64,000 nt of DNA. It comes from Pseudomonas sp. B21-028 (GTDB lineage: Bacteria > Pseudomonadota > Gammaproteobacteria > Pseudomonadales > Pseudomonadaceae). The notes below the pieces were generated by a model. That model was not told the origin of the DNA and did no database searches. It worked only from the letters and a program-made list of their open reading frames with translations. Both the position numbers and the translations under genes were made by a program. Numbering within the stretch: position 1 is the first letter of the stretch; the number at the start of each line of letters is the position of its first letter. Below are positions 1 to 64,000 of this stretch, one piece after another. The stretch is from positions 3,224,001 to 3,288,000 of the forward strand of contig NZ_CP087184.1 of the NCBI RefSeq assembly GCF_024749045.1, read 5' to 3'.

Positions 1-43
1 CGAATTCGGGATGTGTGAACAGTTTGACGAAAGGTGCGGACAT
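1..43 (-). CDS. Partial 5' end of an unidentified gene
   Basis: A minus-strand reading frame begins at the ATG complementary to 41-43 and runs off the left edge. The first residues read MSAPFVKLFTHPEF. A strong AGGAGG ribosome binding site lies about five bases upstream of the ATG. Only 14 codons are present, so no family can be assigned. It is divergent from the CinA-like gene. Confidence 0.5.
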   Translation of the reverse strand, partial: MSAPFVKLFTHPEF

Positions 44-210
44 GACGACCTCCTGATCAAGTCAGCCTCAGCGTGAGGCCCTTATGGGTTTGAGGCGCAG
101 GATTGGAGGACGGTTTCATTTATTTGTCGCGGCGCGCCGGGAAGCGATTGGAGGGAATGAATCCAAGCGGCAGGGGTCAACCCATCAGCATCCCGGAAGG
201 ACTTCGCACC

Positions 211-711
211 ATGACTGTCGCCCGTACCCTGGTTGATTACCTGCGAGACCATGACTTGCGCCTGACCACGGCTGAATCCTGTACCGCTGGCCAGATCGTT
301 ACGCTGCTGGCCGAAGTGCCGGGCAGCGGTTCACTGATCGAAAGCGGTTACGTAGTGTATTCCCCCGAGGCGAAACAACGGTTGCTGGGCGTGAACCCGC
401 GAACCATTGACACCTTCAACCTCACCAGCCGCGAAGTGGCGGAGGAGATGGCCCTCGGCGCCTTGCACGATGCCAATGCCAACGTGGCAGTGGCGACCAC
501 AGGGATCCTCGGGCCGGACGACATGGACGGCATTCCCGCCGGCACCGTGTGCTTTGCCTGGGCCTTCCAGCTCAATGGCAAGCGGGCGCTGTTCAGTCGC
601 CAGGAGCGCTTTTTCGGGGCGCGCGGGCAGGTGCAGTTGTGGGCCGCCGAGCATGCGCTCCTGCAACTGCGGCACTTTCATCAGCGAGCCCTGGCGGGTG
701 AGTACCGATAG
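211..711 (+). CDS. CinA C-terminal domain protein (PncC-type NMN amidohydrolase)
   Basis: The 166-residue product matches the stand-alone CinA C-terminal domain, which in PncC deamidates nicotinamide mononucleotide during pyridine nucleotide recycling in the cytoplasm. Family features visible are TAESCTAG near the N-terminus, a GSGSLIESGYVVYS segment, and the glycine-rich VATTGILGPDDMDGIPAGTV segment. The usual PncC core reads GIAGPxGG. Here it is GILGPDDMDG, a divergent variant, so the exact substrate is uncertain. The ATG at 211 is preferred over an upstream in-frame start at 103 because GGAAGGA lies nine bases upstream and homology begins immediately. The next gene starts 9 bp after the stop. 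Confidence 0.75.
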   Translation: MTVARTLVDYLRDHDLRLTTAESCTAGQIVTLLAEVPGSGSLIESGYVVYSPEAKQRLLGVNPRTIDTFNLTSREVAEEMALGALHDANANVAVATTGILGPDDMDGIPAGTVCFAWAFQLNGKRALFSRQERFFGARGQVQLWAAEHALLQLRHFHQRALAGEYR

Positions 712-720
712 GACGGCCTC

Positions 721-1236
721 ATGAGCAACCACACCGAGCCGGAAGACTTCCGCAGCCGCGAGTTTCCAGTCCGTGAAGACATGGCGTATCAGCTCAAGGT
801 CTGGCGGTTCGAGCGGGTCGGCTGGTATGGGCTGGTGCTGTTGGTGATCCTGACTTTGCTGGGTCTGTTTTCCCGTGGTCCGTTGAGCTCCCGTGAGGTG
901 CAGAGCCCCGATGGTCGGCTGGGGATCAAGTACGAGTTGTTTCATCGCAATGGTTCCACCAACGCCATGATCCTTCATCTCAAGGGGCCGCCCGATGCGG
1001 TGCTGGAGGTGGAGTTGGGCGGCGACTGGCTGGAGGGCTTCGACGTGCAGGCGCTGCAGCCCCAGCCCGTGCGTTCGGCGAGCGTGGGGCAGGGGATGAA
1101 GATGTGGGTCCAGGCGGATGCCGAGGGTACGGCGAGCCTGTATCTCTCACTGGTCAGCACCGGGCTGGGGACTTATCACAGCCGTGTCGCCATGCCCGGC
1201 AGCGCGGTCAGTTTCGATCAATTCATATTTCCTTAG
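721..1236 (+). CDS. Hypothetical single-pass membrane protein
   Basis: This 171-residue protein is of unknown function. Residues 1-30 are polar, and a single hydrophobic helix spans about 36-52 (WYGLVLLVILTLLGLF). A mostly beta-strand-like domain of about 115 residues follows and probably faces the periplasm. It includes the acidic VLEVELGGDWLEGFDV and ends in FDQFIFP. It sits 9 bp after the CinA-like gene and 7 bp before the YetF-like gene on the same strand, so the three probably form one operon. In pseudomonads, small proteins of this shape often accompany YetF/DUF421 proteins; that link is recalled, not tested here. Confidence 0.7.
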   Translation: MSNHTEPEDFRSREFPVREDMAYQLKVWRFERVGWYGLVLLVILTLLGLFSRGPLSSREVQSPDGRLGIKYELFHRNGSTNAMILHLKGPPDAVLEVELGGDWLEGFDVQALQPQPVRSASVGQGMKMWVQADAEGTASLYLSLVSTGLGTYHSRVAMPGSAVSFDQFIFP

Positions 1237-1243
1237 GTGACCT

Positions 1244-1693
1244 ATGGACTCCGTACTACGCGCCGCCGCGATGTACCTGGCCTTGATGGTGCTGTTCAAG
1301 ATCGCCGGCCGCCGCTCCCTGGCGGACCTCACCACGTTCGACTTCGTGCTGTTGATGATCATTGGCGAGGCGACCCAGCAGGCGCTGCTGGGGGATGATT
1401 TTTCGCTGACCAACGCGCTGATGGTGATCGTCACGCTGATTGCCATCGATGTGGGTTTGTCGCTGCTCAAACAACGCTCCCAATGGGTGTCGCGATTGGT
1501 CGACGGCGGTCCGACCGTCATTGTCGAGGACGGCCGGATCCTCAAGGGCCGCATGCGCCATGCCCGACTGGTGGAAGCCGACATCATGGAAGCGGCGCGC
1601 TCGAGCCAGGGCATCGAAACCCTGGAGCAGATCAAGTTTGCGATTATCGAGCGCAATGGGAAGATTTCGGTGATTGCCAAGGAGTCGTCCTGA
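1244..1693 (+). CDS. DUF421 (YetF-type) membrane protein
   Basis: The 149-residue product has the DUF421/YetF layout. N-terminal membrane helices carry the family signature KIAGRRSLADLTTFDFVLLMIIGEATQQALL (about residues 18-48). A second hydrophobic stretch follows (ALMVIVTLIAIDVGLSLL), and then a small soluble domain containing GGPTVIVEDGRILKGRMRHARL and EQIKFAIIERNGKISVI. Members are inner-membrane proteins with a cytoplasmic mixed alpha/beta domain. Their biochemical role is unsettled, with some linked to spore germination or stress. It is the last gene of the three-gene set, and a REPIN follows directly. Confidence 0.85.
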   Translation: MDSVLRAAAMYLALMVLFKIAGRRSLADLTTFDFVLLMIIGEATQQALLGDDFSLTNALMVIVTLIAIDVGLSLLKQRSQWVSRLVDGGPTVIVEDGRILKGRMRHARLVEADIMEAARSSQGIETLEQIKFAIIERNGKISVIAKESS

Positions 1694-1721
1694 GCAGCAA
1701 CCATAATGCGCGGAGCTTTTT

Positions 1722-1813
1722 GTGGCGAGGGGATTTATCCCCGCTGGGGCGCGAAGCGGCCCTAAGATCTTGGGGCTGCTGCGCAGCCCAGCGGGGATAA
1801 ATCCCCTCGCCAC
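1722..1813. repeat. REPIN (GTGGCGAGGGGATTTATCC family)
   Basis: Two inverted copies of GTGGCGAGGGGATTTATCC, each joined to a GCTGGG(G/C)-GCGAAGC or GCAGCCCAGC arm, form a 92 bp imperfect palindrome. The same element recurs at 3340, 26586 and 27438. It lies between the YetF gene and the convergent SDR gene, a typical place for REP doublets spread by REP-associated transposases. Confidence 0.9.
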
Positions 1814-1831
1814 AAAAGAATTCACCAGGAT

Positions 1832-2689
1832 TCAGAGGATCGGCTTGCCCCCCGTGATCCCATACCGTGACCCGGAGATATAGCTCGACTCATCCGACGC
1901 CAGCAGCACATAGATTGGCGCCACTTCCACCGGTTGGCCCGGGCGGCCCAAGGGCGTCTGGGAACCGAAGTTCTGCACCTCTTCCTCAGGCATGGTCGCG
2001 ACAATCAGCGGTGTCCAGATCGGCCCCGGCGCCACGCTGTTCACCCGGATACCCTTGGGCCCGAGCATCTGCGCCAGGCCGCCGGTGAAGTTGGCGATGG
2101 CACCCTTGGTGGTGGCATAAGCCAGCAGGGTCGGCTTGGGCATGTCGGAGTTGACCGAACTGGTGTTGATGATCGAGCCGCCGGCCTTCATGTGCGGCAC
2201 GGCGGCCTGGCAGATCCTGAACATCGCCGTGATGTTGATATCGAACGTGAGCAGCCATTCTTCGTCGGGAATGTCCTCCAGATGTTCGTGGGTCATCTGG
2301 AACGCGGCATTGTTGACCAGTACATCGATGCGTCCGAAGCGGGCGACGGTCTCGTCGACGATCTTGCGGCACTGGGCCTTGTCCGCCAGGTCGCCCGGCA
2401 ACAACAGGCACTGGCGCCCGGCCTGTTCGACCCAGCGCGCGGTTTCCCGGGCGTCTTCGTGTTCGTCCAGATAAGAGATGGCCACGTCTGCGCCTTCACG
2501 GGCAAACGCGATCGCCACGGCGCGACCAATGCCACTGTCGGCACCGGTGATCAAGGCGATTTTGTTCGCCAGACGCCCGGAACCGGTGTAACTCTGTTCG
2601 CCGCAATCGGGATACGGCTCCATTTTCCGTTGGGTGCCGGGCACCGCTTGGCTTTGTTTCGGGAAAGGCGGGGTAGGGTAGTCGATCAT
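1832..2689 (-). CDS. SDR family oxidoreductase (YhdG/GsiB-type, glucose-dehydrogenase-like)
   Basis: The 285-residue product is a classical short-chain dehydrogenase. The cofactor-binding TGADSGIG motif is followed by LVNNAAF, the INTSSVNS strand, and the catalytic YATTK tetrad segment. The end is SGSRYGITGGKPIL. The extended polar N-terminus (TPPFPKQSQAVPGTQRKMEPYPDCGEQSY) is typical of the stress-induced subgroup annotated as general stress protein 39 or glucose/ribitol dehydrogenase-like. The start at 2689 has GGAGAA five bases upstream. A longer frame to 2854 lacks a good site and overlaps the divergent gene. The true substrate cannot be read from sequence. Confidence 0.85.
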   Translation of the reverse strand: MIDYPTPPFPKQSQAVPGTQRKMEPYPDCGEQSYTGSGRLANKIALITGADSGIGRAVAIAFAREGADVAISYLDEHEDARETARWVEQAGRQCLLLPGDLADKAQCRKIVDETVARFGRIDVLVNNAAFQMTHEHLEDIPDEEWLLTFDINITAMFRICQAAVPHMKAGGSIINTSSVNSDMPKPTLLAYATTKGAIANFTGGLAQMLGPKGIRVNSVAPGPIWTPLIVATMPEEEVQNFGSQTPLGRPGQPVEVAPIYVLLASDESSYISGSRYGITGGKPIL

Positions 2690-2879
2690 GTCGTTCTCCA
2701 GGCAAGGTGTGGATGCGATGGAGGGTGGACCCCGGCTTTTTCGGCAGAGTTCGGTTGGATCATTCAGCCAGTCGATGAGCGTCGCACAGGTCGTTTCGTC
2801 GACCATTAGTAACCCGCGACGAACGTCGGAGAACAGGAATTCTCCAATGGCCATACGTCATTCGATAAGGAGGTGGGGA

Positions 2880-3284
2880 TTGTTCAGTCATATACAGATC
2901 GGCGCACGAGACTTGCCGAAGATGATCGCCTTCTATGACGCAGTCCTGAGCTGCCTGGGGCTGGTGCGCATGGACAGCGAAAACGATTCCGGACCGCCCG
3001 GGGAAGGCTGGCATCAACCTGGCAAGCGCTGGCCCCAGGTATTCGTGCAACAACCCTTCAACGGCTTGCCCGCCACGTGGGGCAACGGCATGCAGGTGAG
3101 CTTCGCCGCCGATTCACCGCAGACCGTGCGCGCCGCCTGGGACCTGGCCATTGCCATGGGGGGCTTCGACGAAGGCCCGCCGGGCCCGAGGCCGCAGTAC
3201 TCGGAAGGCTACTTCGGAGCCTATTGCCGGGACCCGGAAGGGAACAAGCTGTGTTTTGTGTATACGCCGGATTTGCATGAGTAA
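2880..3284 (+). CDS. VOC family (glyoxalase/bleomycin-resistance-like) protein
   Basis: The 134-residue product has the vicinal-oxygen-chelate fold. It has an N-terminal HIQIGARDLPKMIAFYDAVL half and a C-terminal half ending YCRDPEGNKLCFVYTP. Metal-ligand-type residues His near the start and Glu in DPEGNKL are present, although the final Glu position is less clear. The start is taken as the TTG at 2880, six bases after AAGGAGG (2867-2873). The longer in-frame extension to 2688 overlaps the SDR promoter. Members range from dioxygenases to glutathione-dependent lyases; the substrate is unknown. Confidence 0.8.
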   Translation: MFSHIQIGARDLPKMIAFYDAVLSCLGLVRMDSENDSGPPGEGWHQPGKRWPQVFVQQPFNGLPATWGNGMQVSFAADSPQTVRAAWDLAIAMGGFDEGPPGPRPQYSEGYFGAYCRDPEGNKLCFVYTPDLHE

Positions 3285-3339
3285 CCTGTCGCAAGGGGAT
3301 CTGTGAAGGTGGACTCATCTGTGGCAAGGGGATTTATTT

Positions 3340-3431
3340 GTGGCGAGGGGATTTATCCCCGCTGGGGCGCGAAGCGGCCCTAAGATTTTAGGGCTGCTGC
3401 GCAGCCCAGCGGGGATAAATCCCCTCGCCAC
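3340..3431. repeat. REPIN plus a solo half-repeat
   Basis: This is a second 92 bp copy of the GTGGCGAGGGGATTTATCC inverted doublet, almost identical to the one at 1722 (the centre reads TTTTAGGG in place of TCTTGGGG). A degenerate single arm (GTGGCAAGGGGATTTAT) lies directly in front at about 3321-3337. It occupies the gap between convergent genes. Confidence 0.9.
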
Positions 3432-3481
3432 AGGTACATCCTTCTGCCACAGATAAATCTCATGTCACCTTATTCCAACAA

Positions 3482-4630
3482 TCAGCGCCGCCCCTTCAGG
3501 CTTCTCTCCATCCGCGCAATCCCTTCCTCCAGCAATGCCCGCGGGCAGCCAAAGTTCAGGCGTACGAACTGTTGGGCATCGTCGCCAAAGTCCAGCCCGG
3601 CGCTGAGCCCGACCTTGGCTTCATGGAGGAAGAAAGCCTGCGGGTCGTCCAGGCCCAACCCCGAGCAATCCAGCCACGCCAGGTAGGTGCCCTGGGGCAC
3701 GGTCATGCTGATGCCGGGCAGGCGGGTCTGCACCGCGTTGACCAGATAATCGCGATTGGCTTGCAGATACACCTTCAACGCTTCGAGCCACGGACCGGCC
3801 TCGCTGTAGGCCGCCCGGGTCGCCTCTAGGCCCAGGGCATTGACGCTGTCGACCATACCGGCACGGGCGTTGTTGACCCGTTCGCGCACCTTGGGGTTCT
3901 GGATGATAGCGAACGAAGTTTTAAGCCCGGCGATGTTGTAGGCCTTGCTGGCGGACATCAGGGTGATGGTGCGCTCAGCGATTTCCGGGCTCAGGGTGGC
4001 GGTGGGGATGTGCACCCGGCCGTCGAAACACAGCTCGGCATGGATCTCGTCGGAGATGATCCAGGCATCCTGTTCCAGGCAGATGTCCGCCACGGCCTTG
4101 AGCTCTTCCCGGCCGAACACCTTGCCCAGTGGGTTGTGCGGATTGCTCAGCAACAGCGCGCCACCGCCATGCAGGGCTTCGCGCAACGCTGCCAGGGGTG
4201 TATGGAATTCGCCGTTGAGCGGGTTAAAGGGCAACTCCACCTTGTTCAACTGCCAGTTGTCCGGCGCATTGCGCAGCGGCGGGTAGTTGGGCACCTGCAC
4301 CACGACATTCTGCTGCGGTTCCACCAGCCCATGCAGGGCCATGTTGAAACCCGGCTCCACCCCCGGCAGAAACACGATCTGCTGGGGCTCGACGCGCCAG
4401 GTGTACTTGTTCCAGAGATCAGCCACGATGGCCGCCCGGAGGCTGTCCTGGGCCACGCTGTAGCCAAGCATCGGATGCTCAAGACGCTTGCGCAGCGCAT
4501 CGATGACCACGGGTGGGGCAGCGAAGTCCATATCGGCTACCCACATCGGCAACACATCGGCCGGATAGCGACTCCATTTAGTGCTGCCGGTACCGTGGCG
4601 CTCGAACACTGGGTCGAAATCGAAAGTCAT
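3482..4630 (-). CDS. PatB/MalY-type PLP-dependent C-S lyase (cystathionine beta-lyase-like)
   Basis: The 382-residue fold-type I aminotransferase-like enzyme has MalY/PatB hallmarks: the N-terminal DVLPMWVADMDF segment (about 25-36), LSNPHNPLGKVF, the SDEIHAEL motif with the PLP-pyridine Asp at about 194, and SASKAYNIAGLK with the Schiff-base Lys at about 229. It ends in FVRLNFGCPRALLEEGIARM. Such enzymes cleave C-S bonds of cystathionine or cysteine conjugates to pyruvate, ammonia and a thiol. The ATG at 4630 has GGAA seven bases upstream, and homology starts at once. It stands alone in the operon sense. Confidence 0.85.
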   Translation of the reverse strand: MTFDFDPVFERHGTGSTKWSRYPADVLPMWVADMDFAAPPVVIDALRKRLEHPMLGYSVAQDSLRAAIVADLWNKYTWRVEPQQIVFLPGVEPGFNMALHGLVEPQQNVVVQVPNYPPLRNAPDNWQLNKVELPFNPLNGEFHTPLAALREALHGGGALLLSNPHNPLGKVFGREELKAVADICLEQDAWIISDEIHAELCFDGRVHIPTATLSPEIAERTITLMSASKAYNIAGLKTSFAIIQNPKVRERVNNARAGMVDSVNALGLEATRAAYSEAGPWLEALKVYLQANRDYLVNAVQTRLPGISMTVPQGTYLAWLDCSGLGLDDPQAFFLHEAKVGLSAGLDFGDDAQQFVRLNFGCPRALLEEGIARMERSLKGRR

Positions 4631-4814
4631 GATCGTTCCATCAGTCAGGGAAGTGAGATGGTGAGCATGATAGAGCAAAGATTCTGCGGGAGCATCGGCT
4701 CCACACTGTGTCCCAGTGCAAGTAGTGTGCAGTGATGCCTTGAACAGCAGCGCTGCCGCATCCTCGAAAGTGGCACTGGGTGCTGTAATGACTGGCGCCT
4801 AGCGCGTGCAGTGA

Positions 4815-5099
4815 TGGCGCGTAGCCATTACGGCCTGTAAAATCCACTGTTTACGACAGACATGGATAGCTACTCATTGCATCGCCAATGCTGAAAAAAA
4901 ATATCGCCAACAGCTCAAAGAGGTCCGCGAGTACAGTCGACTGATAGTGAAGACCGGCAGAGCTGCTGCTTGTGATTATGTCGAGACCCATCGCCGTGAA
5001 ACGGCCTTGCGCTTTGTCCTGAACTTCAGGTCTAGCCGATACCTGTCGCATCGGTGGAATAAGGCGTTTCACGGAAACCTGAATCAGCTCGCGGGCTGA
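4815..5099 (+). other. Open frame without a start codon, possible gene remnant
   Basis: This belongs to the 500 bp stretch between the C-S lyase and the AT-rich gene at 5128. One plus-strand frame is open from the stop at 4812 to a TGA at 5097-5099. It reads like real protein in its second half, for example YRQQLKEVREYSRLIVKTGR and CDYVETHRRETALRFVLNFR. No ATG or GTG with a ribosome binding site begins it, so it is either a decayed gene or chance. The rest of the stretch (4631-4814) shows only two short repeats of GTGCAGTGATG and nothing else recognisable. Confidence 0.25.
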
Positions 5100-5127
5100 A
5101 AATTTATTCTTGAAATAAGAGGGCATA

Positions 5128-5736
5128 GTGGACAATTTCAAATATTTCGCTCTGATGTACCTTAATGATTGGTGCTACTGGGATAAGCCATTTTCGGAGC
5201 TCATATTTTCTCGAAAGAACGAAAGCCTTGAAGCATTCGTCCGTGCAGCCAAATATTATAAGGTCACTCGAAATTTCCCGATTGATGAGTCTGAAAGCCG
5301 CTTGCAAGGGGCGCTGGACTTGGTTAAGTCAGTTTCTGGGAAACTGACCGAAAAAAATGTTTGCGAAAGCGTCAATCAACTCGCACTTGAATTTGAAAAG
5401 CGATATGGGCGAAACGCTGTATCGGCCGCTTCGAAATTTCTTTGGCTGCGCCATAAGAGTCCGGTCGTAATTTTTGACTCCCGAGCGAGAAAGTGGCTGA
5501 ACAGTAATGGGTACAAAGTACCTGCTAATGATTACGAGGGATATCGAAAACAATGGCTCGTTGCATTTGCTGACTATCGCGTGGAGATAGAGGAGGCGTG
5601 TACGGCGCTGGTGAGCGTAAAAGACTTCTCGATGGCGTTTGATAGCGATGCTAAGGAAATCGAGTCAATTGCTGCTTCGCTTTGGTTCCAGGAACGAGTA
5701 TTCGACAAATACCTATGGTTTAACGCCGATAATTGA
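5128..5736 (+). CDS. AT-rich hypothetical protein, probably horizontally acquired
   Basis: This is a 202-residue protein of unknown function. It has no signal peptide or membrane helix. The most conserved-looking segment is AASKFLWLRHKSPVVIFDSRARKWL (about 108-132), a pattern that resembles a helix-hairpin-helix-like module in some uncharacterised bacterial proteins. The base composition is visibly poorer in GC than both flanks, and codon use (AAA, ATT, TTT) differs from its neighbours, which points to transfer. It starts with GTG at 5128, with AGAGGG about four bases upstream. It stands alone, followed by a strong hairpin. No function is proposed. Confidence 0.75.
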   Translation: MDNFKYFALMYLNDWCYWDKPFSELIFSRKNESLEAFVRAAKYYKVTRNFPIDESESRLQGALDLVKSVSGKLTEKNVCESVNQLALEFEKRYGRNAVSAASKFLWLRHKSPVVIFDSRARKWLNSNGYKVPANDYEGYRKQWLVAFADYRVEIEEACTALVSVKDFSMAFDSDAKEIESIAASLWFQERVFDKYLWFNADN

Positions 5737-5775
5737 CGCAATCTCGATCGCATACTTAAGGTGAGGTTTGATGAA

Positions 5776-5805
5776 CCTCTCGACCAATTAGCTTCGGTCG
5801 AGAGG
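5776..5805 (+). terminator. Strong hairpin, possible terminator
   Basis: CCTCTCGACC (5776-5785) and GGTCGAGAGG (5796-5805) form a perfect 10 bp stem with a 10-base loop between two convergent genes. There is no true U-run on either strand, so it is terminator-like rather than a canonical intrinsic terminator. Confidence 0.5.
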
Positions 5806-5828
5806 CTGGAGCACAGCTTTCATTCGAG

Positions 5829-8063
5829 TCACACCAGTGTGAACGGCAACTGACGCAGCGGCTTACCCGTCAGGCTTGCCACCGCATTCGCAAAGGCCGG
5901 GGCCAATGCCGGCAGGCCGGGTTCACCCATGCCGGTGGGTGGATCGGCGCTGGGCACGATGTGAATGGAGAACTCCGGCGTATCGGTGATGCGCGGTACG
6001 CTGAAGTCGGCGAAGTTGCTTTGCTGCACGACGCCGTCTTTCAACGTGACGGCGCCGCCCGGCAGGCACATGGACAAGCCCATCAGGGCCGCGCCCTGTA
6101 CTTGCGCTTCGACGCTGCGCGGGTTGACGGCCAGGTTGCAGTGGACGCCCGCGGTCACCTGATGCAGCACCGGACGGCCGTTCTGTACCGAGGCCTGGAC
6201 CACATAGGCCACCACTGAACTGAACGACTCGTGCACCGCCACGCCCCAGGCCCGGCCTTCGGGCAGTTGAGCCTTGCCGTAGCCACTCTTGTCCACCGCC
6301 AGTTGCAACGCGGCGCGATGGCGGGGGCTTTGATCGGCAAACAGCTTCATCCGGTAGGCCACCGGGTCCTGCCGGGTTGTCCGGGCAATCTCATCGATCA
6401 AGGTTTCCATCACAAAGGCCGTATGCGTGGAGCCCACGCTGCGCCACCACAACACGGGTACGTTGAGCTTGGGATGATGCACCGTCAGGCGCATCGGCAG
6501 CGGATAAGGGTTGCGCAAACCTTCCGTGGCCGTGGGGTCGATGCCGTTCTTCAGCCGGGCGCTGAACATCGTGTCGGCGAGGATCGATTGCCCGACCAGG
6601 ACGTGATCCCAGGCCAGTACGTTGCCGTTGTCATCGAAGCCGATCCGCGCGCGGTGCAGGTGCATGGGCCGGTAGTAGCCGCCCTTGATGTCGTCTTCAC
6701 GGCTCCACAGGGTGCGAATGGGCGCATCGAGCCCGGCGGTGCGTGCGGCCTTGGCGACTTCGCAGGCGAGCACGACGAAGTCCCCGGAGGGTACGCCACG
6801 CCGACCAAAGCCACCGCCTGCCGTCTGCACATTGACCTGGACTTGCTCAGGCTTGAGATTCAACACCCGCGCCGCCGCGACACCGTCGCCACCGGGGAAC
6901 TGCGTCCCGACCCACAGCTGGGCGCGGTCCCCGGAGACCTGGACGGTGCAATTCAGCGGCTCCATGGGTGCGTGGGCGAGGTAGGGGAACAGGAACTCGG
7001 CTTCCAGTTGATGCGGGGCCGTGGCAAGCGGCGTCATGTCGGCATCGAAATGAAGGGGCCCGGGCTGTTGGGCCAGATCCCGGTACTGGGCCAGTTGCTT
7101 TTCGCTGTCCACCTTTTCAACCGTAGAGGTATCCCATTGCAGCTTGAGCGCATCACGGCCTGTTTTCGCCTGCCAATAGCCGTCTGCGATCACCGCCACG
7201 CCTTCGGCGCCACCGTCCAGTGGTACCCGCAGGACAACCTTGACGCCTTGGGTGGCACGGGCTGCGCTGTCATCCAGCGAGGCGATGCGGGCGCCGAACA
7301 CGGGCGGGCGGGCCACCACGGCGGTGAGCTGTCCGGGCAGGTGCATGTCGATGCCGAAATCCTGCCGGCCGCTGCTCTTGGCCTTGGCATCGATGCGGGT
7401 CGTGGCCTGGCCGATGATGCGGAAATCCTTGGGATCCTTGAGGGTGATCGTTTCGGGCAGGGGCATTGCCATCGCCGCTTCGGCGAGTTCCCCGTAGCTC
7501 GCCTTACGGCCCTGCGGACCGAGCACCATGCCCGCCTGGGTGCTCAGGCTCGCCACCTCCACGTTCCAGCGCACAGCTGCCGCCGCGAGCAACATGGCGC
7601 GAGCGCGGGCGCCCAGTTCGCGGTACTGGGTGTAGCTGTTCTTGATCGAGTTGGAGCCGCCGGTGATGTGCATGCCGAAACTCGGATCCTGATAAGCCGC
7701 GTCGTTGCTGCCATTGCGGGTACGCACCAGGTTCCAGTCGGCATCGAGCTCTTCGGCCAGAATCATGGGCAGCCCGGTCTGCACCCCCTGGCCGAACTCC
7801 AGGCGGTTGATGGTGACCGTTACCTCACCGTTGGGTGCGATCTGCACGAATGCTGACGGCTGCTGGGTCGGCTTGAGCGCTTGCGCGTTGTCGCTGGTTT
7901 GTTGTGCCAGGGCCATGTGCGGAAAGGCACCCAAGGCCAGCCCACCGATGCCGACGATCTTGAGAAAATTGCGCCGGGGGAGCGTGGTGAGGCTGCCCAG
8001 GTCGTCGGTGAAGATCGATTGCAGGGTGCGGGTGAGTTCGTCAGGGAAAATGTCGTTCAGCAT
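5829..8063 (-). CDS. Molybdopterin-binding aldehyde/xanthine-oxidase-like subunit (isoquinoline 1-oxidoreductase beta type)
   Basis: The 744-residue large subunit belongs to the IorB/periplasmic aldehyde oxidase group. A twin-arginine signal (PRRNFLKIVGIGGLALG, about 28-44) predicts Tat export of the folded enzyme. The family motifs are AGGGFGRRG, the APMEPLNCTV segment, and near the C-terminus GMGEPGLPALAPA, which holds the Glu that in this family acts as the base at the molybdenum centre. These enzymes hydroxylate N-heterocycles or oxidise aldehydes, passing electrons to the 2Fe-2S partner encoded 12 bp upstream. The ATG at 8063 follows GGAGC. No cytochrome c or MocA/XdhC maturation gene is adjacent. 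Confidence 0.88.
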   Translation of the reverse strand: MLNDIFPDELTRTLQSIFTDDLGSLTTLPRRNFLKIVGIGGLALGAFPHMALAQQTSDNAQALKPTQQPSAFVQIAPNGEVTVTINRLEFGQGVQTGLPMILAEELDADWNLVRTRNGSNDAAYQDPSFGMHITGGSNSIKNSYTQYRELGARARAMLLAAAAVRWNVEVASLSTQAGMVLGPQGRKASYGELAEAAMAMPLPETITLKDPKDFRIIGQATTRIDAKAKSSGRQDFGIDMHLPGQLTAVVARPPVFGARIASLDDSAARATQGVKVVLRVPLDGGAEGVAVIADGYWQAKTGRDALKLQWDTSTVEKVDSEKQLAQYRDLAQQPGPLHFDADMTPLATAPHQLEAEFLFPYLAHAPMEPLNCTVQVSGDRAQLWVGTQFPGGDGVAAARVLNLKPEQVQVNVQTAGGGFGRRGVPSGDFVVLACEVAKAARTAGLDAPIRTLWSREDDIKGGYYRPMHLHRARIGFDDNGNVLAWDHVLVGQSILADTMFSARLKNGIDPTATEGLRNPYPLPMRLTVHHPKLNVPVLWWRSVGSTHTAFVMETLIDEIARTTRQDPVAYRMKLFADQSPRHRAALQLAVDKSGYGKAQLPEGRAWGVAVHESFSSVVAYVVQASVQNGRPVLHQVTAGVHCNLAVNPRSVEAQVQGAALMGLSMCLPGGAVTLKDGVVQQSNFADFSVPRITDTPEFSIHIVPSADPPTGMGEPGLPALAPAFANAVASLTGKPLRQLPFTLV

Positions 8064-8075
8064 GGCGCGCTCCGG

Positions 8076-8549
8076 TCAGGCGAGGGCTTTGGCGGCATCG
8101 GCCACGGCAGCACGGATACGGACGTAGGTACCGCAGCGGCAGATATTGCCGGCCATGGCCGAGTCGATCTCGGCGGCGGTGGGTTGCTTGCCCTTGGGTT
8201 GGGTCTTGAGGAATGCGGTCGCGCTCATGATCTGGCCGCTCTGGCAGTAGCCGCATTGCGCGACGTCATGCTTGACCCAGGCTTCATGCACCGCCGTGCC
8301 GACCGGATCGCTGCCGTTGGTGGCGGCTTCGATGGTGGTGATTTTCTTGCCTTCTGCGGCGGCGATCGGCGTCACGCAGGAGCGGATGGCCTGGCCGTCC
8401 AGGTGGACCGTGCACGCGCCGCACAAGGCTGCGCCGCAGCCGAACTTGGTGCCGGTCATGCCCAACGTATCACGCAATGTCCAGAGAATCGGGGTGCCAG
8501 GGTCGACGTCGACCGTGTATTCACGGCCATTGATGTTGAGGGCGCTCAT
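8076..8549 (-). CDS. (2Fe-2S)-binding small subunit of the molybdoenzyme (IorA type)
   Basis: The 157-residue product has both iron-sulfur sites of the xanthine oxidase family. The plant-ferredoxin-like site uses Cys38, Cys43, Cys46 and Cys58. The C-terminal four-helix site uses Cys99, Cys102, Cys137 and Cys139 (QCGYCQSG and NICRCGTY). It carries electrons from the molybdenum subunit encoded directly downstream. There is no signal peptide, so it probably rides through Tat with the large subunit. The start at 8549 has GGAGCAGG upstream; the in-frame extension to 8585 lies in the promoter region. Confidence 0.9.
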   Translation of the reverse strand: MSALNINGREYTVDVDPGTPILWTLRDTLGMTGTKFGCGAALCGACTVHLDGQAIRSCVTPIAAAEGKKITTIEAATNGSDPVGTAVHEAWVKHDVAQCGYCQSGQIMSATAFLKTQPKGKQPTAAEIDSAMAGNICRCGTYVRIRAAVADAAKALA

Positions 8550-8832
8550 GGTGGGACCTGCTCCGCAAGGTTTGGCTCCGATCAACTATAGGAAGGAATC
8601 CCCCCGGCACATTGCACAATTCAGGCTGATGATTGCCCGATCCTGCGAATTGGCCGGTGGGGCAGTCCTTCTATCTTTACGTTTGGATCGGTCAGCCTAA
8701 GGTACGTGTGCGCTATACCCTCGTACGGTATCGGACACTGCGCGCCGCATCACACACTCACTCCCCAGGCATTCCGTCGTTCTCGCGCAGGGAACGGCGG
8801 ATTCCTGAACCTCAAACTTATGGAGAGTGACC

Positions 8833-9801
8833 ATGACAACGCATCTGGACTACCGCACTCACGAGGAAGAGAAAAGCAACGGTCAGTTGGCCCCGGGCAT
8901 GCACCTGGCCCCAACGGGATTGAACATTGAAGAGCTGGTGCCTTCGCGTTATGCCGTGCGGGTCGGTGATATCGACGTGCTGGTGGTCAGCGATGGCGTG
9001 CTGCCGCTGCCGACCACGACGATGTCCACCAACGCCGATCCGGCGGCTCGCGCAGCCTGGTTCAAGGAGATGTTCCTGGGCCCGGATGCGTTCGATTGGG
9101 CGCTGAACGTGCTGGTGGTGCGCAGCGGCGAGCAAACCATACTCGTCGATGCCGGGCTGGGCGGGCAGTTTCCCGGCTTTCCACGCGCCGGACAGTTCCC
9201 GAAGCGGCTGGCGGCCGCCGGCATCGATCTGGGGTCCGTGACCGACGTGGTCATCACCCACATGCACATGGACCATATCGGCGGGCTGCTGGTCGACGAA
9301 GTGAAGAACCGGCTGCGCCCGGACGTGCGGATCCACGTCGCGGCCATCGAAGTTGCGTTCTGGGCGTCACCTGATTTCACCCTGACGTCCATGCCATCGC
9401 CGGTGCCGGACGTACTGCGGGCTACTGCCGACGAGTTCATGAAGGTCTACGGCAGCAAGCTGCGCACGTTCGAAAACGAGCATGAGGTGGCACCGGGTGT
9501 GGTCGCCAAGCTGACGGGGGGACACACTCCGGGGCACAGCGTGGTCCATGTGACCTCCGCTGGTGAGCGGCTGACCTTTGCCGGTGACGCGCTGTTCCCG
9601 GTCGCCTTCGACCATCCCGACTGGCACAACGGTTTTGAACATGACCCCGAGGAAGCCGTTCGCGTTCGGGTCCGGCTCATGCAGGAAGCGGCGGCGAGCG
9701 GTGAGCTGCTGGTCGCCACGCATTTGCCGTTTCCGTCAGTGGGAAGGGTGGCGGTGGAGGGAGATGCGTTTCGCTGGGTAGCGGCTTTCTGGGATTACTG
9801 A
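8833..9801 (+). CDS. MBL-fold metallo-hydrolase
   Basis: The 322-residue protein is a metallo-beta-lactamase-fold hydrolase. The zinc motif HMHMDH lies at 143-148. It is followed by GGHTPGHSVVH, the bridging Asp in FAGDALFP, and a final His in VATHLPFP, which together supply a complete dinuclear site. Distant relatives include N-acyl homoserine lactonases and alkylsulfatase-like enzymes, so the substrate is open. The ATG at 8833 follows GGAGAG by five bases and replaces a GTG six bases earlier that overlaps the ribosome binding site. It is divergent from the molybdoenzyme operon across about 280 bp. Confidence 0.85.
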   Translation: MTTHLDYRTHEEEKSNGQLAPGMHLAPTGLNIEELVPSRYAVRVGDIDVLVVSDGVLPLPTTTMSTNADPAARAAWFKEMFLGPDAFDWALNVLVVRSGEQTILVDAGLGGQFPGFPRAGQFPKRLAAAGIDLGSVTDVVITHMHMDHIGGLLVDEVKNRLRPDVRIHVAAIEVAFWASPDFTLTSMPSPVPDVLRATADEFMKVYGSKLRTFENEHEVAPGVVAKLTGGHTPGHSVVHVTSAGERLTFAGDALFPVAFDHPDWHNGFEHDPEEAVRVRVRLMQEAAASGELLVATHLPFPSVGRVAVEGDAFRWVAAFWDY

Positions 9802-9876
9802 GCCGTAATGCAACCCCATGACGTCGGCGTCTTTGATGTGTCGTGCAGCCCGTCCAGCCTGAGGTTGTGCCCTGGA

Positions 9877-10485
9877 TCAGGAATGGATGGGCAGCACCAC
9901 GCCAAACGCCACGAAAAAACCGCCGCAGACCTTGTTGAACCGACGTCCGGCCCTGGCCAGCCACGGCCTGACCCGATACGCCGCCGTGGCCACGATGTAC
10001 TCGACGATGAACTCCACGACCGCGTAGGTCAGCGCGATGGTGGCGGTCTGGGCGAGCAGGTTCCTGTGCGGGTCAAGAAAGGGCGGGATAAATGCGGTGA
10101 ACAGCAACAGTGCCTTGGGGTTCGAGACCGCCGACAACAGGCCCTGCCGGAAAAGTGACCAGGGGCCGGCCCCTGACACGGCATCCACGTCCAGGGCAAC
10201 CGGCGCCGACCGCCACAACCCCAGGCCCAGCCAGATGAGATAGAGCCCGCCGGCTATCTTTAGCACCATGAACCAGGTCACGGAGGCCTGGATCAATGCA
10301 CCCAGCCCGAGGGCACACAACGAGAGCATCACCGCGAATCCCGACACACCGCCGCTGATGGTGAACAGGGTCTTGCGGTTGCCATGGATCGCACCGTGGG
10401 TCAGCGCCAGCAGCGCGTTGGGCCCGGGCACCACCGCAATGCCGCAGCAGGTAACCAGATAGAGCAGCCAGGTCTCGAAGGGCAT
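9877..10485 (-). CDS. LysE/RhtB family amino acid exporter
   Basis: The 202-residue integral membrane protein has about six helices and the LysE family signature VVPGPNALLALTHGAIHGNRKT near the first loop, plus SNPKALLLFTAFIPPFLDP in the middle. Members export amino acids or derivatives by proton antiport. The divergent LysR gene 114 bp away, with a palindromic site between them, suggests paired regulation of the LysG-LysE kind. The length is normal and the start is at 10485. Confidence 0.88.
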   Translation of the reverse strand: MPFETWLLYLVTCCGIAVVPGPNALLALTHGAIHGNRKTLFTISGGVSGFAVMLSLCALGLGALIQASVTWFMVLKIAGGLYLIWLGLGLWRSAPVALDVDAVSGAGPWSLFRQGLLSAVSNPKALLLFTAFIPPFLDPHRNLLAQTATIALTYAVVEFIVEYIVATAAYRVRPWLARAGRRFNKVCGGFFVAFGVVLPIHS

Positions 10486-10571
10486 GATGTTCTCCAGTGA
10501 AAAGCAACGTCCTCTCCCGCATCCTGCTGGTGAAACCCGTTCAACGGAAGCGCATAATTCATGGCTTAGAC

Positions 10572-10586
10572 ATTCGATTATCGAAT
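10572..10586. promoter_or_regulatory. LysR-type operator (perfect T-N11-A palindrome)
   Basis: ATTCGAT-T-ATCGAAT is a perfect 7-1-7 inverted repeat. It lies 13 bp before the LysR gene start and between the divergent lysE and lysR genes. Its form fits the T-N11-A recognition box of LysR regulators. Autoregulation plus control of lysE is the simplest reading. Confidence 0.65.
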
Positions 10587-10599
10587 AGAGGTGATGGAC

Positions 10600-11469
10600 A
10601 TGCCTTCCGGCGATTTGCAGATGGATTGGCTCAAGTGCTTTGTCGCGGTGGTGGACGCCGGTTCGCTGTCAGGCGCGGCCCTTGAGGTGCATCGGTCACA
10701 GTCCGCTGTGAGCATGCAGATGAAGAAATTGGAAACGGCGCTCGGGCGGCAGTTGTTGAGTCGCGGTCCTCGGCACCTGCAACTGACCCTCGATGGGCAG
10801 ACCCTCCTGGGCTATGCGCGGCGCATGGTCGCGCTGCATGCCGAAACCCAGGCCGCCTTCCATGGCGAAGAACTGACCGGGCGTATACGGCTGGGCGTTG
10901 CCGAGGATTATGCGGCCAAGTACCTGACGCCTGTGCTCAAGCGCTTCGCTCCCCGATACGGGGGCGTCGAAATAGAACTGGATTGCGAGCAGTCGACGGC
11001 CCTGATTCCACGGGTGATGAACGGGGACCTGGACCTGGCGCTGGTTTCCAGGGATTCCCCCCAACGGGGTACATTTCTGTTCAAGGAACCCATGGTGTGG
11101 GTAGGGTCGCCCCAGTTCGAGCTCTGGCGGCGCGACCCGATCCCTATTGCGGTCTACGAAAGCGCCAGTCTGGCCCGGCGCAACGCGGTCAATTCGTTAA
11201 CGCTGCTGGGCCGGCGGTACAAAGTGGTCTACAACAGCTCCAGCCTCGCAGGCCAAGTCGCGGCGGTGGAAGGTGGGATTGCCATCGCTGCCATCACCCA
11301 GTGCAGTGTTCCGGCCTCGCTGCAAGTGCTCGGCAACGAACACGATCTGGGCGGCATACAACCGATGGAAGTGTCGGTCTTTCGCAGTCGAGCCTCTCGG
11401 GGCTCGAAGGCAGTGAACAGCCTTCACGCCTTCATCATCGGTGCGTTGAGGAGCCAGCAGGCAACATAG
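10600..11469 (+). CDS. LysR family transcriptional regulator
   Basis: The 289-residue product has an N-terminal winged helix (FVAVVDAGSLSGAALEVHRSQSAVSMQMKKLETALGRQLLSR, about 11-51) and a LysR substrate-binding domain (GRIRLGVAEDYAAKYL onward). It probably controls the divergent LysE exporter. The ATG at 10600 is chosen because GAGG at 10588-10591 is eight bases away; the GTG and ATG at 10591 and 10594 overlap that site. It ends four bases before the convergent diguanylate cyclase gene. Confidence 0.85.
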   Translation: MPSGDLQMDWLKCFVAVVDAGSLSGAALEVHRSQSAVSMQMKKLETALGRQLLSRGPRHLQLTLDGQTLLGYARRMVALHAETQAAFHGEELTGRIRLGVAEDYAAKYLTPVLKRFAPRYGGVEIELDCEQSTALIPRVMNGDLDLALVSRDSPQRGTFLFKEPMVWVGSPQFELWRRDPIPIAVYESASLARRNAVNSLTLLGRRYKVVYNSSSLAGQVAAVEGGIAIAAITQCSVPASLQVLGNEHDLGGIQPMEVSVFRSRASRGSKAVNSLHAFIIGALRSQQAT

Positions 11470-11472
11470 CGG

Positions 11473-12426
11473 TTACTCGCGTACCGTCACCCGGTTGCGC
11501 CCGGTTTTCTTGGAGGTGTACAACGCTTCGTCCGCCCAGGCGATCAGGTCGGCGTGGCTGTTGGACGGCTGGCTCAGGTCGGCCACCCCCAGGCTGATGG
11601 TGAAACGGATGACCTGGTCGCCGTACGACACCTCCATCTCCTCGACGGCCTTGCGCAGCCGCTCGGCGAACATCCGTGCACCGGCCTTGTCGGTATCCGA
11701 AAGCACCACGCCGAACTCTTCACCGCCATAGCGTCCGGCAACATCGGAGTCACGCACATGTTCACGGACCAGGCGAGCGACCTGCTCGATGACCTTGTCG
11801 CCTGCCTGGTGACCGTAGGTGTCGTTGACCCGCTTGAAGTGGTCGATGTCGAACATCACCAGGCTGGAATTGTTGCCATAGCGCTGATGCCGGGCATAGG
11901 CGGCCTTGAGGTTCTCTTCCCAATGTCCACGGTTGTAGAGGCCGGTCAGCCGATCGGTGCTGGACAGCAGCTGCAACTGGGCGTTGGCGGCCTGGAGCTG
12001 ATGCCGGTTGGTGGCGACGTCGGTGACGTCATAGATCACCAGGCAGATATGGTTGATCTTGCTGTCGGGGGAGCGCAGGGGCAGCAGGGTGGTGTTCTGG
12101 TACATGAACGCTTCGTGGCCGGTGATCGGCTGGTAGTTCTTGAACCGCACCAGGTACGGACGCTGCTCCCAGACGGTGAAGGCGGGTGTGCCCAGGGCGG
12201 CGACGCTTTCCACCTTGCGGCTGAACCATTTGTGGTCGACTTCGGGAAACAGGCTGAAGAAGTGCTGGTTGTGGGCGTCCTTCGGCTGGACCCCGGAACG
12301 GTTCTCCATGAACGTGTTCCAGACCTGTACCCGATAGTCGCGGTCAAGCACCACCACGCCGACGTCAATGCTCTGGACAATCGCCAGCAACCAATGGAAT
12401 TCGTTCAGATCAACAGGGTTGTTCAT
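11473..12426 (-). CDS. PAS-GGDEF diguanylate cyclase
   Basis: The 317-residue protein has an N-terminal PAS domain (about 15-130, IDVGVVVLDRDYRVQVWN) and a C-terminal GGDEF domain. The active site reads GGEEF, a functional variant. An inhibitory I-site (RDSD) lies five residues before it. It should make cyclic-di-GMP from two GTP in the cytoplasm and be product-inhibited. It starts three bases after the stop of the receiver/CheX-like gene, so the two are one operon and probably one signalling unit. Confidence 0.9.
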   Translation of the reverse strand: MNNPVDLNEFHWLLAIVQSIDVGVVVLDRDYRVQVWNTFMENRSGVQPKDAHNQHFFSLFPEVDHKWFSRKVESVAALGTPAFTVWEQRPYLVRFKNYQPITGHEAFMYQNTTLLPLRSPDSKINHICLVIYDVTDVATNRHQLQAANAQLQLLSSTDRLTGLYNRGHWEENLKAAYARHQRYGNNSSLVMFDIDHFKRVNDTYGHQAGDKVIEQVARLVREHVRDSDVAGRYGGEEFGVVLSDTDKAGARMFAERLRKAVEEMEVSYGDQVIRFTISLGVADLSQPSNSHADLIAWADEALYTSKKTGRNRVTVRE

Positions 12427-12429
12427 GGC

Positions 12430-13428
12430 TTAGCTCATCAAGTAAGCGAGTTTGTGGGTCAACCGCTCGATTGAGTCTTCCGTGAACAGCAATAACAGGT
12501 CGAAGCGAATGTCGTGGCCTTCCAGGCTGTAGCTGATTTCCACGGCGAGGGTTTTTTTCCAGCGGGTCTGGTTGACCCGGATCAGTTCGTCGATCGCCGC
12601 ATGCTGGCCGAGCACCTGCGGGTGACCTTGGGAAAACACCACGTCGATCTGCTCGGCAATGCTGCTCAGGCACGCGCCGATCAGTACGCTGGAAAGGTCG
12701 AGGACCATTTCCAGGTCCGAATAGTCGGCGCTCTGGCGCTGCATCAATTGCGCGATATCGGCGACTTCCGAGTCATGGAACATCAGCAGGGCTTCGCCGG
12801 CGATGCCGCTGCCGATAAAGCCCTGGCAGATGGCTGTGAGTTGCTGGGAGCTGCCGGCATCGGCGAGCGCCATGTGCAGCTCTCCGACTTCGAGGATGTT
12901 CACGTTCGGCACCGGCAACTGAACGAAGACGCCCAGGACCTTGGCAATCAGGGCGGCGGCCCGGCCGATGGCAACGTTGACCGTCTCGCGGAACGCATCA
13001 TGAAAATGGATGGCGGTGTTGTTTGTCGAGCGATGCTGCTGTGGCGTCTGTGTTGATTGGGTCAGCAGGCCCAGGCGGTTGAGGGTCTGGCGCAGTTCGG
13101 TTTCGTCGAAAGGCTTTTTAAGGAAGGCCAATGCGCCCAACTCACTGACGCGACGTACCGCTTCCTCCTGGACGTCACCGGAAATCACGATGACTTGTGC
13201 CTTCAATCCTTCGGTGCGCAGCGCGCTCAGTACCTGGTAACCATCCATCTCCGGCATGGTCAGGTCGAGCAGCACCACTTGGCCCAGCCCCTTGCGTATG
13301 GCCTCCATGGCCTGGCGACCGTTACTGGCCTCGGTAATGGAAACCGACCAGTCCGCCGGCAGTGCCCGTAACACCTGCTTACGGGCCATGTTGGAGTCAT
13401 CACACACCACTAGGGGAATCTCTGACAC
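12430..13428 (-). CDS. Response regulator with CheC/CheX-like C-terminal domain
   Basis: The 332-residue protein starts with a receiver domain (1-120). The acidic pair is Asp10-Asp11, the phosphoacceptor is Asp55 in LLDLTMPEMDG, and the conserved Ser and Lys are in VISGD and LKKPF. After a Gln-rich linker, the C-terminal 190 residues look like the CheC/CheX/FliY phosphatase fold. FRETVNVAIGRAAALIAKVLG matches its first helix, with segments like MALADAGSSQQLTAICQGFIGSGIAGEALLMF. I cannot point to an intact ExxN pair with certainty. Pairing with the downstream cyclase suggests phosphorylation-dependent control of c-di-GMP. Confidence 0.8.
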   Translation of the reverse strand: MSEIPLVVCDDSNMARKQVLRALPADWSVSITEASNGRQAMEAIRKGLGQVVLLDLTMPEMDGYQVLSALRTEGLKAQVIVISGDVQEEAVRRVSELGALAFLKKPFDETELRQTLNRLGLLTQSTQTPQQHRSTNNTAIHFHDAFRETVNVAIGRAAALIAKVLGVFVQLPVPNVNILEVGELHMALADAGSSQQLTAICQGFIGSGIAGEALLMFHDSEVADIAQLMQRQSADYSDLEMVLDLSSVLIGACLSSIAEQIDVVFSQGHPQVLGQHAAIDELIRVNQTRWKKTLAVEISYSLEGHDIRFDLLLLFTEDSIERLTHKLAYLMS

Positions 13429-13624
13429 AGCCTGCCTCTCATCAGGGAAAGTACTAGGAGATCATGCCATAGTCTGACAAAGACCGCCTAATCGTCAGGG
13501 TTATGGACTCGCCAGAGCTTCAGCGGTCTTTACTTTTTGAACAAGCGATCGTCCGGGAAGTTCGACACGAATATTCGCAGCAGGAACGACTACACGGATT
13601 CATCCGGGATTCTTCGGCTTCGGA

Positions 13625-13660
13625 AACAAAAAGCCCGCACACTCATGACGAGGTGCGGGC
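13625..13660 (-). terminator. Intrinsic terminator of the DUF2628 gene
   Basis: GCCCGCAC (13633-13640) pairs with GTGCGGGC (13653-13660) around a 12-base loop. On the minus strand the stem is followed by TTTTTGTTT. It lies 24 bp beyond the DUF2628 stop codon. Confidence 0.8.
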
Positions 13661-13683
13661 TCTTGAACGGCCGGAAGCTGCGA

Positions 13684-14112
13684 TCAGAAGCGCATACCTT
13701 CGAACGGGTTCCAGCTTTGCTCGCCTTTGACTTCCTTCAGGTAGTACGCGTAGTTGGTCATGATCGCGTACATCACCGAGAAGGCGGCACTCATGCCCGA
13801 ATCCAGCGCCCGCGGAGATTCCGTGCCCATCAGGCCGAAAATCACGCTCACTGCGATACTGAGGCCGATCATGATGCCGATCATGGCCAGGTTCTTCTTC
13901 CAGAGCCCCAGGACGAACAGGTAGATCGGGCCGAAGAAGAAGGCAATCACGTTGGCATTGATCAGGATCTTTTTCTTGAAGCCTGGCAGCGCCTTGAAGG
14001 CTTCCTTGTGTCGCGGGTCGTTCGGCGCGCCGTAGGTATCAAAGAAATTAAAGCGTTCCTGCCATTTTGCGTTGTACTTGCCAGTACCTTGTACTTGTTC
14101 GGTGGTGCTCAT
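13684..14112 (-). CDS. DUF2628 membrane protein
   Basis: The 142-residue protein has the DUF2628 arrangement: a polar N-terminal third with WQERFNFFDTYGAP, a segment FKKKILINANVIAFFFGPIYLFVLGLWKKN, then two to three hydrophobic helices (LAMIGIMIGLSIAVSVIFGLMG, MSAAFSVMYAIMTNYAYYLKEVKG). Family members are small inner-membrane proteins of unknown role. It is a single gene with its own terminator. The start at 14112 has AGGAGCC about nine bases upstream. Confidence 0.85.
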   Translation of the reverse strand: MSTTEQVQGTGKYNAKWQERFNFFDTYGAPNDPRHKEAFKALPGFKKKILINANVIAFFFGPIYLFVLGLWKKNLAMIGIMIGLSIAVSVIFGLMGTESPRALDSGMSAAFSVMYAIMTNYAYYLKEVKGEQSWNPFEGMRF

Positions 14113-14230
14113 TTTTTACGGCTCCTGTGGTCCATGTAGTGGTAAAGCTTTTCTTCCGCGAATTCCTGAGCGCTTTATAAGCGTTTATGAAGAAAAAAGC
14201 CCCTTCGGCGTTTCCGGCGCCCGTTTGATC

Positions 14231-14246
14231 TGTGATGCGCATCACT
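14231..14246. promoter_or_regulatory. CRP/Vfr-like site
   Basis: TGTGATGCGCATCACT closely matches the TGTGA-N6-TCACA consensus of the CRP/Vfr family. It lies 125 bp upstream of the galactose dehydrogenase start and 118 bp upstream of the divergent DUF2628 gene. Which gene it serves is not determined. Confidence 0.5.
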
Positions 14247-14370
14247 ATCACTGCGCGTATGGCCGCATCGGTAACACGACACGCAGGAAATTCCGCTGCC
14301 CCATTGTCTGCCAGGCGATTTACGTCTAGTTTGCTGGCCGATCACAAATACAAAAAATCAGGAGTCCTAG

Positions 14371-15297
14371 ATGCAACCGATTCGTCTCGGTCTGGTGGGC
14401 TATGGCAAGATTGCCCAGGATCAACATGTCCCTGCCATCCACGCCAATCCCGCGTTTCAACTGGTGGCGGTCGCCACGCAAGGGCAGCCCTGTGCCGGGG
14501 TAGAGAATTTCAAGTCCCTGGGTGAGCTGCTTGCCAGCGGTCCCCAGGTCGATGCGATAGCGTTTTGCACGCCGCCGCAGGGTCGATTCGCGCTGGTGGA
14601 GCAGGCCTTGGCTGCCGGCAAACACGTGCTGGTGGAGAAACCGCCGTGCGCTACCCTCGGCGAAGCGATGGCGTTGGTCGGTCAGGCTGAAGAGCAGGGC
14701 GTCAGTGCCTTGTTCGCCTGGCACTCGCGCTACGCGCCCGGCATCGAAGCGGCCCGGGACTGGCTGGCCAGCCGCACCCTGCAGAGTGTGCAGATCGACT
14801 GGAAAGAAGACGTGCGCAAATGGCATCCCGGCCAGGCGTGGATCTGGCAACCGGGTGGTTTGGGCGTGTTCGATCCCGGTATCAATGCCTTGTCGATCGC
14901 GACCCATCTGTTGCCACGACCGCTGTTTGTCAAGTCGGCGCAGCTGCGGGTTCCCGATAATTGCCAGTCACCTATTGCCGCGAGCATCCAGATGTCGGAC
15001 GCGCGCCACCTCGATATCCGCGCGGAGTTCGATTTCGACCACGGCCATGATGAACTCTGGAGCATCGAGATTCGTTGCGCCGAAGGCACCTTGCGCCTGG
15101 ACAACGGCGGCGCCCTGTTGAGCATCGATGGCGTGCGCCAGGCGGTTTCGGAGGAGGGCGAGTACGCGGCAGTGTATCGACACTTCCAACAGCTGATCGC
15201 CGACAAGGCCAGCGACCTGGACCTGCAACCGTTGCGACTGGTGGCGGATAGCTTTTTTGTCGGCAGCCGGACGTTGGTTGAACCGTTCTACGATTGA
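14371..15297 (+). CDS. gal: D-galactose 1-dehydrogenase (Gfo/Idh/MocA family)
   Basis: The 308-residue product closely matches the well-known Pseudomonas fluorescens beta-galactose dehydrogenase from its first residues (MQPIRLGLVGYGKIAQDQHVPAI). It oxidises D-galactose to galactonolactone with NAD(P). Visible features are the Rossmann GLVGYGKIA, the VEKPP motif (about 88-92) with the conserved Lys, and the WKEDVRKWHPGQAWIWQPGGLGVFDPGINAL core with the catalytic-type Asp. The start at 14371 has AGGAG seven bases upstream. It is monocistronic here, with no other galactose pathway genes in the window, and a REPIN follows the stop. Confidence 0.9.
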   Translation: MQPIRLGLVGYGKIAQDQHVPAIHANPAFQLVAVATQGQPCAGVENFKSLGELLASGPQVDAIAFCTPPQGRFALVEQALAAGKHVLVEKPPCATLGEAMALVGQAEEQGVSALFAWHSRYAPGIEAARDWLASRTLQSVQIDWKEDVRKWHPGQAWIWQPGGLGVFDPGINALSIATHLLPRPLFVKSAQLRVPDNCQSPIAASIQMSDARHLDIRAEFDFDHGHDELWSIEIRCAEGTLRLDNGGALLSIDGVRQAVSEEGEYAAVYRHFQQLIADKASDLDLQPLRLVADSFFVGSRTLVEPFYD

Positions 15298-15338
15298 TCG
15301 CGCTGTAAAGATACACCGCTATCGTCGGATCGCCGCCC

Positions 15339-15424
15339 GGAGCAGGCTCGCTCCCACATGGGATCTGTGGGGTACGCGCATTTGCGTACTCCACCGGACC
15401 CTGTGGGAGCGAGCCTGCTCGCGA
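15339..15424. repeat. REPIN (TGTGGGAGCGAGCCTGCTCGCGA family)
   Basis: Inverted copies of GGAGCGAGCCTGCTCG-type REP arms (left 15339-15356, right 15402-15424) flank a spacer with its own palindrome GTACGC-GCATTT-GCGTAC. It lies between convergent genes. The same arm type recurs at 20388 and, as a GGGCTTGCCCGCGA variant, at 18732. Confidence 0.9.
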
Positions 15425-15429
15425 TGCTT

Positions 15430-16581
15430 TTACACCAGGTAGTTCTTCAACTCCCGGGCAATGACCATCCGCTGTATCTCGCTCGACCCCTCATAGATCT
15501 GGGTAATCCGCGCATCGCGGTAGTAGCGTTCCACCGGATAGTCTTCCAGATAGCCATACCCACCATGAATCTGCATCGCCGAGGAGCAGACCTTTTCGGC
15601 CATTTCCGAGGCGAACAGCTTCGCCTGGGAGGCTTCCGAGAGGCAGGGTTTGCCGGCGCTGCGCAAGCGGGCGGCGTGGAGGATGAGCAGGCGGGCGGCA
15701 TTCAGGCGGGTGTGCATGTCGGCCAGCAGGTTGGCGATGCTCTGGTGCTCGATGATCGGTTTGTCGAACTGCACCCGATCCCGCGAATAGGCCAGGGCTG
15801 CCTCGAATGCCGCCCGGGCAATGCCCAGCGCCTGGGCCGCGATGCCGATCCGGCCGCCTTCCAGGTTGGAGAGGGCGATGGCCAGGCCTTTGCCCCGAGT
15901 ACCCAGCAGGTTGGCTTCGGGAACGCTGCAGTTATTCAAGGTGACGGCGCAGGTGTCCGAAGCGCGGATGCCCATCTTGTGCTCGGTGCGATCGACGATG
16001 AAGCCTGGTGTATCGGTCGGGACCAGGAAGGCCGAAATGCCTTTCTTGCCCAGGTCCGGGTCCGTCACCGCGAACACAATCGCCAGTTTCGCCCGCTTGC
16101 CGTTGCTGACGAACTGCTTGGCGCCGTTGATGACCCATTGACCGTCCCGCAGTTCGGCGCGGGTGCGCAGATTGTGGGCCTCGGAGCCGGCCTGGGGCTC
16201 GGTCAGGCAGAAGCAGCCAATGGCCTGTCCGCTCGCCAGGTCCGCCAGCCAGGTCTGTTTCTGTTCATCGGTGCCGAAATTGAGGACCGGCCCGCAACCC
16301 ACCGAGTTGTGGATGCTCATCAGGGCCCCGGTGGCGCCATCACCGGCGGAGATCTCTTCCACCGCCAGGGCGTAGGCGACGTAATCGACGTAGGTGCCGC
16401 CCCACTCCTCGGGTACCACCATGCCCAGCAGGCCCAGTTCTCCCATTTTCGCCACCAGGCCATTGTCGATCCACCCGGCCTTTTCCCACGCCTGGGCATG
16501 GGGCGCGATTTCGCCACGGGCAAAGTCCCGGGCCATGTCGCGGATCATCACTTGTTCTTCAGTCAGTTCGAGGTCGTGCAT
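15430..16581 (-). CDS. Acyl-CoA dehydrogenase (isobutyryl/short-branched-chain type)
   Basis: The 383-residue flavoenzyme has a complete acyl-CoA dehydrogenase fold: [17 protein letters not shown], the [12 protein letters not shown] substrate-binding segment (about 127-138), [33 protein letters not shown], and [34 protein letters not shown] with the catalytic-type Glu. It introduces a double bond into acyl-CoA using FAD and passes electrons to ETF. Its neighbour three bases upstream is a 3-hydroxyisobutyryl-CoA hydrolase-like gene, which points to valine breakdown with isobutyryl-CoA as the substrate. Confidence 0.88.
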
Positions 16582-16584
16582 GGC

Positions 16585-17691
16585 TCAATTCCCGAGGTGA
16601 TCGAGGCCGTCGAAGAAACTCGCCACCCGGTTCGCGTCCAGCGCATCCAGGGTTGGCGGGTTCCAGCGTGGCTTCTTGTCTTTGTCGATCAGCAGGGCGC
16701 GCACGCCTTCGATCAGGTCGCCGCGTTCGAACCATTGCCGGTCCAGGTGCAGCTCCAGGGCAAAACAGTCTTCCAGACTCAGGTGGCGGCCACGTCGCAG
16801 CATCTCCAGGGTGACCGCCATGGCCAGGGGCGAGCGGGTTTCCAGCAGTTCGGCGGTTTGCAGCGCCCACTCATGGCTGTTGGCGACGGTGACCTGGCGC
16901 AGTTGCTCGACCATGCTCGGCACATCGGGCAGGGCGAAGAAGTGATCGATGGCCGGGCGCAGGTCGTCCAGCGGTGGGGCCGGCAGTTGCTGCACGGCGA
17001 GTTTCGCCAGCAGGCTTTGCAGGTCCTTGAGCGGCATGTCGCTCCATTCCAGCCGGTCGAGACGCTCATCGAGTTGAGCGAGCTTGCGGCTTTCCAGGTA
17101 CCAGTCGGCCAGCCCGCAGTACAACGCGTCGGCCGCCTTTATCTGGGTACCGCTAACCCCGAGGTAGATGCCCAGCTCGCCGGGGATGCGCGGCAGAAAA
17201 TAACTGCCACCGACATCCGGAAAGTAACCGATGCCGACCTCGGGCATACCCAGGCGGCTGCGTTCGGTGACCACCCGCAGGTCCGCGCCCTGGGCCAGGC
17301 CCATGCCGCCGCCCAGGACGAAACCGTCCATCAGGGCGAGGATCGGTTTGCGGTAATGGTGAATCGTCAGGTCGAGGGCGTACTCCTCGACGAAAAAGTC
17401 TTCGTGCAGCGTGTCGCCCTGCTTGTGGCTGTCGTAGAGCGAACGGATATCGCCACCGGCACAGAACGCCTTGTCTCCGGCGCCGCGCAACACCACCGCG
17501 TGGATATTCGGGTCGGCAAGCCAGGCATCGAGTTGTTGCTGCAAGCTGCGCACCATGCCCAGGGTCAGGGCATTGAGGCCGGCGGGGCGGTTCAGGGTCA
17601 AATGGCCGATGTGGTTGCGAACCTCGACCAACACCTCACAGGCCACGACTTCGACGCTCCCTGTGGCTTGGGATGAAACCTGAGCAGTCAT
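16585..17691 (-). CDS. 3-hydroxyisobutyryl-CoA hydrolase-like (enoyl-CoA hydratase/isomerase family)
   Basis: The 368-residue crotonase-superfamily protein is longer than enoyl-CoA hydratases and matches the HIBCH subgroup. It has LTLNRPAGLNAL, the oxyanion-hole AFCAGGDIRSLYD and DGFVLGGGMGLAQGADLRVVTE motifs, and the diagnostic MPEVGIGYFPDVGGSYFLPR. It would hydrolyse 3-hydroxyisobutyryl-CoA in valine catabolism. The ATG at 17691 has GGGAG upstream; the frame extends to 17778 without a better start. It is first in a two-gene operon with the acyl-CoA dehydrogenase. Confidence 0.88.
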   Translation of the reverse strand: MTAQVSSQATGSVEVVACEVLVEVRNHIGHLTLNRPAGLNALTLGMVRSLQQQLDAWLADPNIHAVVLRGAGDKAFCAGGDIRSLYDSHKQGDTLHEDFFVEEYALDLTIHHYRKPILALMDGFVLGGGMGLAQGADLRVVTERSRLGMPEVGIGYFPDVGGSYFLPRIPGELGIYLGVSGTQIKAADALYCGLADWYLESRKLAQLDERLDRLEWSDMPLKDLQSLLAKLAVQQLPAPPLDDLRPAIDHFFALPDVPSMVEQLRQVTVANSHEWALQTAELLETRSPLAMAVTLEMLRRGRHLSLEDCFALELHLDRQWFERGDLIEGVRALLIDKDKKPRWNPPTLDALDANRVASFFDGLDHLGN

Positions 17692-17825
17692 CGCTAACTC
17701 CCTGCTTTTATTGTTCTTTATGAATTGTGTCGCGCGTATCCGGTCGGGATCGTAACAGTGCAAAATTGCCTCGCACAACCGGTATACGTGCAGGTCCTGT
17801 CTGCATATTTATAGCAGCCACAGGC

Positions 17826-18533
17826 TCAGTCGCGACCCGATAGCACCTCCGTGATGCTGCGGCGCTTGGCATTTCGCTCGCTGGCATGGATCAATTGTTC
17901 GAGATCTTCAGGGGTTACGTCGAAGAATGCTTCCATTTCCGCAAGAGCCAGTTTCAAGTCCTCGGCGGTAATGGCCTGACGGTCGACGGGGGGATGGTCG
18001 GCGGGGATGACGGCCACCGGTTCGCTGGCCCGCTTCGGGTAGCGCACCCGCGTCAGGTTGTTGTAGGCCAGCGCACTGACCAGCAGGGCGGAACCTGCCA
18101 GCATGGCCGCGCCAAGGGCCTGCCAGTCCAGGGCGATAATGGACGCATCCGCCAGCACCAACGTCGCCGCCAGGGCGCCGGCCGGGGGATGAATACAGCG
18201 CAGCCAGCACATCAACACCAGTGCCATGCCGGCTGCCAGGCAGGCGCTGCCCAGTGTGCGTCCCAGCACATGGGCCACCAGCAGCCCTACGACCGAGGCA
18301 CACAGGTAACCGCCAAAAATTGACCAGGGCTGGGCGAGGGCGCCTGAAGACACCGCGAACAGCAGCACCGCCGAAGCCCCGAGAGGGCCGATCAGGTGCT
18401 GCGCCACTTCGAGGCCATACACTTGGCCGCAGAGCCAGACACTGAACATGACCCCCAGGGCCATGCCAATGGCGGCACGGCTCCATTCGGTGGGACGGGT
18501 ATTGATAGCAGCGGGGAGCCAGCGAGAAAGCAT
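17826..18533 (-). CDS. HPP family membrane protein
   Basis: The 235-residue product has the HPP family core: about five hydrophobic helices and the name-giving motif CIHPPAGALAATLVL. The IGPLGASAVLLFAVSSGALAQPWSIFGGYLCASVVGLL segment contains the family's conserved Pro-Leu-Gly-Ala-Ser. A charged C-terminal tail of about 70 residues is probably cytoplasmic. Some plant and cyanobacterial members transport nitrite; the bacterial role is unproven. The start is uncertain: ATG at 18533 or TTG at 18548. Neither has a good ribosome binding site, and an intrinsic terminator-like hairpin lies directly upstream. Confidence 0.8.
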   Translation of the reverse strand: MLSRWLPAAINTRPTEWSRAAIGMALGVMFSVWLCGQVYGLEVAQHLIGPLGASAVLLFAVSSGALAQPWSIFGGYLCASVVGLLVAHVLGRTLGSACLAAGMALVLMCWLRCIHPPAGALAATLVLADASIIALDWQALGAAMLAGSALLVSALAYNNLTRVRYPKRASEPVAVIPADHPPVDRQAITAEDLKLALAEMEAFFDVTPEDLEQLIHASERNAKRRSITEVLSGRD

Positions 18534-18557
18534 TGAGCAGAGATCCAAAAAACGAAC

Positions 18558-18596
18558 AAAAAAAGGGGCTTACAGGAGAATCCCTGAAAGCCCTTT
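18558..18596 (-). terminator. Intrinsic terminator or attenuator just upstream of the HPP gene
   Basis: On the minus strand, AAAGGGCTTTCAGG pairs with CCTGTAAGCCCC around a six-base loop, with one mismatch. A run of seven T residues follows (18564-18558). It would end transcription only about 25 bases before the HPP reading frame. It could act as a leader attenuator, or close an upstream small transcript. Confidence 0.7.
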
Positions 18597-18731
18597 AAGT
18601 GTTCCAACAGTTGGGGGAGGAACGATGCACAGTGTGACGTTCGCCATCCCTGCTTACAAATTCATATTAATGCTGTTTGAGATCATTTATTTTGAGGTAA
18701 CAGTGTGTTCAAGCGCTTTTGCCACATCGTC

Positions 18732-18807
18732 TGTGGGAGCGGGCTTGCCCGCGAAAGCGGTGGGCCAGCTTGAATCAATGTTGCGCTGATCAAGCCCGCC
18801 CCCACAG
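18732..18807. repeat. REPIN (TGTGGGAGCGGGCTTGCCCGCGA variant)
   Basis: TGTGGGAGCGGGCTTGCCCGCGA at 18732 faces a degenerate reverse arm ending in GGGCTTGATCAG type sequence (GATCAAGCCCGCCCCCACA, 18788-18806). It lies just beyond the LysR stop codon. Confidence 0.85.
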
Positions 18808-18821
18808 TGGTTCAGGGAAGC

Positions 18822-19742
18822 CTACTGCGCCTCCTGCCGGTACCCCGCGGGCAATGCGCTGACGAAGTCATCCACCACCTCCCGGGTCAGGCTGACGATG
18901 TCTTCTACCCGTTCCATTCCCGCGCCGGTGCGCCAACTGGCAACGATGTCCATCACCGAGGGCAGCGGCACGCCGGTTATCAAAGTCAGGGTGCCCTGGG
19001 CCAGCTCGCCCTGTACCAGCGCCGCCGGCATGGCGCCGATGCCGAAGCCGTCGCGAACCAGGCGGGTGATGGCCGAGGCCGAGTTCACGCAGTTGATGCG
19101 CGGTGACACGATATTCGCCGAGTGCAGCAGGTTGAGAATGTCCTGATGGGGTCGCGAGTTGCGTGAGAACGTCACGATGCGTTCCTGGGACAAATCCTCC
19201 AGCGAGGCGTATCGACGATCATAGACAGAGCCGGTGCGCACCACCCAGTGCATCGGATAACGAGTCAGGAGTGCATTGCGCACGCTGTCCAGGCGCAGGA
19301 TATCGGTCTGGAAAATGATGTCCTGATAGCCTTTCTCCAGTTGGGAACAGAGATTGCTCGCCGTGTCGGCCGACAGTTCGATTTCCAGGGCCGGATAGCA
19401 TTCCATCAGGTGCGTCACCAACGGGCTGAGCCAGGTGTGGATGACCGTATCCATGGCGCCGATGCGGATCCGGCCGCGGACCTGGCGCGGATCCTGGATC
19501 ACGGCCTTCATGCTTTGCATGGTGTCCATGATGCGCTCGGCATATTCCAGCACCCGTTGCCCTTCGGAGGTCAGCGAAACACCCTTGGAGTCGCGCACGA
19601 ACAGTCGCACGCCCATTTCATCTTCCAGGGCCGCGATCCGGCTGGAGATGGACGCCTGGGTGGTGAAGAGTTTCTCCGCCGTGAGCCGGAAACTCTTCAG
19701 GCGAGCGACCCATACGAAGGTTTCCAGAAACTTGATATTCAC
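18822..19742 (-). CDS. LysR family regulator (paralogue of the gene at 21394)
   Basis: The 306-residue LysR regulator has an N-terminal helix-turn-helix ([40 protein letters not shown], about 5-44) and an effector domain starting at [20 protein letters not shown]. It is strikingly similar along its length to the LysR gene at 21394 (shared [36 protein letters not shown]), so the two are duplicates. It is 39 bp downstream of the SnoaL-like gene on the same strand and probably co-transcribed with it. Confidence 0.87.
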   Translation of the reverse strand: MNIKFLETFVWVARLKSFRLTAEKLFTTQASISSRIAALEDEMGVRLFVRDSKGVSLTSEGQRVLEYAERIMDTMQSMKAVIQDPRQVRGRIRIGAMDTVIHTWLSPLVTHLMECYPALEIELSADTASNLCSQLEKGYQDIIFQTDILRLDSVRNALLTRYPMHWVVRTGSVYDRRYASLEDLSQERIVTFSRNSRPHQDILNLLHSANIVSPRINCVNSASAITRLVRDGFGIGAMPAALVQGELAQGTLTLITGVPLPSVMDIVASWRTGAGMERVEDIVSLTREVVDDFVSALPAGYRQEAQ

Positions 19743-19781
19743 GTCGGCGGCTCCTTGAAACGGGGATTGGTGATCAGTCGA

Positions 19782-20321
19782 TTACAGCGCTTCGGTCGCC
19801 ACATACTGGAGCACCGCTCCGAGCCCCGCGGTATCCGGCGCGCTGTTCATGAGCGCACGAACGTCGCACCACGGATAGTCCAGCGCCGAGACCCACGCCA
19901 TGACCGACGCCAGGTCAGCTGCCGGCAACGTAGCCATGTGCTCGATGGTGATCGTCAGTCCCTCGGCCAGGTTGGACTCAGGCTCGAACTGCCAGTCATA
20001 CATCCCACAACCGACCCGGGCCTCGCCGCTGTTCTTGTCCGACATCGCCACCAGCCATTTGCACTGGAACGTCTTGGCATTCCCGGAAGGCGGCGCGCCC
20101 AGGCAAAACGTATAGACGTTTTCGAAGGTCTGGCCAAAGCGCCTGACCAGAACGTCGCCAATGGTTTCCCGGCTTTCCACGTGCCCTGGAAAAGAGATTG
20201 AGCCGGTGCGCACGATCATGTCCAGGATGGCATTGGTTGTGAAGGCCTGGTCCAGTAGGTGAGGGCGGTTGCCGTCCTTGGCGTGGATGTACTGCTGGAT
20301 CGATCGTTGGGCCGTGTTCAT
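19782..20321 (-). CDS. SnoaL-like / NTF2-fold protein
   Basis: The 179-residue protein fits the SnoaL-like polyketide cyclase/NTF2 fold. It has an N-terminal helix, the segment NAILDMIVRTGSISFPGHVESRETIGDVLVRRF, a QCKWLVAMSDKNSGEARVGCGMYDW strand pair, and ends in ALMNSAPDTAGLGAVLQYV. The fold binds small hydrophobic ligands and serves as cyclase, isomerase or hydrolase, so function cannot be set. The start is taken at 20321; an extension to 20366 has no better site. It lies within the block bracketed by the two LysR paralogues. Confidence 0.65.
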   Translation of the reverse strand: MNTAQRSIQQYIHAKDGNRPHLLDQAFTTNAILDMIVRTGSISFPGHVESRETIGDVLVRRFGQTFENVYTFCLGAPPSGNAKTFQCKWLVAMSDKNSGEARVGCGMYDWQFEPESNLAEGLTITIEHMATLPAADLASVMAWVSALDYPWCDVRALMNSAPDTAGLGAVLQYVATEAL

Positions 20322-20387
20322 CGGTTGTCCATGTCGGGTTGAAAAAAGGGCTGTTCTAATAAACAAGGTTCAAGCAACCCAATACCT

Positions 20388-20476
20388 GTGGGAGCGAGCC
20401 TGCTCGCGAAGGCGGTGGGTCAGGCAACTCGATGCCGAGCTTGCCGCCGCTATCGCGAGCAGGCTCGCTCCCACAG
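20388..20476. repeat. REPIN (TGTGGGAGCGAGCCTGCTCGCGA family)
   Basis: Inverted TGTGGGAGCGAGCCTGCTCG arms at 20388-20407 and about 20456-20476 surround a spacer. It separates the SnoaL-like gene from the DUF1445 gene on the same strand. Confidence 0.9.
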
Positions 20477-20498
20477 GGTGTGTGGTTAACCGAGTAGT

Positions 20499-21302
20499 CT
20501 ACAAAGCACTATTCCACAAATCCGTCACCAGCATGCAGCCCGGCGCGTGGGTGATGCACAGCGGGGGACGGGAGGCCTGGACCACCGATTGCGGGGTCAC
20601 GCCACAGGCCCAGAACACCGGGATTTCATCCGCTTCGATCGGCACGGCGTCGCCGTAGTCCGGTGTGTCCAGGGATTGAATGCCGATCAATGATGGGTCG
20701 CCGATGTGTACCGGGGCACCATGGACGTTGGGCATGCGCCCGGTGATCTGGATCGCCTGGATCGCGGCGGCGGCTTTCATCGGCCGCATGGTCACGACCA
20801 TCTTGCCGGAGAGCCGGGCGGTGGGGCGCGTGTCGATGTTGGTCCGGAACATGGCGATGTTGCGGCCCAGATCAATGTGCCGCAGGCGAATGCCGGCTTC
20901 CAGCAGCGGTTGTTCGAAGGAGAACGAACAGCCCAGGGCGAAGGCGACCATGTCGTCCTGCCACAGGTGCTCGATATCCAGTGGCTCTTCGCTCAGCTCG
21001 CCGTCACGGAAGACCCGGTAACGGGGCACTTCGTGGCGGATATCGATGGCGTTGCCCAGGTTGCGGAAGTACGGATCCCCGGGTTCGGTCACGTCCAATA
21101 TCGGGCAGGCCTGGCGATTGAGCGTGCAGTAGCGCAGGAACTCGTTGGCCCAATCGCCGGGCAGGATCACGATATTGGCTTGTACCCGTCCCTTGCCCAG
21201 GCCACTGGTGTGCCCTTGGTACCGGCCGGCAGCGATGCCTTGGCGCAGGGCGAGGGGGTCGTATTGTTGCAGTTGTTCAAAAGACAGGGCTGGGAGGGAC
21301 AT
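20499..21302 (-). CDS. DUF1445 putative hydro-lyase (D-glutamate cyclase-like)
   Basis: The 267-residue protein matches the DUF1445 family (YcsI type). Features include [90 protein letters not shown], and the C-terminal [37 protein letters not shown]. Family members are annotated as putative hydro-lyases, and a related domain is D-glutamate cyclase. The ATG at 21302 has GGAGAAA upstream. Flanking LysR genes suggest that it is inducible. Confidence 0.87.
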
Positions 21303-21393
21303 CAAGGTTTCTCCATGGGGTCGTCCGTTCTTTGTAGAAAACCCGGGCGATGACGTCCAACAAGGAATGTTGGTACCCCGTGACAAATAAAAG

Positions 21394-22341
21394 TTATTCG
21401 AGCGAGAGCGGACCGTTCAGGCCTGGCGCCGCCACCATGCGTTGCGGACCGACATCAAGGGCATATTGCCCAACCACCTGGCGGCTCATCTGGACGATGC
21501 TCTCGATCAACTCCAGTCCCACGCCCGCGCGCCAGGACGCGACGACGTTCAATTGGGGCAGGGAAGTGCCCGGTTCCAACTGGATCAGCTCGCCACTCGC
21601 CAGGGGTTTGGCCACCAGTGCCGCGGGCAGGGCACCGATACCGAAACCGTCGCGAATCAACCGTGTCATGGCCGACACCGAGTTGACGCAACTGACTCGT
21701 GGCGAGTTGACCCCTTGGGCGTACAGCAAGTTGAGTACATCCTGATGCGGCCGTGACTGCTTGACGAAAGTGATGATGCGCTCACTCGCCATCTCGGCCA
21801 GCGAAGCAAAGGGCCGGGCATAGATCGAATGACTGGCGGCGATCCAGTGCATGGGGTAGTGCCCCAATTCGAGGTTGCGCACGCTTTCGTGGCGGACCAG
21901 GTCGGTCTGGAAAGCGATGTCCAGATAACCCTTCTGCAACTGGTCGCACAGATTGCGTGCAGCATCGGCAGTGATTTCGATTTCCACCGCCGGAAAGGCC
22001 TGCATCAGCATCGACATCAACGGGCTCAGCCAGGTGTGGATCACCGTATCCATCACGCCGATGCGCACCAGGCCTTGCTGCTCGTTGCCGGTGTCCAGCG
22101 ATTGTTTCAGCGCACGCTGGACTTCGAGCATCTGCTCGGCGTAGTTGAGCACCTTCAAGCCCTCGGGCGTCAGCGACACACCCCGGGAATCGCGCACGAA
22201 CAGGCGCAGGCCCAACTCGTCCTCCAGCGATGCGATCCGGGCGGAAATCGCGGCCTGGGTGCTGAACATCTTTTCGGCGGTCAGGCTGAAACTCTGCAGG
22301 CGGGCAACCCAGACGAAGGTTTCGAGGAACTTGAGGTTCAT
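21394..22341 (-). CDS. LysR family regulator (paralogue of the gene at 18822)
   Basis: The 315-residue product has the LysR helix-turn-helix ([40 protein letters not shown]) and effector domain ([23 protein letters not shown]). The start at 22341 aligns exactly with its paralogue (MNIKFLETF versus MNLKFLETF). It is divergent from the OprD porin at 22597 and sits upstream of the DUF1445 gene, so it probably controls one or both. Confidence 0.88.
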
Positions 22342-22596
22342 GACGGCTCTCTTGGGGCTTGTAGTTCTTATGATTGCAATTGTTACTCCAGATCGGGCCA
22401 TTGAACGCATCAATTTTTCTTATGCCCGATCTGCTTTTTTTCCCGTTTGACGCTTTCAACCCGTGGCGCGAAGAATCCACCCCGACGACGCAGCTCACTG
22501 CGCCCGTGTCCCAACGACAACGTCTTCACACAAGAATAACGAGGCGCTCGCAAAGCCCCCCGAGAGGGTTCGCTCGCGCCGATAAAAGGAGCACGC

Positions 22597-23838
22597 ATGC
22601 AGCATTTCAGATCCTCCCCACGGATATACGCCCCGATCGGCACGGTGCTTGGCTTGAGCTTGATCGGCGTGCCCGCCGCCCAGGCGGACTTCATCGCCGA
22701 CAGCAAGGGCAGCCTGGAGGCGCGCAACTTCTACTTCAACCGTGACTTCCGCCAGGAAGGTTCACGGGACAAGGCCGAGGAATGGGCCCAGGGCTTTTTG
22801 CTGCGGATGGAGTCGGGCTATACCGCCGGCACCGTCGGCTTCGGCCTGGATGCCTTGGGCATGGCCGGTTTCAAACTGGATTCCGGTGGTGGCACGGCGG
22901 GTACCAACCTGTTGCCGGCGGATTTGTCCGGAGGGTCGCAAGACCGCTACGGCGAACTGGGCCTGACCGCCAAGGTGCGCGTGTCCAACAGCACCCTGAA
23001 GGCGGGAACGCTGCAGATCAAGGACCCGGTGGTGAGCTCCAACGATACGCGGCTGTTGCCGGCGACGTTCAAGGGCGGACTGCTGAATGTGCAGGAAATC
23101 GATCGATTGAAGCTGACCGGTGGGCAGTTCACCCAGATCAACGTCGTCGATTCCACCGATTATCAGGACATGACCGCGAACCGCATCGGCGGCACCAGCG
23201 ACAAATTCCAGTTCGCCGGAGCGGACTATCAGTTCCTGCCGAACCTCACGGCGCAATACCGTTATGGAAAGCTGGAGGACATCTACCAGCAGAACTATCT
23301 CGGATTCGTCCACACCCTGGACCTGGGAGCCGGTCAATCGCTCAAGAGCGACGTGCGCTATTCGCGCAGCACCGAGGAAGGCAACTTCCGCAACATCGAC
23401 AACCAGGCCTTTGGCGCACTGTTTACCTACAGTCTGGGTGGTCATGCCTTGGGCCTGGGTTACCAGCGCATGAGTGGCGACGATCCTTTCCCGTACATCA
23501 GCCGCAGCGACCCGTACCTGGTCAACTTCGTCCAGATCGGCGACTTCGCCAACATCGACGAGCGCTCCTGGCAAGCCCGCTATGACTACAACTTTGCCGC
23601 CCTCGGTGTCCCTGGGTTGACGTTCATGACCCGCTACATTTCCGGTGACAACGTGCAGCGCGCAGCGCCGGGGGAGGGCAAGGAGTGGGAACGCAACACC
23701 GACATTGCCTACGTGGTGCAGGACGGCACGTTGAAAGGGCTCGGATTGAAATGGCGCAACGCCTCGGTACGCTCGAACTTTGGCAACGACCTGGATGAGA
23801 ACCGGTTGATTGTCAGCTATACGATGGCGCTCTGGTAA
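22597..23838 (+). CDS. OprD family outer membrane porin
   Basis: The 413-residue protein has a signal peptide ending in GVPAAQA (about residue 30) and the OprD core: SLEARNFYFNRDFR, EEWAQGFLLRMESGYTAGTVGFGLDALGMAGFKLD, RVSNSTLKAGTLQIKDPVV, the loop-3 region, GLGYQRMSGDDPFPYI, SWQARYDYNFAALGVPGLTFMTRY, and a C-terminal aromatic (MALW) for BAM recognition. OprD porins admit small amino or aromatic acids. The start at 22597 has AAGGAG six bases upstream. The divergent LysR is the likely regulator. Confidence 0.92.
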   Translation: MQHFRSSPRIYAPIGTVLGLSLIGVPAAQADFIADSKGSLEARNFYFNRDFRQEGSRDKAEEWAQGFLLRMESGYTAGTVGFGLDALGMAGFKLDSGGGTAGTNLLPADLSGGSQDRYGELGLTAKVRVSNSTLKAGTLQIKDPVVSSNDTRLLPATFKGGLLNVQEIDRLKLTGGQFTQINVVDSTDYQDMTANRIGGTSDKFQFAGADYQFLPNLTAQYRYGKLEDIYQQNYLGFVHTLDLGAGQSLKSDVRYSRSTEEGNFRNIDNQAFGALFTYSLGGHALGLGYQRMSGDDPFPYISRSDPYLVNFVQIGDFANIDERSWQARYDYNFAALGVPGLTFMTRYISGDNVQRAAPGEGKEWERNTDIAYVVQDGTLKGLGLKWRNASVRSNFGNDLDENRLIVSYTMALW

Positions 23839-24179
23839 GCAGGGACGTGCATCAAGGCGCTGTTCAAATGAACGGCGCCGAAAATAAGTTAAAAAATATA
23901 ATCAATTTTTTCATGGGCTTGTGGTTTTTGCTGTCTGGTCCAGATTCTCAGTAAGCGGTGCCGCCCGATCGCGCCGTTGCGCGACATGATCCTGTTTTTG
24001 GGTTAATCCCAGTGTTTACTGGCTATAAATCCATCCATCCGACTTCTGAAAAATAAGGAAACCTACGGGTTTCCTTTGTTCTGTTTTTTGGCATACTCCA
24101 CCCTGCGAGTCGGCAGAGGTGCCTGCTTGCCCGGTATTAGTACTGGCTAATAACAATTTCACCAGCAGGTACCCACGCC
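23839..24179. other. Gap between porin and calB
   Basis: Just past the porin stop, GGCGCTGTTC-AAAT-GAACGGCGCC (23857-23880) can fold into a hairpin but has no U-run. An AT-rich stretch follows (about 23882-23915), then the tetraloop terminator described separately. No reading frame here looks coding. Confidence 0.5.
24055..24090 (+). terminator. Intrinsic terminator with UNCG tetraloop
   Basis: AAGGAAACC (24055-24063) pairs with GGTTTCCTT (24068-24076) across the loop TACG, giving the extra-stable C(UACG)G hairpin. It is followed by TGTTCTGTTTTTT. It lies 217 bp past the porin stop and 90 bp before calB, so it may close the porin transcript or a small RNA. Confidence 0.75.
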
Positions 24180-25622
24180 ATGAGCATTCTCGGTCATCAC
24201 GCTACAGCGGCCACCACCGAACAACTCGCTACCGCGCTCGCACGAATGAAGCACGCCCACCTGGACGAAGGGCCCGCAAGCCTGGAGTTGCGCCGTGACC
24301 GTCTGGATCGGGCGATTGCCCTGCTGCTGGATAACCGTGAAGCCATCGTCGCGGCGGTGTCGGCGGACTTCGGCAACCGCAGCCGCGAACAGACCCTGCT
24401 GTCGGATATCGCCGGTTCGGTGGCGAGCCTCAAGCATTGCCGCGAGCACCTGGCCGAGTGGATGCAGTCAGAGACGCATCCGGCCCCGTTCCCCGGTTGT
24501 GAAGCGCGGGTCGACTACCAGCCGTTGGGCGTGGTGGGGGTGATCAGCCCGTGGAATTTTCCCATCGTGCTGGCCTTCGGGCCGCTGGCGAGCATTCTCG
24601 CTGCCGGCAACCGGGCCATGCTCAAGCCCTCGGAGCTGACCCCGCGGACTTCGGCGCTGCTGGACGAGCTGATCGCCCGCTATTTCGACGAGCGCGAACT
24701 CTGCACGGTATTGGGCGATGCCGAGGTCGGGGCGCTGTTCAGTGCGCAACCCTTCGACCATCTGATCTTTACCGGCGGCACCTCGGTGGCGCGGCACATC
24801 ATGCGTGCCGCCTCGGACAACCTGGTGCCGGTGACCCTGGAGCTAGGCGGCAAGTCACCGGTGCTGGTTTCCCGTAGCGCCGACCTGGCTACCGTGGTGC
24901 AACGGATAATGACGGTGAAGACCTTCAACGCCGGGCAGATCTGCCTGGCTCCGGACTATGTGTTGCTGCCGGAAGAGTTGCTGGAGGACTTCGTCGGCGA
25001 GGCCATTCACTTCGTCAGCGCCATGTACCCGACCCTGCGCAGCAACGCTGACTACACCTCGATCATTAACCCGCGCAACTTCGACCGCCTGCGAGGTTAC
25101 CTCGCCGATGCCGAGGCCAAGGGCGCGCGACTGGTGGAGATCAACCCCGCGCAAGAAGACCTGGGCGACCGCGAGATCCGCAAGATCGCCCCGACCCTGG
25201 TGCTCGATCCCAGTGAGCAGATGCAGGTACTGCGCGAGGAAATCTTCGGCCCGTTGTTGCCGATCAAGACCTATCGCGACTTCGCCACGGCCATCGATTT
25301 TGTCAACGCGCAGCCACGGCCGTTGGCGGCCTATTATTTCGGCGAGGATGCGAATGAGCGCGATCAGGTGCTGGAGCGCACGACGTCAGGCGGCGTGGTG
25401 ATCAACGACGTGATGAGCCATGTGCTGTTCGAGGCATTGCCCTTTGGCGGGGTCGGTCACTCGGGCATGGGGGCCTATCATGGCGTCTATGGTTTCCGTA
25501 CCTTCAGCCATGCCAAGGCAGTGGTGGTGCAGAGCGCTATCGGTGAGTCCAACCTGGCGATGCGCGCGCCTTACGGCCCGATGATCCATGGTCTGCTCGA
25601 TCACTTGCTGACAGCCAACTGA
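24180..25622 (+). CDS. calB: Coniferyl aldehyde dehydrogenase
   Basis: The 480-residue aldehyde dehydrogenase belongs to the coniferyl aldehyde group, judged by length, overall sequence and the calA gene nearby. It oxidises coniferyl aldehyde to ferulate with NAD(P). Motifs are the cofactor loop SPWNFP (123-128), the FTGGTSV motif, the general base Glu221 in LELGGKSP, and the nucleophile Cys255 in NAGQICLAPDY. The C-terminal hydrophobic stretch of membrane fatty aldehyde dehydrogenases is lacking. It starts at 24180. An alpha/beta hydrolase gene follows after 19 bp. Confidence 0.87.
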   Translation: MSILGHHATAATTEQLATALARMKHAHLDEGPASLELRRDRLDRAIALLLDNREAIVAAVSADFGNRSREQTLLSDIAGSVASLKHCREHLAEWMQSETHPAPFPGCEARVDYQPLGVVGVISPWNFPIVLAFGPLASILAAGNRAMLKPSELTPRTSALLDELIARYFDERELCTVLGDAEVGALFSAQPFDHLIFTGGTSVARHIMRAASDNLVPVTLELGGKSPVLVSRSADLATVVQRIMTVKTFNAGQICLAPDYVLLPEELLEDFVGEAIHFVSAMYPTLRSNADYTSIINPRNFDRLRGYLADAEAKGARLVEINPAQEDLGDREIRKIAPTLVLDPSEQMQVLREEIFGPLLPIKTYRDFATAIDFVNAQPRPLAAYYFGEDANERDQVLERTTSGGVVINDVMSHVLFEALPFGGVGHSGMGAYHGVYGFRTFSHAKAVVVQSAIGESNLAMRAPYGPMIHGLLDHLLTAN

Positions 25623-25641
25623 GCCACCTGGGAGCCTGATC

Positions 25642-26577
25642 ATGAACCTGTTGCAAACGCTCAAGGCCAAGCTGCTGCGCGCTCTTGCCAAGCGCATGAA
25701 GGCCAAGTTCATCTACGACGCGGCACGTTATCCGTTGCGCTCGGTGGACCAACAGTACATCCCGACGACCTGGGGGGCGGCACGGGCCTTGTTCTACTGG
25801 CCCGATGTGCCGACCGGGGAACCCCTGCCGGTGTATCTGAACCTGCATGGCGGTGGATTCGTCGCCGGGGTGCCGGAACACGATGACAGCTATTGCCGCC
25901 GCCTGGCCCATAACCTGAATTGCCTGGTGGTCAATCTGGATTATGTCCTGGCCCCCGAGCATCCTTTTCCGGCGGGTTTGCGCCAGAGCTTCGAGGTGCT
26001 GGAGTGGCTGGCCGGGCAGGGCGCGGCGCTCGGTATCGACCCACAGCGCATCGCTGTCGGCGGGCACAGCGCCGGCGGTAATCTGGCGGCCGGTCTGGCG
26101 AATCTGGCGCGAGGGCACGAGCGACTCCGGGTCGTGCACCAGATCATCGACTATGCGGCGCTGGACGTCTCCCAAGCGCCTGAACTGAAGCGCTCGACGA
26201 TCGACAAGCCGCTGCTCGGTCCGGGCCTGATGCGCTTCTTCAACCAATGTTACCTGAGCGACCCGGCCCAGGCCCACGATGTCCTCGTCTCGCCATTGTT
26301 GGCACCGGTCGAGGCACTGAGGGGGCTGCCTGCCGCCACGTTGATCACTGCCGAGTACGATATCCTGCGCGCCGAAGGCCAGGCCTATGGGGAGAAACTG
26401 CGTCAGGCCGGCGTTGCGGTGAACGAAAGAATGTTCCCAGGCTGCGATCATATGTTCACTCACCTGGGGCCGGATGCTTCTGCGGATGAGGCCTGGCAGT
26501 TCATCGAGGATGCGCTGCGCGGGGCTTTTGAGGGGATGATGGAAGAGGTCGATGGCGCAAGGGTCGGAAGTCTCTGA
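25642..26577 (+). CDS. Alpha/beta hydrolase fold-3 esterase (HSL family)
   Basis: The 311-residue product is a hormone-sensitive-lipase-type esterase. The oxyanion HGGGFVAG motif lies at about 70-77, the nucleophile elbow is GHSAGG, and the acid and base residues sit near the C-terminus in ITAEYDILRAEGQAYGEKL and GCDHMFTHL. It could release aromatic acids or alcohols from phenylpropanoid esters, which would suit its place 19 bp after calB, but that is inference. The start at 25642 follows GGGAGCC. Confidence 0.87.
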   Translation: MNLLQTLKAKLLRALAKRMKAKFIYDAARYPLRSVDQQYIPTTWGAARALFYWPDVPTGEPLPVYLNLHGGGFVAGVPEHDDSYCRRLAHNLNCLVVNLDYVLAPEHPFPAGLRQSFEVLEWLAGQGAALGIDPQRIAVGGHSAGGNLAAGLANLARGHERLRVVHQIIDYAALDVSQAPELKRSTIDKPLLGPGLMRFFNQCYLSDPAQAHDVLVSPLLAPVEALRGLPAATLITAEYDILRAEGQAYGEKLRQAGVAVNERMFPGCDHMFTHLGPDASADEAWQFIEDALRGAFEGMMEEVDGARVGSL

Positions 26578-26585
26578 GCACCCCT

Positions 26586-26714
26586 GTGGCGAGGGGATTT
26601 ATCCCCGCTGGGGCGCGCAGCGGCCCTCAAACAGGCAGCTCGGTGTGTCATGTTAAAGGCGTTGTCTGTATGGGGGCCGCTTCGCAGCCCAGCGGGGATA
26701 AATCCCCTCGCCAC
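26586..26714. repeat. REPIN with extended spacer
   Basis: GTGGCGAGGGGATTTATCC arms face each other across a spacer that contains CTCGGTGTGTCATGTTAA. The same spacer motif occurs in the copy at 27438, so the two elements bracket the TetR gene. Confidence 0.9.
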
Positions 26715-26760
26715 AGGTACTATGTTGCTTGTTCGATTAACGCTAGCCAGGATGCCCGTC

Positions 26761-27420
26761 ATGCCTGAAATCACCCCACAGGCCGTCAGGCGCGGTCGTC
26801 CGCCGTTGCGCAGTCGCGAAGAGCAGATGAGTCTGTTGCTCGATGCGGCGGCGCAGATACTCGGCAGCGGCAACTTCGCCAACGTCACCATGGACACCAT
26901 CGCCCGCGCCGCTGGTATCTCGAAGAAAACCCTGTACCAACTGGTGGCGAGCAAGGAAGCGCTGCTGTCGCAATTGGTGGCCCGGGACCTGTCGACCCTC
27001 GAACTGTTGTTGGAAAGCGGTATCGACTGCGCCGAGGACCTGCTCAGCGAACTGCGCATGTACCTGACCCTGTGGGCGCGCCTGACCCTGTCGCCGTTGG
27101 CGCTGGGGCTGTACTTGATGGCCGTGCAAGGGCGCGAGACTGCACCCGACATCGCCAGGATCTGGTACCAGGAAGGTGCCGGACGATGCCTGGGCCTGTT
27201 GCGCAGCTGGTTGGACAAGGCTGCGGGCAAGGGGCTTCTGGTTCAGGAGGATGTCGAGCCGGCGGTCGAACTGATCGATGCGTTGTTGATCTCGCAACCG
27301 CTCAAGCTGTTCACCCTTGGCGTCCAGCAGAGCTGGTCCGACGAACAGATCGGCCAACGGGTCGACGTGGCCCTCGAGATGTTTGGGCGTTGTTTCATCC
27401 AGCGTGGGCCAGCCCAATAA
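26761..27420 (+). CDS. TetR/AcrR family regulator
   Basis: The 219-residue product has a TetR DNA-binding domain (LLDAAAQILGSGNFANVTMDTIARAAGISKKTLYQLVASKEAL, about 20-62), preceded by the basic arm RRGRPPLRSR. The C-terminal ligand domain is helical. The start at 26761 is chosen because AGGA at 26749-26752 is eight bases away; an ATG nine bases earlier overlaps it. The likely target is the calB-esterase pair upstream or the cluster in general. No operator could be identified. Confidence 0.87.
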   Translation: MPEITPQAVRRGRPPLRSREEQMSLLLDAAAQILGSGNFANVTMDTIARAAGISKKTLYQLVASKEALLSQLVARDLSTLELLLESGIDCAEDLLSELRMYLTLWARLTLSPLALGLYLMAVQGRETAPDIARIWYQEGAGRCLGLLRSWLDKAAGKGLLVQEDVEPAVELIDALLISQPLKLFTLGVQQSWSDEQIGQRVDVALEMFGRCFIQRGPAQ

Positions 27421-27437
27421 CCTGTGGCGATAAAGCC

Positions 27438-27567
27438 GTGGCGAGGGGATTTATCCCCGCTAGGCTGCGCAGCGGCCCCAAGAACAGACAACTCGGTGTG
27501 TCATGCTAATTGAGTCGTCAGTTTTGGGGCTGCTGCGCAGCCCAGCGGGGATAAATCCCCTCGCCAC
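27438..27567. repeat. REPIN with extended spacer
   Basis: This is the fourth copy of the GTGGCGAGGGGATTTATCC doublet, carrying the CTCGGTGTGTCATGCTAA spacer shared with the copy at 26586. It lies between the convergent tetR and sigma-54 regulator genes. Confidence 0.9.
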
Positions 27568-27597
27568 AGTTGATTTCAGTGGTGCCTTGAGCTTGCG

Positions 27598-29421
27598 CTA
27601 TTCACCGCCCGAACGTCGTGACAGCCGATAAGACAATTGAGCACGGGTCAGCCCAAGCCGGCGTGCGGCCTCGGAGACATTGCCTTTCACCTCGGCCAGG
27701 CAATGGTCGATCATCGTTTCTTCAATCTCCTGCAGCGACAGCCGACTCAAGTCCTTGCCACCGAACAGAGCCTGGATCGCGTCATTACCGGCCTGGGCCG
27801 GCGCGACGGGCGCAGGGGTGGACGGGTCATTCGGGGCGGCCGCCAGTTGACCGCGGGTGCCAATGGAAAACATCGGCTGGGCCAGGCGTTCGCCACTGGT
27901 GAACAGGTGGGCCAAGTCGATGGCACCGCCATCCGGCGCGCTGATCACGCCGCGCTCCACCAGGTTCTGCAGTTCGCGGATGTTGCCCGGAAAGTCATAG
28001 GCGAGCAGGGTGTCGGCCGTGCGCGGGGTGAAGCCGCTGATCTGCCGGCCATGATGGCGGGTGAAGCGGTGCAGGAAGTGGGTCATCAGCAGCGGGATGT
28101 CTTCCTTGCGCTCGCGCAGGGGCGGCAGGTGGATCGGGAAGACATTCAAGCGAAAGAACAGGTCTTCGCGAAACTCGCCGCGTTGGGCAGCGGCACGCAG
28201 GTCGACGTTGGTCGCGGCGACTACCCGCACATCGACCTTCAAGGTACGACTGCCGCCCACTCGCTCGATCTCACCTTCCTGCAAGGCCCGTAGCAGCTTG
28301 CCCTGGGCGACCAGGCTGAGGGTGGCAATTTCGTCGAGGAACAGGGTGCCGCCATCGGCGCGCTCGAAACGCCCGGCGCGGGATTGAGTGGCCCCGGTGA
28401 AGGCCCCGCGCTCAACGCCAAACAGCTCCGACTCCATCAAGTTCTCTGGAATGGCGGCGCAGTTGATCGCGACAAAAGGCGCATCGTGCCGCGGGCTGAT
28501 GCGGTGCAACATGCGTGCGAACATTTCTTTGCCGACGCCGGATTCACCGGTGAACAGCACCGTCGCCTGCGTCGGGGCGACTCGGCGAAGCATGTGGCAG
28601 GCAGCGTTGAAGGCCGAGGAAATACCGACCATGTCGCCGTCCTGGGTCGGTTGCGGATCGGCTTGCGGATTGGACGGCAATGCACCCTTGCCGCCAGGGC
28701 TGGGAGGTACCGTGCTACGCCCGCCGCTGCTGACGAAAGGTTCGGCCTTCAGGGCGGCCAGGTCCTCTTCCGCGTCGTCCCACTCTTCCGCGGGTTTACC
28801 GATCAGCCGGCAGATGCTGGAACCGGTGGAGCGGCATTCGACCTCACGGTAGAGGATCAATCGACCGACCATCGCCGAGGTGTATCCGGTGGCATAACCG
28901 GTCTGCATCCAGCACGCCGGCTCTGTGCCGATGCCGAAATGGGCGATGTGCTCGTCATCCTCGCTGGAGTGGTGCCAGAGGAATTCGCCGTAATAGGTGC
29001 CCAGGTTCATATCGAATTCGAAATGCACCGGCTCGACTTTAACCGCGCCTTCGATGGCGTGGATAATCGGGCCGGCGGCGAACAACGCCAGGACGTCGGC
29101 CTCGGGGAAGCGTTCCTTGATCAGTGCCGCATCCCGCGCACCGCAGTGGTAGCCGGTGCGCAGCAGGATGCCACGGGCACGGGCCAGACCCATGCTTTCA
29201 ATCATCTCCCGACGAAGCGCGCCGACGCCGCTGCTGTGCATCAACAGCATGCGTGCGCCGTTGAGCCAGATGCGCCCGTCGCCCGGGCTGAACATCAGGC
29301 ATTCGGTCAGATCCTGCAGGGTAGGGGCTGCGCCGGGAGGCAGCTGCTCGCTGGCGCCGCGCACGTGTTTCTTTCGGACTCCGCCGGAGAGTTCGGCCAG
29401 GGAGATCAGCTTGTCTGCCAT
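27598..29421 (-). CDS. Sigma-54 activator with phenol-sensing XylR_N/V4R input domain
   Basis: The 607-residue protein is organised as XylR_N plus V4R sensor (about 35-210), linker, AAA+ domain (about 262-500) and Fis-type helix-turn-helix (about 570-603). In the sensor, residues matching DmpR/MopR phenol and zinc ligands are intact: His121 (AGPIIH), Trp149 (FLWHHS), and Cys170, Glu193, Cys196 and Cys204. The AAA+ domain has Walker A GESGVGKE (292-299), the sigma-54 contact loop GAFTGA (339-344) and Walker B GGTLFLDE. It should bind an aromatic effector and activate the -24/-12 promoter at 29584 in front of calA. Confidence 0.9.
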
Positions 29422-29460
29422 CGGAAATCCTTAATATGAGTAATCATAATCCGCATAGTG

Positions 29461-29476
29461 CAGCATGAATTTGCTG
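29461..29476. promoter_or_regulatory. Inverted repeat, candidate upstream activator site
   Basis: CAGCA-TGAATT-TGCTG is a perfect 5-6-5 inverted repeat 108-123 bp upstream of the -24 element. That is the distance range used by enhancer-binding proteins. Assignment to the divergent sigma-54 activator is inference. Confidence 0.4.
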
Positions 29477-29583
29477 AAATCATCACTTTTTTCGGTCCCC
29501 GATTTTTCCCGCCTTACCTCGATATCCATCAAGAATGCTTGTATACCGCGAGCTTGAGCGGTCGCCCGATCATTGCCGAGAGA

Positions 29584-29599
29584 TGGCATATCGCTTGCT
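29584..29599 (+). promoter_or_regulatory. Sigma-54 (-24/-12) promoter of calA
   Basis: TGGCATATCGCTTGCT fits the TGGCAYR-N4-TTGCW consensus with correct GG to GC spacing. It lies about 100 bp before the calA start and reads away from the adjacent sigma-54 activator gene. Two copies of the palindrome AACTAGTT (29602-29609 and 29619-29626) follow near the expected start of transcription. Confidence 0.8.
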
Positions 29600-29695
29600 A
29601 CAACTAGTTACCGAGCTTAACTAGTTCGGCAATAACAACATGACTTGGCTGCCGTCCTCGGAAGGGGCAGTACAAGCACGAACCGGGAAATCCGT

Positions 29696-30463
29696 ATGAA
29701 GCTGACCAGCAAAAGGATTGTCGTGACCGGGGTCTCCTCGGGCATCGGCGCCGAGACCGCCCGAACCCTGCGGGCCCACGGAGCGATCGTGATCGGCATG
29801 GATCGCAACGAGCCCAACCTGAGCCTGGATGAATTCGTCCAGGCCGATCTCAGTCATCCCGAAGCCATCGATGCGGCCGTGCGCCGTTTGCCGGAACAGA
29901 TCGACGGCTTGTGCAACATCGCCGGGGTGCCAGGGACTGCCGATCCGCAGCTGGTGGCCCAGGTCAATTATCTCGGTCTTCGCCACCTCTGCGCGGCGGC
30001 GCTGCCACGGATCCGTGCCGGCGGCAGCATCGTCAACGTGGCCTCGATCCTCGGCGCGCAATGGCCGCAGCGTCTGGAGCTGCACAAGGCCCTGGCCCGC
30101 ACGGAAAGTTTCTTTCAGGGCCAAGCCTGGCTGGCCCAGCACCCGGTGCCCCAGGAGAGCTGCTACCAGTATTTCAAAGAAGCCCTGATCGTCTGGAACT
30201 ACGTGCAGGCCCAGCCCTGGTTCCTGCAGACCTCGGTGCGCATGAACAGCGTGGCGCCAGGCCCGGTGTTCACGCCCATCCTGGGGGATTTCGTCAGCAT
30301 GCTCGGTCAGGAGCGCGTCGAGGCCGATGCGCACCGCATGAAGCGTCCGGCCTATGCCGATGAGGTGGCGGCTGCCATCGCCTTCCTGAGTGCGGACGAA
30401 TCCCGCTGGATCAATGGCGTCAACCTGCCGGTCGATGGCGGCCTGGCGTCCACCTATATCTGA
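29696..30463 (+). CDS. calA: Coniferyl alcohol dehydrogenase
   Basis: The 255-residue SDR matches the Pseudomonas coniferyl alcohol dehydrogenase CalA in length and along its sequence. Features are TGVSSGIGAETA, VQADLSHPE, GLCNIAGVPGTADPQLVAQVNYLG, the catalytic YQYFK segment, VRMNSVAPGPVFTPIL, and the end WINGVNLPVDGGLASTYI. It oxidises coniferyl alcohol to coniferyl aldehyde, the substrate of CalB encoded 4 kb away. The ATG at 29696 is used; an in-frame extension to 29645 lies in the leader. A sigma-54 promoter precedes it. Confidence 0.9.
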   Translation: MKLTSKRIVVTGVSSGIGAETARTLRAHGAIVIGMDRNEPNLSLDEFVQADLSHPEAIDAAVRRLPEQIDGLCNIAGVPGTADPQLVAQVNYLGLRHLCAAALPRIRAGGSIVNVASILGAQWPQRLELHKALARTESFFQGQAWLAQHPVPQESCYQYFKEALIVWNYVQAQPWFLQTSVRMNSVAPGPVFTPILGDFVSMLGQERVEADAHRMKRPAYADEVAAAIAFLSADESRWINGVNLPVDGGLASTYI

Positions 30464-30557
30464 ACGAGAAACCACCGCCTGCGCAGTTGCGGGCCGCTCA
30501 TTGCCGTTCGTTTTCCAGACAACACGTTTCCAAACAACAAGAACAATGAGGAACACC

Positions 30558-32204
30558 ATGCACAACACTCGATGCTATCCGGGCTTCAAGCGTTCCACCC
30601 TGGCACTCTCGGTGTGCCTCGCCGGGCTGGCCTCCCAGACCCAGGCCGCACAGATCGATCTGGGCGACAGTGACTGGCGCCTGCGCTGGGACAACACCAT
30701 CAAGTACAGCCAGGCCTGGCGCCTGCAAGGTGCCGACGACCACTTGACCAACGCCTCCACGGCGGGTGGCTTGTACCCTTCGATTCAGGGGCAGGGCGAC
30801 AAGAACTTCAGCCGAGGCCTGGTCTCCAACCGGCTGGACCTGTTCAGTGAAATGGACTTGAGTCGGGAACACTACGGGCTGCGTCTCAGCGGGGCAGCCT
30901 GGTATGACGATATCTATAACAAGGACACCGACGACAGCGCGAACTCGCACTTCCTCAGCGACACCCGCGAACTGCACGGGCGCGACGCCGAACTGCTGGA
31001 TGCCTTCGTGTTTCTGCGCGGAGAGGTCGGTGACGCAAGCCAGGGCACCGTGCGCCTGGGCCGGCATAGCCTGATCTATGGCGAGAGCCTGTTCTACGGC
31101 AGCAACGGCATCGCCGCCGCCCAAGGGCCCACCGACGTGGTCAAGCTGCTCAGCGTACCTGGGACCCAGTTCAAGGAAATCCTGCGCCCGGTCAATCAAG
31201 TGTCCGGCCAATTGCAGATCAACCCGCAGCTGTCCGTCGGGGCCTATTACCAGTTCGAGTGGGAGCGTTCCAACGTACCCGGAGCGGGCAGCTACCTGAG
31301 CGATAACGATGGCATCGGCAAAGGGGCAGGGGATTGGACCGAGGTGTTCGGCAACACCACCGTGCATGCCTCCGACATCGAGGCCAAGAACTCGGGACAG
31401 GGCGGCCTGCAACTGCGCTTCAAGCCCGAAGGCACCGAACTGGAGCTGGGCTTCTATGCCGCCCAGTATCACGACAAGACCCCGAGCGCGCTGTACGCCT
31501 ACCTGGACGGTGCGGCGGCCGCCGCCACTGGACTGCCGATCCTGAGCTCCTATCGCCAGGTCTACGCCGAAGACATCAAGACCGTTGGCGCCAGCTTCTC
31601 CACGGCTTATGGCCCGTTCAACTTCGCCGGCGAGACTTCGGTGCGCTGGAATGCGCCCCTGGTGAGCAACCTGCAAGTGGTGACACCGGGAACCGCGGCG
31701 GACAACAGCGGCGACGCGCTCTACGCCAAGGGCAAGACCGCCCACGTCAACCTGTCGACGATCTACCTGCTGTCGCCCGGCGCGCTGTGGGACGGTGGCT
31801 CGGTGCTTGCCGAACTGGCGTGGAACCGCACCCTCAGCGTGACTGACAACCCGGGGGCATTGGACCCCAACACCACCCGGGATGCCACCGCGCTGCGGGT
31901 ACTGGCCGAACCGGCTTACTTCCAGGTGGCCGACGGTCTCGACCTGAGCGTGCCGGTGGGCTTTGGCGTGGGTCTCGACGGTCGCTCCTCGGCCGTCAGC
32001 AAGGGCGGTTTCGGCAACTCACACGCCGGTGACTGGAGCGTAGGGCTCAAGGCCACTTACTTGCAGCGCTGGGACTTCGGCATCAACTACGTGAACTTCT
32101 TCGGCAAGGCTGCGGCAGGGCTGAACGAGGCGGGCAACTTCAGCTATGCGCAATCGCTGGCCGACCGTGACTTCGTCTCCATGTACGTGAAAACCACATT
32201 CTAA
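30558..32204 (+). CDS. DUF1302 outer membrane beta-barrel protein
   Basis: The 548-residue product has a signal peptide (TLALSVCLAGLASQTQA) and a DUF1302 body. It opens with IDLGDSDWRLRWDNTIKYS and has many alternating amphipathic strands, SRGLVSNRLDLFSEMDLSREHYGLRLSGAAWYD, LGRHSLIYGESLFYGSNGIAAAQGPTDVVKLLSVPGTQFKEILRPVNQVSGQL, and a C-terminal VSMYVKTTF ending in Phe as outer membrane barrels do. The family is uncharacterised but almost always pairs with DUF1329. The ATG at 30558 has GAGGA five bases upstream. It starts 94 bp after calA on the same strand. Confidence 0.88.
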   Translation: MHNTRCYPGFKRSTLALSVCLAGLASQTQAAQIDLGDSDWRLRWDNTIKYSQAWRLQGADDHLTNASTAGGLYPSIQGQGDKNFSRGLVSNRLDLFSEMDLSREHYGLRLSGAAWYDDIYNKDTDDSANSHFLSDTRELHGRDAELLDAFVFLRGEVGDASQGTVRLGRHSLIYGESLFYGSNGIAAAQGPTDVVKLLSVPGTQFKEILRPVNQVSGQLQINPQLSVGAYYQFEWERSNVPGAGSYLSDNDGIGKGAGDWTEVFGNTTVHASDIEAKNSGQGGLQLRFKPEGTELELGFYAAQYHDKTPSALYAYLDGAAAAATGLPILSSYRQVYAEDIKTVGASFSTAYGPFNFAGETSVRWNAPLVSNLQVVTPGTAADNSGDALYAKGKTAHVNLSTIYLLSPGALWDGGSVLAELAWNRTLSVTDNPGALDPNTTRDATALRVLAEPAYFQVADGLDLSVPVGFGVGLDGRSSAVSKGGFGNSHAGDWSVGLKATYLQRWDFGINYVNFFGKAAAGLNEAGNFSYAQSLADRDFVSMYVKTTF

Positions 32205-32222
32205 TAAGAGGTTTCATCCCCT

Positions 32223-33584
32223 ATGCAAAGCCAATTTTCCTTGCGTATGTCGGCCCTGGCCATTGCCTTGCTGAGTGCCGGCGTGGTGCAGGCGGCGGTT
32301 TCCCCTGATCAGGCCGCCCGGCTCAATACCGACCTCACCCCCATGGGCGCCGAGCGCGCGGGCAACAAGGACGGCAGCATTCCGGCGTGGACCGGGGGCT
32401 ATACGACAGTGCCGGCGGGCTATAAGAACGGCGACAAGCGTGCCGATCCATTTGCCGCCGACAAGCCGCTGTACTCGGTCAGCGCAGCCAACATGGCGCA
32501 ATACGCCGATCAGTTGTCCGACGGCGCCAAAGCCTTGCTGCAGAAATACCCGGGTTATCGTCTGGACGTCTATCCGACTCACCGCAGCGCCGCCGCGCCG
32601 CAGTGGGTGTATGACAACACCTTGAAGAACGCGACCCGCGCCACCCTCGAAGTGGACTCGGAAAAAGTCAGCGGTGCCTATGGCGGCATTCCGTTCCCGT
32701 TGCCACAGAACGGGACCGAGGTGCTGTGGAACTACCGCCTGTCCTGGCAGGGGGGCGACACCTTCTATTCGCCTTTCGATACCTGGCTGATGACCGCTGG
32801 CGGCAAGAAGATCCAGGCCACCCGGGCGCGTTTCTGGTACCAGAGCCCTTACTACTTCAAGGAAGGCAGTCTCGAAACCTTCGCGGGCAAGTTCCTGATC
32901 GGCAAACTGGCCACGGAGCTGCCATCGTCCAAGGCCGGCGAGGGCCTGATGACCCACTGGGACATGGACCCTGGCAAGCGCGCCGCCTGGCAGTACCTGG
33001 TCGGTCAGCGTCGGGTACGGCGAGCACCGAACATTGCCTATGACACGCCGGACTTCGTCACCTCGGGCGTGGGTTTCTTCGATGAGGCCTTCATGATTTT
33101 CGGTCCGACCGACCGTCACGACCTCAAGCTGGTGGGCAAGAAAGAGTTGCTGGTGCCCTACAACAACAACCGCGCGGCCGCGGCGAAGAGCGACGACCTG
33201 GTCAAGCCGAACTTCCTCAACCCGGATCTGGTGCGCTGGGAGAAACACCGGGTCTGGGTGGTGAATGCCACGCTCAAGGAAGGTAAGCGTCATGTGGTGC
33301 CAAAACGCACCTATTACGTCGACGAGGACTCCTGGCAGGTGCTGCTGGTGGACGGTTACGACGCCCAGGGCAAATTGGGTCGCACCAACTACTCGCTGAC
33401 CCTGCTGGCCCCGGAAATGCCGGCGCTCACCGCGCAGATGTCGTGGGGCAGCTACAACCTGGAGACCGGCGCCTACTTCCTGAACTCCTCGGCCAACGAC
33501 CTGGATGTCCAGTACCAGAGCTATCCGCGTCCGTCATCTTCGTTCTTCACCCCCGACGCCATGGCTAACGACAGTTCGCGTTGA
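32223..33584 (+). CDS. DUF1329 periplasmic protein (LolA/LolB-like fold)
   Basis: The 453-residue protein has a signal peptide ending in AGVVQAAV (about 25) and the DUF1329 signature: LNTDLTPMGAERAGNKDGSIPAWTGG, LDVYPTHRSAAAPQWVYDNTLKNA, a beta-rich body with WQYLVGQRRVRRAPNIAYDTPDF, and WEKHRVWVVNATLKEGKRHVVPKRTYYVDEDSWQVLLVDGYDAQG. The family has been grouped with the LolA/LolB lipoprotein-carrier fold, which suggests carriage of a hydrophobic ligand across the periplasm. It lies 18 bp after the DUF1302 gene, its usual partner. Confidence 0.88.
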   Translation: MQSQFSLRMSALAIALLSAGVVQAAVSPDQAARLNTDLTPMGAERAGNKDGSIPAWTGGYTTVPAGYKNGDKRADPFAADKPLYSVSAANMAQYADQLSDGAKALLQKYPGYRLDVYPTHRSAAAPQWVYDNTLKNATRATLEVDSEKVSGAYGGIPFPLPQNGTEVLWNYRLSWQGGDTFYSPFDTWLMTAGGKKIQATRARFWYQSPYYFKEGSLETFAGKFLIGKLATELPSSKAGEGLMTHWDMDPGKRAAWQYLVGQRRVRRAPNIAYDTPDFVTSGVGFFDEAFMIFGPTDRHDLKLVGKKELLVPYNNNRAAAAKSDDLVKPNFLNPDLVRWEKHRVWVVNATLKEGKRHVVPKRTYYVDEDSWQVLLVDGYDAQGKLGRTNYSLTLLAPEMPALTAQMSWGSYNLETGAYFLNSSANDLDVQYQSYPRPSSSFFTPDAMANDSSR

Positions 33585-33595
33585 GCCGTTGCCCT

Positions 33596-33624
33596 ACGCG
33601 CCGGAGCCCCTGGCATCGGCGCGT
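33596..33624 (+). other. Intercistronic RNA hairpin
   Basis: ACGCGCCG (33596-33603) and CGGCGCGT (33617-33624) form a perfect 8 bp stem, 11 bp after the DUF1329 stop and 38 bp before the next start. There is no U-run. It may protect or process the mRNA, lowering downstream expression relative to the first genes. Confidence 0.5.
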
Positions 33625-33662
33625 TGCGTTTGGATAACTCTTGAGTGGTGGTTGGAGCGGAT

Positions 33663-34742
33663 ATGATCGGTAACTTTTCACTCGGGCGGGCGTTGTCGGT
33701 GATCCTGACGCTGACGGTCTTGCTGATGTCGGGCTGGACGACGGCCAGCCCAAGAATTGCCTCGCTCGATCAGGCGGCCATGCAGAGCGCCAAGGCTACG
33801 CATGCCGCGTTGCTGGCGGTGACTCGCGCAGGCGAACGGCTGGTGGCGGTCGGCGAGCGCGGCATCGTCCTGCTCTCCGATGACTCCGGCAAAAGCTGGC
33901 GCCAGGCACGGGTGCCGGTCAGTGTCAGCCTGACGGCGGTGCAATTCGTCGATGACGAGCAGGGCTGGGCCGTCGGTCATATGGGCGTGGTGCTGCACAG
34001 CACCGACGGCGGCGAAACCTGGGTCAAGCAACTCGATGGCGTCGCGGCGGCGCAGTTGGCGCTGGCTGCCGCGCAACAGGGCGGCGACGCCAAGCCTGTG
34101 GAAGACGCCGAGCGATTGGTCGCGGATGGGCCGGACAAGCCGTTTCTCGATCTGTACTTCAGCGACCGTCGCAACGGCTATGTGGTCGGCGCCTATGGCC
34201 TGATCCTGCATACCGTCGACGGTGGCGGGACCTGGAAACCGTGGATGCAGCAGGTGGACAACCCCGACGGGCTCAACCTGTACGGCATTCGTGCGGCGGG
34301 GGGAGAACTGTTCATCGTCGGCGAGCGGGGTCTGTTATTGCGCTCCAAAGACAACGGCAGCAGCTTCCAGGCGCTCGAATCACCCTATGACGGCAGCTTC
34401 TTCGGTCTGCAAGGCAGTGCCAGCGGCGAACTGATCGCCTTCGGCCTGCGCGGCAATGCCTTCTGGTCGGGTGACCAGGGGGCTAGTTGGCGGCGTATCG
34501 AAACCGGCCTGGAAGTGGCCTTGTCCGCCGGCACTCAACTCAAGGATGGGGCGCTGGTCCTGGCCAGCCAAGCCGGAGACCTGTTGCTCAGTTCCGGTCG
34601 CGGAAGCCGCTTGCGGCATCTTTCCGGCCCGGCCGGCACCTCCATCGCCGGTCTGGTGGCCGCCCCGGATGGCAGCTTGATCTGCGTCGGCCTGGGCGGG
34701 CTGACCCGCCTCGATCAAGCCCTTGTCTCGGCGCAACGCTGA
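33663..34742 (+). CDS. YCF48-like beta-propeller protein
   Basis: The 359-residue secreted protein has an N-terminal hydrophobic signal (LSVILTLTVLLMSGWTTASP) and repeated blades of the YCF48/BNR type: GERGIVLLSDDSGKSWRQARVP, VGHMGVVLHSTDGGETWVKQ, VGAYGLILHTVDGGGTWKPW, and VGERGLLLRSKDNGSSFQAL. In plants and cyanobacteria YCF48 assists photosystem II assembly; in proteobacteria such proteins are found beside RND/MMPL transporters with unknown job. GGAG lies five bases before the ATG at 33663. It probably sits in the periplasm as part of the same system as its neighbours. Confidence 0.88.
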   Translation: MIGNFSLGRALSVILTLTVLLMSGWTTASPRIASLDQAAMQSAKATHAALLAVTRAGERLVAVGERGIVLLSDDSGKSWRQARVPVSVSLTAVQFVDDEQGWAVGHMGVVLHSTDGGETWVKQLDGVAAAQLALAAAQQGGDAKPVEDAERLVADGPDKPFLDLYFSDRRNGYVVGAYGLILHTVDGGGTWKPWMQQVDNPDGLNLYGIRAAGGELFIVGERGLLLRSKDNGSSFQALESPYDGSFFGLQGSASGELIAFGLRGNAFWSGDQGASWRRIETGLEVALSAGTQLKDGALVLASQAGDLLLSSGRGSRLRHLSGPAGTSIAGLVAAPDGSLICVGLGGLTRLDQALVSAQR

Positions 34743-34796
34743 ACCCTTTGCCAGAGCGCTATTGCACAGCCCATGCGGCCGTATTTGGAGTCCGAT

Positions 34797-37232
34797 GTGA
34801 ACGACCATAATTCCTCCCTCGAACAGCAAGTGGTGATGGCCCGCCTGGAGGATTTCGATCCGCGTTCCGGCAACCTCGGCGAACGGGCGATCTTCAACCA
34901 CCGCCCCTGGGTCATGCTGCTCTGCCTGCTGGTGACCCTGGTGCTGGGTTACCAGGCCAGCAAGATCGGTCTCAATGCCAGTTTCGAGAAGACCATCCCG
35001 ACGTCGCATCCCTACGTGGCCAACTTCCTTGAACAGCGCAGTGAACTGAGTGGCCTCGGCAACTCGATCCGCGTCGCCGTGGCGGTCAAGGAGGGCACTA
35101 TTTTCGACAAGGATTACCTCGATACCCTCGCCAAGCTCAACGACGAGATCTACCTGCTGCCCGGTGTCGACAAACCCTACATGAAGTCCTTGTGGACGCC
35201 GACCACCCGCTGGACCGCCGTGACCGAGGACGGCCTGGATGGCGGCACGGTGATTCCGGACAGCTACGACGGCTCGCCGGCCAGCCTGGATGAGGTGCGG
35301 ACCAATGTCGCCCGTTCTGGAGAAATCGGCCAATTGGTGGCCGGCAATTTCCAGTCCAGCGTGATCTTCGTGCCGCTGCTGGAAATCAATCCGGCGACCG
35401 GCAAGGCACTGGACGCCGGTGAGTTTTCACGGCAGCTGGAAGCCTTACGTGACAAGTACCAGAACGAGCGCATCCAGATCCACATCACCGGCTTCACCAA
35501 GATCATCGGTGACCTGATCGCCGGATTGGGGCAGGTCATGCTGTTCTTCGCGGTCGCCGTGCTGGTGACCGTGGCAGTGCTCTATTGGTACACCCGCTGC
35601 GCGCGCAGCACGGCATTGGTGGTGCTCTGTTCCCTGGTGGCGGTGCTCTGGCAGATCGGCCTGCTCGCCACCCTTGGCTACGATCTGGACCCGTACTCGG
35701 CGCTGGTTCCGTTCCTGGTGTTCGCCATCGGCATGAGCCACGGCGCGCAGAAAATGAACGGCATCATGCAGGACATCGGCCGCGGCACGCACCGGGTCGT
35801 CGCGGCGCGCTATACCTTCCGCCGTCTGTTCGCCGCCGGCATGACCGCGCTGCTCTGCGATGCGGTGGGTTTCGCCGTGCTGATCGTGATCAAGATCCAG
35901 GTGATCCAGGACCTGGCGATCACCGCCAGCATTGGCGTGGCGGTGCTGATCTTTACCAACCTGATCCTGCTGCCGATCCTGCTCAGCTACATCGGCGTCG
36001 GTGCCAAGGCCGCAGCCCGCAGCTTGCGCGCGGAAACCGCCGAGTTGAGCGCGAACACCAAGCATCCGCTGTGGAGTTTTCTCGACCTGTTTACCCGGCG
36101 TTCCTGGGCCATTGCCGCTTGCCTGGTCGGCTTGGCCCTGGCCGCCGGCGGGTTTGCCGTCAGCCTGCACCTGAAGATCGGCGATCTGGATCCCGGCGCC
36201 CCGGAGCTGCGTCCAGATTCGCGCTACAACCGTGATGCGGCGTTCATGACGCAAAACTACGCGGCCAGTTCGGACATCTTCGTGGTCATGGTGAAAACCC
36301 CGGAAGACCAATGCACCCGCTATCCGACCCTGGCCGCGGTCGATTCGCTGGCCTGGCAACTGGAGCAGTTGCCAGGCGTGGAATCCACCAACTCCATGGC
36401 CGCCATGAGTAAGGTCGCCGCCGCCGGCTACAACGAGGGCAACTTCAAGTGGTACGAGTTGATCCCCAACGACGGTGCCCTCGGCGCCGTGCAGACCCGC
36501 GCACCGCGTGAACTGTTCAACCAGGGCTGCTCGTTGCTTTCGCTCTACGTGTACCTGGCCGACCACAAGGCCGACACCCTGGAGCGGGTGGTGCAGACCA
36601 GTGAAGCGTTCATCGCCCAACAGAAACTGCCAGAGGTGAAGTTCATGCTGGCCGCCGGCAGCGCCGGGATCGAGGCGGCGACCAACATCGTGGTGAAGAA
36701 GGCCATGCACGAGATGCTGTTCTGGGTCTACGGTGCGGTGATCCTGCTGTGCTGGGTGACCTTTCGCTCCTGGCGCGCGGTATTGGCGGCGGTGCTGCCG
36801 CTGGTACTCACCTCGATTCTGTGCGAGGCGCTGATGGTCGGCCTCGGCATGGGCGTCAAGGTCGCCACCTTGCCGGTGATCGCCCTCGGCGTGGGCATCG
36901 GCGTCGATTACGCGCTCTACGTGCTGAGTATCATCCTGGCGCACATGCGTGCCGGTGCCTCGCTGTCCGAAGCGTATTACCGCGCATTGCTGTTCACCGG
37001 CAAGGTGGTGCTGCTGACCGGCATCACCCTGGCCATCGCGGTGGCGACCTGGGCCTGGTCACCGATCAAGTTCCAGGCCGACATGGGCATCCTGCTGGCG
37101 TTCATGTTCCTGGTGAACATGCTCGGCGCCTTGATCCTGTTGCCGGCGCTGGCTTACTTCCTGTTGCCGCAGAGGTTGTTCGCAAAAAAGCCTGAGGCCT
37201 GCGGCGTGATGCAGGCGGTCGAAGGGGGCTGA
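34797..37232 (+). CDS. RND/MMPL family transporter
   Basis: The 811-residue inner membrane protein has the duplicated RND architecture: TM1 at about 38-55 ([17 protein letters not shown]), a large periplasmic loop, a five-helix block ([35 protein letters not shown] through [13 protein letters not shown]), then a second copy with loop and block ([63 protein letters not shown]). Conserved GIGVDYAL suits proton coupling in this family. It matches the hydrophobe/lipid exporter type rather than drug tripartite pumps, since no membrane fusion protein is present. The GTG at 34797 follows GGAG by six bases. Confidence 0.88.
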
Positions 37233-37296
37233 GGGGAGACTCAACGACCGTATTCGCGCGTGCTATCGATCTGCTTCAGGCCTAAGGATAAGAACA

Positions 37297-39255
37297 ATGC
37301 TGAAGACAACTGCCCGGCTGCTTGCCAACTGTTCGGTGGGGCAAAAACTGCTGCTCGGATTCGGTCTGGTGTCCTTGCTCGCGGTGGCCGCCATCGCCCA
37401 GGGCTTGTATGCCACCGTCAGCCTTCTTGAACACGGCCAGCAGGTCGGCGCCATGGTGGAGATCAATCGCCTGACGCTGCAGATGCGCAATGCGGAGAAA
37501 GCCTACGCACTTGATCCCGAGCCTCTCGCAATGCGTCAGGTTCGAGAGCTGATCCAGGCGCTGGGCGCTCAACTCCAGAAGGTGAAGACGGGCGCATCGG
37601 GCGAGGATGTGCCGTTACTGACCGCCATGCAGCAATCCGTCGATGGTTATGAAGGCCAGTTCGCACACTTCATCGAACATCAGCGTCTGGCGGTGGACGC
37701 GTTGAGCCATATGCAGGAGCAGGCGGAACAGGCCCGCCTGCAGTTCGAGGCTGTCGAACTGGATATGTACGACCAGGTCCGCGGCGTATTGAACAGCGGC
37801 CAGGCCCTGGAAGGTGATCCGCTGAGCCTCGCGGAACAGGCCTCGGCGTTGCAGCGAAAACTGCTGGTCACCCGCAACCGAGAATTTCTCTACGTAGAGG
37901 AGGGCGCAGCGCAGACGCTCCAAGGCTGGACCGAGTCAGTGGACGAAATGGGTGACGCGCTGGAGCTGCTCCAGGGCCGTGTGGATGAGAACTCCGAAGA
38001 GTCCCTGGCGGCGGCTCGGGCGGCGCTGGTCGAATATCGCAAGGCATTCCAGCGCTACCGGGACAGTCGGGCGCTGAGCAAGCAGACGGCCGGGCAGATG
38101 GACACCCAGGCCCAGGCCGTGCTGACCCAGGTCGAACAAGCCGCCGCCGATCGACAATTGCAGATGGGCGAGCGGGGCCGTTCGATGATGCGCCTGCAAG
38201 CAGTGGGGGCAGTGATTATCGTGGTCCTGGCGTTGTTGGCGTCGCTGGTTATCCGGCATCTGATCGTCGCGCCTCTGCGCGAGGCGTTGCAGACCGCCCG
38301 GCGCATTGCCCAGGGCGATCTGAGTGAGGCGGTCGAAGGCATGACGGTGCGTCGGGACGAATTGGGTCAGTTGATGGTGGCAGTTGGAGAGATGACGACC
38401 AATCTGCGTCGGCTGGTGGCGCGTATCGGGCTGAGTGTCGAGGGGTTGGGGCAAACGACCCGGACCCTGAGCACAGCCAGCGCCCAAAGCAGCGGGGCGG
38501 CGCAACGCCAAAGGGCCGAGACAGAACACGCGGCCACCGCCATGCAGCAAATGAGTAGCACGGTTGCACAAGTGGCGCAGAACGCCGAACAAGCCTCCCA
38601 CGCCGCCGGCGAGGCCGACCATCAGGCACGTAACGGCGAGCAGGTCGTGCAGATGGCGAGCCAGCAGATCCATCGTCTGGCAGCGGAAATGACCCTTTCC
38701 GAACAGGCCATCGAGTCCTTGCAGCGGCAGGTCGAAACCATCGGCAGGGTTGCCGACGTGATTGCTTCAATTGCCGAGCAAACCAACCTGCTTGCACTCA
38801 ATGCAGCCATCGAAGCCGCTCGGGCGGGAGAGCAGGGCCGTGGATTTGCCGTGGTCGCCGATGAAGTGCGGGCACTGGCACGGCGAACCCAGGCCTCGAC
38901 CAGCGAGATCGAGACGCTGATCGTCGGGCTGCAACGTCTTTCGCAGCAGAGCGTCGGGCAGATCCAGGGTTGCGGCCGCCTGATGATCGACACCGTGTCG
39001 CTGGCCGATCAAGTGAGCTCAGCCTTGGGCGGCATTACCGGAGCGGTGTCGCTGATCGAGCAGATGAACCAGCAGAACGCAGCCAGCGCCGAGCAGCAGA
39101 GCATCGTGGCCGAAGAGGTCAGCCGCAATGTGATGCAGGTGCGCAATGAGGCCGAACATTGTGTCGGGGTGAATCAGCAGGTGGTCCTGGCCTGTGGGGA
39201 TCTGGCTGGCCTGGAGCATGAGTTGCGAGAGGCCGTTGCTCAGTTCCGGACCTGA
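37297..39255 (+). CDS. Methyl-accepting chemotaxis protein with HBM-type sensor
   Basis: The 652-residue receptor has TM1 at about 18-40, a helical periplasmic domain of about 260 residues (41-300) that fits the helical bimodular type seen in organic acid receptors such as McpS, TM2 at 302-322, HAMP (about 323-378), and a cytoplasmic signalling hairpin with the conserved tip [36 protein letters not shown]. The ATG at 37297 has AAGGA upstream. Its place after the aromatic/transport cluster hints at chemotaxis to a related compound, which is unproven. Confidence 0.9.
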
Positions 39256-39295
39256 ATCCAGGGTACTCAGGCTCCTGTCATCTCTTCCGCAGGCT

Positions 39296-39538
39296 TCAAG
39301 GCTGTTGCTTGGCGTCGGTCGAGACAACGCTGTCCAAGGTATCCGCACCGGGCACCTTGCTCGGGCCCCACGACCGCTCGCTGCGACATTTGAACTTCAC
39401 GCCTTTGCGGGGCGTTATGTCCCTGACTTTCGCCATGCACAGCTCTTTAGTGACATAGGTCGGCTCAGTTTTGCGCACATCCACGCAGCCCTCGTCGCCC
39501 CTGCAGAGAGTCATAACCATAACGTATACGGTCATCAT
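39296..39538 (-). CDS. Small cysteine-containing hypothetical protein
   Basis: The 80-residue product begins MMTVYVMVMTLCRGDEGCVDV. It has further cysteines in KELCMAKV and KFKCRSE, and a polar tail. It reads like small conserved Pseudomonas proteins whose cysteines might pair, but I cannot name a family. The start at 39538 has GGGAG about ten bases upstream; a longer frame to 39568 has none. It is convergent with the chemoreceptor gene. Confidence 0.55.
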   Translation of the reverse strand: MMTVYVMVMTLCRGDEGCVDVRKTEPTYVTKELCMAKVRDITPRKGVKFKCRSERSWGPSKVPGADTLDSVVSTDAKQQP

Positions 39539-39720
39539 CCTGATGTTGCTCCCATAGAAGCAATGCAATTGATGCGTCCTGCGTTAAGCCCGGGAGGGCT
39601 CAAGCGAGTAGCACTGACAAGCGGATGATGATCCTTCCTTCGAGCCTCCAGCAATGGCGCGCCAATGCCTTCCGTCGGGAAAACGTCACTTCCTCAAATA
39701 TTGATGATTTCAGAGAAAAT

Positions 39721-39743
39721 AACGCCATTATGTTGGCGTTTTT
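39721..39743. terminator. Bidirectional terminator-like hairpin
   Basis: AACGCCA (39721-39727) pairs with TGGCGTT (39734-39740) around TTATGT. The plus strand continues with TTT (five T in a row including the stem end), and the minus strand gives ATTTTC after the stem. This sits in the 370 bp gap 39539-39907, in which nothing else was recognised. Confidence 0.6.
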
Positions 39744-39907
39744 CCAGTGGCAAACGGTTAAATGCTATGGAGAATCTACAGGCCATGCCTGGCAATCCCT
39801 CGGCCGGATAGCGATATGTAATCCGAACGAAAGTCCAGGCAGTTCAGCAAGACGGGGGCAGGGTAGAAGGATGGAAAACAACAGTTGCCGCGAGCAGCTT
39901 CCCAGCG

Positions 39908-40311
39908 CTAAGGCGTTTCAAAGTTCTCGTAGTCCAGGGAGATCGAATCGCTCCTTGGATAGCTGACATACACCATCTCGCCATAGTTACTGGCGACCAA
40001 GACGTAGGGCCACTTGCCATTTGCCTTTCGTAGTTGCTCATACAAGGGAAGAAAGAAATCTTTGGTCTGACCCTGAGGGTCGTACGGGACCTCACCCTGA
40101 AAAATTGGATAACGTCCACCATTACACAGCTGAACCCGCTCCAGCTTGATGCCGTTTTTCTCCAGTACGGTTCGAGCTGGATGCTGCCAGGTGCCAAGGT
40201 CGACATCCTGGCAGTCGCTGGTCTTTTGGGTATAGAGCTCAGTGTGAGGGCTGGATACGCCATGGCCTGGCTGCTCAGGAAGAATAAAGCCAAGGGTAAG
40301 AGACATTGCAT
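39908..40311 (-). pseudogene. Frameshifted gene for a small secreted protein
   Basis: The minus strand from the ATG at 40311 encodes a convincing signal peptide (MQCLLPLALFFLSSQAMA) but then loses sense. The mature-looking domain is in the neighbouring frame, from about 40250 to 39908: HTELYTQKTSDCQDVDLGTW, VERVQLCNGGRYPIF-type segment, PYDPQGQTKDFFLPLYEQLRKANGKWPYVLVASNYGEMVYVSYPRSD. Joining the two needs a one-base shift near 40250. I therefore read it as one gene broken by a frameshift, or a sequencing error. The intact product would be about 130 residues, exported, function unknown. Confidence 0.65.
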
Positions 40312-40324
40312 GATGACGGTCCGA

Positions 40325-40388
40325 GTTCAAAGGTTCAAAGGTTCAAAGGTTCAAAGGTTCAAAGGTTCAAAGGTTCAAAGGTTCAAAG
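40325..40388. repeat. Octanucleotide tandem repeat, (GTTCAAAG)x8
   Basis: Eight uninterrupted copies of GTTCAAAG lie 14 bp upstream of the minus-strand start at 40311. Each copy contributes a TGA on the minus strand, so all three frames are closed and the tract is not coding. Such arrays change copy number by slippage and can alter promoter spacing. Confidence 0.95.
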
Positions 40389-40558
40389 GCGGATAAGGCT
40401 TGCACGGACTTTCTCGCCGAACAAGAGCTGGGTCAGTAGCGTGTGAGCAGAATCTCAGATGCAGCGGCATCGATGTAGATAGCGTAGCGTCCTGAGTCAG
40501 AATCCAGAGAGTGCTGGGGCGATGGAGGTTCATACTGGGTGGGAGTTGGTAATATCTT

Positions 40559-40586
40559 GTTACGCATAATGTATATTATGTTAAAC
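40559..40586. other. Chromosome dimer resolution site dif
   Basis: The XerC arm GTTACGCATAA, the spacer TGTATA and the XerD arm TTATGTTAAAC form a 28 bp site that differs from the E. coli dif at three positions only, with the spacer and inner arms identical. XerC/XerD recombine here under FtsK control to resolve chromosome dimers. On the plus strand to the left, GGGNAGGG octamers occur at 2671, 7455, 16927, 21556, 21625, 26014, 29319, 30789, 31324 and 39856. To the right, the complement CCCTTCCC occurs at 58134. This polarity is the one expected around dif. Confidence 0.88.
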
Positions 40587-40590
40587 GATA

Positions 40591-40627
40591 TGTGTAGAAG
40601 CGTTTATTGGGCAGCACATTCTACACA
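40591..40627. repeat. Inverted repeat beside dif
   Basis: TGTGTAGAA (40591-40599) and TTCTACACA (40619-40627) are a perfect 9 bp inverted repeat with a 19-base spacer, starting five bases right of dif and running into the recombinase remnant. It may be an element end or a hairpin. Confidence 0.6.
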
Positions 40628-40799
40628 CCCGCCCTCAAGCAACTTTGCCCGGTCGAGGCCTACATCAACTGGATCACCGTGTCAGGTATCGTGGACGGGC
40701 CTGTATTCCGCAAGCTCGATCGCTGGGGGAATCTTTCCGACAGAGGCTTCAGGGCCAGCAGCTTGATTCCCCTGCTGCGCCGGATTCAAACATCAAAAG
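40607..40799 (+). pseudogene. Fragment of a tyrosine site-specific recombinase
   Basis: The frame reads CPVEAYINWITVSGIVDGPVFRKLDRWGNLSDRGFRASSLIPLLRRI. This matches the middle of the catalytic domain of phage-type integrases, the segment between the first catalytic Arg and the HxxR box. The N-terminal domain, both Arg boxes and the Tyr nucleophile are missing, so it is a remnant. It lies 20 bp from dif, which suggests an old insertion by an element that used or neighboured the Xer site. Confidence 0.65.
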
Positions 40800-40811
40800 G
40801 TAATACCGCGC

Positions 40812-41282
40812 TCAGCCCAGCACCGGGATCACTCGCGAGGGCTTAACCGATTTGAACGAAAAACTTGAATAAATCTCTTTGACCGCCGGCAAGGTTTGCA
40901 GCACCTCTCGCGCAAACTCGCCGAAAGACTCCAGGTCTTTGGCCACCACTTCCAGTAGAAAATCGTAGCGTCCGGAAACGTTGTGACAGGCGACGATCTC
41001 CGGGATTTCCAATAGGCGCTGTTCGAAGGATCGAGCCATTTCCTGACTGTGGGACTCCATCATCACGCTAACAAATGCGGTGACGCCGTAGCCGAGTGCC
41101 TTGGGCGAAAGAATCGCCTGGTAGCCGGTAATCACTGCGTTCTCTTCAAGAATTTTCACCCGTCGCCAACACGGCGAAGTGGTCAGCGCCACATGTTCGG
41201 CCAGTTCGGCGATGGTCAGCCGGGCGTTGCCTTGCAGGGCCGCGAGTAAGGCCTTGTCGGTACGATCCAGCTCGCCGGGCAT
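40812..41282 (-). CDS. mdeR: Lrp/AsnC family regulator of methionine gamma-lyase
   Basis: The 156-residue protein has an N-terminal helix-turn-helix (LDRTDKALLAALQGNARLTIAELAEHVALTTSPCWRRVKILEENAVI, about 5-51) and the RAM effector domain (GYGVTAFVSVMMESHSQEM to VKEIYSSFSFKSVK). It is divergent from mdeA exactly as MdeR is in Pseudomonas putida, where it activates mdeA in response to methionine. Three CCAAATT-like half-sites lie between the two genes. The start is at 41282. Confidence 0.85.
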   Translation of the reverse strand: MPGELDRTDKALLAALQGNARLTIAELAEHVALTTSPCWRRVKILEENAVITGYQAILSPKALGYGVTAFVSVMMESHSQEMARSFEQRLLEIPEIVACHNVSGRYDFLLEVVAKDLESFGEFAREVLQTLPAVKEIYSSFSFKSVKPSRVIPVLG

Positions 41283-41290
41283 GTCTTGCC

Positions 41291-41354
41291 TCCAAATTGT
41301 GTTTTTCGGAGCCTTTATTCCAATTTATGGGTTATTTCTGGGTCAATTTGGAAT
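41291..41354. promoter_or_regulatory. Candidate MdeR operator
   Basis: Three related half-sites occur in the mdeR-mdeA gap: TCCAAATT (41291-41298), ATTCCAATTT (41317-41326) and the inverted AATTTGGAAT (41345-41354). The last two form a 10 bp inverted repeat with one mismatch and 18 bases between. Multiple spaced half-sites suit Lrp-family octamers. Confidence 0.55.
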
Positions 41355-41406
41355 TTTTCTCGTTGAAATTGAGCATAGCATTGTAGGAAATACAGGAGCG
41401 TCCAAC

Positions 41407-42615
41407 ATGAACAATAAAAACAATGAACTGGGCTTTTCCACCCGCGCCATCCATCACGGCTATAAGCCGCTGGACAACAACGGCGCGCTGATCCCGCCGA
41501 TCTACCTGACCTCCACGTTCGCCTTCCCTACCGCCGAGTACGGCGCCGGTTGTTTCGCCGGCGAAGAATCCGGGCATTTTTACACGCGGATCTCCAACCC
41601 CACATTGGCTCTGTTGGAGTCACGCATGGCGGCTTTGGAAAACGGCGAGGCGGCGGTGGCCTTCAGCTCCGGCATGGGAGCCATTGCCGCGACCTTTTGG
41701 ACCCTGCTGCGCCCCGGTGACGAGATCATTCTCAACCGTACATTGTACGGTTGCACCTTCGCCCTGCTGCACCACGGTATCGGCGAGTTTGGCGTCAAGG
41801 TGCGCCATGTTGACATGTCCAACCTGGCCGAACTGCGCGATGCCATCAGTCCTTCGACGCGCATGATCTATTTCGAATCCCCGGCCAATCCGAACATGCA
41901 GTTGGTCGACATCTGCGCGGTGGCTAAGATTGCCCACCATCATCGGAATGTCACCTTGGTGGTCGATAACACCTACTGCACTCCATACCTGCAACGCCCC
42001 TTGGAAATGGGTGCGGATGTAGTGGTGCATTCGGCCACCAAGTACCTCAGTGGCCATGGCGATATCACGGCTGGCATCGTGGTTACCAGTCATCCACTGG
42101 CGGACCGCATTCGCCTGCAAGGCCTCAAGGACCTGACCGGTGCGGTAATGTCGCCTCAGGACGCTTTTCTGCTGATGCGCGGGCTCAAGACCCTGTCACT
42201 GCGCATGGAGCGCCATTGTAGCAACGCCCAGGTGATCGCCGAATATTTACACGCGCACCCGGCCGTCGAATGGGTCACTTACCCCGGCCTGCCCTCCTTT
42301 GCTCAGTACGACCTGGCGTCGAGGCAAATGAAGTTGCCCGGGGGCATGATCGCCTTCGAACTCAAGGGCGGCCTGACCACCGGCCGGCGTTTCATGAACG
42401 CACTGGAGTTGTTCGCCCGCGCGGTCAGCCTGGGAGACGCCGAGTCCCTGGCCCAGCATCCAGCCAGCATGACCCATTCCACCTACACGCCTGAAGAGCG
42501 TGCGCACCACGGGATTTCCGAGGGGTTGGTGCGTTTGTCGGTGGGCCTTGAAGACATCGCGGACCTGCTGGCCGACATCACCCAAGCTCTGGATGCCTGT
42601 GCTCAAGGAGGTTGA
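41407..42615 (+). CDS. mdeA: L-methionine gamma-lyase
   Basis: The 402-residue Cys/Met metabolism PLP enzyme follows the P. putida MdeA sequence closely: [52 protein letters not shown], Tyr114 and Cys116 in TLYGCTFA (the Cys is diagnostic of methionine gamma-lyase), Lys212 in [16 protein letters not shown] as the Schiff-base lysine, and [29 protein letters not shown]. It splits methionine to methanethiol, 2-oxobutyrate and ammonia in the cytoplasm. CAGGAG lies eight bases before the ATG. No 2-oxobutyrate dehydrogenase gene follows, unlike the mdeAB operon. Confidence 0.93.
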
Positions 42616-42617
42616 AC

Positions 42618-42707
42618 ATGTCCACCGCTTATCCCCTCGTGGATTGTCGCGCCGTTGAGCATGGCGCCCAACCGAACTGCGTGATCATTTTTCCGCAGCA
42701 TAGTTGA
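42618..42707 (+). CDS. 29-residue ORF coupled to mdeA, possible truncated gene
   Basis: AAGGAGG (42605-42611), six bases before an ATG three bases after the mdeA stop, drives a frame of 29 codons: MSTAYPLVDCRAVEHGAQPN followed by CVIIFPQHS and a stop. The site is too good to ignore. The peptide could be the stub of a second operon gene whose remainder is lost, or a genuine small protein. No homologous function is claimed. Confidence 0.45.
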   Translation: MSTAYPLVDCRAVEHGAQPNCVIIFPQHS

Positions 42708-42872
42708 CCAATGCACCGCACCCTGTGCACTATCGAGCAATACCTCTTCGCAACGAATCAACCATGACTCTCACCACTGACCACATGCACTCCGCCAAGG
42801 GCCTCTGCGCCCAGGCATGCGCATGCGTGTCCGTTGCCAAGAAATCCAAGAAACAGCCGCTCATTTGACCGG

Positions 42873-42913
42873 GGCGCTGTCCCGTCAGATGAGCTGACAG
42901 GACAGATAGCGCC
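42873..42913 (+). promoter_or_regulatory. Long three-part hairpin upstream of the dapA-like gene
   Basis: GGCGCT/AGCGCC, GTCC/GGAC and GTCAG/CTGAC nest to give 15 base pairs with an ATGAG loop. It lies 74 bp before the dapA-like start and 165 bp after the small ORF. No U-run follows, so a leader structure is as likely as a terminator. The rest of 42708-42986 shows nothing convincing. Confidence 0.55.
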
Positions 42914-42986
42914 AGGTCTCCTCCCCCCGCTTGATTCCCATCCCCTCCTCTGACGTTGACTAATCGGTCTGCCTGAGGAGTAAAGC

Positions 42987-43862
42987 ATGTCTAATTTCCG
43001 CGGTATCTGGGTTGCACTGGCCACTCCCTTTCATTCGGGACACGTCGACTTCGACGCGCTCGAAGGTTTGGTGAAAACGCTCCTTTCTGAAGGCGTGAGG
43101 GGCCTGGTCGTATGCGGCACCACTGGTGAAGCCGCAGCAATGAACAAGGATGAGCAGCTCGAGGTATTGGATGCGGTTCTGCAGATCGCTCGACCTGACC
43201 AAGTGATCATGGGGCTGTCGGCCAACAACCTGCAGGAAGTCCAGGCATTCCAGCAAAAGATCCAGAGCCGTGACATCGCCGGTATTCTGGTTCCAGCGCC
43301 CTACTACATCCGACCTTCACAGCAAGGCATCGAGTCATTCTTCCAAACAGTCGCTGATGCCTCATCTGTCCCAGTGGTCCTTTACGACATCCCCTACCGA
43401 ACAGGCGTGAGGATCGAGCGAGAGACGCTGAGAAGGATTGTGCGTCACCCAAAAATCGCAGCGGTCAAGGACTGCAGTGGTGATGTCGAAACCACCATGG
43501 CCCTGATCGAGGACGGCAATGCAGAGATTCTGACTGGCGAGGATATCCAGATCTTCACAAACCTCGCCCTGGGCGGAGCCGGCGCGATTTCAGCCTCGGC
43601 ACACATTCGCCCAAATCTGTATGTCCAGATGATGCAGGAGATGGATAGAGGCGATGTCATATGCGCCCGGGCTACATTTTACCGTCTCCTGCCTTGGATA
43701 AAGATGGCGTTTGCTGAGCCCAACCCAGCTGTCATCAAAGCAGCTCTGAGCGTCCACGGCCTGATCAACAACGAGCTTCGTGAGCCCATGCAAACTTGCT
43801 CATCAACGACGATGGAGCGACTCAGATCTGTGCTTTCAGATTTGACCTGTCAAAGCGCATAG
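42987..43862 (+). CDS. Dihydrodipicolinate synthase family aldolase (DapA-like)
   Basis: The 291-residue TIM barrel has every catalytic feature of 4-hydroxy-tetrahydrodipicolinate synthase: CGTTGE with Thr45-Thr46, Tyr133 and Arg138 in YDIPYRTG, and the Schiff-base Lys161 in AAVKDCSG. It condenses pyruvate with an aldehyde. Arg138 binds the semialdehyde carboxylate in true DapA, supporting that role, but catabolic relatives also keep it. Its isolated position and extra copy status (housekeeping dapA is usually beside bamC/nlpB) suggest a specialised function. GAGG precedes the start. Confidence 0.85.
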   Translation: MSNFRGIWVALATPFHSGHVDFDALEGLVKTLLSEGVRGLVVCGTTGEAAAMNKDEQLEVLDAVLQIARPDQVIMGLSANNLQEVQAFQQKIQSRDIAGILVPAPYYIRPSQQGIESFFQTVADASSVPVVLYDIPYRTGVRIERETLRRIVRHPKIAAVKDCSGDVETTMALIEDGNAEILTGEDIQIFTNLALGGAGAISASAHIRPNLYVQMMQEMDRGDVICARATFYRLLPWIKMAFAEPNPAVIKAALSVHGLINNELREPMQTCSSTTMERLRSVLSDLTCQSA

Positions 43863-43880
43863 GTCGGGCGGCGATCTCAT

Positions 43881-43914
43881 GGGTGTGGTGCTACGCCCTA
43901 GAACCACCACACCC
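43881..43914 (+). terminator. Hairpin downstream of the dapA-like gene
   Basis: GGGTGTGGTG (43881-43890) pairs perfectly with CACCACACCC (43905-43914), 19 bp after the stop. No U-run follows, so it may stabilise the 3' end or aid factor-dependent termination. Confidence 0.5.
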
Positions 43915-44145
43915 TAAGCGTCGTGCAGTTTTGGCGTTAATCAGGCTCAGCCAGCGTAGTGAATAGCCATGTGACGAGTTACTGCCGCATGAGTGACAGC
44001 CGGCGTAATCAGGCAAGGCGGGGTCGCCGTTCCTTTACTTCAGATCACACAGAACACGATATCATTGTGCCTTCATTGGGTATGCAACACCTGGCTCTGC
44101 CCTTTCGATCAGAAACCCGTTCCAGGTGATTAGGAATAATGGAAT

Positions 44146-45771
44146 ATGCAAAGCTGGAAAATCAGGACACATCTCCTATTGCTCACTAGCTCGTTACTGT
44201 TTGGTTTGTTGTGTGTCGGCGGCCTCGGACTCTTTGGGATGCAATCCGCTGTACGCAGCCTGGAGACAGTCTATCTCGATCGAGTCGTACCCCTTAGAGA
44301 CTTGAAAAAAATTGCTGACCTATACGCCGTGGACATCGTCGATGCTACCCACAAGACGCGGAACGGCACCTTTACCAAAGCCGAATCGCTGACCCGTATA
44401 GAGCAAGCCCAGCGGGAAATCGATCAAACATGGCAAGCCTATAAATCGACGGAACTGATCCCGGCAGAAACGCATCTGATCGCGCAAATCGAGCCACTGA
44501 TGGACGCCTCCCGCGGGCCATTGCAAAACCTGCAGAGCATGTTGCGTCAGAACGACGATGCCGGTATCGCGCGCTTTGCGACCGATCAGTTGTATCCACT
44601 GATTGACCCCTTATCAGCCAAATTCTCCGAGCTGATCGAAGTGCAACTGGTCGAAGCCAAAAGCCAGTTCGATCAGCAGCAGATCGCCTACACCTTTTAT
44701 CTCAAACTCAGCCTGTTGATTCTGGTCTTGGCGCTGGCCACCGGTGCGGCCTACGGGTTGTACTTTTCCAGGCTATTGAGCCGCCAACTCGGTGCTGAAC
44801 CCACAGAACTCGCCGCCATCAGCTCGAACATAGCCCAAGGAAAACTGGCCAGTACACAGCTGGATCAGCAACAGCCATCGACCGGGGTTCTGCACTCCGT
44901 TCAGGCTATGCGTCATAGCCTGCGCGAAGTGATCGGCAAGATCGGCCATGCTTCCGAGCAGATCGAGGGTACCACCCTGCAATTGTCGGCTTCTTCCGAA
45001 CAGGGAATGAGCAGTGCCGCCCTGCAAAGCGAGACAGCTTCGTCCATGGCCGCCACGGTAGAGCAACTTTCCGTGAGCATCACCCATATTGCCGACAACG
45101 CAAAACAGGCCCAGAGCACCACGCAGAAAGCGGGACAAATCACCGATGACGGCATGGCGGTGATGCACGAGTCCATTCAGGAAATGGGATACATTGCCGA
45201 TCTGGTTGCGCAAAGCTCATCCGATATCGATCAGTTGGCTATTCAGTCGAGCGACATCAGCCTGATTGTCGGTGTGATCCGGGGCATCGCTGAACAGACC
45301 AATCTTCTTGCGTTGAATGCCGCCATCGAAGCGGCCCGAGCCGGCGAACAAGGACGAGGTTTTGCCGTAGTAGCAGACGAAGTTCGCGGCCTGGCTGCTC
45401 GTACCGCTCAATCCACCACGGAAATCGTCACGTTGGTCAGCGCGATTCAAAACGGCATGAGCAAAGCCAAAGAGAGCATGGCCGCAGGCTCCGAGCGCGT
45501 GACCCATGGCCAGAAACTGGTCGAAAGTGCAGGCGAGTCCATGAGCAGGATCAAGAGCGCGCTGGACGAATCTCTTGCTGCTGTCAGTTTCATTTCGTTG
45601 TCGTTGCAGGAACAGCGCGCAGCCAGTGAGCAGGTCGCGTGCAACGTAGAAAAAATGGCACAAAGCGTCGAGGAGAACGCCGCCGCCCAAGGAGGGATCG
45701 TGCGAACGACCCAGGAACTCAAGGCGATGTCCAATGGACTGGAAGTGATTCTGCGGCGGTTCAGCGTCTAA
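44146..45771 (+). CDS. Methyl-accepting chemotaxis protein with four-helix-bundle sensor
   Basis: The 541-residue receptor has TM1 at about 8-30, a periplasmic four-helix bundle of about 155 residues (Tar/4HB type), TM2 at about 185-207, a HAMP region, and a cytoplasmic domain with the tip [36 protein letters not shown]. No CheR/CheB tethering pentapeptide is seen at the C-terminus (LRRFSV). The ligand is unknown. GGAAT lies just before the ATG at 44146. It is a single gene. Confidence 0.9.
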
Positions 45772-45876
45772 TCGCAACGACCGCGGGCGGGTAAGAGGCG
45801 GGGCTTAGCAATCGGCTAGAGAGTTGAACCTTGAGCAACTACGCCGGCCTAGGAGGCTGGGTTCCCGCTGCCCCGC

Positions 45877-47334
45877 TCAAAAGTAACCAAGCACCCACTC
45901 CTGAACAGCTGGCGTGTCATTTATGTCGCCATCGAAAACATATCGCGGCTCATAACCTTGATTATTCCCCCGCACTCGATCTCTCCAGACCTTCAAGGGC
46001 AACCAGAACCGCGCCCCGCTTGGCAAGACCTGAGAGCCAATGTCGATATACAACGTGTCACCACTCGTTGGTAAACCAAAATGGATCGCTCCGGGAACGG
46101 CCAGAACCGCATCGGCAAAATCCAGACAGGCACTTGCACAGAATGAATCCGTCACCAGCACAAGCTGGCCTTTGAATGTCTTTGGGTTCGAATCCTTAGA
46201 GCGGTCTTGATCGAGCGAAGGCGTTTCTGGCTGTCGTAACCAGTCTTTCCTCTCCACAAGCGCAGCGCTCATCGACTCACGCATACCAGAAACAAACTTG
46301 TAGGTGTCGCTGTTTTTTTCGTAACCGTTTTCCATGCTGGCCAACGCGTTATTCAGTGTGGCAAGCGCAAGAGGAGAAACCCGCCACATTGCATACGACC
46401 GAGAGGATTGATCCAGGTTTTCGACAAACGGTTCACCCAATAAAGCAGACAAAATTCTTGCCCCGACCAAGCTGTTACCACCGCGATTGCCACGTGTATC
46501 AAGTACAACAAGCTTGGCATCATCGATGTGCTTGAGAGCGCCGAGCATTTTTTCGAGGGACGTATTCTCGGCTGCCGAAGGTGCAAAATTCGATGCGTGC
46601 ACCCAATAGCGCCCGCCTCCGAGGTTCCTCAGGACCTGAGGTGGTTGAGGCTGAGCCAGCAAATTGTTTAGTTGCCCGCGATCCTCCTGCCATGACAACG
46701 TAAAGTTTTGCTGCACTCCGTTCGGCAGAACGACCAGGCAATGGCTTGCCCGTTTACGGGCAAGCACTGGATAGTCCGCATCATCAACGGTCAAATGCTT
46801 GGCCAAGTAATTCCAGGTGGATTTCAAATCCAGTCGGCGATCTACATAAGGCGATATTTCGTCAGCCAATATCTCGCGGACCGGTTTCCCGTCACACGAG
46901 ATGACTCTCGAGTCGATTGGAGGCAAAGGGACAGGCCACTCCTTTGCGATACGACTGACGACAAAGTCCTCCCCTCTCCTATCCAGCACGTAACCGGCCC
47001 AGGAAGATTTGCCTTTGCTGGATGGATAAACGCCTACATGGCCGTCCTTGAATCCTGAAATATAGAAACCCCGAACGGCTTGAGCATCCCTCTCCGAGCT
47101 GACACGCTGGGCCAACTGCTTTGCCTCGCGATAGCCTCGCTCAACCCAGTCAGTAAAACCTTTATTTTCCTGATCTATGGCGCCTGGGTGAGAGGAAACG
47201 ATCAGTTGGTGAACGGCGGAAAGGTCTCTCACCGTCATGTCGACTAATCCATCCTTGGGCGACTCATCGGCAAACACAGAGCCGACAACCCCGACGCTCA
47301 GAACTACAGTCAAAAAACCTTTAACAACATCCAT
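45877..47334 (-). CDS. S41 family peptidase-like exported protein
   Basis: The 485-residue protein has a signal peptide (FLTVVLSVGVVGSVFA), an N-terminal helical region, a central domain with GYVLDRRGEDFVVSRIAKEWPVPLPPIDSRVISCDGKPV that resembles a PDZ-like segment, and the S41 core: KLVVLDTRGNRGGNSLVG and LVLVTDSFCASACLDFADAV. The serine in CASAC sits where the tail-specific protease nucleophile belongs. The Lys of the Ser-Lys dyad cannot be placed with confidence. Substrates would be periplasmic. The base composition is somewhat lower in GC than average for the window. Confidence 0.8.
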   Translation of the reverse strand: MDVVKGFLTVVLSVGVVGSVFADESPKDGLVDMTVRDLSAVHQLIVSSHPGAIDQENKGFTDWVERGYREAKQLAQRVSSERDAQAVRGFYISGFKDGHVGVYPSSKGKSSWAGYVLDRRGEDFVVSRIAKEWPVPLPPIDSRVISCDGKPVREILADEISPYVDRRLDLKSTWNYLAKHLTVDDADYPVLARKRASHCLVVLPNGVQQNFTLSWQEDRGQLNNLLAQPQPPQVLRNLGGGRYWVHASNFAPSAAENTSLEKMLGALKHIDDAKLVVLDTRGNRGGNSLVGARILSALLGEPFVENLDQSSRSYAMWRVSPLALATLNNALASMENGYEKNSDTYKFVSGMRESMSAALVERKDWLRQPETPSLDQDRSKDSNPKTFKGQLVLVTDSFCASACLDFADAVLAVPGAIHFGLPTSGDTLYIDIGSQVLPSGARFWLPLKVWRDRVRGNNQGYEPRYVFDGDINDTPAVQEWVLGYF

Positions 47335-47383
47335 ATCAAAACGATCGACCGTGTAAGAGTTTCCATGCCAAAGCTGATTGTAC

Positions 47384-47812
47384 CTATTTGTCTCCTAGAA
47401 CAACTCCGCGCTTGAAGATCTCCAACGTCTTCGGCCCGATACCGTTAAAACTGAGCAACCACTGCTCAAACTCAGCTACTTCCATTGACCCGCTCTGCAA
47501 CGCGTTCATTCGAGATTCCAGTTCGGTATCCAGGCCCACACCAAGCTCGTGCAGTCGCCGCGCCGTGGATTCATCGTATCGTGCGTAGCCCGCTTGCCCG
47601 AGGAGCCTGACAAGATCTCGATGTGGGCATCGGGCGAGCTTTGCAGGCGTATCCAGGCCATATCGATCAACCAGATTCCGGTACGCCTCAATGGCGACAG
47701 AGGAACGAATCCTTTTACCGATCAGAAAACTGGCGAGCAGCCACCGATACACTCCGTGGCCGCTCGGGTTGTCCGTCTCAATACCGAGATCGGCAGTGGA
47801 AATTGGGGTCAC
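47384..47812 (-). CDS. Helix-hairpin-helix (endonuclease III-like) protein
   Basis: The 142-residue product ends with LLSFNGIGPKTLEIFKRGVV, a helix-hairpin-helix DNA-binding motif. Upstream helices (YRWLLASFLIGKRIRSSVAIEAYRNLVDRYG, LVRLLGQAGYARYDESTARRLHEL) resemble the endonuclease III/DNA glycosylase fold without its Fe-S cluster or an obvious catalytic Lys. It starts with GTG at 47812, overlapping the TGA of the DUF2188 gene as GTGA, so translation is coupled. A DNA repair or nucleic acid binding role is inference. Confidence 0.75.
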   Translation of the reverse strand: MTPISTADLGIETDNPSGHGVYRWLLASFLIGKRIRSSVAIEAYRNLVDRYGLDTPAKLARCPHRDLVRLLGQAGYARYDESTARRLHELGVGLDTELESRMNALQSGSMEVAEFEQWLLSFNGIGPKTLEIFKRGVVLGDK

Positions 47813-48033
47813 CCCTTCGATCGCCTGGGGTCAGCGGAACGCGGATAGGTGCGTTCTTCCTCAATGGAGCCGTCGGATTTGTGAATCTTCACCGAGGCGG
47901 TTTTGCCATCAAAGAAATCTGTCAGAGCGCTCATCAACTCCTGCTTGGTGGCCGCTTTTTTGGAAGCACGCTCTGCACCGGCTTTCTTCAGTTCCCAGCC
48001 ATCTGCAGAAGGGCTCAGGTGATAGTTGTCCAT
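47809..48033 (-). CDS. DUF2188 domain protein
   Basis: The 74-residue protein reads MDNYHLSPSADGWELKKAGA, then ASKKAATKQELMSALTDFFDGKTASVKIHKSDGSIEEERTYP. It matches the DUF2188 pattern (YHV...GW.vk..ga..a....tk.eAi......a......v.ihk.DG.i..ertY). Its role is unknown. The ATG at 48033 follows GAGGAGCAAGG. It lies 17 bp after the small acidic gene and overlaps the next by four bases. Confidence 0.8.
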   Translation of the reverse strand: MDNYHLSPSADGWELKKAGAERASKKAATKQELMSALTDFFDGKTASVKIHKSDGSIEEERTYPRSADPRRSKG

Positions 48034-48050
48034 TGCCTTGCTCCTCACAT

Positions 48051-48209
48051 TTAAATGGATTCTGCTTCGTCCTGAATATCTTCCTCCGCCTCGGCTGCAT
48101 CGGTGGCGTCGGCATCGTTCAAGGGCGGTGAAGTGGGCTTTTCCGGATCGTTTATGTAGGGCACGCCGCTAGGGCCGTGCTCTTCATGTCCTTCAGTCTC
48201 AGGCTGCAT
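48051..48209 (-). CDS. Small acidic protein
   Basis: The 52-residue product starts MQPETEGHEEHGPSGVPYIN and ends in AEAEEDIQDEAESI. It is strongly acidic, proline-rich in the middle and probably disordered. AAGGAG lies seven bases before the ATG, which makes it a well-supported gene despite its size. It is first of three tightly packed minus-strand genes (this, DUF2188, HhH protein). Confidence 0.65.
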   Translation of the reverse strand: MQPETEGHEEHGPSGVPYINDPEKPTSPPLNDADATDAAEAEEDIQDEAESI

Positions 48210-48409
48210 GCTGGTTCTCCTTCATCTTTCTGATAGTGATTGGAGGACAGGCGTGGCGAGGCGTTCAATGCTTTACGAGTTTGCGTTAGCTTTAGCCCGA
48301 CTACCTGAGATTGAATGAGCAAGGCTTGATCGACACGCTTCGATAAGCTCACGAAAAGCTATGCCGCCATGGTTTCACTGGCTTATTCCATGCAATGTTT
48401 GCGACATCT

Positions 48410-48429
48410 CTTTTCTTACAGAGCCTAGG
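48410..48429. repeat. Solo terminus of the palindromic MITE
   Basis: CTTTTCTTACAGAGCCTAGG matches the right end of the element at 51450-51593 at 19 of 20 positions. No partner arm was found within 200 bp, so this is a degraded or truncated copy. Confidence 0.6.
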
Positions 48430-48474
48430 TAAGACAGGACACTGGAAATCGCTTCTAATGTATTTTTATCCACT

Positions 48475-48984
48475 TCAATTCCTACTTGCCTTCCTTAAAT
48501 AGAAGGCGGAAATGCAAAGTGCAAAAAAACCAACGCCACCGAGAATCCAAACACTATCTTTCTTACCTTTAGCCAACCTCTCCTCGGACATCGCTCTACT
48601 GATGATCTCTTTACCATCCACCACCAGAACTACTAATTTCCGCTGGCCCAACGCAGGCAAAAACTTTTGCTCATACCAGAAAACACGGGCACGCTTCCCT
48701 AACAAATCTGAACTTTTCTGCTTTGTTATGCACGTAGGATAGCCTCCTAAATTTGAAGCACAGGTAAACCGGTATACATTCTCCCCATCGCTGATTTTTG
48801 TGATGGCTTTACCCTTAAACCTTTCCTCTGAAAGAACACCTGACGACTCGTTTAATATAACCGGAATGTGTGATATGGACTGATGCCACAAAATAACAAT
48901 CATAAACCCCAAATAACCAACAAAACTAAAGATGGCAAAATTTCTGTAGGCAACCCTAGATTGATCGGAAATGTTAGTACCCAT
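48475..48984 (-). CDS. AT-rich hypothetical membrane protein
   Basis: The 169-residue protein has a hydrophobic helix at each end (NFAIFSFVGYLGFMIVIL, about 15-32, and VWILGGVGFFALCISAFYL, about 145-163). A periplasmic or cytoplasmic beta-rich domain lies between, with two Cys (FTCASNLGGYPTCI) and KRARVFWYEQKFLPALGQRKLVVLVVDGKEI. The shape resembles DUF3592-type proteins, but the family is not certain. It is AT-rich compared with its surroundings, so probably acquired. Confidence 0.7.
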   Translation of the reverse strand: MGTNISDQSRVAYRNFAIFSFVGYLGFMIVILWHQSISHIPVILNESSGVLSEERFKGKAITKISDGENVYRFTCASNLGGYPTCITKQKSSDLLGKRARVFWYEQKFLPALGQRKLVVLVVDGKEIISRAMSEERLAKGKKDSVWILGGVGFFALCISAFYLRKASRN

Positions 48985-49295
48985 CTTCTCTCCACCAAAA
49001 AATAATTATCTGTTTGCCAGCTCAATCAGGATTGAGCATCGCCCTGAGTCCCTCCGACAGATGCTGCTCTGGGCGGCTGTCGCTACTCCACCGACCGTGT
49101 GAATAGCCAATTGCTGAACTGCGCCATCCGCCGGTGCCGTTAAGTGCATCAAATGATCAGGTTGTTCAGCCTTTCTAACCCCCTGAGTCAGTGATGCTAT
49201 CTATTGCGAACAGTGTGTAGCATGGCGCTGGTTGCCTCTGACGAAGAGGCACTAATGCGAGCGTAGACTAGAAAGTTGCGGCGAACTAAAGACAC
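48985..49295. other. Non-coding gap
   Basis: About 310 bp with no convincing frame, promoter or repeat. One stretch (about 49020-49090) is GC-rich between AT-rich genes. Confidence 0.4.
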
Positions 49296-49604
49296 TTAGA
49301 TCAAAATGCTATCACGCCATTTTCTGTTAAGTATTAGTTGGAGGCTACCCTGCTTGCGCCTCTTGGAAAGGAAAGCATTATTGACGTCAATTTTGCGATT
49401 CGCGTCTATGAAGAATTCTTGACGCCAGAGAAATTCTGTAAGTTTTTCGCCGCCATAAGGAAATGGCAACCGTTGTTGCACGACTCGATAGGCTTCTTGG
49501 AAAAAAATATCTGATGAAGTCCTGTGGTATCCATTATCAAACGTCCGCAGGTATGATTTGCAATAAGCTGTTTTCATAGCTGTTCGAATATCTCTCGCTT
49601 CCAA
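49296..49604 (-). CDS. Doubtful AT-rich hypothetical protein
   Basis: A 102-codon minus-strand frame contains protein-like text such as FFQEAYRVVQQRLPFPYGGEKLTEFLWRQEFFIDANRKIDVNNAFL. It begins with TTG at 49604 or an ATG at 49577, and no strong ribosome binding site is visible. It may be a gene, a truncated gene or chance. Composition is AT-rich, as in the neighbouring orphan. Confidence 0.35.
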   Translation of the reverse strand: MEARDIRTAMKTAYCKSYLRTFDNGYHRTSSDIFFQEAYRVVQQRLPFPYGGEKLTEFLWRQEFFIDANRKIDVNNAFLSKRRKQGSLQLILNRKWRDSILI

Positions 49605-49981
49605 TGTTTCTATAAAATCACACAGAATCGACTGAGAAACGATAGACCTCGACTACCTATATCGAATACAAAAGAAACATCGCTATCAATCGAGTCAGGC
49701 TTAATTTCAGACAAAATTAAAGCGAGCCAATATCTAGACCACCGATCCCGGCTTGGCTCTGACCGATAAGCACAGTATGGCTCGCCGCACCGAACAATTG
49801 ATCACCCGCGCTAAAGCAGTCTTGGTGGCGTCCTTGTGTCCATGGCAGGATTTGGTCTCAGATAATCAGATATGGTTACCCACTTTACTGAGTCGTAACC
49901 ACCCAAAATTAACAACGTTTAACTCACCAGCCAGCCCCCCGCGACCAATAATCAGGCCCTCTTCAGCGAACTGGCTACAGC
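49605..49981. other. Gap upstream of the BenF-like porin
   Basis: About 375 bp. The left half is AT-rich and featureless. A plus-strand frame from 49753 overlaps the porin start and does not look like a real protein. No BenR-type box was found here. Confidence 0.4.
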
Positions 49982-51358
49982 ATGCGTACCGCAACCCAAG
50001 TACTGAAAACCCGGAGCCTTCACAGCAATAAGGCCCGCGCGCAACCATGGCCACGATCCAGGCTCTGGTTATCCATGTTGCTAATCGGCACCTGCGGCAC
50101 GGCCCTGGCCGCCGAGCCATCGGCGCAAGGCTTTATGGACGGTTCAACCCTGGATGTGCTGAGCCGAAATTTCTTCCTGCAGAATGACTACCGGTCCCCC
50201 TCCCCGGCGAACAAAAACTATAAACAAGAGTGGGCCCAGGGCTTCATCGCCTCATTTGCCTCCGGCTTTACCCCCGGCACCGTCGGTTTCGGTGTCGATG
50301 CCCATGGTTTTCTCGGTGTGAAACTGGATGGAGGCAAGGGGCATTCCGGAACGGGTTTGCTGCCGCTGGATTCGGATGGTCGCAGTGAGAGCGACTTCTC
50401 CAGTGCCGGTGGCGCGTTGAAGCTGCGCGCGTCCCGAACCACCTTGGCCTACGGTGAGATGACCGTGGAAACCCCGGTGTTCGACACCGCCGACAAACGC
50501 CTGCAACCGGAATACGCCACGGGGTTTCTGCTCGACAGCCGGGAGGTCGACGACGTGCATTTACAGGCCGGACGCTTCACCGCTTTCAAGAATCAGGAAG
50601 CCTCGACCCGCAAAGGGGATTTCACCGGTTATGGGGTGAGCACCGAGACCGGCAGTATCACTTTCCTCGGCGCCCAATTATTCGAGGATCAGCCGTTGGG
50701 CGGTGCTCTGTACGCGTCCGAGCTGAGTGACACCTGGCGTCAGTACTACGCCAACCTGCATCTGAAGCAATCCGGGTTCTTTCTGGACAGCAACGTTTAT
50801 CACACTCAGGCTTACGGCAACGCCGTGGCCGGCGCGATTGATAACACCGCTTATAGCTTGTCTGGCAAATATACTGTCGGCGCTCAGGGATTCACCCTGG
50901 CTTATCAGAAGATCCATGGCGACACGCCCTTCGACTTTGTCGGCGGTGACTCGATCTACCTCGCCAATTCCATCAAATACGCTGACTTCAACGGTGCCGG
51001 CGAACACTCGTGGCAGGCCCGCTACGACCTCGATTTGGGGGCTTTCGGTGTCCCGGGGTTGAAATTCATGACCCGCTACGTTATCGGTCGCGGCATCGAC
51101 GGTACCCACGCCCCCCAAGGTGGGGCGTACAACCCATTTGCTTCGGACGCCGGCCAGTTCGTCCCGCAACAAGGGGATGGCGGACGCCATTGGGAGCGGG
51201 ATATCGATCTGCACTACATCGTGCAATCGGGGCCGGCCAAGGATTTGTCCGTGCAGGTGTCCCAAGTGTCACATCGGGCCAATAGCGCTCAGGGCGGGGA
51301 TGACATTGACCGGATTTACATCGTGATTGAGTACCCCCTCAAGTTGGGACGTTTTTAA
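49982..51358 (+). CDS. OprD family porin, BenF-like
   Basis: The 458-residue protein has a long basic signal region ending in GTCGTALAAEPS (about 45) and the OprD body: TLDVLSRNFFLQNDYR, QEWAQGFIASFASGFTPGTVGFGVDAHGFLGVKLDGG, RASRTTLAYGEMTVETPVFDTADKRLQPE, YQKIHGDTPFDFVGGDSIYLANSIKYADFNGAGEHSWQARYDLDLGAFGVPGLKFMTRY, and a terminal GRF aromatic end. Being within 1 kb of benDCBA suggests benzoate uptake (BenF type). It is on the opposite strand and convergent with them, so not in their operon. The ribosome binding site at 49982 is weak. Confidence 0.88.
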   Translation: MRTATQVLKTRSLHSNKARAQPWPRSRLWLSMLLIGTCGTALAAEPSAQGFMDGSTLDVLSRNFFLQNDYRSPSPANKNYKQEWAQGFIASFASGFTPGTVGFGVDAHGFLGVKLDGGKGHSGTGLLPLDSDGRSESDFSSAGGALKLRASRTTLAYGEMTVETPVFDTADKRLQPEYATGFLLDSREVDDVHLQAGRFTAFKNQEASTRKGDFTGYGVSTETGSITFLGAQLFEDQPLGGALYASELSDTWRQYYANLHLKQSGFFLDSNVYHTQAYGNAVAGAIDNTAYSLSGKYTVGAQGFTLAYQKIHGDTPFDFVGGDSIYLANSIKYADFNGAGEHSWQARYDLDLGAFGVPGLKFMTRYVIGRGIDGTHAPQGGAYNPFASDAGQFVPQQGDGGRHWERDIDLHYIVQSGPAKDLSVQVSQVSHRANSAQGGDDIDRIYIVIEYPLKLGRF

Positions 51359-51449
51359 CCGGGTCGCTTCACGGTGGCCTTGAATATCCTCTACCGCCGA
51401 GGAGGCATCGCTACCCACAGCTCTATGACTTCGGGATCGGCCTGAACCT

Positions 51450-51593
51450 TAGCCTCTGTACGAAAAGCCTTGAGACTCGTTCATGCTGCGTTGAAAACAG
51501 CCTCGGAATGCTCATGTACTCCAGTACACTGCGCTTCCTCGGCTGTTTTCGCCTTGCCTGACCTTCGTCTCAAGACTTTTCGTACAGAGCCTA
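51450..51593. mobile_element. Palindromic MITE-like element, 144 bp
   Basis: The left half from TAGCCTCTGTACGAAAAG and the reverse complement of the right half from TAGGCTCTGTACGAAAAG match at 25 of the first 27 positions. They match again across GAAAACAGCC in the interior, so the whole unit can fold into one long hairpin. It encodes nothing. The structure fits a non-autonomous miniature transposable element. A solo end lies at 48410. Confidence 0.7.
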
Positions 51594-51962
51594 GGGAAAA
51601 CCATTCGTGGTATTTCCGTCGTCCTTCATATTTTGTATGTATAGCCCAATTTGTGCCCAATCCTCACTGAGCTCGAAATCAAAAACGTCTAGCGAGGATA
51701 ATTTCCGGACCTCATCAAAATCGACATGAGCCAATAACAACCCAGCGCCAGTATTGGCAAAAGTTGCAGCATCAGCAACATGAGAGGCGACTATGAAGCC
51801 TACAGATATAGCCTCCACCCATAAAAAAGGAGTTTTATAAGCTGGTTGTTTTCCGAGAGTTCTATGGGCGACCAAAGAATCCAGGTAATCATTCATTGTG
51901 GGTTGGGTATGTTTAAACTTTCTCTTTTTCAACTTAACAAAATAGATATGGTAATTCGCCAT
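51591..51962 (-). CDS. Hypothetical protein whose stop codon lies in the MITE end
   Basis: The 123-residue product begins MANYHIYFVKLKKRKFKHTQ and contains SVGFIVASHVADAATFANTGAGLLLAHVDFDEVRKLSSLDVFDFELSEDWAQI. It is AT-rich and not recognised. GGAGG lies nine bases upstream of the ATG, so it is a real gene or recent relic. Its TAG stop is formed by the first bases of the MITE-like element, so the original C-terminus may have been longer. Confidence 0.6.
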   Translation of the reverse strand: MANYHIYFVKLKKRKFKHTQPTMNDYLDSLVAHRTLGKQPAYKTPFLWVEAISVGFIVASHVADAATFANTGAGLLLAHVDFDEVRKLSSLDVFDFELSEDWAQIGLYIQNMKDDGNTTNGFP

Positions 51963-52302
51963 CGTCGCCTTCCTCCATTCTGGCTACATGCGCCCACTCT
52001 GTCCCCGACAATTCGCCGCCTCAAAAAACACCTCAAGCATCTCGTAAACCCCACTTGGACGATTCACGCGAACCGACGAGGCAATCGGCTGGCACGCAAG
52101 CCTATCGGCTCGGTGTCCAGCCGGATCGCATCGATGCGGATCACTGGGCAAACGCCCAGTAAATCAGGCGCAGCTATCATCGTACACCCTCCCGGGTTCG
52201 TCCATGACCCACGACCTGGACAAACACATGCAGGTCAGCGCATAACCTGACCGACGCAGGCGCCGTTCACCATGCTTACCAGCGCGGGCGCCATTTACCG
52301 AA
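51963..52302. other. Gap downstream of benD
   Basis: About 340 bp. A short plus-strand frame at 52204 (MTHDLDKHMQVSA) has no support. No terminator for the ben operon and no further ben gene (benK, benE) was seen. Confidence 0.4.
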
Positions 52303-53064
52303 TCAGCCGAGGTCGCCGCCACTGACCGGCAGCGTCACGCCGGTGATATAGGAAGCCTCATCCGAAGCAAGGAACAGGATCGCCGCGACCTGTTCATCGA
52401 TCGTCCCGTAGCGTTTCATCAAGCTGCTTTGAATCGTCTGGTCGACGATTTCCTGATACCAGACCTTCTCTTCTTCGGTTGGCTGCGCGGTATTGCGAGG
52501 GATACGTCGCGGTGGCGCTTCGGTGCCCCCGGTCGCGATCGCATTGACCCGGATACCACGCTCGGCATTCTCGAAAGCCAGGCAAGCGGTCAAGGCGTTA
52601 ACCCCGCCTTTGGCTGCGCCATAAGGAACCCGGTTGATGCTGCGGGTGGCAATTGACGAGACGTTAACAATCGCGCCACTCCCTTGTTTGAGCATGTAGG
52701 GCAACGCCGCGTGACAGCACCACAGGGTCGGGAACAACGAGCGACGCACTTCAGACTCTATTTGCGTGGCCTGATAATGCTCAAACGGTTTGGTCCAAAT
52801 TGTCCCGCCCACGTTGTTGATCAATATATCTAGGCTGCCGAAGGTCTCCACGGCGGTGGCCATCACTGACATGCACTCCGTATGTATCTCCAGATCGGCA
52901 ACCAGGGTCAATACGTCGTCCTGTTTGAGCTCATGCACCAGCTCGGATCGATCAACCGCGACAACCCGCGCGCCTTCGGCCAGCAGTTGCTCGCAAATGC
53001 GCCGACCGATTCCTTGAGCTGCGCCAGTGACTAGCGCGACCTTGTTCTCGAATCTGTTTTTCAT
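52303..53064 (-). CDS. benD: Benzoate cis-diol dehydrogenase
   Basis: The 253-residue SDR converts 1,6-dihydroxycyclohexa-2,4-diene-1-carboxylate to catechol with NAD. It has TGAAQGIG near the N-terminus, LINNVGGTIWTKPFEHYQ, VNVSSIATRSINRVPYGAAKGG with the Tyr-Lys pair, and ends in SYITGVTLPVSGGDLG. It is last of the ben genes, 32 bp after benC. The length and context match BenD/XylL. No catechol dioxygenase gene is in the window. Confidence 0.92.
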   Translation of the reverse strand: MKNRFENKVALVTGAAQGIGRRICEQLLAEGARVVAVDRSELVHELKQDDVLTLVADLEIHTECMSVMATAVETFGSLDILINNVGGTIWTKPFEHYQATQIESEVRRSLFPTLWCCHAALPYMLKQGSGAIVNVSSIATRSINRVPYGAAKGGVNALTACLAFENAERGIRVNAIATGGTEAPPRRIPRNTAQPTEEEKVWYQEIVDQTIQSSLMKRYGTIDEQVAAILFLASDEASYITGVTLPVSGGDLG

Positions 53065-53096
53065 GACAACCTCGGACGGAATGTTCCCGTAACGAT

Positions 53097-54110
53097 TCAG
53101 GCCGCGGCAGGCGCGAACTTCTCGAAATAGAAATTGGCAGGGTTGATCCCTTGCTCACGGATGTAGCGGTTTACCGCTTCGACCATAGGTGGAGGACCGC
53201 ACAGATATACGTCTACCTCGCCCCCGTTGAGATGCCGTGGCTCGATGTGTTGGGTGACATAGCCCTTGAACGGATAGGTGCTTTGCGGATTGGCCACGCA
53301 GGCGCGAAAACTGAAGTTGGGTATGCGCGCGGCGAATGCTTCCAGGCGATCCAGCTCGACCAGGTCGAAATCATTGGTGACGCCATAAATCAGGTGCACC
53401 GGATGCCCACTGCCCTGCTCTGCGATTTTTTCCAGCATGGCTGCGAATGGCGCCAACCCGGTCCCCCCAGCCAGCAGCAACAATGGCCGCTTGATTTCCC
53501 GCAGATAAAAACTGCCCAAGGGACCGGCCAGATTCATGCTGTCGCCGGCCTGGGCCAAGCCGGTCAGGAAACTGCTCATCAGACCGCCAGGTACGTTACG
53601 GATCAAGAAGCTGACTTCACCGCCTTTCTGCAACGAGCTGAAGGAATAGGCACGAGTCTGCTTGCTACCGGGTACTTGCAAGTTGACGTATTGACCCGGC
53701 AGGAACGCCAGCTTGTTCAGGCAATCGCCCTTGATCGAAAGCGTGATGGTACTTTCAGACAGCCGCCGTACATCACTGATCGTTGCCTGGAAGCTTGCCT
53801 GTTCGGTCTTGCAGACTTGCGAACCTGCGGGCACCCGCACGACGCAATCGCTCTCGGCGCGCATCTGGCAAGTCAGCACATACCCTTGGGCAAGTTCGTC
53901 TTCGCTCAGGGCGTCTTCGATGAAGTTGTCACCCATGTCGTAACGCCCGGCCTCGGCGAAACACTTGCAGGTGCCGCAGGCGCCGTCACGACAGTCCAGC
54001 GGGATGTTGATGCCTTGACGATAAGCCGCATCAGCGACGGTTTCGTGCCCCTCGGCCTCGATGAAGCGGGTAATCCCGTCTTCGAAATTCAATGCGATCT
54101 GGAAACTCAT
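53097..54110 (-). CDS. benC: Benzoate 1,2-dioxygenase reductase component
   Basis: The 337-residue electron transfer protein has an N-terminal plant-type ferredoxin (Cys40, Cys45, Cys48, Cys81 in LDCRDGACGTCKC and LTCQMR). An FAD domain follows (RAYSFSS, about 155-161), then an NADH domain (LLLAGGTGLAPFAAML; YLCGPPPMVEAV near the end). It passes electrons from NADH to the BenAB oxygenase. It lies 65 bp after benB. Confidence 0.94.
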   Translation of the reverse strand: MSFQIALNFEDGITRFIEAEGHETVADAAYRQGINIPLDCRDGACGTCKCFAEAGRYDMGDNFIEDALSEDELAQGYVLTCQMRAESDCVVRVPAGSQVCKTEQASFQATISDVRRLSESTITLSIKGDCLNKLAFLPGQYVNLQVPGSKQTRAYSFSSLQKGGEVSFLIRNVPGGLMSSFLTGLAQAGDSMNLAGPLGSFYLREIKRPLLLLAGGTGLAPFAAMLEKIAEQGSGHPVHLIYGVTNDFDLVELDRLEAFAARIPNFSFRACVANPQSTYPFKGYVTQHIEPRHLNGGEVDVYLCGPPPMVEAVNRYIREQGINPANFYFEKFAPAAA

Positions 54111-54175
54111 GTTGCACCTCGCTCACAGCGTCGAGCCGATATTCGAATGCGTCGATAGCGCTCGCCGCAGCCTGA

Positions 54176-54661
54176 TCAGATGTGATAGATGTCGATGACC
54201 TGGCGGACGTAATCGTTTTTCAGCACAACTTTCTTCGCCTTGATCAGCGGCTGATCGCCGCGCAGGTCAAGGGTGTAGAAACTGCTGCCGAAATAGCTGT
54301 CCGTTACCTGGTAGCGAAAGCTCAAGGTGTGCCAGTTGAAGCGCACCATGCACTGCCCTTCGGTCTGCTCGACAATTTCAATGTTGCTCAGGTTGTGAGA
54401 GGTACGCGTATCCGGAATGGTCGCACTCGAGCGCTCGGTCTTGATGCGGAATACACGGTCTTCCAGGCCACCACGATTGCCGTACCAGATCAGCGATATT
54501 TCGCTTTGCGGATCTTCGGTCAGCGTGTCGTTGTCGTCCCATGCAGGCATCCAGAAGGTGGCATCAACGGCGTACAGCTCCAGCCATTGGTCCCATTGAG
54601 CATCGTCCAGGTAGCGCGCTTCGCGGTAGAGAAAGTCACGTACAACGTCATAAGTACTCAT
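54176..54661 (-). CDS. benB: Benzoate 1,2-dioxygenase small subunit
   Basis: The 161-residue beta subunit has the cone-shaped NTF2-like fold of ring-hydroxylating dioxygenases: [36 protein letters not shown] at the start and [40 protein letters not shown] at the end. It has no catalytic metal and stabilises the hexamer. Its ATG overlaps the benA stop (ATGA), which shows coupled translation, with GGAGG inside benA as ribosome binding site. The in-frame extension to 54727 is not needed. Confidence 0.94.
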
Positions 54662-56016
54662 TGCACGGCCTCCACTGGAATCAATTCCTGCTCGCCGGAC
54701 ACGGCCTTGAGCATGGTTTCTTGCCAATATTTGTGCTGCAGTACAAACAGGCCCTCGTCTTCGGTGCGTTTGCCGGAGAGCAACGGTTTGAGATCGATTT
54801 CCTGTGCTGCGGTGTCTGCGCCCTCTACCCAGTGGTTTGCGCCGCGAGACATGTCATTCCATCCGCGACCAGCGCCGTAACCGGTCTGGCAGGAGCGGAA
54901 CTCTTCCAGATCGTCCGGCGTTGCCATGCCACTGACGTTGAAGAAGTCTTCGTATTGACGAATACGCTTGGCGCGCGCCTCGGTGCTCTCGGCTTTAGGG
55001 GCGATGCAGTAAATGGTGATTTCAGTCTTATCGACCGAAATGGGCCGAGCGATGCGAATCTGCGAGCTGAACTGATCCATCAAGTACACGTTCGGGTACA
55101 AGCAGAGGTTGCGGGAGTTTTCGATCATCCAATCGGCGCGCGCCTGCCCAAAGTCGCGTGCCAGCTCATCACGGCGCTCATAGGCAGGTCGATCCTCGGG
55201 GTTGGCCCAACGAGTCCATAGCAACAGATGACCATGGTCGAAAGAGTAGAAACCACCGCCATTCTTTGCCCAGCTGCCGGCGCTCATGGTTTTGATTTCT
55301 TCACCCGACTCGCGTTGCTTGCGCTGGTTCTGGGTCGCTGCGTAGTTCCAGTGAACGGAGCTCACATGGTAGCCGTCAGCGCCGTTTTCGGCCGTCAGTT
55401 TCCAATTGCCTTCGTAGATATAGGAGCTGGAGCCACGCAGTACCTCCAACCCCTCCGGCGATTGATCCACAATCATGTCGATGATTTTGGAAGATTCGCC
55501 CAGATGCTCCGCCAATGGCTTTACGTTGGGGTTCAGGCTGCCAAACAGAAAGCCGCGATAGGACTCGAAACAAGCGACTTTTGTGAGGTCATGAGAACCT
55601 TCACAATTGAAGCCTTTGGGGTATCCAGCGTCACTTGGCTCCTTGACCTTGAGCAGCTTGCCGCTGCTATTGAACGTCCAGCCGTGAAACGGGCACGTGT
55701 AGCTGGAACGATTGCCGGACTTATGCCGGCAGAGCATGGCGCCGCGATGGCTGCAGGCGTTGAGAAAAGCGTTGAGCACACCGTCTTTGTTGCGCGCGAT
55801 GAAAATCGGCTGACGCCCCATGGTGGTGGTCAGGAAGTCGTTGTTGTTGGGAAGCTGGCTTTCGTGGGCAAGGTAAATCCAGTTGCCTTCGAAGATGTGT
55901 TCCATCTCCAGTTCGAACAGACGCGGATCGGTGAACATCTCCCGCTTGCAGCGGTAGACGCCGTTCTCCTTGTCCTCATCAAGCAGGGCATTCAGGTAGT
56001 CGTTTCCCAGGGACAT
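54658..56016 (-). CDS. benA: Benzoate 1,2-dioxygenase large subunit
   Basis: The 452-residue Rieske oxygenase alpha subunit dihydroxylates benzoate at C1-C2. The Rieske cluster uses Cys88, His90, Cys108 and His111 (CSHRG and CPFHGW). The mononuclear iron site includes Asp214, His217 and His222 in [15 protein letters not shown]. The ATG at 56016 is chosen because GGAGG lies eight bases upstream; the ATG at 56031 is part of that ribosome binding site. It is first of benABCD and preceded by two BenR boxes. Confidence 0.95.
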
Positions 56017-56079
56017 GGCCAGGGCCTCCATTGTTATTGTTCAGGCCCGATCAGATTAGGCAGACAACTCAGGAGGCAA

Positions 56080-56115
56080 TATCCGGTTCCCGCAGATCAC
56101 TATCCATTTTGCGCA
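56080..56115 (-). promoter_or_regulatory. Tandem BenR/XylS binding boxes of the ben promoter
   Basis: On the minus strand, TGCGCAAAATGGATA (56115-56101) and TGCGGGAACCGGATA (56094-56080) both fit the XylS/BenR box TGCR-N6-GGNTA. They begin exactly 21 bp apart, the spacing of the two boxes in the Pm promoter. The benA start is 63 bp further on. Confidence 0.85.
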
Positions 56116-56164
56116 GCCATCACACCGAATGGATTAGCGGCATCAGCATGCCAGGATGGCGTAT

Positions 56165-57157
56165 CTAGAAACGCGATTTGAGGGTTTGCGAAGGAAGCTC
56201 GCCGAACTGCGAACGGTACAGTTCAGAGAAGCGGCCCAGGTGAAGAAAACCATAATCCAGCGCCACTTCAGTAAGGCTGCGGACCGGACAACCCGGGTCG
56301 CTCAGGCAGGCGTGAATGCGTTCCAGTTTGCGCTGGCGAATGTACTGTAAAGGCGTGATACCCAATTGGCGCTCGAACAGCACGTACAAAGACCTTGTGC
56401 TGACATTGACCTGTTGTGCCAGATGCTCAGCGTTCAAATCCTGTTTCAGATTCCGGTCTATGTAATCGAGAATGCGATCGAAGCTGGCCGATTGCGATCC
56501 GGCGCTTTCTCGGCTGACATTGGTCGTCATGAGCGACAGCAGCTTGCTGCCGATTATTTGGGTGTAATGCTCTTGCACCCGCTTGATTGGCGTACTGGCC
56601 TCGGACTCCTGGCAAATCATTGCCAGCAAGCCAAGGAACCCCTCCAACTCGTCCAGTTGGTAATGATTACGCAGAAAACGTATGCCCGTCGCAGGCCGAA
56701 ACCACCGCAGCTCATCGCATATCGATTCAAGCAAATGAACGGGCAATTTAAGAATGAATTTTTCGCAATCCCGCGAGTACGTCAGATCGACAGGATCGTC
56801 TGGGTTGATCAACAGCAGTTCGCCCGGGAGAAGGTAGTGCTCGCGTTTATGGCCTCGCCACAGACAGTTGCCGCTAAGCAGCACCTGAAGATGGTAAACG
56901 GTCTCCAGTGCCTGCGACGTGACACGTACGCTTCCGCCATAGCTGATGCGGCACAGGTCGAGATCGGCGAACTTGCGATGGTTCAGACTGGCCTGAGGGT
57001 GCGCGGTTCGAGAGAGGCCGATGCGATGGGATCCAACATGCAGATTCACATAGTCGGACACCGCGTAAGGATCCGCATCCCGAAATATGCTACTGCGCTC
57101 ACTGAGCAGATGGCTATCCACCGGTTTGGCACTCGAACTTGCAAATAATAGAGTCAT
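56165..57157 (-). CDS. benR: AraC/XylS family benzoate regulator
   Basis: The 330-residue protein has an N-terminal effector domain (HLLSERSSIFRDADPYAVSDYVNLHVGSHRIGLSR, typical of BenR/XylS) and a C-terminal double helix-turn-helix (LDYIDRNLKQDLNAEHLAQQVNVSTRSLYVLFERQLGITPLQYIRQRKLERIHACL to EVALDYGFLHLGRFSELYRSQFGELPSQTL). It should bind benzoate and activate benABCD through the boxes at 56080-56115. The start at 57157 has a GGGTGAGC ribosome binding site and leaves a short extra N-terminus relative to P. putida BenR. It is upstream of and on the same strand as benA. Confidence 0.9.
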   Translation of the reverse strand: MTLLFASSSAKPVDSHLLSERSSIFRDADPYAVSDYVNLHVGSHRIGLSRTAHPQASLNHRKFADLDLCRISYGGSVRVTSQALETVYHLQVLLSGNCLWRGHKREHYLLPGELLLINPDDPVDLTYSRDCEKFILKLPVHLLESICDELRWFRPATGIRFLRNHYQLDELEGFLGLLAMICQESEASTPIKRVQEHYTQIIGSKLLSLMTTNVSRESAGSQSASFDRILDYIDRNLKQDLNAEHLAQQVNVSTRSLYVLFERQLGITPLQYIRQRKLERIHACLSDPGCPVRSLTEVALDYGFLHLGRFSELYRSQFGELPSQTLKSRF

Positions 57158-57329
57158 TACGCTCACCCGAAGAGAAACCTGCGCCTGGCGTGGTGCGAAT
57201 GCCTCCAGGCTTAACGGCGCATCCGCAATGAGGCGCCCCATGTGGACTGACGATCAAGCATGCCACAGTCCGAGTGTACTCCCACTTAACCATCAGACTT
57301 TGAATTGCGTTCTGCCCCGTGACAATTAC

Positions 57330-58181
57330 TCAGCGATAACCGGTGAGCTGATCCGGAATACGATGCCCGAAGAAATAACGGACGCCACTTTCGAACCTGC
57401 TGGCATGGGAGTCTTCGAGGAAAGCCTCCATAAGAGCTGCGGCCTGCATCGGTCGGAACACCCGGTCATGGTAAAAGGAAGAGCAGTCGATGCCGGTCGC
57501 ACATTCGAAGCGCCGGCGCAGTTCGAATGGGAAGCAAGGTTCTCGCAGGCGCCGTAGAATCCGCTGGGCCAGGCCAATCACACTCAGCGGTTCACCGCCG
57601 TCGACACAGACCTGGTCCGTACCGAATCTACCTGCCAGTTCGGCGCATCTGTTCAGCACCGCGTTGCGATAGCTGTCCAGTGACTCGTAGTCCTGGTGGT
57701 CGCAGAGTTCGTATCCCGTCTCCAGGCAGCCCGAGAGATGCACTGGCAGGATCTCGGCATCGCTGATGGTCGCGACCCGTTCAAACGCAGCGAGAACGAT
57801 GGGAATGTCTGCCAGCTTTCCGCGCCGCGTGAGCACTGCGCCCCAGGCCAGTGTGAGTTCAAGGCCCACGTCTTCGGATGCCAGTCGTGTTGCGAGAGTG
57901 TCGACAGTAGACGTCGGTCCGGCATCGCCTAGCAGCTCCGCGCATAGGCGTCGGTTTACCGGGTGGGTGTCGCCGCTGCCCAACTCGACGAGCCCTGGCA
58001 ATGAGCTGAAATCGCCAAGCTTTGCCCGTCTCAGGGCTTCCAACCACTGAAAGTAGTCACCCTCCTGCGGCAACTGCCCGACTTCCCTTCCGGGAGGCAT
58101 GGTCACTACGTCAGGGTAGGCAAAATACCCGCGCCCTTCCCAGTCGACCATTGCGGGGTTGCCATAACGACTCCACTCCAT
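57330..58181 (-). CDS. Probable T6SS immunity protein (helical repeat)
   Basis: The 283-residue protein has no signal peptide or membrane helix. It is built of short helical units such as ALRRAKLGDFSSLPGLVELGSGD, RRLCAELLGDAG, VDTLATRLASEDVGLELTLAWGAVLTRRGKLADIPIVLAAFE, resembling HEAT-like repeats seen in immunity proteins of polymorphic toxin systems. It begins 32 bp after the effector gene, with AGGAG upstream of the ATG at 58181, so it is the last gene of the T6SS operon. Protection against the DUF4150 effector is inference from position. Confidence 0.65.
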   Translation of the reverse strand: MEWSRYGNPAMVDWEGRGYFAYPDVVTMPPGREVGQLPQEGDYFQWLEALRRAKLGDFSSLPGLVELGSGDTHPVNRRLCAELLGDAGPTSTVDTLATRLASEDVGLELTLAWGAVLTRRGKLADIPIVLAAFERVATISDAEILPVHLSGCLETGYELCDHQDYESLDSYRNAVLNRCAELAGRFGTDQVCVDGGEPLSVIGLAQRILRRLREPCFPFELRRRFECATGIDCSSFYHDRVFRPMQAAALMEAFLEDSHASRFESGVRYFFGHRIPDQLTGYR

Positions 58182-58213
58182 TATCACTCCTCACAGTCGT
58201 CGCTTGTGCCGGT

Positions 58214-59203
58214 TCAGGCTTTTGAAGCCAATGACTGCAGCGTACCAAAGCGCTTGTCCAGATTCCGACATACAGGACACAAGTCGCCGTTTTTCTCAAG
58301 ATTACCTTCACCGACGGGGCAGCCGCCGGCCGCTGCCTTGGGAACCAGGTGATTGACTTGCCGTTCGTCTTGAATCTCGGCCTGCACCGGTGCGCGACCC
58401 AGCTTCGGCGTCAGATCTGCAATCACTTGTGCTTCGCTCGGTACATTGAATACCCCTTGGTACGTGTCACGCAGGCTGTTCCAGGCACTTTTGTTCGCCT
58501 GCCGCTCCGCTGGCGTCACGGGTCGCCTGAATACGTTGCAAGGCGCAGACGGAACGAGCCGGCTGCTGCAGGTGCAAGGAGGCGTTGCCGTCTTGCGATT
58601 GTTCACGTCATTCATCAAGGTGGTGTATGTAGCCGCGTGGGGGGCCACATTACCGGCGGAATCTTTCATGTACCAGTCGTCCATTGTCATCGGTTTACCC
58701 GCGGAATGACGAGGCCCGTTGCAACACGCGCATGTGTAAGGCCTTTCATCTTCCAGTTCGCCCCAACCCACTGCTTCAAGATTCGGATTGGGCGCCCCCA
58801 CGCCAGGCGCGCTGGCGTGATTGCTGGTGGTGATGTCGCAGTGTCGGCAGACATACTTGCCCTCGATCTGAACATCCATCGACCAGGCCTGGAAATAGGT
58901 CTTGCCCGTAATCTGGTGCGTGATCACCGACATTCCCCAGGCCCGGGTTGCCGCTTCGTCGCCGAGCATGGACGGCTGGTAATAGGACTGTTGTGACAAC
59001 GCTGCCGGCTTGCGTTGCAACATGACCGTCCTGGAGCCCTGTTTAAGCGCCGACGAGAAGGAAGTGTCCGGATAAGGAATTGGAATCGGCCCGGCAGGTG
59101 GCCCTGGTGGCGAAAGGCAGACATCGGGAAACGAGGCGATCACTTTGCCCATGCCAGCTTTTCCGGCAATCTCGTTGCTGTTGGCATAAACCTCGTGCGA
59201 CAT
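58214..59203 (-). CDS. T6SS effector with DUF4150 PAAR-like domain and zinc/HNH-like C-terminus
   Basis: The 329-residue protein begins with a DUF4150 domain (about 1-125), seen in FPDVCLSPPGPPAGPIPIPYPDTSF, GSRTVMLQRKPAAL and GMSVITHQITGKTYFQAWSMDV. This domain caps the VgrG spike. The rest is rich in Cys/His pairs (Cys119-Cys122, Cys158/160/161, Cys210-Cys212, Cys222, Cys295, Cys309-Cys312). The C-terminus has VNHLVPKAAAGGCP (His285) followed by GNLEKNGDLCPVC, which looks like a zinc-bound HNH-type nuclease active site. A nuclease activity is inferred, not shown. It starts one base after the thiolase-like gene stop. Confidence 0.8.
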   Translation of the reverse strand: MSHEVYANSNEIAGKAGMGKVIASFPDVCLSPPGPPAGPIPIPYPDTSFSSALKQGSRTVMLQRKPAALSQQSYYQPSMLGDEAATRAWGMSVITHQITGKTYFQAWSMDVQIEGKYVCRHCDITTSNHASAPGVGAPNPNLEAVGWGELEDERPYTCACCNGPRHSAGKPMTMDDWYMKDSAGNVAPHAATYTTLMNDVNNRKTATPPCTCSSRLVPSAPCNVFRRPVTPAERQANKSAWNSLRDTYQGVFNVPSEAQVIADLTPKLGRAPVQAEIQDERQVNHLVPKAAAGGCPVGEGNLEKNGDLCPVCRNLDKRFGTLQSLASKA

Positions 59204-59204
59204 G

Positions 59205-60236
59205 TCAGCGCTCCCTCACTGTGCCACTGATAACGGCTGCTGCGCGTGCACCGTTCGCTGATGAGCTGTGTACCAGCGCAATCGGACCGGGGGCATAGCC
59301 ACGCGCAAACGCCTGTTCAAGCCAAGCGATTTGTATCGCTCCCAGCGCTGCTCCACAGTCGCCAACATAGCTCGCCGGATGCCATAGGTCCTGGGTCGGG
59401 CGGGTTTGCTGCATCAGGCGAGACTGGACCAGGGCCAGGTCCTCGAACCCATAGGCTTCGCCCGACACGTCGCTCAAACGCCACGCGATGTCGTGCATGG
59501 CAACGCCGGCTTGTGCGATGGCCGTTGCGACAGCCGTTGTCATCCCCAGGCCCAGTTGCGGCTCGTCATTGAGCACTGTGGCGGCGTCGTTACCGGTGCC
59601 CACACCACGAACGACCAAGGGCGCCGCATTCATCGGCTTTCGACTGACGAGCAGCACCGCAGCGCCTTCACCCGGTATCACGCCGTCAGAGCGTAGCGTG
59701 GTCTTGAGCCGGCCGCTCTGCTCCAACCAGAGCAAGCAGCGGGGATCCGCGAGGGAATCGACCGCCACGATCAGGCACGCGTCACGGTCAGCCTGGTCCA
59801 TGGCGCGCTCAGCCAGGCACAACGCTTCGATGCTTGCGACATGCCCAAGGGCTACATGGGCAGCGCCTTTACGTTGCAGCGCCCATCCCGATCGCGCCTC
59901 GACTTCCGTCACGATGCCGTCGATACGCGAGCCCGGCCTTTGCGGCTCGGACGTGCAGAGAAGGAGCGGCAGTTCGCCCAGATCCGCGCGGCCCGCCAAT
60001 GTGGCACGGCTTTGCCCCAGCACCTGAACAAGCATTTCGACGAGCCGTGCACGCCCGTGGAGATCCTCCGCCACCGTTGGCACTCTCGCGCCAATGATCG
60101 GTTCCAGGCCGTCTTCGACCCACGGCATTTCATTGAAGCCGCTGATCCCCGCACGCATTGCAGCAGCAGCGGCCGCGGGTGACAGGCCGACAGCGCAGAC
60201 CAATCCCAGGCACGACAGGTAGACGGGCTGCATCAT
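59205..60236 (-). CDS. Catalytically degenerate beta-ketoacyl synthase (thiolase-fold) protein of a T6SS locus
   Basis: The 343-residue protein keeps the thiolase fold outline (VYLSCLGLVCAVGLSPAAAAAAMRAG; DGVIPGEGAAVLLVSRK; YVGDCGAALGAIQIAWLEQAFARG). The active site is not kept: the segment that should hold the nucleophilic Cys reads ALGHVASIEALCLAERAM, and the two catalytic His boxes are replaced (SGEAYGFEDL; SYVGDCGAAL). Such proteins recur between DUF2169 and DUF4150 genes and may help load the effector. Its ATG overlaps the DUF2169 stop by four bases. Confidence 0.8.
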   Translation of the reverse strand: MMQPVYLSCLGLVCAVGLSPAAAAAAMRAGISGFNEMPWVEDGLEPIIGARVPTVAEDLHGRARLVEMLVQVLGQSRATLAGRADLGELPLLLCTSEPQRPGSRIDGIVTEVEARSGWALQRKGAAHVALGHVASIEALCLAERAMDQADRDACLIVAVDSLADPRCLLWLEQSGRLKTTLRSDGVIPGEGAAVLLVSRKPMNAAPLVVRGVGTGNDAATVLNDEPQLGLGMTTAVATAIAQAGVAMHDIAWRLSDVSGEAYGFEDLALVQSRLMQQTRPTQDLWHPASYVGDCGAALGAIQIAWLEQAFARGYAPGPIALVHSSSANGARAAAVISGTVRER

Positions 60237-61327
60237 GTCTTCGCCGCCCCATGCCCGAATGAGGTGACCAGGTCTGACAGGCTGGCGAAATGCGGTTTAC
60301 CGTGCAGGTCTGTATAACGGCGCTTGCCGACCTGTATCTCTCGTAGTTGCGCCAGTTTGCGAGGCAGCGATACCGATGTCCTGCCGATTAACGTAAGCCG
60401 GGCACAACCGGGCTCGAGGATAACGGTGTCGGCGTTGATGGCCGCCTGCACCTGGCGATTTTCGAAGAGAAAGGTGATCGGGATGTCGAAGGCCGGCGTC
60501 TGAGCGACGAACGCCCCGCCCGGACTCATGTTGGCACAGGTGAAGCGTGTGCCAGCATCCAGACGGTCCAACTGCTGATCGAGTGGCGCTGCCTGGAAAT
60601 AACGAACGTCGAAGTTGTCCGGCAGAAAGGGCCGGCGTGTCTCGAACCAGTGGCGGTCGTATGTTCCGGCGAAGCCGATACGCGGGTGCCAGCCCCGGCC
60701 GACGGGCGCAAATCCAATAGGTTGCGGCTTATCCGTCCAAGCACTCGTCAGGTCGTCGTGGCGCTCCACGTTTGGCAACATCGTATTGAGGATGCTGTCG
60801 TCCCGGTCATTCAGATGGAAACCGACACCGGTGGGATTACGAAGATCGCTGCCACGTTTCGTCTCGTCGTCATGGGATAGATCGCTGCCACCAAAAGCAC
60901 GATCCCAGGAAAGCGGTATCGAGGTGAAGGGCGACGGCGGCGACGCGATGATGCCGGTAACCCCGAGCGTCCAAACGCGATCGCCAGTCACCATTGCAAG
61001 CTTATGGATACCCGCACCCGCGAAGCCAACCTGTAACCGGGTCACGGGTTCACCCTTGGGAGAAACGGCCGAGGCGTGGACCAGCACATCGACGCGTGGC
61101 TTCACCGGCACGAAGTCAGACTCGAAACGGACCGATGTCGTACCGGGTTCGCCGTGATGCTGGTCGCAATAGACAAAGGGGACCTGCTCCGATGCAGGCA
61201 CGCAGCGCCCCTGCTCGTTGACGTCAAAGGTCGCCCTGACAACCACAACGCAGTGCTTCTGTCCGCTTTTATCTGTTGAAACAAAGCGTTCGGCGAGAAA
61301 CGGGGTGGTATTGCTGGTGATCTGCAT
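60233..61327 (-). CDS. DUF2169 T6SS adaptor/chaperone
   Basis: The 364-residue protein opens MQITSNTTPFLAERFVSTDK and has the DUF2169 features: VVVVRATFDV, the VDVLVHASAVSPKGEPVTRLQVGF strand, SIPLSWDRAFGGSD, RNPTGVGF, PIGFAPVGRGWHPRIGFAGTYDRHWFETRRPFLPDNFDVRYFQAAPLDQQ. DUF2169 proteins act as adaptors that load PAAR-domain effectors onto VgrG, as known for a nuclease effector of Agrobacterium. It is first in the operon, and the start at 61327 lacks a clear ribosome binding site. It is divergent from vgrG. Confidence 0.85.
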   Translation of the reverse strand: MQITSNTTPFLAERFVSTDKSGQKHCVVVVRATFDVNEQGRCVPASEQVPFVYCDQHHGEPGTTSVRFESDFVPVKPRVDVLVHASAVSPKGEPVTRLQVGFAGAGIHKLAMVTGDRVWTLGVTGIIASPPSPFTSIPLSWDRAFGGSDLSHDDETKRGSDLRNPTGVGFHLNDRDDSILNTMLPNVERHDDLTSAWTDKPQPIGFAPVGRGWHPRIGFAGTYDRHWFETRRPFLPDNFDVRYFQAAPLDQQLDRLDAGTRFTCANMSPGGAFVAQTPAFDIPITFLFENRQVQAAINADTVILEPGCARLTLIGRTSVSLPRKLAQLREIQVGKRRYTDLHGKPHFASLSDLVTSFGHGAAKT

Positions 61328-61693
61328 AGTGCTTGTCTGGTGGCTCGTGCACACAGCCTGGCAACAGTCCTGAAGGGCATGAACACCCTATGCCGTGGTG
61401 CTATGAGCCCACCCCTCCCTTCCTTGGCACACCTGCGTTGTTGTACTGCAACGATAGCATGCTGCTGGCTTGGCGCTGGGCTCGACTCTTTGACCATGAG
61501 GCGAGTAACAACCCCGCCATTCCCGTCTACGCTTGCTGAACGTGGCTAATGCGCACGACAACCCCGGTCCGTGGAAGACGGATTGGACTGAGCACCGAAT
61601 AGACCGATAGGGAGATCATCTTTGATGGATAGACAGCGCTATGCAGTCAAGACGGCCCTCTGACGTCCGGACCCGAGCCAGAGGACGCCGTTG
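61328..61693. other. Divergent promoter region between DUF2169 and vgrG
   Basis: About 365 bp that must carry the promoters for both T6SS transcripts. No convincing sigma-54 motif, operator or small gene could be picked out by eye. Confidence 0.4.
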
Positions 61694-63895
61694 ATGCCAA
61701 TCACGCAAAACAACCGCCTGGTGCAGATCGACAGCCCCCTCGGTGGCGATGTCCTGCTGCTCCAAGGCATGGAAGGCAGTGAAGAGTTAGGTCGGTGTTT
61801 TCACTACGAACTGGATCTGACCTCCGAGGACCGGGCGATCACGTTCGATCAGTTGTTGGGCAAGCCGATGGGCTTGACCCTGGAACTGTATGAGGGCGGT
61901 AAACGCTACTTCCACGGGATTGTCTGCAACTGCCGTCAGTTGACCGGCCACGGCCAGTTCGCCGGTTACCGTGTCACGCTGCGGCCCTGGTTCTGGTTGC
62001 TCACGCGCACGTCGGATTGTCGGATTTTCCAGAACAAGACGGTGCCGGACATCATCAAGCAAGTGTTCCGCGACCTCGGTTTCTCCGACTTCGAGGACAG
62101 CCTGAGCGGCAGCTATCGCGAGTGGGAATACTGCGTGCAGTACCGGGAAACCAGCTTCGACTTTGTCAGTCGGCTGATGGAGCAGGAAGGCATCTACTAT
62201 TACTTCCGCCATGAAAAGGCCCGCCATGTACTGGTGCTGGCCGATGCCTATGGCGCCCATTCCACGGTGCCGGACTACGCCTCCGTCCCCTTCTATCCAC
62301 CTGATCGACAGATGCGTGAACGGGATCATTTCTACGATTGGCAACTGGCACGGGAAGTCCAACCCGGTTCCCTGGCGTTGAACGACTATGACTTCCAGCG
62401 CCCTCGCGCCAGTCTTGAGGTGCGCTCCAGTGTCATGCGCGACCATAGCAACGGCGACTACCCGCTTTATGACTATCCCGGGGAATACCTGCAAAGCAAT
62501 GACGGCGAGCACTACGCGCGTACCCGCATAGAAGCCATTCACAGTCAATTCGAGCGGGTGCAGTTGCGCGGTCTCGCCCGAGGGCTGGGCTGCGGTCATC
62601 TGTTCAGCCTCACAGGCTACGATCGGGCGGACCAGAATCGCGAGTACCTGGTGGTGGCCGCACGCTATCAGATTCGCCAGGATCCCTATGAAAGCGGGCA
62701 GTCTGACCTGACCGAACAGTTCGTCAGCGAGCTGGACTGCATGGACGCTCATCAGGCCTTCCGCCCTCTTCCGCTGACCCCCATGCCGATTGTGCGCGGG
62801 CCGCAGACCGCGGTAGTTGTGGGCCCCGGTGGCGAAGAAATCTGGACCGACCAATATGGCCGGGTCAAAGTGCATTTCCACTGGGACCGTCATGACCAAT
62901 CCAACGAGAACAGCTCCTGCTGGATTCGGGTATCCCAGGCCTGGGCCGGCAAGAATTGGGGTTCGGTGCAGATCCCACGGATCGGCCAGGAAGTGATCGT
63001 CAGTTTCCTCGAAGGCGACCCGGACCGGCCGATCATCACCGGCCGCGTCTACAACGCCGAACAGACCGTGCCCTACGGGCTGCCCGCCAACGCCACCCAA
63101 AGTGGAGTGAAAAGCCGTTCCAGCAAGGGCGGTTCTCCGGCCAACTTCAATGAAATCCGCATGGAGGACAAGAAAGGTTCGGAGCAACTGTTCATCCACG
63201 CCGAGAAGAACCAGGACATCGAGGTCGAGAACGACGAAACCCACTGGGTCGGTCATGACCGCAGCAAGACCATCGACAACGACGAGACCGTGCATGTCAA
63301 ACACGACCGCACCGAAACGGTGGACAACAACGAAACCATCACCATCGGCGTGAACCGTACCGAGGATGTGGGCAACAACGAAAAAATCACCATTGGCGTC
63401 AATCGCACCGAGAAAGTCGGCAGCAACGAGACCATCACCATCGGTGCCGACCGCACGGAAAAGGTCGGTGCGAATGAAACCATCAACATCGTTGGCAACC
63501 GCAGCGAGGATGTGGGCGGCAACGAGACGATCGGCATTTCCGGCAACCGCAATGAATCGGTCAAAGGCAATGAAGGCATCGAAATCAGCGGCAACCAGAG
63601 CACCGATATCAATGGCAATCACAGCACTCAGATCGGCCAGAACGAATCCCGTGACGTCGCCCAGAACCGCAACACCGACATCAAGCAGAACGACAGCCTG
63701 GATGTCGGCAAGCATTTCTCCCTCATCGCCGGCGATTCGATCACGCTGACCACGGGGGCGGCCAGCATCACCATGAAGAAAGACGGCACCATCGTGATCA
63801 GCGGCAAGAACATCACCCTCGACGGCTCCGGCGCCATCAACATCAAGGCCAACAGGAACGTCGTCGTCAAAGGCCAGAAGATCCTGCAGAACTAG
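61694..63895 (+). CDS. vgrG: Type VI secretion spike protein VgrG
   Basis: The 733-residue protein has the N-terminal gp27-like region (LVQIDSPLGGDVLLLQGMEGSEELGRCFHYELDL; VQYRETSFDFVSRLMEQEGIYYYF), the gp5 OB-fold (GPGGEEIWTDQYGRVKVHFHWDRHDQ; WAGKNWGSVQIPRIGQEVIVSFLEGDPDRPIITGRVYN), and a C-terminal beta-helix of repeated ETITIG.NRTE.VG.N units (about 510-660). It ends with TMKKDGTIVISGKNITLDGSGAINIK. No toxin domain is fused, so cargo is carried by the DUF4150 effector. The ATG at 61694 follows GAGGA by eight bases. Confidence 0.95.
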   Translation: MPITQNNRLVQIDSPLGGDVLLLQGMEGSEELGRCFHYELDLTSEDRAITFDQLLGKPMGLTLELYEGGKRYFHGIVCNCRQLTGHGQFAGYRVTLRPWFWLLTRTSDCRIFQNKTVPDIIKQVFRDLGFSDFEDSLSGSYREWEYCVQYRETSFDFVSRLMEQEGIYYYFRHEKARHVLVLADAYGAHSTVPDYASVPFYPPDRQMRERDHFYDWQLAREVQPGSLALNDYDFQRPRASLEVRSSVMRDHSNGDYPLYDYPGEYLQSNDGEHYARTRIEAIHSQFERVQLRGLARGLGCGHLFSLTGYDRADQNREYLVVAARYQIRQDPYESGQSDLTEQFVSELDCMDAHQAFRPLPLTPMPIVRGPQTAVVVGPGGEEIWTDQYGRVKVHFHWDRHDQSNENSSCWIRVSQAWAGKNWGSVQIPRIGQEVIVSFLEGDPDRPIITGRVYNAEQTVPYGLPANATQSGVKSRSSKGGSPANFNEIRMEDKKGSEQLFIHAEKNQDIEVENDETHWVGHDRSKTIDNDETVHVKHDRTETVDNNETITIGVNRTEDVGNNEKITIGVNRTEKVGSNETITIGADRTEKVGANETINIVGNRSEDVGGNETIGISGNRNESVKGNEGIEISGNQSTDINGNHSTQIGQNESRDVAQNRNTDIKQNDSLDVGKHFSLIAGDSITLTTGAASITMKKDGTIVISGKNITLDGSGAINIKANRNVVVKGQKILQN

Positions 63896-63912
63896 CCCAT
63901 GGAGTGGCCGCT

Positions 63913-64000
63913 ATGACCGTTGAATACCAGCTCCCCGTAACCCCCACCTCCGCTCCGACGCGCGTGGACGGCGTGGTGATTGGCGTATTGCTGGACGTCC
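63913..64000 (+). CDS. Partial DUF6484 domain protein
   Basis: The frame from the ATG at 63913 runs off the right edge and reads MTVEYQLPVT, PTSAPTRVDG and then VVIGVLLDV. The RVDGVVIG segment matches the opening of DUF6484 proteins, usually encoded directly after vgrG. GGAG lies eight bases upstream. The role is unknown; it is probably a spike-associated factor. Confidence 0.7.
   Translation, partial: MTVEYQLPVTPTSAPTRVDGVVIGVLLDV

What the first reader, a model, noticed from the sequence alone, without database searches (positions are those of the whole stretch)
40559..40586. Near-perfect dif site places the window at the replication terminus
The 28 bp site has the canonical TGTATA spacer and differs from E. 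coli dif at three outer positions. Ten GGGNAGGG octamers on the plus strand to the left and one CCCTTCCC to the right point towards it, as FtsK-orienting sequences should. This also explains the mix of remnants and orphans around it.
Basis: partly seen in the sequence, partly recalled or inferred. Interest (0 to 1): 0.72.

Follow-up and report, generated by a model that had tools for sequence, protein, structure and literature searches.

The report
Chromosome dimer-resolution site of a Pseudomonas

Summary
The finding is right: 40559-40586 is the chromosome's dif site. It has three outer mismatches to E. coli dif; its 23-nt core occurs once in the 6.49 Mb genome with up to 3 mismatches. In the surrounding 400 kb, cumulative GC skew peaks 38 bp from the dif centre and KOPS invert: 38+/3- left, 1+/20- right. 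XerC, XerD and an FtsK gamma domain are encoded, dnaA lies opposite, no Tus was found. All 36 sampled genomes of the genus have the core. As a thing it is ordinary. Two by-products are less ordinary. In 88 Pseudomonas species the 300 bp on each side of dif carry about five times the G excess seen at 4-9.9 kb, plus an A excess, towards dif; tests of intergenic position, gene direction, KOPS and shared ancestry did not explain it. And in E. coli an integrase-trio island of GInt-like layout sits at dif's XerD edge, leaving dif whole; its end motif recurs beside dif in 16 of 96 Pseudomonas.

The parts
40559..40586 (+). dif site, 28 bp: XerC arm 40559-40569 (GTTACGCATAA), spacer 40570-40575 (TGTATA), XerD arm 40576-40586 (TTATGTTAAAC)
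   Evidence: 3 mismatches to E. coli dif, 0 expected; single in genome; conserved in genus. The division into arms is established knowledge of dif, also described in PMC10132070 (passages).
1087..39863 (+). 14 KOPS octamers GGGNAGGG pointing right, towards dif; the nearest is 39856-39863
   Evidence: polarity over 400 kb
50198..58141 (-). 2 KOPS octamers pointing left, towards dif: 50198-50205 and 58134-58141
   Evidence: polarity over 400 kb
40259..40886 (.). the 300 bp on each side of dif with G-rich strands running towards dif (the window's share of the genus-wide halo; weak on the right)
   Evidence: this window: GC skew towards dif L 0.385 / R 0.094 at 0-100 bp, 0.224 / 0.056 at 100-300 bp; genus:
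40607..40840 (+). broken piece of a tyrosine recombinase beginning about 20 bp from the XerD end of dif (matches residues 185-262 of a 323-aa Pseudomonas luteola plasmid integrase)
   Evidence: tblastn 56% over 78 aa; DNA match at about 40621-40787 to 17 plasmid records

Best explanation
It is the chromosomal dif site of this Pseudomonas. When homologous recombination joins the two sister chromosomes into a dimer, FtsK at the division septum pumps DNA in the direction read from KOPS until it reaches dif. The FtsK gamma domain then activates XerD, and XerC with XerD exchange strands between the two dif copies, giving two monomers. Shown here: site, uniqueness, KOPS polarity, skew switch, presence of xerC, xerD and the ftsK gamma domain, conservation across the genus. 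Inferred from established dif/Xer biology: that recombination happens at this copy, and every mechanistic step.
For: Match to E. coli dif with 3 outer mismatches, none expected. Only one in 6,493,931 bp. Cumulative GC-skew maximum of the 400 kb terminus at +38 bp of the dif centre; KOPS 38+/3- left and 1+/20- right, best switch between -717 and +9625 bp; in 20 further 20-kb stretches on the arms KOPS are 20+/4- on the left arm (10 stretches) and 1+/35- on the right arm (10 stretches), GC skew positive in 10 of 10 left and negative in 9 of 10 right stretches. XerD and XerC pass their NCBIfam cut-offs (390.4 over 329.6; 354.3 over 335.15); FtsK gamma domain 95 bits over 30.6. dnaA domain at 1243, dif at 50.3% of the contig. 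22-nt core with up to 3 mismatches in 50 of 57 genomes, own included, among them all 36 of the genus; 370 of 398 genus genomes, own included, at the stricter 18-nt, 1-mismatch pattern. Near dif, KOPS of 36 genomes (about 10 kb a side; four have one short side, three of them a longer other side) are 74 towards / 6 away on the left and 78 towards / 3 away on the right. P. aeruginosa PAO1 dif has the same core (Table 1 of PMC2731167, passage).
Against: None found for identity. No recombination was measured. The number of KOPS in the window is not above chance. The two 20-kb stretches at the contig ends, next to the origin, do not show the arm pattern clearly: bases 1-20,000 have 0+/4- KOPS and skew 0.002, the last 20 kb 1+/2- and 0.008. 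NCBIfam's full-length FtsK model is not reached (727 of 1566 bits); the locus held only part of the gene. 7 of 57 relatives, all outside the genus, gave no match.
Confidence: 0.97

Rival explanations
1. It is a dif-like attachment site carried by an integrated Xer-exploiting element (IMEX, filamentous phage, pdif module), and the real dif lies elsewhere.
For: An integrase scrap lies about 20 bp away; dif-like sites do occur on plasmids, e.g. Pseudomonas antarctica pP27494_1 and Acinetobacter plasmids (PMC10132070, passages).
Against: No second site in the genome; skew and KOPS switch exactly here. At the P. antarctica plasmid copy they do not: 1 KOPS on each strand in 40 kb and no consistent skew step beyond 300 bp.
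Confidence: 0.02
2. A chance AT-rich palindrome-like sequence.
For: None.
Against: 0 of 100 shuffles give a match; the core is kept in all 36 sampled genus genomes.
Confidence: 0.005

Closest known systems
dif of Pseudomonas aeruginosa PAO1 (PMC2731167, Table 1, passage seen)
   Same: Same 23-nt core, single copy, near the cumulative GC-skew maximum.
   Different: Three outer bases differ (2, 4 and 28). The skew maximum is 38 bp away here (within the 400 kb examined) against 14,962 bp listed there.
dif/XerCD-FtsK-KOPS system of Escherichia coli
   Same: XerC arm, TGTATA spacer, XerD arm; xerC, xerD and ftsK gamma present; KOPS GGGNAGGG point at dif.
   Different: Bases 2, 4 and 28 differ; no Tus-family protein found in this genome, so no Tus/Ter fork trap of the E. 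coli kind.
GInt islands (ginABCD; PMC5385486, passages plus sections 5 and 13)
   Same: For the E. coli neighbour island only: two integrase-family proteins, a large hypothetical and a small one at one end, bounded by 12-nt imperfect repeats.
   Different: Its target is dif; the word dif has 0 occurrences in that paper (listing). Membership was judged by layout, not by homology to named Gin proteins. The window itself carries no such island.
IS1202-family dif hunters (PMC10132070, passages)
   Same: Mobile DNA that homes to dif.
   Different: Those sit 5 bp from the XerC arm; the island traced here sits at the XerD edge.

Membership tests
Chromosomal dif site of the XerCD type | 28-bp site of two arms and a 6-bp spacer close to known dif | tested here: met
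   3 outer mismatches
Chromosomal dif site of the XerCD type | single copy on the chromosome | tested here: met
   1 match with up to 3 mismatches over the 23-nt core
Chromosomal dif site of the XerCD type | at the cumulative GC-skew extremum | tested here: met
   38 bp from the dif centre within 400 kb; the rest of the genome was sampled, not scanned
Chromosomal dif site of the XerCD type | KOPS on both arms point to it | tested here: met
Chromosomal dif site of the XerCD type | XerC, XerD and FtsK gamma encoded in the genome | tested here: met
Chromosomal dif site of the XerCD type | XerCD recombination at the site, activated by FtsK | not testable with these tools
   needs an experiment
Xer-exploiting mobile element (IMEX) attachment site | a second dif-like copy bounding an insertion | tested here: not met
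GInt (for the E. coli island beside dif, not for the window) | operon of three tyrosine recombinases plus a small protein at one end | tested here: inconclusive
   two proteins match Phage_integrase; the 788-aa third matches no Pfam or NCBIfam family (the paper says GinC is often annotated as hypothetical); no direct comparison with Gin proteins; in ET915 the first gene is annotated as a pseudogene with an internal stop
GInt (for the E. coli island beside dif, not for the window) | attL and attR imperfect repeats of at least 10-11 nt | tested here: met
   12-nt repeat with 1 mismatch in strain ET915 (one strain examined)

The most novel reading that the evidence does not exclude
In Pseudomonas the composition switch at dif is not just the edge of replication-strand bias. 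The 300 bp on each side form a polar purine halo: strands running 5' to 3' into dif are rich in G and in A, while the arms further out are G-rich only, with slightly more T than A. That points to a process acting at dif itself (FtsK arrest, XerCD synapsis, or repair of breaks made at division) that selects or mutates sequence near dif. A 300 bp footprint centred on dif would make the open question of why GC skew follows dif rather than the replication terminus directly testable.
Probability: 0.4. Interest if true: 0.6.

Novelty: new member of a known kind. Interest (0 to 1): 0.3.

Why it matters
The site itself matters only as a landmark: it fixes the terminus and the orientation of this genome. 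The comparative by-products matter more. If the halo is real biology, it separates dif's own footprint from replication bias, a point under debate because GC skew follows dif more closely than the predicted terminus (PMC6199493 and PMC3317982, passages). If dif is a regular landing site of integrase-trio islands that leave dif whole, it is a safe harbour for cargo in E. coli, on large plasmids and in Pseudomonas.

Tried and rejected
Extended palindrome: in several species the sequence left of dif looked like an inverted copy of the XerC arm. Over 16 axes, complementarity was mostly no better than with flanks shuffled among species; z was 3.4 at an axis lying in the arm itself and about 2 at two others (-6 and -14). 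I dropped it.

Insertion-sequence ends: recurrent TGTCA... sequences 25-35 bp right of dif looked like Tn5053- or IS-type ends (noted). In 20 species I listed the right-hand ORFs with their first 45 residues and saw no transposase by eye, but searched no family library with them. I dropped the idea; what those sequences are is open.

Local blastn of flanks for shared starts within 120 bp of dif found few pairs (85 right, 84 left among 96 genomes), so most flanks are independent.

Strand-biased circularizing elements (PMC10214605): compared from passages only; the whole word dif does not occur there. The GInt layout fits the E. coli island better.

Gamma-mobile-trio: the P. antarctica plasmid site has gmtY and gmtX nearby; the paper search listed six papers, none with the term in title or abstract, and I opened none. 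No GmtY, GmtX or VPA1269 hit (tblastn, E up to 1e-3) lay in the 96 Pseudomonas dif flanks.

Halo outside Pseudomonas: 30 genomes outside the genus give pooled GC skew 0.023 [-0.009, 0.052], i.e. no GC halo, 13 of 30 with both sides towards dif and 6 with both away; but AT skew is 0.044 [0.015, 0.071]. E. coli K-12 shows the GC part on the left only (0.24 and 0.20; right -0.11 and -0.01); E. coli S1 shows it on both sides, its right side being the island. The GC part may therefore be specific to Pseudomonas and the AT part is not. A small extra set, 7 named Pseudomonas genomes, gave 6 of 7 with both sides towards dif, pooled 0.122; of the nine loci L112 was too short and one was a duplicate; some of the 7 may be species already counted.

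Full report
Observation. The 28-mer at 40559-40586 matches E. coli dif with three outer mismatches and nothing like it is expected by chance. The window is bases 3,224,001-3,288,000 of a single 6,493,931-base contig, and the 23-nt core has one match in that genome with up to three mismatches. KOPS in the window: 14 on +, all left of the site, and 2 on -, both right. The count is not above chance; the polarity is complete.

Is it the terminus? In 400 kb centred on dif the cumulative GC skew peaks 38 bp from the dif centre; KOPS are 38 plus and 3 minus to the left, 1 plus and 20 minus to the right; the best single switch lies between -717 and +9625 bp. Of 20 more 20-kb stretches spread over the arms, GC skew is positive in 10 of 10 on the left arm and negative in 9 of 10 on the right; two further stretches at the contig ends, beside the origin, have skew near zero and KOPS mostly on the minus strand (0+/4- and 1+/2-). 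The DnaA C-terminal domain lies at 1243-1449, so dif, at 50.3% of the contig, is opposite the usual neighbour of the origin. No Tus-family protein was found. XerD and XerC exceed their NCBIfam cut-offs, and one FtsK gamma domain is present. This meets every defining feature of a chromosomal dif that I could test by sequence.

Which organism? The genus is Pseudomonas by context: the identical 28-mer occurs in 9 stretches of named genomes, all Pseudomonas, and the 17 plasmid records matching the neighbouring integrase scrap are 16 Pseudomonas and 1 Stutzerimonas. Contig length links G144 to P. corrugata DSM 7228 (284,006 bases); it shares the sequence at the right end of and beyond the integrase scrap (94%, query bases 189-274).

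Neighbourhood. Directly right of dif a broken tyrosine recombinase begins at about 40607, followed by an AsnC-type regulator and a Cys/Met-metabolism PLP enzyme. Eight window proteins and the scrap were compared with the dif flanks of 35 other genomes of the genus (about 10 kb a side, four of them with one short side). Apart from chemotaxis-receptor matches at 36-43% (those under 35% were not printed), one MMPL match (70%, G015) and one weak DHDPS match (24%, G005), none recurs there. So dif stays while its neighbours turn over.

Comparative result 1, the halo. I held dif flanks of 96 Pseudomonas species, 88 of them with 9.9 kb on both sides. Pooled, the cumulative skew peaks 28 bp from the dif centre (bootstrap 28-40); looking only within 9.9 kb, 30 of 88 single species have their peak within 100 bp and 46 of 88 within 1 kb. 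Towards dif, GC skew is 0.135, 0.140 and 0.079 at 14-100, 100-200 and 200-300 bp, 0.027 at 300-500 bp and 0.023 at 4-9.9 kb; AT skew is +0.03 to +0.05 within 300 bp, against -0.009 at 4-9.9 kb. Both sides agree in sign in 63 of 88 species, both disagree in 1 of 88; at eight control centres the figures are 10-29 and 10-23. The idea arose from the first 32 full-flank species; in the 56 fetched afterwards it repeats: GC 0.108 [0.092, 0.126], AT 0.043, 39 of 56 with both sides agreeing, peak at +32 bp.

What does not explain it. Intergenic DNA at 4-9.9 kb has 0.029. Convergent (23), divergent (17) and tandem (43) dif contexts give 0.130, 0.131 and 0.092, and 5 cases where a called ORF covers dif 0.114; convergent gaps elsewhere (174) give 0.032, divergent gaps (201) 0.015, AT-rich intergenic 28-mers (209) 0.023. 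Leaving out the inner 60 bp gives 0.115. Taking one flank per homology cluster, 102 of 123 are positive and 19 negative. KOPS themselves are scarce within 300 bp (3 towards, 0 away) although 381 of 401 within 9.8 kb point to dif. Against a general rule: 30 genomes outside the genus show no GC halo, but do show the AT part; K-12 has the GC part on one side. Gene calls were my own simple ones. The three paper searches nearest to this question listed no such local feature in titles or abstract starts; that is all I can say about print. PMC2731167 gives a median distance of 7,277 bp between dif and the skew peak (passage), PMC6199493 a mean of 13 kb (passage).

Comparative result 2, islands at the XerD edge. 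In E. coli S1, identity to K-12 runs through dif (one base of the XerC arm differs) and stops 2 bases past its XerD end, where an island begins with integrases of 446 and 521 aa and proteins of 788 and 144 aa. In E. coli ET915 the island spans about 25.4 kb: K-12 sequence is matched up to 2 bases past dif and again from base 19 of dif, so a 12-base stretch (the last 10 of dif and 2 more) occurs at both ends with one mismatch; dif is whole at one end and only most of the XerD arm is left at the other. At least 80% of the first 3.07 kb is present in 79 of 5426 E. coli genomes; 162 have some part. For dif plus 117 bases, of 60 rows listed at even steps from 165 records, 35 match from within the first 5 bases of dif, 34 of them on records over 4.5 Mb and 1 on a 200-kb record; most others begin at bases 16-22, i.e. 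with little more than the XerD arm. In plasmids 175 records carry related ends, and 22 of the 40 rows listed match from the first 2 bases. The layout and the imperfect repeats fit GInts (PMC5385486, sections 5 and 13), a paper in which the word dif has 0 occurrences. A last paper search for islands at dif listed none of this in titles or abstract starts.

Distant relatives of the trio (22-41% identity) lie right of dif in Pseudomonas G002 (all three), in G028 (parts of two) and left of it in G373 (two), among 96 genomes. A GTTCAT motif with 19 bases between it and the dif end, as in E. coli S1 and ET915, occurs in 16 of 96 Pseudomonas; the next commonest offset has 8, and the rate elsewhere is 22 of 5184 windows. 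These look like ends left by such islands, though the 16 are not independent. The window has GTTTAT at +15, too weak to call. The halo does not depend on these ends: right flanks without them give 0.115 (71 species), with them 0.112 (17 species of a list of 22 that I chose by eye).

Judgement. Its own interest is low. I raise the score a little for the two by-products, which came from its surroundings and relatives, not from the 28 bases.

Noticed in passing
L236:10003-15904 (E. coli S1) and L259:1598-27081 (E. coli ET915): An integrase-trio island of GInt-like layout is integrated at the XerD edge of dif; dif is kept whole at one end, a 12-base repeat with one mismatch marks the other (ET915). 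Some part of its start is present in 162 of 5426 E. coli genomes.
   Followed up: partly
right flanks of dif in 16 of 96 Pseudomonas genomes (e.g. G002, G014, G287): GTTCAT at exactly +19 from the dif end, the same register as the E. coli island's end, suggests relics of such islands beside dif.
   Followed up: partly
window 40325-40389: A perfect tandem array of GTTCAAAG, 8.1 copies, lies about 170 bp left of dif and about 14 bp upstream of the start of the minus-strand ORF 39844-40311, which may or may not be a gene. Copy number could vary by slippage.
   Followed up: no
L235:20001-20032 (P. antarctica plasmid pP27494_1); G217:C2, G469:C102, G660:C2: These second dif-like sites share the spacer TGTATC instead of the genome's own; second sites seen in G031, G042, G474, G520, G597 and G604 do not. 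A changed spacer could keep them from recombining with chromosomal dif; whether the G contigs are plasmids is not known.
   Followed up: no
dif of 11 of 96 Pseudomonas (G002, G010, G015, G018 and others): A variant XerC arm beginning GTTACGTG (in place of ...CGCA) recurs.
   Followed up: no
about -40 to -4 left of dif in Pseudomonas: Scattered conserved bases (TNAAAT at about -40 to -35, ATA[CT] at about -7 to -4) just outside dif on the XerC side, meaning unknown (whose zero is the second base of dif).
   Followed up: partly
L235: The P. antarctica plasmid with a dif-like site also has gamma-mobile-trio genes and an annotated replication terminus site-binding protein within 11 kb.
   Followed up: no
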